Source: Cinnamomum chago
Lineage: Eukaryota > Streptophyta > Magnoliopsida > Laurales > Lauraceae
Length of the DNA stretch: 64,000 nucleotides
NCBI GenBank assembly: GCA_038049695.1
Contig: CP142458.1
Location: forward strand, 60,979,501 to 61,043,500
Reading direction: 5' to 3'
Shown: piece by piece, positions 1-64,000 of the stretch
Numbering within the stretch: position 1 is the stretch's first letter
Layout: each line of letters starts with the position of its first letter
Position numbers and translations under genes: made by a program
Notes under the pieces: generated by a model
What the model was told of the DNA's origin: nothing
Seen by the model: the letters and a program-made list of their open reading frames with translations, nothing else
Databases searched by the model: none

Positions 1-24
1 TCACACTTACTCATTAAGCTATTA

Positions 25-51
25 GTATTTACTATTTAGTATCATAAATAC
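25..51. repeat. Short inverted repeat gtattta / taaatac
   Basis: Arms at 25-31 and 45-51 with a 13-base AT-rich loop; present in almost every unit. Copies 5 and 6 carry 49c, which breaks one base pair. Such short AT-rich matches are easily produced by chance, so no role is claimed. Confidence 0.6.
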
Positions 52-59
52 TTCAACAA

Positions 60-108
60 TTTTTTTAAAAGTAGAAGATTAAAAAAAACCATTTTTCAAC
101 ACAAAAAA
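60..108 (+). other. Phased A/T tracts, possible intrinsically curved DNA
   Basis: A T7A4 run lies at 60-70, then A8 at 81-88, T5 at 92-96 and A6 at 103-108. The last three centres (about 84.5, 94 and 105.5) are spaced near one helical turn, the arrangement known to bend DNA. Curvature is common in satellite DNA and is thought to help heterochromatin packing. The 27 copies with 93a interrupt the T5 run, turning TTTTT into TATTT. Curvature itself was not calculated. Confidence 0.6.
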
Positions 109-121
109 TCATGTTTATAAG

Positions 122-150
122 TAGATGTAGCATGAAAGTGTGTAGATCTA
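122..150. repeat. Pair of TAGATCTA palindromes (BglII sites), polymorphic
   Basis: The second palindrome (143-150) is nearly constant; only copy 100 changes a base just next to it. The first (122-129) is TAGATCTA in most units. It is TAGATGTA in copies 1, 5, 7, 8, 10, 11, 27 and 103, TAGATTTA in copy 2, and TAAATCTA in the ten R-type copies (16, 28, 30, 36, 38, 79, 91, 93, 95, 96). The pair gives a natural BglII marker that separates monomer families. Confidence 0.9.
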
Positions 151-220
151 AGTGAATAACACAACACAAACCCAAAAGTGACATGCCAATGATCGTTTCA
201 TTCATTTCTATGCTTTATCT

Positions 221-257
221 AAAAATAAAAAATAAAAAAAATACATAATAGTAAAAA
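221..257 (+). other. A-rich block with five-to-eight base A runs
   Basis: Runs of A5, A6 and A8 separated by single T bases (221-241), then A5 at 253-257. Two major variant sites fall at its end: 242 t/c, which splits the array roughly in half, and 260 a/g, which marks the P, Q and R families. Likely nucleosome-disfavouring DNA (inference). Confidence 0.6.
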
Positions 258-296
258 TAAGGGAGTTAATTTGATTTTCTCTTACTAAATAAAATG

Positions 297-311
297 ATTT
301 CTTCAAGAAAT
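297..311. repeat. Inverted repeat atttctt-c-aagaaat
   Basis: Seven-base arms around one central C, unchanged in every copy I checked. The core TTCnnGAA matches two of the three units of a heat-shock element, but the third unit is missing on both sides, so I do not call it a regulatory site. Confidence 0.7.
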
Positions 312-329
312 AGTGTTGGAAGTTGGAAA

Positions 330-385
330 TATATAAGAGAATGAGGGAAGAGGAGAAGAAAATGGAAAAAAAGGAAAAAAGTTAC
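330..385 (+). promoter_or_regulatory. TATATAA motif followed by a purine-rich run (promoter-like, unproven)
   Basis: TATATAA at 330-336 is followed by about 45 bases that are almost all A and G, ending near 381. The order TATA motif then GA-rich stretch resembles a plant core promoter with a purine-rich leader. It could be a relic of a promoter or LTR from which the unit arose, or a chance feature of AT-rich DNA. An ATG at 341 opens only 34 codons in copies with 371a (stop 443-445) and 10 codons in copies with 371t (in-frame TAG), so no product is expected. If it works, it would yield non-coding satellite transcripts repeated every 571 bp. Confidence 0.3.
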
Positions 386-417
386 AAAAAATCAAGGTTT
401 TTGGAATTACTCCATCT

Positions 418-454
418 CGGCCGATATTTTCAGAGATATCGGTAATATCGGCCG
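418..454. repeat. Inverted repeat, 10-bp perfect arms, 17-base loop (in each unit)
   Basis: Arms cggccgatat (418-427) and atatcggccg (445-454) are exact reverse complements. The loop (428-444) itself contains the EcoRV palindrome GATATC. The arm word occurs a third time in the module at 522-531, so alternative pairings are possible. Seen in essentially all copies. Copies 5, 6 and 9 change only a loop base (433 g to a), and copy 42 changes 432-434 in the loop. Copy 101 alters bases just outside the left arm (415-417) but keeps CGGCCG. Confidence 0.95.
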
Positions 455-474
455 ATCGGTAATATTTTACCGAT
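455..474. repeat. Perfect hairpin-forming inverted repeat, 8-bp arms, 4-base loop
   Basis: Arms atcggtaa (455-462) and ttaccgat (467-474) flank the loop tatt. It abuts the 418-454 inverted repeat directly, so the module can be drawn as two adjacent stem-loops on one strand. Copy 42 changes a base in the loop/arm junction (atatgttacc instead of atattttacc). Copies 15 and 26 change 475 and copy 14 changes 476, all just outside the arm, so the stem is kept. Confidence 0.93.
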
Positions 475-521
475 TCGGTATTGCTACAAAATATCGTCGT
501 AGTATGGGCTGATATCGATTC

Positions 522-531
522 ATATCGGCCG
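522..531 (+). repeat. Third copy of the ATATCGGCCG arm word
   Basis: Identical to the arm at 445-454 and reverse-complementary to 418-427. It is followed by GG, giving overlapping CGGCCG and GGCCGG. Copy 30 (unit at 16566) has CGGTCGG here, losing the palindrome in that copy only. Confidence 0.9.
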
Positions 532-3500
532 GTGAATATGAACGGGTATTAATTGAGATTTTAAACCATAATCACACTTACTCATTAAGCTATTAGTATT
601 TACTATTTAGTATCATAAATACTTCAACAATTTTTTTAAAAGTAGAAGATTAAAAAAAACCATTTTTCAACACAAAAAATCATGTTTATAAGTAGATTTA
701 GCATGAAAGTGTGTAGATCTAAGTGAATAACACAACACAAACCCAAAAGTGACATGCCAATGATCGTTTCATTCATTTCTATGCTTTATCTAAAAATAAA
801 AAATAAAAAAAATACATAATAGTAAAAATAAGGGAGTTAATTTGATTTTCTCTTACTAAATAAAATGATTTCTTCAAGAAATAGTGTTGGAAGTTGGAAA
901 TATATAAGAGAATGAGGGAAGAGGAGAAGAAAATGGAAAAATAGGAAAAAAGTTACAAAAAATCAAGGTTTTTGGAATTACTCCATCTCGGCCGATATTT
1001 TCAGAGATATCGGTAATATCGGCCGATCGGTAATATTTTACCGATTCGGTATTGCTACAAAATATCGTCGTAGTATGGGCTGATATCGATTCATATCGGC
1101 CGGTGAATATGAACGGGTATTAATTGAGATTTTAAACCATAATCACACTTACTCATTAAGCTATTAGTATTTACTATTTAGTATCATAAATACTTCAACA
1201 ATTTTTTTAAAAGTAGAAGATTAAAAAAAACCATTTTTCAACACAAAAAATCATGTTTATAATTAGATCTAGCATGAAAGTGTGTAGATCTAAGTGAATA
1301 ACACAACACAAACCCAAAAGTGACATGCCAATGATCGTTTCATTCATTTCTATGCTTTATCTAAAAATAAAAAATAAAAAAAATACATAATAGTAAAAAT
1401 AAGGGAGTTAATTTGATTTTCTCTTACTAAATAAAATGATTTCTTCAAGAAATAGTGTTGGAAGTTGGAAATATATAAGAGAATGAGGGAAGAGGAGAAG
1501 AAAATGGAAAAATAGGAAAAAAGTTACAAAAAATCAAGGTTTTTGGAATTACTCCATCTCGGCCGATATTTTCAGAGATATCGGTAATATCGGCCGATCG
1601 GTAATATTTTACCGATTCGGTATTGCTACAAAATATCGTCGTAGTATGGGCTGATATCGATTCATATCGGCCGGTGAATATGAACGGGTATTAATTGAGA
1701 TTTTAAACCATAATCACACTTACTCATTAAGCTATTAGTATTTACTATTTAGTATCATAAATACTTCAACAATTTTTTTAAAAGTAGAAGATTAAAAAAA
1801 ACCATTTTTCAACACAAAAAATCATTTTTATAAGTAGATCTAGCATGAAAGTGTGTAGATCTAAGTGAATAACACAACACAAACCCAAAAGTGACATGCC
1901 AATGATCGTTTCATTCATTTCTATGCTTTATCTAAAAATAAAAAATAAAAAAAACACATAATAGTAAAAATAAGGGAGTTAATTTGATTTTCTCTTACTA
2001 AATAAAATGATTTCTTCAAGAAATAGTGTTGGAAGTTGGAAATATATAAGAGAATGAGGGAAGAGGAGAAGAAAATGGAAAAATAGGAAAAAAGTTACAA
2101 AAAATCAAGGTTTTTGGACATTACTCCATCTCGGCCGATATTTTCAGAGATATCGGTAATATCGGCCGATCGGTAATATTTTACCGATTCGGTATTGCTA
2201 CAAAATATCGTCGTAGTATGGGCTGATATCGATTCATATCGGCCGGTGAATATGAACGGGTATTAATTGAGATTTTAAACCATAATCACACTTACTCATT
2301 AAGCTATTAGTATTTACTATTTAGTATCATAAACACTTCAACAATTTTTTTAAAAGTAGAAGATTAAAAAAAACCATTTTTCAACACAAAAAATCATGTT
2401 TATAAGTAGATGTAGCATGAAAGTGTGTAGATCTAAGTGAATAACACAACACAAACCCAAAAGTGACATGCCAATGATCGTTTCATTCATTTCTATGCTT
2501 TATCTAAAAATAAAAAATAAAAAAAATACATAATAGTAAAAATAAGGGAGTTAATTTGATTTTCTCTTACTAAATAAAATGATTTCTTCAAGAAATAGTG
2601 TTGGAAGTTGGAAATATATAAGAGAATGAGGGAAGAGGAGAAGAAAATGGAAAAATAGACAAAAAGTTACAAAAAATCAAGGTTTTTGGAATTACTCCAT
2701 CTCGGCCGATATTTTCAAAGATATCGGTAATATCGGCCGATCGGTAATATTTTACCGATTCGGTATTGCTACAAAATATCGTCGTAGTATGGGCTGATAT
2801 CGATTCATATCGGCCGGTGAATATGAACGGGTATTAATTGAGATTTTAAACCATAATCACACTTACTCATTAAGCTATTAGTATTTACTATTTAGTATCA
2901 TAAACACTTCAACAATTTTTTTAAAAGTAGAAGATTAAAAAAAACCATTTTTCAACACAAAAAATCATGTTTATAAGTAGATCTAGCATGAAAGTGTGTA
3001 GATCTAAGTGAATAACACAACACAAACCCAAAAGTGACATGCCAATGATCGTTTCATTCATTTCTATGCTTTATCTAAAAATAAAAAATAAAAAAAATAC
3101 ATAATAGTAAAAATAAGGGAGTTAATTTGATTTTCTCTTACTAAATAAAATGATTTCTTCAAGAAATAGTGTTGGAAGTTGGAAATATATAAGAGAATGA
3201 GGGAAGAGGAGAAGAAAATGGAAAATAGGAAAAAAGTTACAAAAAATCAAGGTTTTTGGACATTACTCCATCTCGGCCGATATTTTCAAAGATATCGGTA
3301 ATATCGGCCGATCGGTAATATTTTACCGATTCGGTATTGCTACAAAATATCGTCGTAGTATGGGCTGATATCGATTCATATCGGCCGGTGAATATGAACG
3401 GGTATTAATTGAGATTTTAAACCATAATCACACTTACTCATTAAGCTATTAGTATTTACTATTTAGTATCATAAATACTTCAACAATTTTTTTAAAAGTA

Positions 3501-6500
3501 GAAGATTAAAAAAAACCATTTTTCAACACAAAAAATCATGTTTATAAGTAGATGTAGCATGAAAGTGTGTAGATCTAAGTGAATAACACAACACAAACCC
3601 AAAAGTGACATGCCAATGATCGTTTCATTCATTTCTATGCTTTATCTAAAAATAAAAAATAAAAAAAATACATAATAGTAAAAATAAGGGAGTTAATTTG
3701 ATTTTCTCTTACTAAATAAAATGATTTCTTCAAGAAATAGTGTTGGAAGTTGGAAATATATAAGAGAATGAGGGAAGAGGAGAAGAAAATGGAAAAAAAG
3801 GAAAAAAGTTACAAAAAATCAAGGTTTTTGGAATTACTCCATCTCGGCCGATATTTTCAGAGATATCGGTAATATCGGCCGATCGGTAATATTTTACCGA
3901 TTCGGTATTGCTACAAAATATCGTCGTAGTATGGGCTGATATCGATTCATATCGGCCGGTGAATATGAACGGGTATTAATTGAGATTTTAAACCATAATC
4001 ACACTTACTCATTAAGCTATTAGTATTTACTATTTAGTATCATAAATACTTCAACAATTTTTTTAAAAGTAGAAGATTAAAAAAAACCATTTTTCAACAC
4101 AAAAAATCATGTTTATAAGTAGATGTAGCATGAAAGTGTGTAGATCTAAGTGAATAACACAACACAAACCCAAAAGTGACATGCCAATGATCGTTTCATT
4201 CATTTCTATGCTTTATCTAAAAATAAAAAATAAAAAAAATACATAATAGTAAAAATAAGGGAGTTAATTTGATTTTCTCTTACTAAATAAAATGATTTCT
4301 TCAAGAAATAGTGTTGGAAGTTGGAAATATATAAGAGAATGAGGGAAGAGGAGAAGAAAATGGAAAAATAGACAAAAAGTTACAAAAAATCAAGGTTTTT
4401 GGAATTACTCCATCTCGGCCGATATTTTCAGAGATATCGGTAATATCGGCCGATCGGTAATATTTTACCGATTCGGTATTGCTACAAAATATTGTCGTAG
4501 TATCGGCTGATATCGATTCATATCGGCCGGTGAATATGAACGGGTATTAATTGAGATTTTAAACCATAATCACACTTACTCATTAAGCTATTAGTATTTA
4601 CTATTTAGTATCATAAATACTTCAACAATTTTTTTAAAAGTAGAAGATTAAAAAAAACCATTTTTCAACACAAAAAATCATGTTTATAAGTAGATCTAGC
4701 ATGAAAGTGTGTAGATCTAAGTGAATAACACAACACAAACCCAAAAGTGACATGCCAATGATCGTTTCATTCATTTCTATGCTTTATCTAAAAATAAAAA
4801 ATAAAAAAAATACATAATAGTAAAAATAAGGGAGTTAATTTGATTTTCTCTTACTAAATAAAATGATTTCTTCAAGAAATAGTGTTGGAAGTTGGAAATA
4901 TATAAGAGAATGAGGGAAGAGGAGAAGAAAATGGAAAATAGGAAAAAAGTTACAAAAAATCAAGGTTTTTGGACATTACTCCATCTCGGCCGATATTTTC
5001 AAAGATATCGGTAATATCGGCCGATCGGTAATATTTTACCGATTCGGTATTGCTACAAAATATCGTCGTAGTATGGGCTGATATCGATTCATATCGGCCG
5101 GTGAATATGAACGGGTATTAATTGAGATTTTAAACCATAATCACACTTACTCATTAAGCTATTAGTATTTACTATTTAGTATCATAAATACTTCAACAAT
5201 TTTTTTAAAAGTAGAAGATTAAAAAAAACCATTTTTCAACACAAAAAATCATGTTTATAAGTAGATGTAGCATGAAAGTGTGTAGATCTAAGTGAATAAC
5301 ACAACACAAACCCAAAAGTGACATGCCAATGATCGTTTCATTCATTTCTATGCTTTATCTAAAAATAAAAAATAAAAAAAATACATAATAGTAAAAATAA
5401 GGGAGTTAATTTGATTTTCTCTTACTAAATAAAATGATTTCTTCAAGAAATAGTGTTGGAAGTTGGAAATATATAAGAGAATGAGGGAAGAGGAGAAGAA
5501 AATGGAAAAAAAGGAAAAAAGTTACAAAAAATCAAGGTTTTTGGAATTACTCCATCTCGGCCGATATTTTCAGAGATATCGGTAATATCGGCCGATCGGT
5601 AATATTTTACCGATTCGGTATTGCTACAAAATATCGTCGTAGTATGGGCTGATATCGATTCATATCGGCCGGTGAATATGAACGGGTATTAATTGAGATT
5701 TTAAACCATAATCACACTTACTCATTAAGCTATTAGTATTTACTATTTAGTATCATAAATACTTCAACAATTTTTTTAAAAGTAGAAGATTAAAAAAAAC
5801 CATTTTTCAACACAAAAAATCATGTTTATAAGTAGATGTAGCATGAAAGTGTGTAGATCTAAGTGAATAACACAACACAAACCCAAAAGTGACATGCCAA
5901 TGATCGTTTCATTCATTTCTATGCTTTATCTAAAAATAAAAAATAAAAAAAATACATAATAGTAAAAATAAGGGAGTTAATTTGATTTTCTCTTACTAAA
6001 TAAAATGATTTCTTCAAGAAATAGTGTTGGAAGTTGGAAATATATAAGAGAATGAGGGAAGAGGAGAAGAAAATGGAAAAAAAGGAAAAAAGTTACAAAA
6101 AATCAAGGTTTTTGGAATTACTCCATCTCGGCCGATATTTTCAGAGATATCGGTAATATCGGCCGATCGGTAATATTTTACCGATTCGGTATTGCTACAA
6201 AATATCGTCGTAGTATGGGCTGATATCGATTCATATCGGCCGGTGAATATGAACGGGTATTAATTGAGATTTTAAACCATAATCACACTTACTCATTAAG
6301 CTATTAGTATTTACTATTTAGTATCATAAATACTTCAACAATTTTTTTAAAAGTAGAAGATTAAAAAAAACCATTTTTCAACACAAAAAATCATGTTTAT
6401 AAGTAGATCTAGCATGAAAGTGTGTAGATCTAAGTGAATAACACAACACAAACCCAAAAGTGACATGCCAATGATCGTTTCATTCATTTCTATGCTTTAT

Positions 6501-7425
6501 CTAAAAATAAAAAATAAAAAAAATACATAATAGTAAAAATAAGGGAGTTAATTTGATTTTCTCTTACTAAATAAAATGATTTCTTCAAGAAATAGTGTTG
6601 GAAGTTGGAAATATATAAGAGAATGAGGGAAGAGGAGAAGAAAATGGAAAAATAGGAAAAAAGTTACAAAAAATCAAGGTTTTTGGAATTACTCCATCTC
6701 GGCCGATATTTTCAGAGATATCGGTAATATCGGCCGATCGGTAATATTTTACCGATTCGGTATTGCTACAAAATATCGTCGTAGTATGGGCTGATATCGA
6801 TTCATATCGGCCGGTGAATATGAACGGGTATTAATTGAGATTTTAAACCATAATCACACTTACTCATTAAGCTATTAGTATTTACTATTTAGTATCATAA
6901 ATACTTCAACAATTTTTTTAAAAGTAGAAGATTAAAAAAAACCATTTTTCAACACAAAAAATCATGTTTATAAGTAGATCTAGCATGAAAGTGTGTAGAT
7001 CTAAGTGAATAACACAACACAAACCCAAAAGTGACATGCCAATGATCGTTTCATTCATTTCTATGCTTTATCTAAAAATAAAAAATAAAAAAAATACATA
7101 ATAGTAAAAATAAGGGAGTTAATTTGATTTTCTCTTACTAAATAAAATGATTTCTTCAAGAAATAGTGTTGGAAGTTGGAAATATATAAGAGAATGAGGG
7201 AAGAGGAGAAGAAAATGGAAAAATAGGAAAAAAGTTACAAAAAATCAAGGTTTTTGGACATTACTCCATCTCGGCCGATATTTTCAGAGATATCGGTAAT
7301 ATCGGCCGATCGGTAATATTTTACCGATTCGGTATTGCTACAAAATATCGTCGTAGTATGGGCTGATATCGATTCATATCGGCCGGTGAATATGAACGGG
7401 TATTAATTGAGATTTTAAACCATAA

Positions 7426-7997
7426 TCACACTTACTCATTAAGCTATTAGTATTTACTATTTAGTATCATAAATACTTCAACAATTTTTTTAAAAGTAGA
7501 AGATTAAAAAAAAACCATATTTCAACACAAAAAATCATGTTTATAAGTAGATCTAGCATGAAAGTGTGTAGATCTAAGTGAATAACACAACACAAACCCA
7601 AAAGTGACATGCCAATGATCGTTTCATTCATTTCTATGCTTTATCTAAAAATAAAAAATAAAAAAAACACATAATAGTAAAAATAAGGGAGTTAATTTGA
7701 TTTTCTCTTACTAAATAAAATGATTTCTTCAAGAAATAGTGTTGGAAGTTGGAAATATATAAGAGAATGAGGGAAGAGGAGAAGAAAATGGAAAAAAAGG
7801 AAAAAAGTTACAAAAAATCAAGGTTTTTGGAATTACTCCATCTCGGCCGATATTTTCAGAGATATCGGTAATATCGGCCGATCGGTAATATTTTACCGAT
7901 TTGGTATTGCTACAAAATATCGTCGTAGTAGGGGCTGATATCGATTCATATCGGCCGGTGAATATGAACGGGTATTAATTGAGATTTTAAACCATAA
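7426..7997 (+). repeat. Copy 14, only 572-bp unit without the inserted C
   Basis: The extra base is a ninth A in the tract at 81-88. It also has 93a, 476t (CpG lost) and 505g. It is the leftmost copy with 93a, so it marks the start of the zone where the T, Q and R families appear. Confidence 0.85.
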
Positions 7998-10900
7998 TCA
8001 CACTTACTCATTAAGCTATTAGTATTTACTATTTAGTATCATAAATACTTCAACAATTTTTTTAAAAGTAGAAGATTAAAAAAAACCATTTTTCAACACA
8101 AAAAATCATGTTTATAAGTAGATCTAGCATGAAAGTGTGTAGATCTAAGTGAATAACACAACACAAACCCAAAAGTGACATGCCAATGATCGTTTCATTC
8201 ATTTCTATGCTTTATCTAAAAATAAAAAATAAAAAAAACACATAATAGTAAAAATAAGGGAGTTAATTTGATTTTCTCTTACTAAATAAAATGATTTCTT
8301 CAAGAAATAGTGTTGGAAGTTGGAAATATATAAGAGAATGAGGGAAGAGGAGAAGAAAATGGAAAAATAGGAAAAAAGTTACAAAAAATCAAGGTTTTTG
8401 GACATTACTCCATCTCGGCCGATATTTTCAGAGATATCGGTAATATCGGCCGATCGGTAATATTTTACCGACTCGGTATTGCTACAAAATATCGTCGTAG
8501 TATGGGCTGATATCGATTCATATCGGCCGGTGAATATGAACGGGTATTAATTGAGATTTTAAACCATAATCACACTTACTCATTAAGCTATTAGTATTTA
8601 CTATTTAGTATCATAAATACTTCAACAATTTTTTTAAAAGTAGAAGATTAAAAAAAACCATATTTCAACACAAAAAATCATGTTTATAAGTAAATCTAGC
8701 ATGAAAGTGTGTAGATCTAAGTGAATAACACAACACAAACCCAAAAGTGACATGCCAATGATCGTTTCATTCATTTCTATGCTTTATCTAAAAATAAAAA
8801 ATAAAAAAAACACATAATAGTAAAAATAGGGGAGTTAATTTGATTTTCTCTTACTAAATAAAATGATTTCTTCAAGAAATAGTGTTGGAAGTTGGAAATA
8901 TATAAGAGAATGAGGGAAGAGGAGAAGAAAATGGAAAAAAAGGAAAAAAGTTACAAAAAATCAAGGTTTTTGGAATTACTCCATCTCGGCCGATATTTTC
9001 AGAGATATCGGTAATATCGGCCGATCGGTAATATTTTACCGATTCGGTATTGCTACAAAATATCGTCGTAGTATGGGCTGATATCGATTCATATCGGCCG
9101 GTGAATATGAACGGGTATTAATTGAGATTTTAAACCATAATCACACTTACTCATTAAGCTATTAGTATTTACTATTTAGTATCATAAATACTTCAACAAT
9201 TTTTTTAAAAGTAGAAGATTAAAAAAAACCATTTTTCAACACAAAAAATCATGTTTATAAGTAGATCTAGCATGAAAGTGTGTAGATCTAAGTGAATAAC
9301 ACAACACAAACCCAAAAGTGACATGCCAATGATCGTTTCATTCATTTCTATGCTTTATCTAAAAATAAAAAATAAAAAAAATACATAATAGTAAAAATAA
9401 GGGAGTTAATTTGATTTTCTCTTACTAAATAAAATGATTTCTTCAAGAAATAGTGTTGGAAGTTGGAAATATATAAGAGAATGAGGGAAGAGGAGAAGAA
9501 AATGGAAAAATAGACAAAAACTTACAAAAAATCAAGGTTTTTGGAATTACTCCATCTCGGCCGATATTTTCAGAGATATCGGTAATATCGGCCGATCGGT
9601 AATATTTTACCGATTCGGTATTGCTACAAAATATTGTCGTAGTATGGGCTGATATCGATTCATATCGGCCGGTGAATATGAACGGGTATTAATTGAGATT
9701 TTAAACCATAATCACACTTACTCATTAAGCTATTAGTATTTACTATTTAGTATCATAAATACTTCAACAATTTTTTTAAAAGTAGAAGATTAAAAAAAAC
9801 CATTTTTCAACACAAAAAATCATGTTTATAAGTAGATCTAGCATGAAAGTGTGTAGATCTAAGTGAATAACACAACACAAACCCAAAAGTGACATGCCAA
9901 TGATCGTTTCATTCATTTCTATGCTTTATCTAAAAATAAAAAATAAAAAAAACACATAATAGTAAAAATAGGGGAGTTAATTTGATTTTCTCTTACTAAA
10001 TAAAATGATTTCTTCAAGAAATAGTGTTGGAAGTTGGAAATATATAAGAGAATGAGGGAAGAGGAGAAGAAAATGGAAAAAAAGGAAAAAAGTTACAAAA
10101 AATCAAGGTTTTTGGAATTACTCCATCTCGGCCGATATTTTCAGAGATATCGGTAATATCGGCCGATCGGTAATATTTTACCGATTCGGTATTGCTACAA
10201 AATATCGTCGTAGTAGGGGCTGATATCGATTCATATCGGCCGGTGAATATGAACGGGTATTAATTGAGATTTTAAACCATAATCACACTTACTCATTAAG
10301 CTATTAGTATTTACTATTTAGTATCATAAATACTTCAACAATTTTTTTAAAAGTAGAAGATTAAAAAAAACCATTTTTCAACACAAAAAATCATGTTTAT
10401 AAGTAGATCTAGCATGAAAGTGTGTAGATCTAAGTGAATAACACAACACAAACCCAAAAGTGACATGCCAATGATCGTTTCATTCATTTCTATGCTTTAT
10501 CTAAAAATAAAAAATAAAAAAAACACATAATAGTAAAAATAAGGGAGTTAATTTGATTTTCTCTTACTAAATAAAATGATTTCTTCAAGAAATAGTGTTG
10601 GAAGTTGGAAATATATAAGAGAATGAGGGAAGAGGAGAAGAAAATGGAAAAATAGGAAAAAAGTTACAAAAAATCAAGGTTTTTGGAATTACTCCATCTC
10701 GGCCGATATTTTCAGAGATATCGGTAATATCGGCCGATCGGTAATATTTTACCGATTCGGTATTGCTACAAAATATCGTCGTAGTATGGGCTGATATCGA
10801 TTCATATCGGCCGGTGAATATGAACGGGTATTAATTGAGATTTTAAACCATAATCACACTTACTCATTAAGCTATTAGTATTTACTATTTAGTATCATAA

Positions 10901-13900
10901 ATACTTCAACAATTTTTTTAAAAGTAGAAGATTAAAAAAAACCATTTTTCAACACAAAAAATCATGTTTATAAGTAGATCTAGCATGAAAGTGTGTAGAT
11001 CTAAGTGAATAACACAACACAAACCCAAAAGTGACATGCCAATGATCGTTTCATTCATTTCTATGCTTTATCTAAAAATAAAAAATAAAAAAAATACATA
11101 ATAGTAAAAATAAGGGAGTTAATTTGATTTTCTCTTACTAAATAAAATGATTTCTTCAAGAAATAGTGTTGGAAGTTGGAAATATATAAGAGAATGAGGG
11201 AAGAGGAGAAGAAAATGGAAAAAAAGGAAAAAAGTTACAAAAAATCAAGGTTTTTGGAATTACTCCATCTCGGCCGATATTTTCAGAGATATCGGTAATA
11301 TCGGCCGATCGGTAATATTTTACCGATTCGGTATTGCTACAAAATATCGTCGTAGTATGGGCTGATATCGATTCATATCGGCCGGTGAATATGAACGGGT
11401 ATTAATTGAGATTTTAAACCATAATCACACTTACTCATTAAGCTATTAGTATTTACTATTTAGTATCATAAATACTTCAACAATTTTTTTAAAAGTAGAA
11501 GATTAAAAAAAACCATTTTTCAACACAAAAAATCATGTTTATAAGTAGATCTAGCATGAAAGTGTGTAGATCTAAGTGAATAACACAACACAAACCCAAA
11601 AGTGACATGCCAATGATCGTTTCATTCATTTCTATGCTTTATCTAAAAATAAAAAATAAAAAAAATACATAATAGTAAAAATAAGGGAGTTAATTTGATT
11701 TTCTCTTACTAAATAAAATGATTTCTTCAAGAAATAGTGTTGGAAGTTGGAAATATATAAGAGAATGAGGGAAGAGGAGAAGAAAATGGAAAAATAGACA
11801 AAAAGTTACAAAAAATCAAGGTTTTTGGAATTACTCCATCTCGGCCGATATTTTCAGAGATATCGGTAATATCGGCCGATCGGTAATATTTTACCGATTC
11901 GGTATTGCTACAAAATATTGTCGTAGTATGGGCTGATATCGATTCATATCGGCCGGTGAATATGAACGGGTATTAATTGAGATTTTAAACCATAATCACA
12001 CTTACTCATTAAGCTATTAGTATTTACTATTTAGTATCATAAATACTTCAACAATTTTTTTAAAAGTAGAAGATTAAAAAAAACCATTTTTCAACACAAA
12101 AAATCATGTTTATAAGTAGATCTAGCATGAAAGTGTGTAGATCTAAGTGAATAACACAACACAAACCCAAAAGTGACATGCCAATGATCGTTTCATTCAT
12201 TTCTATGCTTTATCTAAAAATAAAAAATAAAAAAAACACATAATAGTAAAAATAGGGGAGTTAATTTGATTTTCTCTTACTAAATAAAATGATTTCTTCA
12301 AGAAATAGTGTTGGAAGTTGGAAATATATAAGAGAATGAGGAAAGAGGAGAAGAAAATGGAAAAAAAGGAAAAAAGTTACAAAAAATCAAGGTTTTTGGA
12401 ATTACTCCATCTCGGCCGATATTTTCAGAGATATCGGTAATATCGGCCGATCGGTAATATTTTACCGATTCGGTATTGCTACAAAATATCGTCGTAGTAG
12501 GGGCTGATATCGATTCATATCGGCCGGTGAATATGAACGGGTATTAATTGAGATTTTAAACCATAATCACACTTACTCATTAAGCTATTAGTATTTACTA
12601 TTTAGTATCATAAATACTTCAACAATTTTTTTAAAAGTAGAAGATTAAAAAAAACCATTTTTCAACACAAAAAATCATGTTTATAAGTAGATCTAGCATG
12701 AAAGTGTGTAGATCTAAGTGAATAACACAACACAAACCCAAAAGTGACATGCCAATGATCGTTTCATTCATTTCTATGCTTTATCTAAAAATAAAAAATA
12801 AAAAAAACACATAATAGTAAAAATAAGGGAGTTAATTTGATTTTCTCTTACTAAATAAAATGATTTCTTCAAGAAATAGTGTTGGAAGTTGGAAATATAT
12901 AAGAGAATGAGGGAAGAGGAGAAGAAAATGGAAAAATAGGAAAAAAGTTACAAAAAATCAAGGTTTTTGGAATTACTCCATCTCGGCCGATATTTTCAGA
13001 GATATCGGTAATATCGGCCGATCGGTAATATTTTACCGATTCGGTATTGCTACAAAATATCGTCGTAGTATGGGCTGATATCGATTCATATCGGCCGGTG
13101 AATATGAACGGGTATTAATTGAGATTTTAAACCATAATCACACTTACTCATTAAGCTATTAGTATTTACTATTTAGTATCATAAATACTTCAACAATTTT
13201 TTTAAAAGTAGAAGATTAAAAAAAACCATTTTTCAACACAAAAAATCATGTTTATAAGTAGATCTAGCATGAAAGTGTGTAGATCTAAGTGAATAACACA
13301 ACACAAACCCAAAAGTGACATGCCAATGATCGTTTCATTCATTTCTATGCTTTATCTAAAAATAAAAAATAAAAAAAATACATAATAGTAAAAATAAGGG
13401 AGTTAATTTGATTTTCTCTTACTAAATAAAATGATTTCTTCAAGAAATAGTGTTGGAAGTTGGAAATATATAAGAGAATGAGGGAAGAGGAGAAGAAAAT
13501 GGAAAAATAGGAAAAAAGTTACAAAAAATCAAGGTTTTTGGACATTACTCCATCTCGGCCGATATTTTCAGAGATATCGGTAATATCGGCCGATCGGTAA
13601 TATTTTACCGATTCGGTATTGCTACAAAATATCGTCGTAGTATGGGCTGATATCGATTCATATCGGCCGGTGAATATGAACGGGTATTAATTGAGATTTT
13701 AAACCATAATCACACTTACTCATTAAGCTATTAGTATTTACTATTTAGTATCATAAATACTTCAACAATTTTTTTAAAAGTAGAAGATTAAAAAAAACCA
13801 TTTTTCAACACAAAAAATCATGTTTATAAGTAGATCTAGCATGAAAGTGTGTAGATCTAAGTGAATAACACAACACAAACCCAAAAGTGACATGCCAATG

Positions 13901-15423
13901 ATCGTTTCATTCATTTCTATGCTTTATCTAAAAATAAAAAATAAAAAAAACACATAATAGTAAAAATAGGGGAGTTAATTTGATTTTCTCTTACTAAATA
14001 AAATGATTTCTTCAAGAAATAGTGTTGGAAGTTGGAAATATATAAGAGAATGAGGGAAGAGGAGAAGAAAATGGAAAAAAAGGAAAAAAGTTACAAAAAA
14101 TCAAGGTTTTTGGAATTACTCCATCTCGGCCGATATTTTCAGAGATATCGGTAATATCGGCCGATCGGTAATATTTTACCGATTCGGTATTGCTACAAAA
14201 TATCGTCGTAGTATGGGTTGATATCGATTCATATCGGCCGGTGAATATGAACGGGTATTAATTGAGATTTTAAACCATAATCACACTTACTCATTAAGCT
14301 ATTAGTATTTACTATTTAGTATCATAAATACTTCAACAATTTTTTTAAAAGTAGAAGATTAAAAAAAACCATTTTTCAACACAAAAAATCATGTTTATAA
14401 GTAGATCTAGCATGAAAGTGTGTAGATCTAAGTGAATAACACAACACAAACCCAAAAGTGACATGCCAATGATCGTTTCATTCATTTCTATGCTTTATCT
14501 AAAAATAAAAAATAAAAAAAACACATAATAGTAAAAATAAGGGAGTTAATTTGATTTTCTCTTACTAAATAAAATGATTTCTTCAAGAAATAGTGTTGGA
14601 AGTTGGAAATATATAAGAGAATGAGGGAAGAGGAGAAGAAAATGGAAAAATAGGAAAAAAGTTACAAAAAATCAAGGTTTTTGGACATTACTCCATCTCG
14701 GCCGATATTTTCAGAGATATCGGTAATATCGGCCGATCGGTAATATTTTACCGACTCGGTATTGCTACAAAATATCGTCGTAGTATGGGCTGATATCGAT
14801 TCATATCGGCCGGTGAATATGAACGGGTATTAATTGAGATTTTAAACCATAATCACACTTACTCATTAAGCTATTAGTATTTACTATTTAGTATCATAAA
14901 TACTTCAACAATTTTTTTAAAAGTAGAAGATTAAAAAAAACCATTTTTCAACACAAAAAATCATGTTTATAAGTAGATGTAGCATGAAAGTGTGTAGATC
15001 TAAGTGAATAACACAACACAAACCCAAAAGTGACATGCCAATGATCGTTTCATTCATTTCTATGCTTTATCTAAAAATAAAAAATAAAAAAAACACATAA
15101 TAGTAAAAATAAGGGAGTTAATTTGATTTTCTCTTACTAAATAAAATGATTTCTTCAAGAAATAGTGTTGGAAGTTGGAAATATATAAGAGAATGAGGGA
15201 AGAGGAGAAGAAAATGGAAAAAAAGGAAAAAAGTTACAAAAAATCAAGGTTTTTGGAATTACTCCATCTCGGCCGATATTTTCAGAGATATCGGTAATAT
15301 CGGCCGATCGGTAATATTTTACCGATTCGGTATTGCTACAAAATATCGTCGTAGTATGGGCTGATATCGATTCATATCGGCCGGTGAATATGAACGGGTA
15401 TTAATTGAGATTTTAAACCATAA
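7426..15423 (+). repeat. Copies 14-27: mixed zone with a 4-unit step
   Basis: Starts: 7426, 7998, 8570, 9141, 9712, 10283, 10854, 11425, 11996, 12567, 13138, 13710, 14281, 14853. Types: T S+ R Z P S Y Z P S U P S+ O. The triplet Z-P-S at 9141-10853 recurs at 11425-13137, 2284 bases on. Both Z copies carry 495t and both P copies carry 505g, rare variants that make descent from one block likely. Copies 15 and 26 share 475c. Copy 14 has nine A's in the 81-88 tract, 476t and 505g. Copy 17 has c for g at about 379; copy 22 has gaggaaag for gagggaag; copy 25 has a t in gggttg (about 509). Confidence 0.88.
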
Positions 15424-18400
15424 TCACACTTACTCATTAAGCTATTAGTATTTACTATTTAGTATCATAAATACTTCAACAATTTTTTTAAAAGTAGAAG
15501 ATTAAAAAAAACCATATTTCAACACAAAAAATCATGTTTATAAGTAAATCTAGCATGAAAGTGTGTAGATCTAAGTGAATAACACAACACAAACCCAAAA
15601 GTGACATGCCAATGATCGTTTCATTCATTTCTATGCTTTATCTAAAAATAAAAAATAAAAAAAACACATAATAGTAAAAATAGGGGAGTTAATTTGATTT
15701 TCTCTTACTAAATAAAATGATTTCTTCAAGAAATAGTGTTGGAAGTTGGAAATATATAAGAGAATGAGGGAAGAGGAGAAGAAAATGGAAAAAAAGGAAA
15801 AAAGTTACAAAAAATCAAGGTTTTTGGAATTACTCCATCTCGGCCGATATTTTCAGAGATATCGGTAATATCGGCCGATCGGTAATATTTTACCGATTCG
15901 GTATTGCTACAAAATATCGTCGTAGTATGGGCTGATATCGATTCATATCGGCCGGTGAATATGAACGGGTATTAATTGAGATTTTAAACCATAATCACAC
16001 TTACTCATTAAGCTATTAGTATTTACTATTTAGTATCATAAATACTTCAACAATTTTTTTAAAAGTAGAAGATTAAAAAAAACCATTTTTCAACACAAAA
16101 AATCATGTTTATAAGTAGATCTAGCATGAAAGTGTGTAGATCTAAGTGAATAACACAACACAAACCCAAAAGTGACATGCCAATGATCGTTTCATTCATT
16201 TCTATGCTTTATCTAAAAATAAAAAATAAAAAAAATACATAATAGTAAAAATAAGGGAGTTAATTTGATTTTCTCTTACTAAATAAAATGATTTCTTCAA
16301 GAAATAGTGTTGGAAGTTGGAAATATATAAGAGAATGAGGGAAGAGGAGAAGAAAATGGAAAAAAAGGAAAAAAGTTACAAAAAATCAAGGTTTTTGGAA
16401 TTACTCCATCTCGGCCGATATTTTCAGAGATATCGGTAATATCGGCCGATCGGTAATATTTTACCGATTCGGTATTGCTACAAAATATCGTCGTAGTATG
16501 GGCTGATATCGATTCATATCGGCCGGTGAATATGAACGGGTATTAATTGAGATTTTAAACCATAATCACACTTACTCATTAAGCTATTAGTATTTACTAT
16601 TTAGTATCATAAATACTTCAACAATTTTTTTAAAAGTAGAAGATTAAAAAAAACCATATTTCAACACAAAAAATCATGTTTATAAGTAAATCTAGCATGA
16701 AAGTGTGTAGATCTAAGTGAATAACACAACACAAACCCAAAAGTGACATGCCAATGATCGTTTCATTCATTTCTATGCTTTATCTAAAAATAAAAAATAA
16801 AAAAAACACATAATAGTAAAAATAGGGGAGTTAATTTGATTTTCTCTTACTAAATAAAATGATTTCTTCAAGAAATAGTGTTGGAAGTTGGAAATATATA
16901 AGAGAATGAGGGAAGAGGAGAAGAAAATGGAAAAAAAGGAAAAAAGTTACAAAAAATCAAGGTTTTTGGAATTACTCCATCTCGGCCGATATTTTCAGAG
17001 ATATCGGTAATATCGGCCGATCGGTAATATTTTACCGATTCGGTATTGCTACAAAATATCGTCGTAGTATGGGCTGATATCGATTCATATCGGTCGGTGA
17101 ATATGAACGGGTATTAATTGAGATTTTAAACCATAATCACACTTACTCATTAAGCTATTAGTATTTACTATTTAGTATCATAAATACTTCAACAATTTTT
17201 TTAAAAGTAGAAGATTAAAAAAAACCATTTTTCAACACAAAAAATCATGTTTATAAGTAGATCTAGCATGAAAGTGTGTAGATCTAAGTGAATAACACAA
17301 CACAAACCCAAAAGTGACATGCCAATGATCGTTTCATTCATTTCTATGCTTTATCTAAAAATAAAAAATAAAAAAAATACATAATAGTAAAAATAAGGGA
17401 GTTAATTTGATTTTCTCTTACTAAATAAAATGATTTCTTCAAGAAATAGTGTTGGAAGTTGGAAATATATAAGAGAATGAGGGAAGAGGAGAAGAAAATG
17501 GAAAAATAGACAAAAAGTTACAAAAAATCAAGGTTTTTGGAATTACTCCATCTCGGCCGATATTTTCAGAGATATCGGTAATATCGGCCGATCGGTAATA
17601 TTTTACCGATTCGGTATTGCTACAAAATATCGTCGTAGTATGGGCTGATATCGATTCATATCGGCCGGTGAATATGAACGGGTATTAATTGAGATTTTAA
17701 ACCATAATCACACTTACTCATTAAGCTATTAGTATTTACTATTTAGTATCATAAATACTTCAACAATTTTTTTAAAAGTAGAAGATTAAAAAAAACCATT
17801 TTTCAACACAAAAAATCATGTTTATAAGTAGATCTAGCATGAAAGTGTGTAGATCTAAGTGAATAACACAACACAAACCCAAAAGTGACATGCCAATGAT
17901 CGTTTCATTCATTTCTATGCTTTATCTAAAAATAAAAAATAAAAAAAATACATAATAGTAAAAATAAGGGAGTTAATTTGATTTTCTCTTACTAAATAAA
18001 ATGATTTCTTCAAGAAATAGTGTTGGAAGTTGGAAATATATAAGAGAATGAGGGAAGAGGAGAAGAAAATGGAAAAAAAGGAAAAAAGTTACAAAAAATC
18101 AAGGTTTTTGGAATTACTCCATCTCGGCCGATATTTTCAGAGATATCGGTAATATCGGCCGATCGGTAATATTTTACCGATTCGGTATTGCTACAAAATA
18201 TCGTCGTAGTATGGGCTGATATCGATTCATATCGGCCGGTGAATATGAACGGGTATTAATTGAGATTTTAAACCATAATCACACTTACTCATTAAGCTAT
18301 TAGTATTTACTATTTAGTATCATAAATACTTCAACAATTTTTTTAAAAGTAGAAGATTAAAAAAAACCATTTTTCAACACAAAAAATCATGTTTATAAGT

Positions 18401-21400
18401 AGATCTAGCATGAAAGTGTGTAGATCTAAGTGAATAACACAACACAAACCCAAAAGTGACATGCCAATGATCGTTTCATTCATTTCTATGCTTTATCTAA
18501 AAATAAAAAATAAAAAAAACACATAATAGTAAAAATAAGGGAGTTAATTTGATTTTCTCTTACTAAATAAAATGATTTCTTCAAGAAATAGTGTTGGAAG
18601 TTGGAAATATATAAGAGAATGAGGGAAGAGGAGAAGAAAATGGAAAAATAGGAAAAAAGTTACAAAAAATCAAGGTTTTTGGAATTACTCCATCTCGGCC
18701 GATATTTTCAGAGATATCGGTAATATCGGCCGATCGGTAATATTTTACCGATTCGGTATTGCTACAAAATATCGTCGTAGTATGGGCTGATATCGATTCA
18801 TATCGGCCGGTGAATATGAACGGGTATTAATTGAGATTTTAAACCATAATCACACTTACTCATTAAGCTATTAGTATTTACTATTTAGTATCATAAATAC
18901 TTCAACAATTTTTTTAAAAGTAGAAGATTAAAAAAAACCATTTTTCAACACAAAAAATCATGTTTATAAGTAGATCTAGCATGAAAGTGTGTAGATCTAA
19001 GTGAATAACACAACACAAACCCAAAAGTGACATGCCAATGATCGTTTCATTCATTTCTATGCTTTATCTAAAAATAAAAAATAAAAAAAATACATAATAG
19101 TAAAAATAAGGGAGTTAATTTGATTTTCTCTTACTAAATAAAATGATTTCTTCAAGAAATAGTGTTGGAAGTTGGAAATATATAAGAGAATGAGGGAAGA
19201 GGAGAAGAAAATGGAAAAATAGGAAAAAAGTTACAAAAAATCAAGGTTTTTGGACATTACTCCATCTCGGCCGATATTTTCAGAGATATCGGTAATATCG
19301 GCCGATCGGTAATATTTTACCGATTCGGTATTGCTACAAAATATCGTCGTAGTATGGGCTGATATCGATTCATATCGGCCGGTGAATATGAACGGGTATT
19401 AATTGAGATTTTAAACCATAATCACACTTACTCATTAAGCTATTAGTATTTACTATTTAGTATCATAAATACTTCAACAATTTTTTTAAAAGTAGAAGAT
19501 TAAAAAAAACCATATTTCAACACAAAAAATCATGTTTATAAGTAGATCTAGCATGAAAGTGTGTAGATCTAAGTGAATAACACAACACAAACCCAAAAGT
19601 GACATGCCAATGATCGTTTCATTCATTTCTATGCTTTATCTAAAAATAAAAAATAAAAAAAACACATAATAGTAAAAATAAGGGAGTTAATTTGATTTTC
19701 TCTTACTAAATAAAATGATTTCTTCAAGAAATAGTGTTGGAAGTTGGAAATATATAAGAGAATGAGGGAAGAGGAGAAGAAAATGGAAAAATAGGAAAAA
19801 AGTTACAAAAAATCAAGGTTTTTGGAATTACTCCATCTCGGCCGATATTTTCAGAGATATCGGTAATATCGGCCGATCGGTAATATTTTACCGATTCGGT
19901 ATTGCTACAAAATATCGTCGTAGTATGGGCTGATATCGATTCATATCGGCCGGTGAATATGAACGGGTATTAATTGAGATTTTAAACCATAATCACACTT
20001 ACTCATTAAGCTATTAGTATTTACTATTTAGTATCATAAATACTTCAACAATTTTTTTAAAAGTAGAAGATTAAAAAAAACCATATTTCAACACAAAAAA
20101 TCATGTTTATAAGTAAATCTAGCATGAAAGTGTGTAGATCTAAGTGAATAACACAACACAAACCCAAAAGTGACATGCCAATGATCGTTTCATTCATTTC
20201 TATGCTTTATCTAAAAATAAAAAATAAAAAAAACACATAATAGTAAAAATAGGGGAGTTAATTTGATTTTCTCTTACTAAATAAAATGATTTCTTCAAGA
20301 AATAGTGTTGGAAGTTGGAAATATATAAGAGAATGAGGGAAGAGGAGAAGAAAATGGAAAAAAAGGAAAAAAGTTACAAAAAATCAAGGTTTTTGGAATT
20401 ACTCCATCTCGGCCGATATTTTCAGAGATATCGGTAATATCGGCCGATCGGTAATATTTTACCGATTCGGTATTGCTACAAAATATCGTCGTAGTATGGG
20501 CTGATATCGATTCATATCGGCCGGTGAATATGAACGGGTATTAATTGAGATTTTAAACCATAATCACACTTACTCATTAAGCTATTAGTATTTACTATTT
20601 AGTATCATAAATACTTCAACAATTTTTTTAAAAGTAGAAGATTAAAAAAAACCATTTTTCAACACAAAAAATCATGTTTATAAGTAGATCTAGCATGAAA
20701 GTGTGTAGATCTAAGTGAATAACACAACACAAACCCAAAAGTGACATGCCAATGATCGTTTCATTCATTTCTATGCTTTATCTAAAAATAAAAAATAAAA
20801 AAAATACATAATAGTAAAAATAAGGGAGTTAATTTGATTTTCTCTTACTAAATAAAATGATTTCTTCAAGAAATAGTGTTGGAAGTTGGAAATATATAAG
20901 AGAATGAGGGAAGAGGAGAAGAAAATGGAAAAAAAGGAAAAAAGTTACAAAAAATCAAGGTTTTTGGAATTACTCCATCTCGGCCGATATTTTCAGAGAT
21001 ATCGGTAATATCGGCCGATCGGTAATATTTTACCGATTCGGTATTGCTACAAAATATCGTCGTAGTATGGGCTGATATCGATTCATATCGGCCGGTGAAT
21101 ATGAACGGGTATTAATTGAGATTTTAAACCATAATCACACTTACTCATTAAGCTATTAGTATTTACTATTTAGTATCATAAATACTTCAACAATTTTTTT
21201 AAAAGTAGAAGATTAAAAAAAACCATATTTCAACACAAAAAATCATGTTTATAAGTAAATCTAGCATGAAAGTGTGTAGATCTAAGTGAATAACACAACA
21301 CAAACCCAAAAGTGACATGCCAATGATCGTTTCATTCATTTCTATGCTTTATCTAAAAATAAAAAATAAAAAAAACACATAATAGTAAAAATAGGGGAGT

Positions 21401-21705
21401 TAATTTGATTTTCTCTTACTAAATAAAATGATTTCTTCAAGAAATAGTGTTGGAAGTTGGAAATATATAAGAGAATGAGGGAAGAGGAGAAGAAAATGGA
21501 AAAAAAGGAAAAAAGTTACAAAAAATCAAGGTTTTTGGAATTACTCCATCTCGGCCGATATTTTCAGAGATATCGGTAATATCGGCCGATCGGTAATATT
21601 TTACCGATTCGGTATTGCTACAAAATATCGTCGTAGTATGGGCTGATATCGATTCATATCGGCCGGTGAATATGAACGGGTATTAATTGAGATTTTAAAC
21701 CATAA
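15424..21705 (+). repeat. Copies 28-38: R-Y alternating zone
   Basis: Starts: 15424, 15995, 16566, 17137, 17708, 18279, 18850, 19422, 19993, 20564, 21135. Types: R Y R Z Y S U S(93a) R Y R. The trio R-Y-R at 15424-17136 recurs at 19993-21705, eight units (4569 bases) later, and continues into Y at 21706. R copies carry the linked set 93a, 124a, 242c, 260g, 371a, while Y copies have the opposite base at the first four of these, so the alternation is easy to see. Copy 30 has cggtcgg in the third arm word. Copy 35 is intermediate: 93a with 371t. Confidence 0.87.
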
Positions 21706-24700
21706 TCACACTTACTCATTAAGCTATTAGTATTTACTATTTAGTATCATAAATACTTCAACAATTTTTTTAAAAGTAGAAGATTAAAAAAAACCATTTT
21801 TCAACACAAAAAATCATGTTTATAAGTAGATCTAGCATGAAAGTGTGTAGATCTAAGTGAATAACACAACACAAACCCAAAAGTGACATGCCAATGATCG
21901 TTTCATTCATTTCTATGCTTTATCTAAAAATAAAAAATAAAAAAAATACATAATAGTAAAAATAAGGGAGTTAATTTGATTTTCTCTTACTAAATAAAAT
22001 GATTTCTTCAAGAAATAGTGTTGGAAGTTGGAAATATATAAGAGAATGAGGGAAGAGGAGAAGAAAATGGAAAAAAAGGAAAAAAGTTACAAAAAATCAA
22101 GGTTTTTGGAATTACTCCATCTCGGCCGATATTTTCAGAGATATCGGTAATATCGGCCGATCGGTAATATTTTACCGATTCGGTATTGCTACAAAATATC
22201 GTCGTAGTATGGGCTGATATCGATTCATATCGGCCGGTGAATATGAACGGGTATTAATTGAGATTTTAAACCATAATCACACTTACTCATTAAGCTATTA
22301 GTATTTACTATTTAGTATCATAAATACTTCAACAATTTTTTTAAAAGTAGAAGATTAAAAAAAACCATTTTTCAACACAAAAAATCATGTTTATAAGTAG
22401 ATCTAGCATGAAAGTGTGTAGATCTAAGTGAATAACACAACACAAACCCAAAAGTGACATGCCAATGATCGTTTCATTCATTTCTATGCTTTATCTAAAA
22501 ATAAAAAATAAAAAAAATACATAATAGTAAAAATAAGGGAGTTAATTTGATTTTCTCTTACTAAATAAAATGATTTCTTCAAGAAATAGTGTTGGAAGTT
22601 GGAAATATATAAGAGAATGAGGGAAGAGGAGAAGAAAATGGAAAAATAGGAAAAAAGTTACAAAAAATCAAGGTTTTTGGACATTACTCCATCTCGGCCG
22701 ATATTTTCAGAGATATCGGTAATATCGGCCGATCGGTAATATTTTACCGATTCGGTATTGCTACAAAATATCGTCGTGGTATGGGCTGATATCGATTCAT
22801 ATCGGCCGGTGAATATGAACGGGTATTAATTGAGATTTTAAACCATAATCACACTTACTCATTAAGCTATTAGTATTTACTATTTAGTATCATAAATACT
22901 TCAACAATTTTTTTAAAAGTAGAAGATTAAAAAAAACCATTTTTCAACACAAAAAATCATGTTTATAAGTAGATCTAGCATGAAAGTGTGTAGATCTAAG
23001 TGAATAACACAACACAAACCCAAAAGTGACATGCCAATGATCGTTTCATTCATTTCTATGCTTTATCTAAAAATAAAAAATAAAAAAAACACATAATAGT
23101 AAAAATAGGGGAGTTAATTTGATTTTCTCTTACTAAATAAAATGATTTCTTCAAGAAATAGTGTTGGAAGTTGGAAATATATAAGAGAATGAGGGAAGAG
23201 GAGAAGAAAATGGAAAAAAAGGAAAAAAGTTACAAAAAATCAAGGTTTTTGGAATTACTCCATCTCGGCCGATATTTTCAGAGATATCGGTAATATCGGC
23301 CGATCGGTAATATTTTACCGATTCGGTATTGCTACAAAATATGGTCGTAGTATGGGCTGATATCGATTCATATCGGCCGGTGAATATGAACGGGTATTAA
23401 TTGAGATTTTAAACCATAATCACACTTACTCATTAAGCTATTAGTATTTACTATTTAGTATCATAAATACTTCAACAATTTTTTTAAAAGTAGAAGATTA
23501 AAAAAAACCATTTTTCAACACAAAAAATCATGTTTATAAGTAGATCTAGCATGAAAGTGTGTAGATCTAAGTGAATAACACAACACAAACCCAAAAGTGA
23601 CATGCCAATGATCGTTTCATTCATTTCTATGCTTTATCATAAAATAAAAAATAAAAAAAATACATAATAGTAAAAATAAGGGAGTTAATTTGATTTTCTC
23701 TTACTAAATAAAATGATTTCTTCAAGAAATAGTGTTGGAAGTTGGAAATATATAAGAGAATGAGGGAAGAGGAGAAGAAAATGGAAAATAGGAAAAAAGT
23801 TACAAAAAATCAAGGTTTTTGGACATTACTCCATCTCGGCCGATATTTTCACAGATATCGGTAATATCGGCCGATCGGTAATATGTTACCGATTCGGTAT
23901 TGCTACAAAATATCGTCGTAGTATGGGCTGATATCGATTCATATCGGCCGGTGAATATGAACGGGTATTAATTGAGATTTTAAACCATAATCACACTTAC
24001 TCATTAAGCTATTAGTATTTACTATTTAGTATCATAAATACTTCAACAATTTTTTTAAAAGTAGAAGATTAAAAAAAACCATTTTTCAACACAAAAAATC
24101 ATGTTTATAAGTAGATCTAGCATGAAAGTGTGTAGATCTAAGTGAATAACACAACACAAACCCAAAAGTGACATGCCAATGATCGTTTCATTCATTTCTA
24201 TGCTTTATCTAAAAATAAAAAATAAAAAAAATACATAATAGTAAAAATAAGGGAGTTAATTTGATTTTCTCTTACTAAATAAAATGATTTCTTCAAGAAA
24301 TAGTGTTGGAAGTTGGAAATATATAAGAGAATGAGGGAAGAGGAGAAGAAAATGGAAAAAAAGGAAAAAAGTTACAAAAAATCAAGGTTTTTGGAATTAC
24401 TCCATCTCGGCCGATATTTTCAGAGATATCGGTAATATCGGCCGATCGGTAATATTTTACCGATTCGGTATTGCTACAAAATATCGTCGTAGTATGGGCT
24501 GATATCGATTCATATCGGCCGGTGAATATGAACGGGTATTAATTGAGATTTTAAACCATAATCACACTTACTCATTAAGCTATTAGTATTTACTATTTAG
24601 TATCATAAATACTTCAACAATTTTTTTAAAAGTAGAAGATTAAAAAAAACCATTTTTCAACACAAAAAATCATGTTTATAAGTAGATCTAGCATGAAAGT

Positions 24701-27700
24701 GTGTAGATCTAAGTGAATAACACAACACAAACCCAAAAGTGACATGCCAATGATCGTTTCATTCATTTCTATGCTTTATCTAAAAATAAAAAATAAAAAA
24801 AATACATAATAGTAAAAATAAGGGAGTTAATTTGATTTTCTCTTACTAAATAAAATGATTTCTTCAAGAAATAGTGTTGGAAGTTGGAAATATATAAGAG
24901 AATGAGGGAAGAGGAGAAGAAAATGGAAAAATAGGAAAAAAGTTACAAAAAATCAAGGTTTTTGGACATTACTCCATCTCGGCCGATATTTTCAGAGATA
25001 TCGGTAATATCGGCCGATCGGTAATATTTTACCGATTCGGTATTGCTACAAAATATCGTCGTGGTATGGGCTGATATCGATTCATATCGGCCGGTGAATA
25101 TGAACGGGTATTAATTGAGATTTTAAACCATAATCACACTTACTCATTAAGCTATTAGTATTTACTATTTAGTATCATAAATACTTCAACAATTTTTTTA
25201 AAAGTAGAAGATTAAAAAAAACCATTTTTCAACACAAAAAATCATGTTTATAAGTAGATCTAGCATGAAAGTGTGTAGATCTAAGTGAATAACACAACAC
25301 AAACCCAAAAGTGACATGCCAATGATCGTTTCATTCATTTCTATGCTTTATCTAAAAATAAAAAATAAAAAAAACACATAATAGTAAAAATAGGGGAGTT
25401 AATTTGATTTTCTCTTACTAAATAAAATGATTTCTTCAAGAAATAGTGTTGGAAGTTGGAAATATATAAGAGAATGAGGGAAGAGGAGAAGAAAATGGAA
25501 AAAAAGGAAAAAAGTTACAAAAAATCAAGGTTTTTGGAATTACTCCATCTCGGCCGATATTTTCAGAGATATCGGTAATATCGGCCGATCGGTAATATTT
25601 TACCGATTCGGTATTGCTACAAAATATCGTCGTAGTATGGGCTGATATCGATTCATATCGGCCGGTGAATATGAACGGGTATTAATTGAGATTTTAAACC
25701 ATAATCACACTTACTCATTAAGCTATTAGTATTTACTATTTAGTATCATAAATACTTCAACAATTTTTTTAAAAGTAGAAGATTAAAAAAAACCATTTTT
25801 CAACACAAAAAATCATGTTTATAAGTAGATCTAGCATGAAAGTGTGTAGATCTAAGTGAATAACACAACACAAACCCAAAAGTGACATGCCAATGATCGT
25901 TTCATTCATTTCTATGCTTTATCTAAAAATAAAAAATAAAAAAAACACATAATAGTAAAAATAAGGGAGTTAATTTGATTTTCTCTTACTAAATAAAATG
26001 ATTTCTTCAAGAAATAGTGTTGGAAGTTGGAAATATATAAGAGAATGAGGGAAGAGGAGAAGAAAATGGAAAAAAAGGAAAAAAGTTACAAAAAATCAAG
26101 GTTTTTGGAATTACTCCATCTCGGCCGATATTTTCAGAGATATCGGTAATATCGGCCGATCGGTAATATTTTACCGATTCGGTATTGCTACAAAATATCG
26201 TCGTAGTAGGGGCTGATATCGATTCATATCGGCCGGTGAATATGAACGGGTATTAATTGAGATTTTAAACCATAATCACACTTACTCATTAAGCTATTAG
26301 TATTTACTATTTAGTATCATAAATACTTCAACAATTTTTTTAAAAGTAGAAGATTAAAAAAAACCATTTTTCAACACAAAAAATCATGTTTATAAGTAGA
26401 TCTAGCATGAAAGTGTGTAGATCTAAGTGAATAACACAACACAAACCCAAAAGTGACATGCCAATGATCGTTTCATTCATTTCTATGCTTTATCTAAAAA
26501 TAAAAAATAAAAAAAATACATAATAGTAAAAATAAGGGAGTTAATTTGATTTTCTCTTACTAAATAAAATGATTTCTTCAAGAAATAGTGTTGGAAGTTG
26601 GAAATATATAAGAGAATGAGGGAAGAGGAGAAGAAAATGGAAAAAAAGGAAAAAAGTTACAAAAAATCAAGGTTTTTGGAATTACTCCATCTCGGCCGAT
26701 ATTTTCAGAGATATCGGTAATATCGGCCGATCGGTAATATTTTACCGATTCGGTATTGCTACAAAATATCGTCGTAGTATGGGCTGATATCGATTCATAT
26801 CGGCCGGTGAATATGAACGGGTATTAATTGAGATTTTAAACCATAATCACACTTACTCATTAAGCTATTAGTATTTACTATTTAGTATCATAAATACTTC
26901 AACAATTTTTTTAAAAGTAGAAGATTAAAAAAAACCATTTTTCAACACAAAAAATCATGTTTATAAGTAGATCTAGCATGAAAGTGTGTAGATCTAAGTG
27001 AATAACACAACACAAACCCAAAAGTGACATGCCAATGATCGTTTCATTCATTTCTATGCTTTATCTAAAAATAAAAAATAAAAAAAATACATAATAGTAA
27101 AAATAAGGGAGTTAATTTGATTTTCTCTTACTAAATAAAATGATTTCTTCAAGAAATAGTGTTGGAAGTTGGAAATATATAAGAGAATGAGGGAAGAGGA
27201 GAAGAAAATGGAAAAATAGGAAAAAAGTTACAAAAAATCAAGGTTTTTGGACATTACTCCATCTCGGCCGATATTTTCAGAGATATCGGTAATATCGGCC
27301 GATCGGTAATATTTTACCGATTCGGTATTGCTACAAAATATCGTCGTGGTATGGGCTGATATCGATTCATATCGGCCGGTGAATATGAACGGGTATTAAT
27401 TGAGATTTTAAACCATAATCACACTTACTCATTAAGCTATTAGTATTTACTATTTAGTATCATAAATACTTCAACAATTTTTTTAAAAGTAGAAGATTAA
27501 AAAAAACCATTTTTCAACACAAAAAATCATGTTTATAAGTAGATCTAGCATGAAAGTGTGTAGATCTAAGTGAATAACACAACACAAACCCAAAAGTGAC
27601 ATGCCAATGATCGTTTCATTCATTTCTATGCTTTATCTAAAAATAAAAAATAAAAAAAACACATAATAGTAAAAATAGGGGAGTTAATTTGATTTTCTCT

Positions 27701-27989
27701 TACTAAATAAAATGATTTCTTCAAGAAATAGTGTTGGAAGTTGGAAATATATAAGAGAATGAGGGAAGAGGAGAAGAAAATGGAAAAAAAGGAAAAAAGT
27801 TACAAAAAATCAAGGTTTTTGGAATTACTCCATCTCGGCCGATATTTTCAGAGATATCGGTAATATCGGCCGATCGGTAATATTTTACCGATTCGGTATT
27901 GCTACAAAATATCGTCGTAGTATGGGCTGATATCGATTCATATCGGCCGGTGAATATGAACGGGTATTAATTGAGATTTTAAACCATAA
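21706..27989 (+). repeat. Copies 39-49: 4-unit higher-order repeat, about 2285 bp
   Basis: Starts: 21706, 22277, 22849, 23420, 23991, 24562, 25134, 25705, 26276, 26847, 27419. Types: Y V P K, Y V P O, Y V P. The Y copies begin at 21706, 23991 and 26276, exactly 2285 bases apart. 501g (gtggtat) first appears here and marks the second unit of each period. The fourth unit is different each time: K (copy 42), O with 505g (copy 46), then V (copy 50), which starts the next zone. Copy 41 has atggtcg at 495. Confidence 0.9.
23420..23990 (+). repeat. Copy 42, most divergent unit of the centre
   Basis: It combines the K deletion near 371 and the inserted C (net 571 bp) with private changes: tatcataaaa for tatctaaaaa near 220, cacagat for cagagat near 432, and atatgtt for atatttt near 464. 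The K form is otherwise seen only in copies 6 and 9, about 19 kb to the left, so copy 42 may be an older unit that escaped homogenisation. Confidence 0.85.
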
Positions 27990-30900
27990 TCACACTTACT
28001 CATTAAGCTATTAGTATTTACTATTTAGTATCATAAATACTTCAACAATTTTTTTAAAAGTAGAAGATTAAAAAAAACCATTTTTCAACACAAAAAATCA
28101 TGTTTATAAGTAGATCTAGCATGAAAGTGTGTAGATCTAAGTGAATAACACAACACAAACCCAAAAGTGACATGCCAATGATCGTTTCATTCATTTCTAT
28201 GCTTTATCTAAAAATAAAAAATAAAAAAAAGACATAATAGTAAAAATAAGGGAGTTAATTTGATTTTCTCTTACTAAATAAAATGATTTCTTCAAGAAAT
28301 AGTGTTGGAAGTTGGAAATATATAAGAGAATGAGGGAAGAGGAGAAGAAAATGGAAAAATAGGAAAAAAGTTACAAAAAATCAAGGTTTTTGGACATTAC
28401 TCCATCTCGGCCGATATTTTCAGAGATATCGGTAATATCGGCCGATCGGTAATATTTTACCGATTCGGTATTGCTACAAAATATCGTCGTGGTATGGGCT
28501 GATATCGATTCATATCGGCCGGTGAATATGAACGGGTATTAATTGAGATTTTAAACCATAATCACACTTACTCATTAAGCTATTAGTATTTACTATTTAG
28601 TATCATAAATACTTCAACAATTTTTTTAAAAGTAGAAGATTAAAAAAAACCATTTTTCAACACAAAAAATCATGTTTATAAGTAGATCTAGCATGAAAGT
28701 GTGTAGATCTAAGTGAATAACACAACACAAACCCAAAAGTGACATGCCAATGATCGTTTCATTCATTTCTATGCTTTATCTAAAAATAAAAAATAAAAAA
28801 AACACATAATAGTAAAAATAGGGGAGTTAATTTGATTTTCTCTTACTAAATAAAATGATTTCTTCAAGAAATAGTGTTGGAAGTTGGAAATATATAAGAG
28901 AATGAGGGAAGAGGAGAAGAAAATGGAAAAAAAGGAAAAAAGTTACAAAAAATCAAGGTTTTTGGAATTACTCCATCTCGGCCGATATTTTCAGAGATAT
29001 CGGTAATATCGGCCGATCGGTAATATTTTACCGATTCGGTATTGCTACAAAATATCGTCGTAGTATGGGCTGATATCGATTCATATCGGCCGGTGAATAT
29101 GAACGGGTATTAATTGAGATTTTAAACCATAATCACACTTACTCATTAAGCTATTAGTATTTACTATTTAGTATCATAAATACTTCAACAATTTTTTTAA
29201 AAGTAGAAGATTAAAAAAAACCATTTTTCAACACAAAAAATCATGTTTATAAGTAGATCTAGCATGAAAGTGTGTAGATCTAAGTGAATAACACAACACA
29301 AACCCAAAAGTGACATGCCAATGATCGTTTCATTCATTTCTATGCTTTATCTAAAAATAAAAAATAAAAAAAACACATAATAGTAAAAATAAGGGAGTTA
29401 ATTTGATTTTCTCTTACTAAATAAAATGATTTCTTCAAGAAATAGTGTTGGAAGTTGGAAATATATAAGAGAATGAGGGAAGAGGAGAAGAAAATGGAAA
29501 AATAGGAAAAAAGTTACAAAAAATCAAGGTTTTTGGAATTACTCCATCTCGGCCGATATTTTCAGAGATATCGGTAATATCGGCCGATCGGTAATATTTT
29601 ACCGATTCGGTATTGCTACAAAATATCGTCGTAGTATGGGCTGATATCGATTCATATCGGCCGGTGAATATGAACGGGTATTAATTGAGATTTTAAACCA
29701 TAATCACACTTACTCATTAAGCTATTAGTATTTACTATTTAGTATCATAAATACTTCAACAATTTTTTTAAAAGTAGAAGATTAAAAAAAACCATTTTTC
29801 AACACAAAAAATCATGTTTATAAGTAGATCTAGCATGAAAGTGTGTAGATCTAAGTGAATAACACAACACATACCCAAAAGTGACATGCCAATGATCGTT
29901 TCATTCATTTCTATGCTTTATCTAAAAATAAAAAATAAAAAAAATACATAATAGTAAAAATAAGGGAGTTAATTTGATTTTCTCTTACTAAATAAAATGA
30001 TTTCTTCAAGAAATAGTGTTGGAAGTTGGAAATATATAAGAGAATGAGGGAAGAGGAGAAGAAAATGGAAAAATAGGAAAAAAGTTACAAAAAATCAAGG
30101 TTTTTGGACATTACTCCATCTCGGCCGATATTTTCAGAGATATCGGTAATATCGGCCGATCGGTAATATTTTACCGATTCGGTATTGCTACAAAATATCG
30201 TCGTAGTATGGGCTGATATCGATTCATATCGGCCGGTGAATATGAACGGGTATTAATTGAGATTTTAAACCATAATCACACTTACTCATTAAGCTATTAG
30301 TATTTACTATTTAGTATCATAAATACTTCAACAATTTTTTTAAAAGTAGAAGATTAAAAAAAACCATATTTCAACACAAAAAATCATGTTTATAAGTAGA
30401 TCTAGCATGAAAGTGTGTAGATCTAAGTGAATAACACAACACAAACCCAAAAGTGACATGCCAATGATCGTTTCATTCATTTCTATGCTTTATCTAAAAA
30501 TAAAAAATAAAAAAAACACATAATAGTAAAAATAGGGGAGTTAATTTGATTTTCTCTTACTAAATAAAATGATTTCTTCAAGAAATAGTGTTGGAAGTTG
30601 GAAATATATAAGAGAATGAGGGAAGAGGAGAAGAAAATGGAAAAAAAGGAAAAAAGTTACAAAAAATCAAGGTTTTTGGAATTACTCCATCTCGGCCGAT
30701 ATTTTCAGAGATATCGGTAATATCGGCCGATCGGTAATATTTTACCGATTCGGTATTGCTACAAAATATCGTCGTAGTATGGGCTGATATCGATTCATAT
30801 CGGCCGGTGAATATGAACGGGTATTAATTGAGATTTTAAACCATAATCACACTTACTCATTAAGCTATTAGTATTTACTATTTAGTATCATAAATACTTC

Positions 30901-33900
30901 AACAATTTTTTTAAAAGTAGAAGATTAAAAAAAACCATTTTTCAACACAAAAAATCATGTTTATAAGTAGATCTAGCATGAAAGTGTGTAGATCTAAGTG
31001 AATAACACAACACAAACCCAAAAGTGACATGCCAATGATCGTTTCATTCATTTCTATGCTTTATCTAAAAATAAAAAATAAAAAAAATACATAATAGTAA
31101 AAATAAGGGAGTTAATTTGATTTTCTCTTACTAAATAAAATGATTTCTTCAAGAAATAGTGTTGGAAGTTGGAAATATATAAGAGAATGAGGGAAGAGGA
31201 GAAGAAAATGGAAAAATAGGAAAAAAGTTACAAAAAATCAAGGTTTTTGGACATTACTCCATCTCGGCCGATATTTTCAGAGATATCGGTAATATCGGCC
31301 GATCGGTAATATTTTACCGATTCGGTATTGCTACAAAATATCGTCGTGGTATGGGCTGATATCGATTCATATCGGCCGGTGAATATGAACGGGTATTAAT
31401 TGAGATTTTAAACCATAATCACACTTACTCATTAAGCTATTAGTATTTACTATTTAGTATCATAAATACTTCAACAATTTTTTTAAAAGTAGAAGATTAA
31501 AAAAAACCATTTTTCAACACAAAAAATCATGTTTATAAGTAGATCTAGCATGAAAGTGTGTAGATCTAAGTGAATAACACAACACAAACCCAAAAGTGAC
31601 ATGCCAATGATCGTTTCATTCATTTCTATGCTTTATCTAAAAATAAAAAATAAAAAAAACACATAATAGTAAAAATAGGGGAGTTAATTTGATTTTCTCT
31701 TACTAAATAAAATGATTTCTTCAAGAAATAGTGTTGGAAGTTGGAAATATATAAGAGAATGAGGGAAGAGGAGAAGAAAATGGAAAAAAAGGAAAAAAGT
31801 TACAAAAAATCAAGGTTTTTGGAATTACTCCATCTCGGCCGATATTTTCAGAGATATCGGTAATATCGGCCGATCGGTAATATTTTACCGATTCGGTATT
31901 GCTACAAAATATCGTCGTAGTATGGGCTGATATCGATTCATATCGGCCGGTGAATATGAACGGGTATTAATTGAGATTTTAAACCATAATCACACTTACT
32001 CATTAAGCTATTAGTATTTACTATTTAGTATCATAAATACTTCAACAATTTTTTTAAAAGTAGAAGATTAAAAAAAACCATTTTTCAACACAAAAAATCA
32101 TGTTTATAAGTAGATCTAGCATGAAAGTGTGTAGATCTAAGTGAATAACACAACACAAACCCAAAAGTGACATGCCAATGATCGTTTCATTCATTTCTAT
32201 GCTTTATCTAAAAATAAAAAATAAAAAAAACACATAATAGTAAAAATAAGGGAGTTAATTTGATTTTCTCTTACTAAATAAAATGATTTCTTCAAGAAAT
32301 AGTGTTGGAAGTTGGAAATATATAAGAGAATGAGGGAAGAGGAGAAGAAAATGGAAAAATAGGAAAAAAGTTACAAAAAATCAAGGTTTTTGGAATTACT
32401 CCATCTCGGCCGATATTTTCAGAGATATCGGTAATATCGGCCGATCGGTAATATTTTACCGATTCGGTATTGCTACAAAATATCGTCGTAGTATGGGCTG
32501 ATATCGATTCATATCGGCCGGTGAATATGAACGGGTATTAATTGAGATTTTAAACCATAATCACACTTACTCATTAAGCTATTAGTATTTACTATTTAGT
32601 ATCATAAATACTTCAACAATTTTTTTAAAAGTAGAAGATTAAAAAAAACCATTTTTCAACACAAAAAATCATGTTTATAAGTAGATCTAGCATGAAAGTG
32701 TGTAGATCTAAGTGAATAACACAACACATACCCAAAAGTGACATGCCAATGATCGTTTCATTCATTTCTATGCTTTATCTAAAAATAAAAAATAAAAAAA
32801 ATACATAATAGTAAAAATAAGGGAGTTAATTTGATTTTCTCTTACTAAATAAAATGATTTCTTCAAGAAATAGTGTTGGAAGTTGGAAATATATAAGAGA
32901 ATGAGGGAAGAGGAGAAGAAAATGGAAAAATAGGAAAAAAGTTACAAAAAATCAAGGTTTTTGGACATTACTCCATCTCGGCCGATATTTTCAGAGATAT
33001 CGGTAATATCGGCCGATCGGTAATATTTTACCGATTCGGTATTGCTACAAAATATCGTCGTAGTATGGGCTGATATCGATTCATATCGGCCGGTGAATAT
33101 GAACGGGTATTAATTGAGATTTTAAACCATAATCACACTTACTCATTAAGCTATTAGTATTTACTATTTAGTATCATAAATACTTCAACAATTTTTTTAA
33201 AAGTAGAAGATTAAAAAAAACCATATTTCAACACAAAAAATCATGTTTATAAGTAGATCTAGCATGAAAGTGTGTAGATCTAAGTGAATAACACAACACA
33301 AACCCAAAAGTGACATGCCAATGATCGTTTCATTCATTTCTATGCTTTATCTAAAAATAAAAAATAAAAAAAACACATAATAGTAAAAATAGGGGAGTTA
33401 ATTTGATTTTCTCTTACTAAATAAAATGATTTCTTCAAGAAATAGTGTTGGAAGTTGGAAATATATAAGAGAATGAGGGAAGAGGAGAAGAAAATGGAAA
33501 AAAAGGAAAAAAGTTACAAAAAATCAAGGTTTTTGGAATTACTCCATCTCGGCCGATATTTTCAGAGATATCGGTAATATCGGCCGATCGGTAATATTTT
33601 ACCGATTCGGTATTGCTACAAAATATCGTCGTAGTATGGGCTGATATCGATTCATATCGGCCGGTGAATATGAACGGGTATTAATTGAGATTTTAAACCA
33701 TAATCACACTTACTCATTAAGCTATTAGTATTTACTATTTAGTATCATAAATACTTCAACAATTTTTTTAAAAGTAGAAGATTAAAAAAAACCATTTTTC
33801 AACACAAAAAATCATGTTTATAAGTAGATCTAGCATGAAAGTGTGTAGATCTAAGTGAATAACACAACACAAACCCAAAAGTGACATGCCAATGATCGTT

Positions 33901-36900
33901 TCATTCATTTCTATGCTTTATCTAAAAATAAAAAATAAAAAAAACACATAATAGTAAAAATAAGGGAGTTAATTTGATTTTCTCTTACTAAATAAAATGA
34001 TTTCTTCAAGAAATAGTGTTGGAAGTTGGAAATATATAAGAGAATGAGGGAAGAGGAGAAGAAAATGGAAAAATAGGAAAAAAGTTACAAAAAATCAAGG
34101 TTTTTGGAATTACTCCATCTCGGCCGATATTTTCAGAGATATCGGTAATATCGGCCGATCGGTAATATTTTACCGATTCGGTATTGCTACAAAATATCGT
34201 CGTAGTATGGGCTGATATCGATTCATATCGGCCGGTGAATATGAACGGGTATTAATTGAGATTTTAAACCATAATCACACTTACTCATTAAGCTATTAGT
34301 ATTTACTATTTAGTATCATAAATACTTCAACAATTTTTTTAAAAGTAGAATATTAAAAAAAACCATTTTTCAACACAAAAAATCATGTTTATAAGTAGAT
34401 CTAGCATGAAAGTGTGTAGATCTAAGTGAATAACACAACACAAACCCAAAAGTGACATGCCAATGATCGTTTCATTCATTTCTATGCTTTATCTAAAAAT
34501 AAAAAATAAAAAAAATACATAATAGTAAAAATAAGGGAGTTAATTTGATTTTCTCTTACTAAATAAAATGATTTCTTCAAGAAATAGTGTTGGAAGTTGG
34601 AAATATATAAGAGAATGAGGGAAGAGGAGAAGAAAATGGAAAAATAGGAAAAAAGTTACAAAAAATCAAGGTTTTTGGACATTACTCCATCTCGGCCGAT
34701 ATTTTCAGAGATATCGGTAATATCGGCCGATCGGTAATATTTTACCGATTCGGTATTGCTACAAAATATCGTCGTAGTATGGGCTGATATCGATTCATAT
34801 CGGCCGGTGAATATGAACGGGTATTAATTGAGATTTTAAACCATAATCACACTTACTCATTAAGCTATTAGTATTTACTATTTAGTATCATAAATACTTC
34901 AACAATTTTTTTAAAAGTAGAAGATTAAAAAAAACCATTTTTCAACACAAAAAATCATGTTTATAAGTAGATCTAGCATGAAAGTGTGTAGATCTAAGTG
35001 AATAACACAACACAAACCCAAAAGTGACATGCCAATGATCGTTTCATTCATTTCTATGCTTTATCTAAAAATAAAAAATAAAAAAAACACATAATAGTAA
35101 AAATAGGGGAGTTAATTTGATTTTCTCTTACTAAATAAAATGATTTCTTCAAGAAATAGTGTTGGAAGTTGGAAATATATAAGAGAATGAGGGAAGAGGA
35201 GAAGAAAATGGAAAAAAAGGAAAAAAGTTACAAAAAATCAAGGTTTTTGGAATTACTCCATCTCGGCCGATATTTTCAGAGATATCGGTAATATCGGCCG
35301 ATCGGTAATATTTTACCGATTCGGTATTGCTACAAAATATCGTCGTAGTATGGGCTGATATCGATTCATATCGGCCGGTGAATATGAACGGGTATTAATT
35401 GAGATTTTAAACCATAATCACACTTACTCATTAAGCTATTAGTATTTACTATTTAGTATCATAAATACTTCAACAATTTTTTTAAAAGTAGAAGATTAAA
35501 AAAAACCATTTTTCAACACAAAAAATCATGTTTATAAGTAGATCTAGCATGAAAGTGTGTAGATCTAAGTGAATAACACAACACAAACCCAAAAGTGACA
35601 TGCCAATGATCGTTTCATTCATTTCTATGCTTTATCTAAAAATAAAAAATAAAAAAAATACATAATAGTAAAAATAAGGGAGTTAATTTGATTTTCTCTT
35701 ACTAAATAAAATGATTTCTTCAAGAAATAGTGTTGGAAGTTGGAAATATATAAGAGAATGAGGGAAGAGGAGAAGAAAATGGAAAAATAGGAAAAAAGTT
35801 ACAAAAAATCAAGGTTTTTGGACATTACTCCATCTCGGCCGATATTTTCAGAGATATCGGTAATATCGGCCGATCGGTAATATTTTACCGATTCGGTATT
35901 GCTACAAAATATCGTCGTGGTATGGGCTGATATCGATTCATATCGGCCGGTGAATATGAACGGGTATTAATTGAGATTTTAAACCATAATCACACTTACT
36001 CATTAAGCTATTAGTATTTACTATTTAGTATCATAAATACTTCAACAATTTTTTTAAAAGTAGAAGATTAAAAAAAACCATTTTTCAACACAAAAAATCA
36101 TGTTTATAAGTAGATCTAGCATGAAAGTGTGTAGATCTAAGTGAATAACACAACACAAACCCAAAAGTGACATGCCAATGATCGTTTCATTCATTTCTAT
36201 GCTTTATCTAAAAATAAAAAATAAAAAAAACACATAATAGTAAAAATAGGGGAGTTAATTTGATTTTCTCTTACTAAATAAAATGATTTCTTCAAGAAAT
36301 AGTGTTGGAAGTTGGAAATATATAAGAGAATGAGGGAAGAGGAGAAGAAAATGGAAAAAAAGGAAAAAAGTTACAAAAAATCAAGGTTTTTGGAATTACT
36401 CCATCTCGGCCGATATTTTCAGAGATATCGGTAATATCGGCCGATCGGTAATATTTTACCGATTCGGTATTGCTACAAAATATCGTCGTAGTATGGGCTG
36501 ATATCGATTCATATCGGCCGGTGAATATGAACGGGTATTAATTGAGATTTTAAACCATAATCACACTTACTCATTAAGCTATTAGTATTTACTATTTAGT
36601 ATCATAAATACTTCAACAATTTTTTTAAAAGTAGAAGATTAAAAAAAACCATTTTTCAACACAAAAAATCATGTTTATAAGTAGATCTAGCATGAAAGTG
36701 TGTAGATCTAAGTGAATAACACAACACAAACCCAAAAGTGACATGCCAATGATCGTTTCATTCATTTCTATGCTTTATCTAAAAATAAAAAATAAAAAAA
36801 ACACATAATAGTAAAAATAAGGGAGTTAATTTGATTTTCTCTTACTAAATAAAATGATTTCTTCAAGAAATAGTGTTGGAAGTTGGAAATATATAAGAGA

Positions 36901-37703
36901 ATGAGGGAAGAGGAGAAGAAAATGGAAAAATAGGAAAAAAGTTACAAAAAATCAAGGTTTTTGGAATTACTCCATCTCGGCCGATATTTTCAGAGATATC
37001 GGTAATATCGGCCGATCGGTAATATTTTACCGATTCGGTATTGCTACAAAATATCGTCGTAGTATGGGCTGATATCGATTCATATCGGCCGGTGAATATG
37101 AACGGGTATTAATTGAGATTTTAAACCATAATCACACTTACTCATTAAGCTATTAGTATTTACTATTTAGTATCATAAATACTTCAACAATTTTTTTAAA
37201 AGTAGAAGATTAAAAAAAACCATTTTTCAACACAAAAAATCATGTTTATAAGTAGATCTAGCATGAAAGTGTGTAGATCTAAGTGAATAACACAACACAT
37301 ACCCAAAAGTGACATGCCAATGATCGTTTCATTCATTTCTATGCTTTATCTAAAAATAAAAAATAAAAAAAATACATAATAGTAAAAATAAGGGAGTTAA
37401 TTTGATTTTCTCTTACTAAATAAAATGATTTCTTCAAGAAATAGTGTTGGAAGTTGGAAATATATAAGAGAATGAGGGAAGAGGAGAAGAAAATGGAAAA
37501 ATAGGAAAAAAGTTACAAAAAATCAAGGTTTTTGGACATTACTCCATCTCGGCCGATATTTTCAGAGATATCGGTAATATCGGCCGATCGGTAATATTTT
37601 ACCGATTCGGTATTGCTACAAAATATCGTCGTAGTATGGGCTGATATCGATTCATATCGGCCGGTGAATATGAACGGGTATTAATTGAGATTTTAAACCA
37701 TAA
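27990..37703 (+). repeat. Copies 50-66: VPSWQ zone, 5- and 8-unit blocks
   Basis: Starts: 27990, 28562, 29133, 29704, 30276, 30847, 31419, 31990, 32561, 33133, 33704, 34275, 34847, 35418, 35990, 36561, 37132. Types: VPSWQ, VPSWQSXP, VPSW, the last continuing QSX in the next zone. The order VPSWQ starts at 27990, 30847 and 35418, and its longer form VPSWQSX covers 30847-34846 and 35418-39417, 4571 bases apart. 169t (W) and 77t (X) first appear here. Copy 50 has a private g at 242 (gacataat). The zone has few private changes, which suggests recent spread. Confidence 0.9.
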
Positions 37704-40700
37704 TCACACTTACTCATTAAGCTATTAGTATTTACTATTTAGTATCATAAATACTTCAACAATTTTTTTAAAAGTAGAAGATTAAAAAAAACCATATTTC
37801 AACACAAAAAATCATGTTTATAAGTAGATCTAGCATGAAAGTGTGTAGATCTAAGTGAATAACACAACACAAACCCAAAAGTGACATGCCAATGATCGTT
37901 TCATTCATTTCTATGCTTTATCTAAAAATAAAAAATAAAAAAAACACATAATAGTAAAAATAGGGGAGTTAATTTGATTTTCTCTTACTAAATAAAATGA
38001 TTTCTTCAAGAAATAGTGTTGGAAGTTGGAAATATATAAGAGAATGAGGGAAGAGGAGAAGAAAATGGAAAAAAAGGAAAAAAGTTACAAAAAATCAAGG
38101 TTTTTGGAATTACTCCATCTCGGCCGATATTTTCAGAGATATCGGTAATATCGGCCGATCGGTAATATTTTACCGATTCGGTATTGCTACAAAATATCGT
38201 CGTAGTATGGGCTGATATCGATTCATATCGGCCGGTGAATATGAACGGGTATTAATTGAGATTTTAAACCATAATCACACTTACTCATTAAGCTATTAGT
38301 ATTTACTATTTAGTATCATAAATACTTCAACAATTTTTTTAAAAGTAGAAGATTAAAAAAAACCATTTTTCAACACAAAAAATCATGTTTATAAGTAGAT
38401 CTAGCATGAAAGTGTGTAGATCTAAGTGAATAACACAACACAAACCCAAAAGTGACATGCCAATGATCGTTTCATTCATTTCTATGCTTTATCTAAAAAT
38501 AAAAAATAAAAAAAACACATAATAGTAAAAATAAGGGAGTTAATTTGATTTTCTCTTACTAAATAAAATGATTTCTTCAAGAAATAGTGTTGGAAGTTGG
38601 AAATATATAAGAGAATGAGGGAAGAGGAGAAGAAAATGGAAAAATAGGAAAAAAGTTACAAAAAATCAAGGTTTTTGGAATTACTCCATCTCGGCCGATA
38701 TTTTCAGAGATATCGGTAATATCGGCCGATCGGTAATATTTTACCGATTCGGTATTGCTACAAAATATCGTCGTAGTATGGGCTGATATCGATTCATATC
38801 GGCCGGTGAATATGAACGGGTATTAATTGAGATTTTAAACCATAATCACACTTACTCATTAAGCTATTAGTATTTACTATTTAGTATCATAAATACTTCA
38901 ACAATTTTTTTAAAAGTAGAATATTAAAAAAAACCATTTTTCAACACAAAAAATCATGTTTATAAGTAGATCTAGCATGAAAGTGTGTAGATCTAAGTGA
39001 ATAACACAACACAAACCCAAAAGTGACATGCCAATGATCGTTTCATTCATTTCTATGCTTTATCTAAAAATAAAAAATAAAAAAAATACATAATAGTAAA
39101 AATAAGGGAGTTAATTTGATTTTCTCTTACTAAATAAAATGATTTCTTCAAGAAATAGTGTTGGAAGTTGGAAATATATAAGAGAATGAGGGAAGAGGAG
39201 AAGAAAATGGAAAAATAGGAAAAAAGTTACAAAAAATCAAGGTTTTTGGACATTACTCCATCTCGGCCGATATTTTCAGAGATATCGGTAATATCGGCCG
39301 ATCGGTAATATTTTACCGATTCGGTATTGCTACAAAATATCGTCGTAGTATGGGCTGATATCGATTCATATCGGCCGGTGAATATGAACGGGTATTAATT
39401 GAGATTTTAAACCATAATCACACTTACTCATTAAGCTATTAGTATTTACTATTTAGTATCATAAATACTTCAACAATTTTTTTAAAAGTAGAAGATTAAA
39501 AAAAACCATATTTCAACACAAAAAATCATGTTTATAAGTAGATCTAGCATGAAAGTGTGTAGATCTAAGTGAATAACACAACACAAACCCAAAAGTGACA
39601 TGCCAATGATCGTTTCATTCATTTCTATGCTTTATCTAAAAATAAAAAATAAAAAAAACACATAATAGTAAAAATAAGGGAGTTAATTTGATTTTCTCTT
39701 ACTAAATAAAATGATTTCTTCAAGAAATAGTGTTGGAAGTTGGAAATATATAAGAGAATGAGGGAAGAGGAGAAGAAAATGGAAAAAAAGGAAAAAAGTT
39801 ACAAAAAATCAAGGTTTTTGGAATTACTCCATCTCGGCCGATATTTTCAGAGATATCGGTAATATCGGCCGATCGGTAATATTTTACCGATTCGGTATTG
39901 CTACAAAATATCGTCGTAGTATGGGCTGATATCGATTCATATCGGCCGGTGAATATGAACGGGTATTAATTGAGATTTTAAACCATAATCACACTTACTC
40001 ATTAAGCTATTAGTATTTACTATTTAGTATCATAAATACTTCAACAATTTTTTTAAAAGTAGAAGATTAAAAAAAACCATTTTTCAACACAAAAAATCAT
40101 GTTTATAAGTAGATCTAGCATGAAAGTGTGTAGATCTAAGTGAATAACACAACACATACCCAAAAGTGACATGCCAATGATCGTTTCATTCATTTCTATG
40201 CTTTATCTAAAAATAAAAAATAAAAAAAATACATAATAGTAAAAATAAGGGAGTTAATTTGATTTTCTCTTACTAAATAAAATGATTTCTTCAAGAAATA
40301 GTGTTGGAAGTTGGAAATATATAAGAGAATGAGGGAAGAGGAGAAGAAAATGGAAAAATAGGAAAAAAGTTACAAAAAATCAAGGTTTTTGGACATTACT
40401 CCATCTCGGCCGATATTTTCAGAGATATCGGTAATATCGGCCGATCGGTAATATTTTACCGATTCGGTATTGCTACAAAATATCGTCGTAGTATGGGCTG
40501 ATATCGATTCATATCGGCCGGTGAATATGAACGGGTATTAATTGAGATTTTAAACCATAATCACACTTACTCATTAAGCTATTAGTATTTACTATTTAGT
40601 ATCATAAATACTTCAACAATTTTTTTAAAAGTAGAAGATTAAAAAAAACCATATTTCAACACAAAAAATCATGTTTATAAGTAGATCTAGCATGAAAGTG

Positions 40701-43700
40701 TGTAGATCTAAGTGAATAACACAACACAAACCCAAAAGTGACATGCCAATGATCGTTTCATTCATTTCTATGCTTTATCTAAAAATAAAAAATAAAAAAA
40801 ACACATAATAGTAAAAATAGGGGAGTTAATTTGATTTTCTCTTACTAAATAAAATGATTTCTTCAAGAAATAGTGTTGGAAGTTGGAAATATATAAGAGA
40901 ATGAGGGAAGAGGAGAAGAAAATGGAAAAAAAGGAAAAAAGTTACAAAAAATCAAGGTTTTTGGAATTACTCCATCTCGGCCGATATTTTCAGAGATATC
41001 GGTAATATCGGCCGATCGGTAATATTTTACCGATTCGGTATTGCTACAAAATATCGTCGTAGTATGGGCTGATATCGATTCATATCGGCCGGTGAATATG
41101 AACGGGTATTAATTGAGATTTTAAACCATAATCACACTTACTCATTAAGCTATTAGTATTTACTATTTAGTATCATAAATACTTCAACAATTTTTTTAAA
41201 AGTAGAAGATTAAAAAAAACCATTTTTCAACACAAAAAATCATGTTTATAAGTAGATCTAGCATGAAAGTGTGTAGATCTAAGTGAATAACACAACACAA
41301 ACCCAAAAGTGACATGCCAATGATCGTTTCATTCATTTCTATGCTTTATCTAAAAATAAAAAATAAAAAAAACACATAATAGTAAAAATAAGGGAGTTAA
41401 TTTGATTTTCTCTTACTAAATAAAATGATTTCTTCAAGAAATAGTGTTGGAAGTTGGAAATATATAAGAGAATGAGGGAAGAGGAGAAGAAAATGGAAAA
41501 ATAGGAAAAAAGTTACAAAAAATCAAGGTTTTTGGAATTACTCCATCTCGGCCGATATTTTCAGAGATATCGGTAATATCGGCCGATCGGTAATATTTTA
41601 CCGATTCGGTATTGCTACAAAATATCGTCGTAGTATGGGCTGATATCGATTCATATCGGCCGGTGAATATGAACGGGTATTAATTGAGATTTTAAACCAT
41701 AATCACACTTACTCATTAAGCTATTAGTATTTACTATTTAGTATCATAAATACTTCAACAATTTTTTTAAAAGTAGAATATTAAAAAAAACCATTTTTCA
41801 ACACAAAAAATCATGTTTATAAGTAGATCTAGCATGAAAGTGTGTAGATCTAAGTGAATAACACAACACAAACCCAAAAGTGACATGCCAATGATCGTTT
41901 CATTCATTTCTATGCTTTATCTAAAAATAAAAAATAAAAAAAATACATAATAGTAAAAATAAGGGAGTTAATTTGATTTTCTCTTACTAAATAAAATGAT
42001 TTCTTCAAGAAATAGTGTTGGAAGTTGGAAATATATAAGAGAATGAGGGAAGAGGAGAAGAAAATGGAAAAATAGGAAAAAAGTTACAAAAAATCAAGGT
42101 TTTTGGACATTACTCCATCTCGGCCGATATTTTCAGAGATATCGGTAATATCGGCCGATCGGTAATATTTTACCGATTCGGTATTGCTACAAAATATCGT
42201 CGTAGTATGGGCTGATATCGATTCATATCGGCCGGTGAATATGAACGGGTATTAATTGAGATTTTAAACCATAATCACACTTACTCATTAAGCTATTAGT
42301 ATTTACTATTTAGTATCATAAATACTTCAACAATTTTTTTAAAAGTAGAAGATTAAAAAAAACCATATTTCAACACAAAAAATCATGTTTATAAGTAGAT
42401 CTAGCATGAAAGTGTGTAGATCTAAGTGAATAACACAACACAAACCCAAAAGTGACATGCCAATGATCGTTTCATTCATTTCTATGCTTTATCTAAAAAT
42501 AAAAAATAAAAAAAACACATAATAGTAAAAATAAGGGAGTTAATTTGATTTTCTCTTACTAAATAAAATGATTTCTTCAAGAAATAGTGTTGGAAGTTGG
42601 AAATATATAAGAGAATGAGGGAAGAGGAGAAGAAAATGGAAAAAAAGGAAAAAAGTTACAAAAAATCAAGGTTTTTGGAATTACTCCATCTCGGCCGATA
42701 TTTTCAGAGATATCGGTAATATCGGCCGATCGGTAATATTTTACCGATTCGGTATTGCTACAAAATATCGTCGTAGTATGGGCTGATATCGATTCATATC
42801 GGCCGGTGAATATGAACGGGTATTAATTGAGATTTTAAACCATAATCACACTTACTCATTAAGCTATTAGTATTTACTATTTAGTATCATAAATACTTCA
42901 ACAATTTTTTTAAAAGTAGAAGATTAAAAAAAACCATTTTTCAACACAAAAAATCATGTTTATAAGTAGATCTAGCATGAAAGTGTGTAGATCTAAGTGA
43001 ATAACACAACACAAACCCAAAAGTGACATGCCAATGATCGTTTCATTCATTTCTATGCTTTATCTAAAAATAAAAAATAAAAAAAACACATAATAGTAAA
43101 AATAAGGGAGTTAATTTGATTTTCTCTTACTAAATAAAATGATTTCTTCAAGAAATAGTGTTGGAAGTTGGAAATATATAAGAGAATGAGGGAAGAGGAG
43201 AAGAAAATGGAAAAATAGGAAAAAAGTTACAAAAAATCAAGGTTTTTGGAATTACTCCATCTCGGCCGATATTTTCAGAGATATCGGTAATATCGGCCGA
43301 TCGGTAATATTTTACCGATTCGGTATTGCTACAAAATATCGTCGTAGTATGGGCTGATATCGATTCATATCGGCCGGTGAATATGAACGGGTATTAATTG
43401 AGATTTTAAACCATAATCACACTTACTCATTAAGCTATTAGTATTTACTATTTAGTATCATAAATACTTCAACAATTTTTTTAAAAGTAGAAGATTAAAA
43501 AAAACCATATTTCAACACAAAAAATCATGTTTATAAGTAGATCTAGCATGAAAGTGTGTAGATCTAAGTGAATAACACAACACAAACCCAAAAGTGACAT
43601 GCCAATGATCGTTTCATTCATTTCTATGCTTTATCTAAAAATAAAAAATAAAAAAAACACATAATAGTAAAAATAAGGGAGTTAATTTGATTTTCTCTTA

Positions 43701-45700
43701 CTAAATAAAATGATTTCTTCAAGAAATAGTGTTGGAAGTTGGAAATATATAAGAGAATGAGGGAAGAGGAGAAGAAAATGGAAAAAAAGGAAAAAAGTTA
43801 CAAAAAATCAAGGTTTTTGGAATTACTCCATCTCGGCCGATATTTTCAGAGATATCGGTAATATCGGCCGATCGGTAATATTTTACCGATTCGGTATTGC
43901 TACAAAATATCGTCGTAGTATGGGCTGATATCGATTCATATCGGCCGGTGAATATGAACGGGTATTAATTGAGATTTTAAACCATAATCACACTTACTCA
44001 TTAAGCTATTAGTATTTACTATTTAGTATCATAAATACTTCAACAATTTTTTTAAAAGTAGAAGATTAAAAAAAACCATTTTTCAACACAAAAAATCATG
44101 TTTATAAGTAGATCTAGCATGAAAGTGTGTAGATCTAAGTGAATAACACAACACAAACCCAAAAGTGACATGCCAATGATCGTTTCATTCATTTCTATGC
44201 TTTATCTAAAAATAAAAAATAAAAAAAACACATAATAGTAAAAATAAGGGAGTTAATTTGATTTTCTCTTACTAAATAAAATGATTTCTTCAAGAAATAG
44301 TGTTGGAAGTTGGAAATATATAAGAGAATGAGGGAAGAGGAGAAGAAAATGGAAAAATAGGAAAAAAGTTACAAAAAATCAAGGTTTTTGGAATTACTCC
44401 ATCTCGGCCGATATTTTCAGAGATATCGGTAATATCGGCCGATCGGTAATATTTTACCGATTCGGTATTGCTACAAAATATCGTCGTAGTATGGGCTGAT
44501 ATCGATTCATATCGGCCGGTGAATATGAACGGGTATTAATTGAGATTTTAAACCATAATCACACTTACTCATTAAGCTATTAGTATTTACTATTTAGTAT
44601 CATAAATACTTCAACAATTTTTTTAAAAGTAGAAGATTAAAAAAAACCATATTTCAACACAAAAAATCATGTTTATAAGTAAATCTAGCATGAAAGTGTG
44701 TAGATCTAAGTGAATAACACAACACAAACCCAAAAGTGACATGCCAATGATCGTTTCATTCATTTCTATGCTTTATCTAAAAATAAAAAATAAAAAAAAC
44801 ACATAATAGTAAAAATAGGGGAGTTAATTTGATTTTCTCTTACTAAATAAAATGATTTCTTCAAGAAATAGTGTTGGAAGTTGGAAATATATAAGAGAAT
44901 GAGGGAAGAGGAGAAGAAAATGGAAAAAAAGGAAAAAAGTTACAAAAAATCAAGGTTTTTGGAATTACTCCATCTCGGCCGATATTTTCAGAGATATCGG
45001 TAATATCGGCCGATCGGTAATATTTTACCGATTCGGTATTGCTACAAAATATCGTCGTAGTATGGGCTGATATCGATTCATATCGGCCGGTGAATATGAA
45101 CGGGTATTAATTGAGATTTTAAACCATAATCACACTTACTCATTAAGCTATTAGTATTTACTATTTAGTATCATAAATACTTCAACAATTTTTTTAAAAG
45201 TAGAAGATTAAAAAAAACCATTTTTCAACACAAAAAATCATGTTTATAAGTAGATCTAGCATGAAAGTGTGTAGATCTAAGTGAATAACACAACACAAAC
45301 CCAAAAGTGACATGCCAATGATCGTTTCATTCATTTCTATGCTTTATCTAAAAATAAAAAATAAAAAAAACACATAATAGTAAAAATAAGGGAGTTAATT
45401 TGATTTTCTCTTACTAAATAAAATGATTTCTTCAAGAAATAGTGTTGGAAGTTGGAAATATATAAGAGAATGAGGGAAGAGGAGAAGAAAATGGAAAAAT
45501 AGGAAAAAAGTTACAAAAAATCAAGGTTTTTGGAATTACTCCATCTCGGCCGATATTTTCAGAGATATCGGTAATATCGGCCGATCGGTAATATTTTACC
45601 GATTCGGTATTGCTACAAAATATCGTCGTAGTATGGGCTGATATCGATTCATATCGGCCGGTGAATATGAACGGGTATTAATTGAGATTTTAAACCATAA
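37704..45700 (+). repeat. Copies 67-80: 14-unit block QSXTWQSXTSTSRS
   Basis: Starts: 37704, 38275, 38846, 39418, 39989, 40561, 41132, 41703, 42275, 42846, 43417, 43988, 44559, 45130. Length 7997 bases. Its first ten units match copies 81-90 type for type and length for length (572-bp units at places 3, 5 and 8 in both). Inside it QSXT occurs twice, and T-S is present twice in a row (42275-44558). From 42275 to 46842 S alternates with a 93a-type copy (T S T S R S Q S), giving a local two-unit period of 1142 bp. Confidence 0.9.
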
Positions 45701-48700
45701 TCACACTTACTCATTAAGCTATTAGTATTTACTATTTAGTATCATAAATACTTCAACAATTTTTTTAAAAGTAGAAGATTAAAAAAAACCATATTTCAAC
45801 ACAAAAAATCATGTTTATAAGTAGATCTAGCATGAAAGTGTGTAGATCTAAGTGAATAACACAACACAAACCCAAAAGTGACATGCCAATGATCGTTTCA
45901 TTCATTTCTATGCTTTATCTAAAAATAAAAAATAAAAAAAACACATAATAGTAAAAATAGGGGAGTTAATTTGATTTTCTCTTACTAAATAAAATGATTT
46001 CTTCAAGAAATAGTGTTGGAAGTTGGAAATATATAAGAGAATGAGGGAAGAGGAGAAGAAAATGGAAAAAAAGGAAAAAAGTTACAAAAAATCAAGGTTT
46101 TTGGAATTACTCCATCTCGGCCGATATTTTCAGAGATATCGGTAATATCGGCCGATCGGTAATATTTTACCGATTCGGTATTGCTACAAAATATCGTCGT
46201 AGTATGGGCTGATATCGATTCATATCGGCCGGTGAATATGAACGGGTATTAATTGAGATTTTAAACCATAATCACACTTACTCATTAAGCTATTAGTATT
46301 TACTATTTAGTATCATAAATACTTCAACAATTTTTTTAAAAGTAGAAGATTAAAAAAAACCATTTTTCAACACAAAAAATCATGTTTATAAGTAGATCTA
46401 GCATGAAAGTGTGTAGATCTAAGTGAATAACACAACACAAACCCAAAAGTGACATGCCAATGATCGTTTCATTCATTTCTATGCTTTATCTAAAAATAAA
46501 AAATAAAAAAAACACATAATAGTAAAAATAAGGGAGTTAATTTGATTTTCTCTTACTAAATAAAATGATTTCTTCAAGAAATAGTGTTGGAAGTTGGAAA
46601 TATATAAGAGAATGAGGGAAGAGGAGAAGAAAATGGAAAAATAGGAAAAAAGTTACAAAAAATCAAGGTTTTTGGAATTACTCCATCTCGGCCGATATTT
46701 TCAGAGATATCGGTAATATCGGCCGATCGGTAATATTTTACCGATTCGGTATTGCTACAAAATATCGTCGTAGTATGGGCTGATATCGATTCATATCGGC
46801 CGGTGAATATGAACGGGTATTAATTGAGATTTTAAACCATAATCACACTTACTCATTAAGCTATTAGTATTTACTATTTAGTATCATAAATACTTCAACA
46901 ATTTTTTTAAAAGTAGAATATTAAAAAAAACCATTTTTCAACACAAAAAATCATGTTTATAAGTAGATCTAGCATGAAAGTGTGTAGATCTAAGTGAATA
47001 ACACAACACAAACCCAAAAGTGACATGCCAATGATCGTTTCATTCATTTCTATGCTTTATCTAAAAATAAAAAATAAAAAAAATACATAATAGTAAAAAT
47101 AAGGGAGTTAATTTGATTTTCTCTTACTAAATAAAATGATTTCTTCAAGAAATAGTGTTGGAAGTTGGAAATATATAAGAGAATGAGGGAAGAGGAGAAG
47201 AAAATGGAAAAATAGGAAAAAAGTTACAAAAAATCAAGGTTTTTGGACATTACTCCATCTCGGCCGATATTTTCAGAGATATCGGTAATATCGGCCGATC
47301 GGTAATATTTTACCGATTCGGTATTGCTACAAAATATCGTCGTAGTATGGGCTGATATCGATTCATATCGGCCGGTGAATATGAACGGGTATTAATTGAG
47401 ATTTTAAACCATAATCACACTTACTCATTAAGCTATTAGTATTTACTATTTAGTATCATAAATACTTCAACAATTTTTTTAAAAGTAGAAGATTAAAAAA
47501 AACCATATTTCAACACAAAAAATCATGTTTATAAGTAGATCTAGCATGAAAGTGTGTAGATCTAAGTGAATAACACAACACAAACCCAAAAGTGACATGC
47601 CAATGATCGTTTCATTCATTTCTATGCTTTATCTAAAAATAAAAAATAAAAAAAACACATAATAGTAAAAATAAGGGAGTTAATTTGATTTTCTCTTACT
47701 AAATAAAATGATTTCTTCAAGAAATAGTGTTGGAAGTTGGAAATATATAAGAGAATGAGGGAAGAGGAGAAGAAAATGGAAAAAAAGGAAAAAAGTTACA
47801 AAAAATCAAGGTTTTTGGAATTACTCCATCTCGGCCGATATTTTCAGAGATATCGGTAATATCGGCCGATCGGTAATATTTTACCGATTCGGTATTGCTA
47901 CAAAATATCGTCGTAGTATGGGCTGATATCGATTCATATCGGCCGGTGAATATGAACGGGTATTAATTGAGATTTTAAACCATAATCACACTTACTCATT
48001 AAGCTATTAGTATTTACTATTTAGTATCATAAATACTTCAACAATTTTTTTAAAAGTAGAAGATTAAAAAAAACCATTTTTCAACACAAAAAATCATGTT
48101 TATAAGTAGATCTAGCATGAAAGTGTGTAGATCTAAGTGAATAACACAACACATACCCAAAAGTGACATGCCAATGATCGTTTCATTCATTTCTATGCTT
48201 TATCTAAAAATAAAAAATAAAAAAAATACATAATAGTAAAAATAAGGGAGTTAATTTGATTTTCTCTTACTAAATAAAATGATTTCTTCAAGAAATAGTG
48301 TTGGAAGTTGGAAATATATAAGAGAATGAGGGAAGAGGAGAAGAAAATGGAAAAATAGGAAAAAAGTTACAAAAAATCAAGGTTTTTGGACATTACTCCA
48401 TCTCGGCCGATATTTTCAGAGATATCGGTAATATCGGCCGATCGGTAATATTTTACCGATTCGGTATTGCTACAAAATATCGTCGTAGTATGGGCTGATA
48501 TCGATTCATATCGGCCGGTGAATATGAACGGGTATTAATTGAGATTTTAAACCATAATCACACTTACTCATTAAGCTATTAGTATTTACTATTTAGTATC
48601 ATAAATACTTCAACAATTTTTTTAAAAGTAGAAGATTAAAAAAAACCATATTTCAACACAAAAAATCATGTTTATAAGTAGATCTAGCATGAAAGTGTGT

Positions 48701-51700
48701 AGATCTAAGTGAATAACACAACACAAACCCAAAAGTGACATGCCAATGATCGTTTCATTCATTTCTATGCTTTATCTAAAAATAAAAAATAAAAAAAACA
48801 CATAATAGTAAAAATAGGGGAGTTAATTTGATTTTCTCTTACTAAATAAAATGATTTCTTCAAGAAATAGTGTTGGAAGTTGGAAATATATAAGAGAATG
48901 AGGGAAGAGGAGAAGAAAATGGAAAAAAAGGAAAAAAGTTACAAAAAATCAAGGTTTTTGGAATTACTCCATCTCGGCCGATATTTTCAGAGATATCGGT
49001 AATATCGGCCGATCGGTAATATTTTACCGATTCGGTATTGCTACAAAATATCGTCGTAGTATGGGCTGATATCGATTCATATCGGCCGGTGAATATGAAC
49101 GGGTATTAATTGAGATTTTAAACCATAATCACACTTACTCATTAAGCTATTAGTATTTACTATTTAGTATCATAAATACTTCAACAATTTTTTTAAAAGT
49201 AGAAGATTAAAAAAAACCATTTTTCAACACAAAAAATCATGTTTATAAGTAGATCTAGCATGAAAGTGTGTAGATCTAAGTGAATAACACAACACAAACC
49301 CAAAAGTGACATGCCAATGATCGTTTCATTCATTTCTATGCTTTATCTAAAAATAAAAAATAAAAAAAACACATAATAGTAAAAATAAGGGAGTTAATTT
49401 GATTTTCTCTTACTAAATAAAATGATTTCTTCAAGAAATAGTGTTGGAAGTTGGAAATATATAAGAGAATGAGGGAAGAGGAGAAGAAAATGGAAAAATA
49501 GGAAAAAAGTTACAAAAAATCAAGGTTTTTGGAATTACTCCATCTCGGCCGATATTTTCAGAGATATCGGTAATATCGGCCGATCGGTAATATTTTACCG
49601 ATTCGGTATTGCTACAAAATATCGTCGTAGTATGGGCTGATATCGATTCATATCGGCCGGTGAATATGAACGGGTATTAATTGAGATTTTAAACCATAAT
49701 CACACTTACTCATTAAGCTATTAGTATTTACTATTTAGTATCATAAATACTTCAACAATTTTTTTAAAAGTAGAATATTAAAAAAAACCATTTTTCAACA
49801 CAAAAAATCATGTTTATAAGTAGATCTAGCATGAAAGTGTGTAGATCTAAGTGAATAACACAACACAAACCCAAAAGTGACATGCCAATGATCGTTTCAT
49901 TCATTTCTATGCTTTATCTAAAAATAAAAAATAAAAAAAATACATAATAGTAAAAATAAGGGAGTTAATTTGATTTTCTCTTACTAAATAAAATGATTTC
50001 TTCAAGAAATAGTGTTGGAAGTTGGAAATATATAAGAGAATGAGGGAAGAGGAGAAGAAAATGGAAAAATAGGAAAAAAGTTACAAAAAATCAAGGTTTT
50101 TGGACATTACTCCATCTCGGCCGATATTTTCAGAGATATCGGTAATATCGGCCGATCGGTAATATTTTACCGATTCGGTATTGCTACAAAATATCGTCGT
50201 AGTATGGGCTGATATCGATTCATATCGGCCGGTGAATATGAACGGGTATTAATTGAGATTTTAAACCATAATCACACTTACTCATTAAGCTATTAGTATT
50301 TACTATTTAGTATCATAAATACTTCAACAATTTTTTTAAAAGTAGAAGATTAAAAAAAACCATATTTCAACACAAAAAATCATGTTTATAAGTAGATCTA
50401 GCATGAAAGTGTGTAGATCTAAGTGAATAACACAACACAAACCCAAAAGTGACATGCCAATGATCGTTTCATTCATTTCTATGCTTTATCTAAAAATAAA
50501 AAATAAAAAAAACACATAATAGTAAAAATAAGGGAGTTAATTTGATTTTCTCTTACTAAATAAAATGATTTCTTCAAGAAATAGTGTTGGAAGTTGGAAA
50601 TATATAAGAGAATGAGGGAAGAGGAGAAGAAAATGGAAAAAAAGGAAAAAAGTTACAAAAAATCAAGGTTTTTGGAATTACTCCATCTCGGCCGATATTT
50701 TCAGAGATATCGGTAATATCGGCCGATCGGTAATATTTTACCGATTCGGTATTGCTACAAAATATCGTCGTAGTATGGGCTGATATCGATTCATATCGGC
50801 CGGTGAATATGAACGGGTATTAATTGAGATTTTAAACCATAATCACACTTACTCATTAAGCTATTAGTATTTACTATTTAGTATCATAAATACTTCAACA
50901 ATTTTTTTAAAAGTAGAAGATTAAAAAAAACCATTTTTCAACACAAAAAATCATGTTTATAAGTAGATCTAGCATGAAAGTGTGTAGATCTAAGTGAATA
51001 ACACAACACAAACCCAAAAGTGACATGCCAATGATCGTTTCATTCATTTCTATGCTTTATCTAAAAATAAAAAATAAAAAAAACACATAATAGTAAAAAT
51101 AAGGGAGTTAATTTGATTTTCTCTTACTAAATAAAATGATTTCTTCAAGAAATAGTGTTGGAAGTTGGAAATATATAAGAGAATGAGGGAAGAGGAGAAG
51201 AAAATGGAAAAATAGGAAAAAAGTTACAAAAAATCAAGGTTTTTGGAATTACTCCATCTCGGCCGATATTTTCAGAGATATCGGTAATATCGGCCGATCG
51301 GTAATATTTTACCGATTCGGTATTGCTACAAAATATCGTCGTAGTATGGGCTGATATCGATTCATATCGGCCGGTGAATATGAACGGGTATTAATTGAGA
51401 TTTTAAACCATAATCACACTTACTCATTAAGCTATTAGTATTTACTATTTAGTATCATAAATACTTCAACAATTTTTTTAAAAGTAGAAGATTAAAAAAA
51501 ACCATATTTCAACACAAAAAATCATGTTTATAAGTAAATCTAGCATGAAAGTGTGTAGATCTAAGTGAATAACACAACACAAACCCAAAAGTGACATGCC
51601 AATGATCGTTTCATTCATTTCTATGCTTTATCTAAAAATAAAAAATAAAAAAAACACATAATAGTAAAAATAGGGGAGTTAATTTGATTTTCTCTTACTA

Positions 51701-52555
51701 AATAAAATGATTTCTTCAAGAAATAGTGTTGGAAGTTGGAAATATATAAGAGAATGAGGGAAGAGGAGAAGAAAATGGAAAAAAAGGAAAAAAGTTACAA
51801 AAAATCAAGGTTTTTGGAATTACTCCATCTCGGCCGATATTTTCAGAGATATCGGTAATATCGGCCGATCGGTAATATTTTACCGATTCGGTATTGCTAC
51901 AAAATATCGTCGTAGTATGGGCTGATATCGATTCATATCGGCCGGTGAATATGAACGGGTATTAATTGAGATTTTAAACCATAATCACACTTACTCATTA
52001 AGCTATTAGTATTTACTATTTAGTATCATAAATACTTCAACAATTTTTTTAAAAGTAGAAGATTAAAAAAAACCATTTTTCAACACAAAAAATCATGTTT
52101 ATAAGTAGATCTAGCATGAAAGTGTGTAGATCTAAGTGAATAACACAACACAAACCCAAAAGTGACATGCCAATGATCGTTTCATTCATTTCTATGCTTT
52201 ATCTAAAAATAAAAAATAAAAAAAACACATAATAGTAAAAATAAGGGAGTTAATTTGATTTTCTCTTACTAAATAAAATGATTTCTTCAAGAAATAGTGT
52301 TGGAAGTTGGAAATATATAAGAGAATGAGGGAAGAGGAGAAGAAAATGGAAAAATAGGAAAAAAGTTACAAAAAATCAAGGTTTTTGGAATTACTCCATC
52401 TCGGCCGATATTTTCAGAGATATCGGTAATATCGGCCGATCGGTAATATTTTACCGATTCGGTATTGCTACAAAATATCGTCGTAGTATGGGCTGATATC
52501 GATTCATATCGGCCGGTGAATATGAACGGGTATTAATTGAGATTTTAAACCATAA
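45701..52555 (+). repeat. Copies 81-92: 12-unit block QSXTWQSXTSRS
   Basis: Starts: 45701, 46272, 46843, 47415, 47986, 48558, 49129, 49700, 50272, 50843, 51414, 51985. Length 6855 bases. It repeats copies 67-80 in order except that one T-S pair (two units, 1142 bases) is absent. The simplest account is a tandem duplication of the whole segment followed by gain of a T-S pair in the left copy or its loss in the right copy. I saw almost no private bases that would show long independent ageing. Confidence 0.9.
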
Positions 52556-54839
52556 TCACACTTACTCATTAAGCTATTAGTATTTACTATTTAGTATCAT
52601 AAATACTTCAACAATTTTTTTAAAAGTAGAAGATTAAAAAAAACCATATTTCAACACAAAAAATCATGTTTATAAGTAAATCTAGCATGAAAGTGTGTAG
52701 ATCTAAGTGAATAACACAACACAAACCCAAAAGTGACATGCCAATGATCGTTTCATTCATTTCTATGCTTTATCTAAAAATAAAAAATAAAAAAAACACA
52801 TAATAGTAAAAATAGGGGAGTTAATTTGATTTTCTCTTACTAAATAAAATGATTTCTTCAAGAAATAGTGTTGGAAGTTGGAAATATATAAGAGAATGAG
52901 GGAAGAGGAGAAGAAAATGGAAAAATAGGAAAAAAGTTACAAAAAATCAAGGTTTTTGGAATTACTCCATCTCGGCCGATATTTTCAGAGATATCGGTAA
53001 TATCGGCCGATCGGTAATATTTTACCGATTCGGTATTGCTACAAAATATCGTCGTAGTATGGGCTGATATCGATTCATATCGGCCGGTGAATATGAACGG
53101 GTATTAATTGAGATTTTAAACCATAATCACACTTACTCATTAAGCTATTAGTATTTACTATTTAGTATCATAAATACTTCAACAATTTTTTTAAAAGTAG
53201 AAGATTAAAAAAAACCATATTTCAACACAAAAAATCATGTTTATAAGTAGATCTAGCATGAAAGTGTGTAGATCTAAGTGAATAACACAACACAAACCCA
53301 AAAGTGACATGCCAATGATCGTTTCATTCATTTCTATGCTTTATCTAAAAATAAAAAATAAAAAAAACACATAATAGTAAAAATAGGGGAGTTAATTTGA
53401 TTTTCTCTTACTAAATAAAATGATTTCTTCAAGAAATAGTGTTGGAAGTTGGAAATATATAAGAGAATGAGGGAAGAGGAGAAGAAAATGGAAAAATAGG
53501 AAAAAAGTTACAAAAAATCAAGGTTTTTGGAATTACTCCATCTCGGCCGATATTTTCAGAGATATCGGTAATATCGGCCGATCGGTAATATTTTACCGAT
53601 TCGGTATTGCTACAAAATATCGTCGTAGTATGGGCTGATATCGATTCATATCGGCCGGTGAATATGAACGGGTATTAATTGAGATTTTAAACCATAATCA
53701 CACTTACTCATTAAGCTATTAGTATTTACTATTTAGTATCATAAATACTTCAACAATTTTTTTAAAAGTAGAAGATTAAAAAAAACCATATTTCAACACA
53801 AAAAATCATGTTTATAAGTAAATCTAGCATGAAAGTGTGTAGATCTAAGTGAATAACACAACACAAACCCAAAAGTGACATGCCAATGATCGTTTCATTC
53901 ATTTCTATGCTTTATCTAAAAATAAAAAATAAAAAAAACACATAATAGTAAAAATAGGGGAGTTAATTTGATTTTCTCTTACTAAATAAAATGATTTCTT
54001 CAAGAAATAGTGTTGGAAGTTGGAAATATATAAGAGAATGAGGGAAGAGGAGAAGAAAATGGAAAAATAGGAAAAAAGTTACAAAAAATCAAGGTTTTTG
54101 GAATTACTCCATCTCGGCCGATATTTTCAGAGATATCGGTAATATCGGCCGATCGGTAATATTTTACCGATTCGGTATTGCTACAAAATATCGTCGTAGT
54201 ATGGGCTGATATCGATTCATATCGGCCGGTGAATATGAACGGGTATTAATTGAGATTTTAAACCATAATCACACTTACTCATTAAGCTATTAGTATTTAC
54301 TATTTAGTATCATAAATACTTCAACAATTTTTTTAAAAGTAGAAGATTAAAAAAAACCATATTTCAACACAAAAAATCATGTTTATAAGTAAATCTAGCA
54401 TGAAAGTGTGTAGATCTAAGTGAATAACACAACACAAACCCAAAAGTGACATGCCAATGATCGTTTCATTCATTTCTATGCTTTATCTAAAAATAAAAAA
54501 TAAAAAAAACACATAATAGTAAAAATAGGGGAGTTAATTTGATTTTCTCTTACTAAATAAAATGATTTCTTCAAGAAATAGTGTTGGAAGTTGGAAATAT
54601 ATAAGAGAATGAGGGAAGAGGAGAAGAAAATGGAAAAAAAGGAAAAAAGTTACAAAAAATCAAGGTTTTTGGAATTACTCCATCTCGGCCGATATTTTCA
54701 GAGATATCGGTAATATCGGCCGATCGGTAATATTTTACCGATTCGGTATTGCTACAAAATATCGTCGTAGTATGGGCTGATATCGATTCATATCGGCCGG
54801 TGAATATGAATGGGTATTAATTGAGATTTTAAACCATAA
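52556..54839 (+). repeat. Copies 93-96: R/Q units, three with recombinant right part
   Basis: Starts: 52556, 53127, 53698, 54269. Copies 93, 94 and 95 carry the P/Q/R left-hand markers (93a, 242c, 260g; 124a in 93 and 95) but have 371t, which elsewhere never goes with 260g. A switch between 260 and 371 to an S-type right part explains this, and three such copies in a row suggest one event that was then multiplied. Copy 96 is an ordinary R with gaatggg, losing the CpG at 543. Confidence 0.88.
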
Positions 54840-57800
54840 TCACACTTACTCATTAAGCTATTAGTATTTACTATTTAGTATCATAAATACTTCAACAATT
54901 TTTTTAAAAGTAGAAGATTAAAAAAAACCATTTTTCAACACAAAAAATCATGTTTATAAGTAGATCTAGCATGAAAGTGTGTAGATCTAAGTGAATAACA
55001 CAACACAAACCCAAAAGTGACATGCCAATGATCGTTTCATTCATTTCTATGCTTTATCTAAAAATAAAAAATAAAAAAAACACATAATAATAAAAATAAG
55101 GGAGTTAATTTGATTTTCTCTTACTAAATAAAATGATTTCTTCAAGAAATAGTGTTGGAAGTTGGAAATATATAAGAGAATGAGGGAAGAGGAGAAGAAA
55201 ATGGAAAAATAGGAAAAAAGTTACAAAAAATCAAGGTTTTTGGAATTACTCCATCTCGGCCGATATTTTCAGAGATATCGGTAATATCGGCCGATCGGTA
55301 ATATTTTACCGATTCGGTATTGCTACAAAATATCGTCGTAGTATGGGCTGATATCGATTCATATCGGCCGGTGAATATGAACGGGTATTAATTGAGATTT
55401 TAAACCATAATCACACTTACTCATTAAGCTATTAGTATTTACTATTTAGTATCATAAATACTTCAACAATTTTTTTAAAAGTAGAATATTAAAAAAAACC
55501 ATTTTTCAACACAAAAAATCATGTTTATAAGTAGATCTAGCATGAAAGTGTGTAGATCTAAGTGAATAACACAACACATACCCAAAAGTGACATGCCAAT
55601 GATCGTTTCATTCATTTCTATGCTTTATCTAAAAATAAAAAATAAAAAAAATACATAATAGTAAAAATAAGGGAGTTAATTTGATTTTCTCTTACTAAAT
55701 AAAATGATTTCTTCAAGAAATAGTGTTGGAAGTTGGAAATATATAAGAGAATGAGGGAAGAGGAGAAGAAAATGGAAAAATAGGAAAAAAGTTACAAAAA
55801 ATCAAGGTTTTTGGACATTACTCCATCTCGGCCGATATTTTCAGAGATATCGGTAATATCGGCCGATCGGTAATATTTTACCGATTCGGTATTGCTACAA
55901 AATATCGTCGTAGTATGGGCTGATATCGATTCATATCGGCCGGTGAATATGAACGGGTATTAATTGAGATTTTAAACCATAATCACACTTACTCATTAAG
56001 CTATTAGTATTTACTATTTAGTATCATAAATACTTCAACAATTTTTTTAAAAGTAGAAGATTAAAAAAAACCATATTTCAACACAAAAAATCATGTTTAT
56101 AAGTAGATCTAGCATGAAAGTGTGTAGATCTAAGTGAATAACACAACACAAACCCAAAAGTGACATGCCAATGATCGTTTCATTCATTTCTATGCTTTAT
56201 CTAAAAATAAAAAATAAAAAAAACACATAATAGTAAAAATAAGGGAGTTAATTTGATTTTCTCTTACTAAATAAAATGATTTCTTCAAGAAATAGTGTTG
56301 GAAGTTGGAAATATATAAGAGAATGAGGGAAGAGGAGAAGAAAATGGAAAAAAAGGAAAAAAGTTACAAAAAATCAAGGTTTTTGGAATTACTCCATCTC
56401 GGCCGATATTTTCAGAGATATCGGTAATATCGGCCGATCGGTAATATTTTACCGATTCGGTATTGCTACAAAATATCGTCGTAGTATGGGCTGATATCGA
56501 TTCATATCGGCCGGTGAATATGAACGGGTATTAATTGAGATTTTAAACCATAATCACACTTACTCATTAAGCTATTAGTATTTACTATTTAGTATCATAA
56601 ATACTTCAACAATTTTTTTAAAAGTAGAAGATTAAAAAAAACCATTTTTCAACACAAAAAATCATGTTTATAAGTAGATCTAGCATGAAAGTGTGAAGAT
56701 CTAAGTGAATAACACAACACAAACCCAAAAGTGACATGCCAATGATCGTTTCATTCATTTCTATGCTTTATCTAAAAATAAAAAATAAAAAAAATACATA
56801 ATAGTAAAAATAAGGGAGTTAATTTGATTTTCTCTTACTAAATAAAATGATTTCTTCAAGAAATAGTGTTGGAAGTTGGAAATATATAAGAGAATGAGGG
56901 AAGAGGAGAAGAAAATGGAAAAATAGGAAAAAAGTTACAAAAAATCAAGGTTTTTGGACATTACTCCATCTCGGCCGATATTTTCAGAGATATCGGTAAT
57001 ATCGGCCGATCGGTAATATTTTACCGATTCGGTATTGCTACAAAATATCGTCGTAGTATGGGCTGATATCGATTCATATCGGCCGGTCAATATGAACGGG
57101 TATTAATTGAGATTTTAAACCATAATCACACTTACTCATTAAGCTATTAGTATTTACTATTTAGTATCATAAATACTTCAACAATTTTTTTAAAAGTAGA
57201 AGATTAAAAAAAACCATTTTTCAACACAAAAAATCATGTTTATAAGTAGATCTAGCATGAAAGTGTGTAGATCTAAGTGAATAACACAACACAAACCCAA
57301 AAGTGACATGCCAATGATCGTTTCATTCATTTCTATGCTTTATCTAAAAATAAAAAATAAAAAAAACACATAATAGTAAAAATAAGGGAGTTAATTTGAT
57401 TTTCTCTTACTAAATAAAATGATTTCTTCAAGAAATAGTGTTGGAAGTTGGAAATATATAAGAGAATGAGGGAAGAGGAGAAGAAAATGGAAAAAAAGGA
57501 AAAAAGTTACAAAAAATCAAGGTTTTTGGAATTACCCCATCACGGCCGATATTTTCAGAGATATCGGTAATATCGGCCGATCGGTAATATTTTACCGATT
57601 CGGTATTGCTACAAAATATCGTCGTAGTATGGGCTGATATCGATTCATATCGGCCGGTGAATATGAACGGGTATTAATTGAGATTTTAAACCATAATCAC
57701 ACTTACTCATTAAGCTATTAGTATTTACTATTTAGTATCATAAATACTTCAACAATTTTTTTAAAAGTAGAAGATTAAAAAAAACCATTTTTCAACACAA

Positions 57801-60800
57801 AAAATCATGTTTATAAGTAGATCTAGCATGAAAGTGTGTAGATCTAAGTGAATAACACAACACAAACCCAAAAGTGACATGCCAATGATCGTTTCATTCA
57901 TTTCTATGCTTTATCTAAATATAAAAAATAAAAAAAACACATAATAGTAAAAATAAGGGAGTTAATTTGATTTTCTCTTACTAAATAAAATGATTTCTTC
58001 AAGAAATAGTGTTGGAAGTTGGAAATATATAAGAGAATGAGGGAAGAGGAGAAGAAAATGGAAAAATAGGAAAAAAGTTACAAAAAATCAAGGTTTTTGG
58101 AATTACTCCATCTCGGCCGATATTTTCAGAGATATCGGTAATATCGGCCGATCGGTAATATTTTACCGATTCGGTATTGCTACAAAATATCGTCGTAGTA
58201 TGGGCTGATATCGATTCATATCGGCCGGTGAATATGAACGGGTATTAATTGAGATTTTAAAACATAATCACACTTACTCATTAAGCTATTAGTATTTACT
58301 ATTTAGTATCATAAATACTTCAACAATTTTTTTAAAAGTAGAAGATTAAAAAAAACCATTTTTCAACACAAAAAATCATGTTTATAAGTAGATGTAGCAT
58401 GAAAGTGTGTAGATCTAAGTGAATAACACAACACAAACCCAAAAGTGACATGCCAATGATCGTTTCATTCATTTCTATGCTTTATCTAAAAATAAAAAAT
58501 AAAAAAAATACATAATAGTAAAAATAAGGGAGTTAATTTGATTTTCTCTTACTAAATAAAATGATTTCTTCAAGAAATAGTGTTGGAAGTTGGAAATATA
58601 TAAGAGAATGAGGGAAGAGGAGAAGAAAATGGAAAAAAAGGAAAAAAGTTACAAAAAATCAAGGTTTTTGGAATTACTCCATCTCGGCCGATATTTTCAG
58701 AGATATCGGTAATATCGGCCGATCGGTAATATTTTACCGATTCGGTATTGCTACAAAATATCGTCGTAGTATGGGCTGATATCGATTCATATCGGCCGGT
58801 GAATATGAACGGGTATTAATTGAGATTTTAAACCATAATCACACTTACTCATTAAGCTATTAGTATTTACTATTTAGTATCATAAATACTTCAACAATTT
58901 TTTTAAAAGTAGAATATTAAAAAAAACCATTTTTCAACACAAAAAATCATGTTTATAAGTAGATCTAGCATGAAAGTGTGTAGATCTAAGTGAATAACAC
59001 AACACAAACCCAAAAGTGACATGCCAATGATCGTTTCATTCATTTCTATGCTTTATCTAAAAATAAAAAATAAAAAAAATACATAATAGTAAAAATAAGG
59101 GAGTTAATTTGATTTTCTCTTACTAAATAAAATGATTTCTTCAAGAAATAGTGTTGGAAGTTGGAAATATATAAGAGAATGAGGGAAGAGGAGAAGAAAA
59201 TGGAAAAATAGGAAAAAAGTTACAAAAAATCAAGGTTTTTGGACATTACTCCATCTCGGCCGATATTTTCAGAGATATCGGTAATATCGGCCGATCGGTA
59301 ATATTTTACCGATTCGGTATTGCTACAAAATATCGTCGTAGTATGGGCTGATATCGATTCATATCGGCCGGTGAATATGAACGGGTATTAATTGAGATTT
59401 TAAACCATAATCACACTTACTCATTAAGCTATTAGTATTTACTATTTAGTATCATAAATACTTCAACAATTTTTTTAAAAGTAGAAGATTAAAAAAAACC
59501 ATATTTCAACACAAAAAATCATGTTTATAAGTAGATCTAGCATGAAAGTGTGTAGATCTAAGTGAATAACACAACACAAACCCAAAAGTGACATGCCAAT
59601 GATCGTTTCATTCATTTCTATGCTTTATCTAAAAATAAAAAATAAAAAAAACACATAATAGTAAAAATAAGGGAGTTAATTTGATTTTCTCTTACTAAAT
59701 AAAATGATTTCTTCAAGAAATAGTGTTGGAAGTTGGAAATATATAAGAGAATGAGGGAAGAGGAGAAGAAAATGGAAAAAAAGGAAAAAAGTTACAAAAA
59801 ATCAAGGTTTTTGGAATTACTCCATCTCGGCCGATATTTTCAGAGATATCGGTAATATCGGCCGATCGGTAATATTTTACCGATTCGGTATTGCTACAAA
59901 ATATCGTCGTAGTATGGGCTGATATCGATTCATATCGGCCGGTGAATATGAACGGGTATTAATTGAGATTTTAAACCATAATCACACTTACTCATTAAGC
60001 TATTAGTATTTACTATTTAGTATCATAAATACTTCAACAATTTTTTTAAAAGTAGAAGATTAAAAAAAACCATTTTTCAACACAAAAAATCATGTTTATA
60101 AGTAGATCTAGCATGAAAGTGTGTAGATCTAAGTGAATAACACAACACAAACCCAAAAGTGACATGCCAATGATCGTTTCATTCATTTCTATGCTTTATC
60201 TAAAAATAAAAAATAAAAAAAATACATAATAGTAAAAATAAGGGAGTTAATTTGATTTTCTCTTACTAAATAAAATGATTTCTTCAAGAAATAGTGTTGG
60301 AAGTTGGAAATATATAAGAGAATGAGGGAAGAGGAGAAGAAAATGGAAAAATAGGAAAAAAGTTACAAAAAATCAAGGTTTTTGGAATTACTCCATCTCG
60401 GCCGATATTTTCAGAGATATCGGTAATATCGGCCGATCGGTAATATTTTACCGATTCGGTATTGCTACAAAATATCGTCGTAGTATGGGCTGATATCGAT
60501 TCATATCGGCCGGTGAATATGAACGGGTATTAATTGAGATTTTAAACCATAATCACACTTACTCATTAAGCTATTAGTATTTACTATTTAGTATCATAAA
60601 TACTTCAACAATTTTTTTAAAAGTAGAAGATTAAAAAAAACCATTTTTCAACACAAAAAATCATGTTTATAAGTAGATCTAGCATGAAAGTGTGTAGATC
60701 TAAGTGAATAACACAACATAAACCCAAAAGTGACATGCCAATGATCGTTTCATTCATTTCTATGCTTTATCTAAAAATAAAAAATAAAAAAAACACATAA

Positions 60801-63800
60801 TAGTAAAAATAAGGGAGTTAATTTGATTTTCTCTTACTAAATAAAATGATTTCTTCAAGAAATAGTGTTGAGAGTTGGAAATATATAAGAGAATGAGGGA
60901 AGAGGAGAAGAAAATGGAAAAATAGGAAAAAAGTTACAAAAAATCAAGGTTTTTGGAATTACTCCATCTCGGCCGATATTTTCAGAGATATCGGTAATAT
61001 CGGCCGATCGGTAATATTTTACCGATTCGGTATTGCTACAAAATATCGTCGTAGTATGGGCTGATATCGATTCATATCGGCCGGTGAATATGAACGGGTA
61101 TTAATTGAGATTTTAAACCATAATCACACTTACTCATTAAGCTATTAGTATTTACTATTTAGTATCATAAATACTTCAACAATTTTTTTAAAAGTAGAAG
61201 ATTAAAAAAAACCATTTTTCAACACAAAAAATCATGTTTATAAGTAGATCTAGCATGAAAGTGTGTAGATCTAAGTGAATAACACAACACAAACCCAAAA
61301 GTGACATGCCAATGATCGTTTCATTCATTTCTATGCTTTATCTAAAAATAAAAAATAAAAAAAACACATAATAGTAAAAATAAGGGAGTTAATTTGATTT
61401 TCTCTTACTAAATAAAATGATTTCTTCAAGAAATAGTGTTGGAAGTTGGAAATATATAAGAGAATGAGGGAAGAGGAGAAGAAAATGGAAAAATAGGAAA
61501 AAAGTTACAAAAAATCAAGGTTTTTGGAATTACTCCATCTCGGCCGATATTTTCAGAGATATCGGTAATATCGGCCGATCGGTAATATTTTACCGATTCG
61601 GTATTGCTACAAAATATCGTCGTAGTATGGGCTGATATCGATTCATATCGGCCGGTGAATATGAACGGGTATTAATTGAGATTTTAAACCATAATCACAC
61701 TTACTCATTAAGCTATTAGTATTTACTATTTAGTATCATAAATACTTCAACAATTTTTTTAAAAGTAGAAGATTAAAAAAAACCATTTTTCAACACAAAA
61801 AATCATGTTTATAAGTAGATCTAGCATGAAAGTGTGTAGATCTAAGTGAATAACACAACACAAACCCAAAAGTGACATGCCAATGATCGTTTCATTCATT
61901 TCTATGCTTTATCTAAATATAAAAAATAAAAAAAATACATAATAGTAAAAATAAGGGAGTTAATTTGATTTTCTCTTACTAAATAAAATGATTTCTTCAA
62001 GAAATAGTGTTGGAAGTTGGAAATATATAAGAGAATGAGGGAAGAGGAGAAGAAAATGGAAAAATAGGAAAAAAGTTACAAAAAATCAAGGTTTTTGGAA
62101 TTACTCCATCTCGGCCGATATTTTCAGAGATATCGGTAATATCGGCCGATCGGTAATATTTTACCGATTCGGTATTGCTACAAAATATCGTCGTAGTATG
62201 GGCTGATATCGATTCATATCGGCCGGTGAATATGAACGGGTATTAATTGAGATTTTAAACCATAATCACACTTACTCATTAAGCTATTAGTATTTACTAT
62301 TTAGTATCATAAATACTTCAACAATTTTTTTAAAAGTAGAAGATTAAAAAAAACCATTTTTCAACACAAAAAATCATGTTTATAAGTAGATCTAGCATGA
62401 AAGTGTGTAGATCTAAGTGAATAACACAACACAAACCCAAAAGTGACATGCCAATGATCGTTTCATTCATTTCTATGCTTTATCTAAATATAAAAAATAA
62501 AAAAAATACATAATAGTAAAAATAAGGGAGTTAATTTGATTTTCTCTTACTAAATAAAATGATTTCTTCAAGAAATAGTGTTGGAAGTTGGAAATATATA
62601 AGAGAATGAGGGAAGAGGAGAAGAAAATGGAAAAATAGGAAAAAAGTTACAAAAAATCAAGGTTTTTGGAATTACTCCATCTCGGCCGATATTTTCAGAG
62701 ATATCGGTAATATCGGCCGATCGGTAATATTTTACCGATTCGGTATTGCTACAAAATATCGTCGTAGTATGGGCTGATATCGATTCATATCGGCCGGTGA
62801 ATATGAACGGGTATTAATTGAGATTTTAAACCATAATCACACTTACTCATTAAGCTATTAGTATTTACTATTTAGTATCATAAATACTTCAACAATTTTT
62901 TTAAAAGTAGAAGATTAAAAAAAACCATTTTTCAACACAAAAAATCATGTTTATAAGTAGATCTAGCATGAAAGTGTGTAGATCTAAGTGAATAACACAA
63001 CACAAACCCAAAAGTGACATGCCAATGATCGTTTCATTCATTTCTATGCTTTATCTAAAAATAAAAAATAAAAAAAATACATAATAGTAAAAATAAGGGA
63101 GTTAATTTGATTTTCTCTTACTAAATAAAATGATTTCTTCAAGAAATAGTGTTGGAAGTTGGAAATATATAAGAGAATGAGGGAAGAGGAGAAGAAAATG
63201 GAAAAATAGGAAAAAAGTTACCAAAAATCAAGGTTTTTGGAATTACTCCATCTCGGCCGATATTTTCAGAGATATCGGTAATATCGGCCGATCGGTAATA
63301 TTTTACCGATTCGGTATTGCTACAAAATATCGTCGTAGTATGGGCTGATATCGATTCATATCGGCCGGTGAATATGAACGGGTATTAATTGAGATTTTAA
63401 ACCATAATCACACTTACTCATTAAGCTATTAGTATTTACTATTTAGTATCATAAATACTTCAACAATTTTTTTAAAAGTAGAAGATTAAAAAAAACCATA
63501 TTTCAACACAAAAAATCATGTTTATAAGTAGATCTAGCATGAAAGTGTGTAGATCTAAGTGAATAACACAACACAAACCCAAAAGTGACATGCCAATGAT
63601 CGTTTCATTCATTTCTATGCTTTATCTAAAAATAAAAAATAAAAAAAACACATAATAGTAAAAATAAGGGAGTTAATTTGATTTTCTCTTACTAAATAAA
63701 ATGATTTCTTCAAGAAATAGTGTTGGAAGTTGGAAATATATAAGAGAATGAGGGAAGAGGAGAAGAAAATGGAAAAAAAGGAAAAAAGTTACAAAAAATC

Positions 63801-63978
63801 AAGGTTTTTGGAATTACTCCATCTCGGCCGATATTTTCAGAGATATCGGTAATATCGGCCGATCGGTAATATTTTACCGATTCGGTATTGCTACAAAATA
63901 TCGTCGTAGTATGGGCTGATATCGATTCATATCGGCCGGTGAATATGAACGGGTATTAATTGAGATTTTAAACCATAA
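54840..63978 (+). repeat. Copies 97-112: right zone with many private variants
   Basis: Starts: 54840, 55411, 55983, 56554, 57126, 57697, 58268, 58839, 59411, 59982, 60553, 61124, 61695, 62266, 62837, 63408. Types: S, XW hybrid, T, U, O, S, Y', X, T, N, S, S, N, N, N, T. Private changes: copy 97 aataataaa at 248-256; copy 100 gtgaaga near 143 and ggtcaat near 533; copy 101 accccatcacgg near 410-419; copies 102, 109 and 110 ctaaatata near 224; copy 102 also aaaacat near 565; copy 107 acataaaccc near 167 and gttgagag near 318; copy 111 gttaccaa near 384. Order is looser than in the centre, as in the left zone. Confidence 0.88.
55411..55982 (+). repeat. Copy 98, hybrid of the X and W families
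   Basis: It carries both 77t (X marker) and 169t (W marker), which occur on separate copies everywhere else (X: 61, 69, 74, 83, 88, 104; W: 53, 58, 66, 71, 85). The markers are 92 bases apart, so a crossover or conversion tract ending between them is the likely source. Confidence 0.88.
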
Positions 63979-64000
63979 TCACACTTACTCATTAAGCTAT
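63979..64000 (+). repeat. First 22 bases of copy 113, cut by the window end
   Basis: It matches monomer positions 1-22 exactly, so the array continues past the window. Confidence 0.97.

What the first reader, a model, noticed from the sequence alone, without database searches (positions are those of the whole stretch)
37704..52555. A 14-unit segment is followed directly by a 12-unit copy of itself
Copies 67-80 read QSXTWQSXTSTSRS and copies 81-92 read QSXTWQSXTSRS. Ten consecutive units match in type and in 571/572 length, and the whole difference is one T-S pair. A duplication of about 8 kb with a two-unit slip explains this more simply than chance order of eight or so types. It shows homogenisation here acting on multi-kilobase segments, not only on single units.
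Basis: seen in the sequence. Interest (0 to 1): 0.75.

Follow-up and report, generated by a model that had tools for sequence, protein, structure and literature searches.

The report
Block duplication inside a satellite DNA array
A repetitive stretch of DNA built from near-identical 571-base units carries what looks like a recent copy of an 8,000-base, 14-unit block right next to its original, a clear but ordinary snapshot of how satellite DNA grows and stays uniform.

Summary
The window is one head-to-tail array of 571/572-bp units: 112 anchor hits, 111 spacings. The 111 units are 99.35% alike on average, with 45 distinct sequences. Units u66-u79 (37699-45695) read FAGCIFAGCACABA; u80-u91 (45696-52550) read FAGCIFAGCABA. 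The second segment equals the first minus one 1,142-bp stretch, with no mismatch. The 6,002-bp match at offset 7997 is the longest exact direct repeat in the window.

The duplication is better supported than the 'two-unit slip': without a slip the twelve units differ by only two bases, both in u90. It is one of at least four tandem block duplications (5, 8, 5, 14 units). Neighbouring units are identical in 2 of 110 cases, far below what one-unit turnover gives in simulation. Block-wise unequal exchange, or out-of-register break-induced replication, explains it: known satellite/HOR evolution, in an unidentified eukaryote (probably a plant; a guess). An assembly duplication cannot be excluded without reads.

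The parts
1..64000 (+). Head-to-tail satellite array of 571/572-bp units filling the whole window; no array end is seen in the window
   Evidence: 112 anchor hits, 85 spacings of 571 and 26 of 572; 42 variable columns of 573 in 111 units
37699..45695 (+). Copy 1: 14 units u66-u79, FAGCIFAGCACABA, 7,997 bp (match extends left to 37538 and right to 45823)
45696..52550 (+). Copy 2: 12 units u80-u91, FAGCIFAGCABA, 6,855 bp (match extends left to 45535 and right to 52678)
45535..45823 (+). 289-bp interval of identity in which the duplication junction lies if this is a tandem duplication
   Evidence: start of copy 2 at offset 7997 and end of copy 1 at offset 6855
42109..44681 (+). Stretch within which the 1,142 bp absent from copy 2 lie; it holds the perfect C-A-C-A (u74-u77), so the exact place cannot be told
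   Evidence: common prefix 5,841 and common suffix 2,445
51409..51979 (+). u90 (type B): the single unit whose two bases (51537 and 51673) decide between slip and conversion
36932..43013 (+). 5-unit tandem duplication IFAGC IFAGC (exact match 3,225 bp at offset 2857); most of it is shared by both copies of the 14-unit block
29873..39509 (+). 8-unit tandem duplication u53-60 / u61-68 (offset 4571, one mismatch at 30368)
27512..33944 (+). 5-unit tandem duplication u49-53 / u54-58 (offset 2857, one mismatch at 28231, a private state of u49)
28557..54263 (+). u50-u94: 45 successive units without any private variant

Best explanation
This is a eukaryotic satellite array in which a block of about 14 units (about 8 kb) was recently duplicated in tandem and in register. 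The likely route is unequal exchange between misaligned sister chromatids, or fork collapse with break-induced replication restarting 14 units behind. A second small event, either gain or loss of one C-A pair or conversion of u90, made the copies differ. Shown: the exact adjacent copies, the offset of exactly 14 units, an older 5-unit duplication shared by both copies, and the scarcity of identical neighbours. Inferred: the recombination pathway, the nature and order of the small event, that the organism is a eukaryote, and that the assembly is faithful.
For: Copy 2 equals copy 1 minus 1,142 bp with no mismatch. The matched stretch is longer than one full period (37538-45823 = 8,286 bp against 7,997), as a tandem duplication requires. 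Three further blocks show the same geometry at offsets of 5, 8 and 5 units. By permutation of the whole window, identity is in excess at lags 5, 8, 13 and 14 (P below 0.0001, 0.0001, 0.0034 and 0.0003). Identical neighbours are 2 of 110 overall (expected 5.0, P 0.11) and 0 of 44 in u50-u94 (expected 5.9, P 0.0008; that stretch was chosen after seeing the data). One-unit-only forward simulations give median 31-55 identical neighbours. No private variant in 45 successive units (P 0.0002).
Against: First-order Markov nulls give a run of 10 units in 17% and the adjacent block score in 2.6%. The lack of identical neighbours is not significant against a plain shuffle of the whole window (P 0.11). 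The block simulations (up to 15 units) include the observed 2 identical neighbours in only 2 of 6 settings, those with the highest mutation rate, with medians of 5 and 8, and have fewer unit types (14-31) than the 45 observed. Exact copies are also what an assembly duplication would look like. The slip rests on two bases of one unit.
Confidence: 0.82

Rival explanations
1. Assembly artefact: the assembler walked the same ~8-kb path twice, and one pass lost or gained a C-A pair.
For: The copies carry no substitution if the slip is allowed, and u50-u94 has no private variant at all, so reads would be hard to place there.
Against: The 8-unit and left 5-unit blocks have the same geometry but carry one difference each, so natural block duplication is likely here. 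A plain assembly copy should not differ by two units or two bases.
Confidence: 0.1
2. A variant of the best explanation, not an alternative to the duplication: no slip occurred; 12 units match at constant offset 7997 and u90 was changed from type C to type B by gene conversion from a nearby B unit.
For: The ungapped alignment shows 2 mismatches, both in u90 and 136 bp apart, giving an existing haplotype. Reshuffling inside units is suggested by 24 of 171 site pairs with all four combinations, but 14 of these 24 rest on a combination seen in one unit only, and recurrent mutation could add some.
Against: At the same offset the next units u92, u93 and u94 differ by 1, 2 and 2 (haplotypes), so copy 2 would stop two units short. 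The slip model pairs the last B and A exactly, but it too ends at u92 (2 differences).
Confidence: 0.3
3. No block duplication: the order of a few abundant types repeats because neighbours follow a simple adjacency rule.
For: Markov-1 sequences give runs of 10 or more in 17% of trials.
Against: I know of no mechanism for such a rule other than earlier block duplications. The adjacent gapped match arises in only 2.6%, and the match is exact at base level over 6,002 bp.
Confidence: 0.04

Closest known systems
Higher-order repeats (HORs) of satellite DNA such as human alpha satellite, explained by unequal exchange (Smith 1976) or break-induced replication (Rice 2020), both as reported in the review PMC8997354 (passages seen; the two originals not seen)
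   Same: Blocks of distinct monomers duplicated together, nested structure
   Different: No fixed block iterated many times in this window; block lengths vary (2, 5, 8, 14 units) and each block occurs about twice, so this looks like HOR formation in progress rather than an established HOR
Rye subtelomeric satellite pSc250 (571-bp monomer; PMC4857426, passages seen)
   Same: Monomer length 571 bp; that paper reports multimeric units of 2 to 8 monomers for pSc200 and pSc250
   Different: The published 42-nt pSc250 probe (PMC4440213, passages seen) has no match in the window with up to 3 mismatches, and its local alignment to two units scores no better than shuffled probes

Membership tests
Satellite DNA with higher-order (multi-monomer block) organisation | Long head-to-tail array of one monomer | tested here: met
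   112 anchors at 571/572 spacing over 64 kb
Satellite DNA with higher-order (multi-monomer block) organisation | Blocks of several distinct monomers more alike to each other than their monomers are | tested here: met
   12 of 12 paired units identical (slip allowed) against 3.72 differences per average unit pair
Satellite DNA with higher-order (multi-monomer block) organisation | One block iterated many times as a regular HOR | tested here: not met
   Within this window blocks of 5, 8, 5 and 14 units occur about twice each at different offsets; the rest of the array was not available
Rye pSc250 | Monomer length 571 bp | tested here: met
   length of pSc250 from PMC4857426
Rye pSc250 | Sequence similarity to pSc250 | tested here: not met
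   Published probe absent with up to 3 mismatches and no better than shuffled; the full monomer was not available, so only 42 nt were tested
Centromeric satellite | Association with CENH3/CENP-A chromatin or the primary constriction | not testable with these tools
   No chromosome position or chromatin data; a CENP-B-box-like pattern (recalled) was not found in one unit with up to 1 mismatch

The most novel reading that the evidence does not exclude
In this part of the array new copies arise almost only as blocks of two or more units, hardly ever as single units, and the duplications have advanced along the array from left to right (5u, 8u, 5u, 14u, with 1, 1, 0 and 0 differences between copies). 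That would be a directional duplication front, as repeated fork restart would give. The four counts are too small to show a direction.
Probability: 0.1. Interest if true: 0.55.

Novelty: new member of a known kind. Interest (0 to 1): 0.3.

Why it matters
The array catches block turnover at an early stage. The copies are so alike that the length, register and junction interval (289 bp) of the last duplication can be read directly, and the scarcity of identical neighbours argues against one-unit slippage. It is a clean worked example for testing unequal exchange against break-induced replication, not a new mechanism.

Tried and rejected
Organism and family: no whole genome is held for the window. 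One unit had no match in plasmids; the phage and E. coli collections were not searched. A 43-base core had no exact match in viral contigs, a 33-base core none in genome contigs, which hold bacteria and archaea only. No Rfam match in the 2,857 bases tested. Six fragments of the unit were found in no paper. Rye pSc250 was considered for its 571-bp length and rejected on its published probe. Ensete glaucum was listed for '571 bp'; of its two occurrences the one shown is part of a genome-size number, and the satellite described there has a 134-bp monomer (12 of 28 places shown). Coding: the longest stop-free stretch in a unit trimer is 55 codons on + and 81 on -; rejected.

A left-to-right age gradient was considered. 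My first hand-chosen blocks gave falling divergence (4.38, 2.19, 1.05, 0.44, 0 and 0 per kb, then 0 differences for the 14/12-unit pair), but the differences sit mostly in the last unit of each block. When the left 5-unit and the 8-unit blocks are re-registered, one difference each remains; the 4-unit blocks match over only part of their length (exact 2,021 of 2,285 bases for the best). I do not claim the gradient, and keep it only as the bold reading. MAFFT put the 1,142-bp gap at the end with 2 mismatches rather than inside; that is the no-slip variant, kept. The junction of the 14-unit event and the place of the slip fall in the same part of the unit (289 bp each), which may only reflect the spacing of informative sites.

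Simulation limits: 60 runs per setting, 12 settings, a fixed array of 300 units; longest runs taken from the first 20 runs of each setting. The first tandem-block test used only 25 shuffles per null and was repeated with 3,000 and a shortcut (first units must match).

Passages of four papers were seen; the rest only as listings. A plant-centromere paper sought by a recalled DOI is not held.

Full report
What is there. The whole 64-kb window is a single head-to-tail array. A 24-base anchor occurs 112 times with spacings of 571 (85) and 572 (26). The 111 complete units align over 573 columns, of which 42 vary and 19 have a minor state in at least two units. Mean identity between units is 99.35%. 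There are 45 distinct unit sequences, or 35 types by the 19 informative columns. One unit examined is 29% G+C, with a stretch of 38-48% G+C holding cggccgat motifs in its last third, and no long reading frame. Five units' length (2,857 bases) gave no Rfam match.

The observation. With letters for informative haplotypes, u66-u79 read F A G C I F A G C A C A B A and u80-u91 read F A G C I F A G C A B A. With the slip allowed, 12 of 12 paired units are identical, against 4.6% of all pairs and 18.5% of pairs within these 26 units. The longest exact direct repeat of the window is 37538-43539 against 45535-51536 at offset 7997. A second exact match, 43251-45823 against 50106-52678, lies at offset 6855. 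Copy 2 is copy 1 minus exactly 1,142 bp.

Is it more than chance. In 2,000 permutations of the 111 units the longest run at one offset never exceeded 4, and in 5,000 permutations of u50-u96 never 7 (observed 10). In 3,000 permutations the adjacent, gapped block score never exceeded 4 (observed 10). Among 4,278 non-overlapping pairs of 10-unit stretches only this one has no difference. First-order Markov chains of unit types are a harsher null, since they carry the neighbour preferences left by older duplications. They give a run of at least 10 in 17% and the adjacent block score in 77 of 3,000, 2.6%. The score asks that the first units of the two blocks match, in the observed and the simulated arrays alike.

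Duplication against slip. The match covers 8,286 bases from 37538 to 45823, 289 more than one period, as expected of a tandem duplication with its junction inside 45535-45823. The two-unit slip is less secure. At constant offset 7997 the twelve units of copy 2 differ from copy 1 by two bases only, both in u90, which is type B where u76 is type C. Gain of a C-A pair in copy 1, its loss in copy 2, exchange between two chromatids that already differed, or conversion of u90 by a B unit all fit. I favour the indel slightly because it also pairs the following B and A exactly. Both versions end at u92, and the sequence does not settle it.

The surroundings. The event is not alone. Tandem blocks of 5 units (u49-53 / u54-58, one difference, a private state of u49), 8 units (u53-60 / u61-68, one difference) and 5 units (u65-69 / u70-74, exact) have the same geometry. 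The order FAGC-I-FAGC made by the right 5-unit duplication is present in both copies of the 14-unit block, so I infer that the 14-unit event is younger. From u50 to u94 no unit carries a private variant, while 27 private states lie in 19 units elsewhere in the window; the permutation probability of such a gap is 0.0002. Identity is in excess at lags 5, 8, 13 and 14. Neighbours are identical in 2 of 110 cases (expected 5.0 by permutation, P 0.11) and in 0 of 44 in u50-u94 (expected 5.9, P 0.0008; stretch chosen after the fact).

Simulation. Simple forward simulations with one-unit duplication give medians of 31-55 identical neighbours. Blocks of 1-4 units give medians of 14-35, with 5-95% ranges above 2 in all three settings. 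Blocks of 1-15 or 2-15 include 2 only at the highest mutation setting (medians 8 and 5; longest runs of median 11 and 12, observed 10) and have fewer types than observed.

Reshuffling inside units is suggested: 24 of 171 pairs of informative sites show all four combinations, 10 of them with every combination in at least two units. u92-u94 look like hybrids of B or F with A.

Mechanism. Unequal exchange between misaligned sister chromatids and out-of-register break-induced replication both produce in-register tandem copies of a block; both models are described for higher-order repeats in PMC8997354 (passages seen). The window cannot choose between them. As a rough bound from my own arithmetic, no substitution in 6,855 aligned bases (slip allowed) limits divergence to about 4.4e-4 (95%). 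With a recalled plant rate of about 7e-9 per site and generation this means less than about 31,000 generations, if the organism is a plant and conversion has not erased differences.

Identity. The species is unknown; that it is a eukaryote is inferred from the kind of array and from the lack of a held prokaryote genome, and 'plant' is a guess. Monomer length recalls rye pSc250 (571 bp; PMC4857426, passages seen), but the published pSc250 probe (PMC4440213, passages seen) is absent with up to 3 mismatches and aligns no better than shuffled probes. Only 42 nt were tested, so a distant relation is not excluded. No match was found in plasmids, viral contigs or genome contigs at the settings used.

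Verdict. The kind of event is well known, so interest is modest.

Noticed in passing
window 28557-54263 (u50-u94): 45 successive units without a private variant, with private variants on both sides: a young core inside the array.
   Followed up: yes
window 52551-54263 (u92-u94): Three successive units that look like hybrids: left part of type B or F, right part of type A (no A at column 376), just behind copy 2.
   Followed up: partly
window 21701-28556 (u38-u49): A looser 4-unit rhythm D H x y, three times, with the differences in the third and fourth unit.
   Followed up: partly
window 41127-41697 (u72), about bases 415-545 of the unit: A stretch richer in G+C (38-48%) with several self-complementary CGGCCGAT/GATATCG motifs in an otherwise AT-rich unit; CpG in the unit is not depleted (15 against 12.1 expected).
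   Followed up: no
window 567-13132 (u1-u22): The left end of the window holds the most varied units: 19 distinct among 22, mean 4.72 differences per pair.
   Followed up: no
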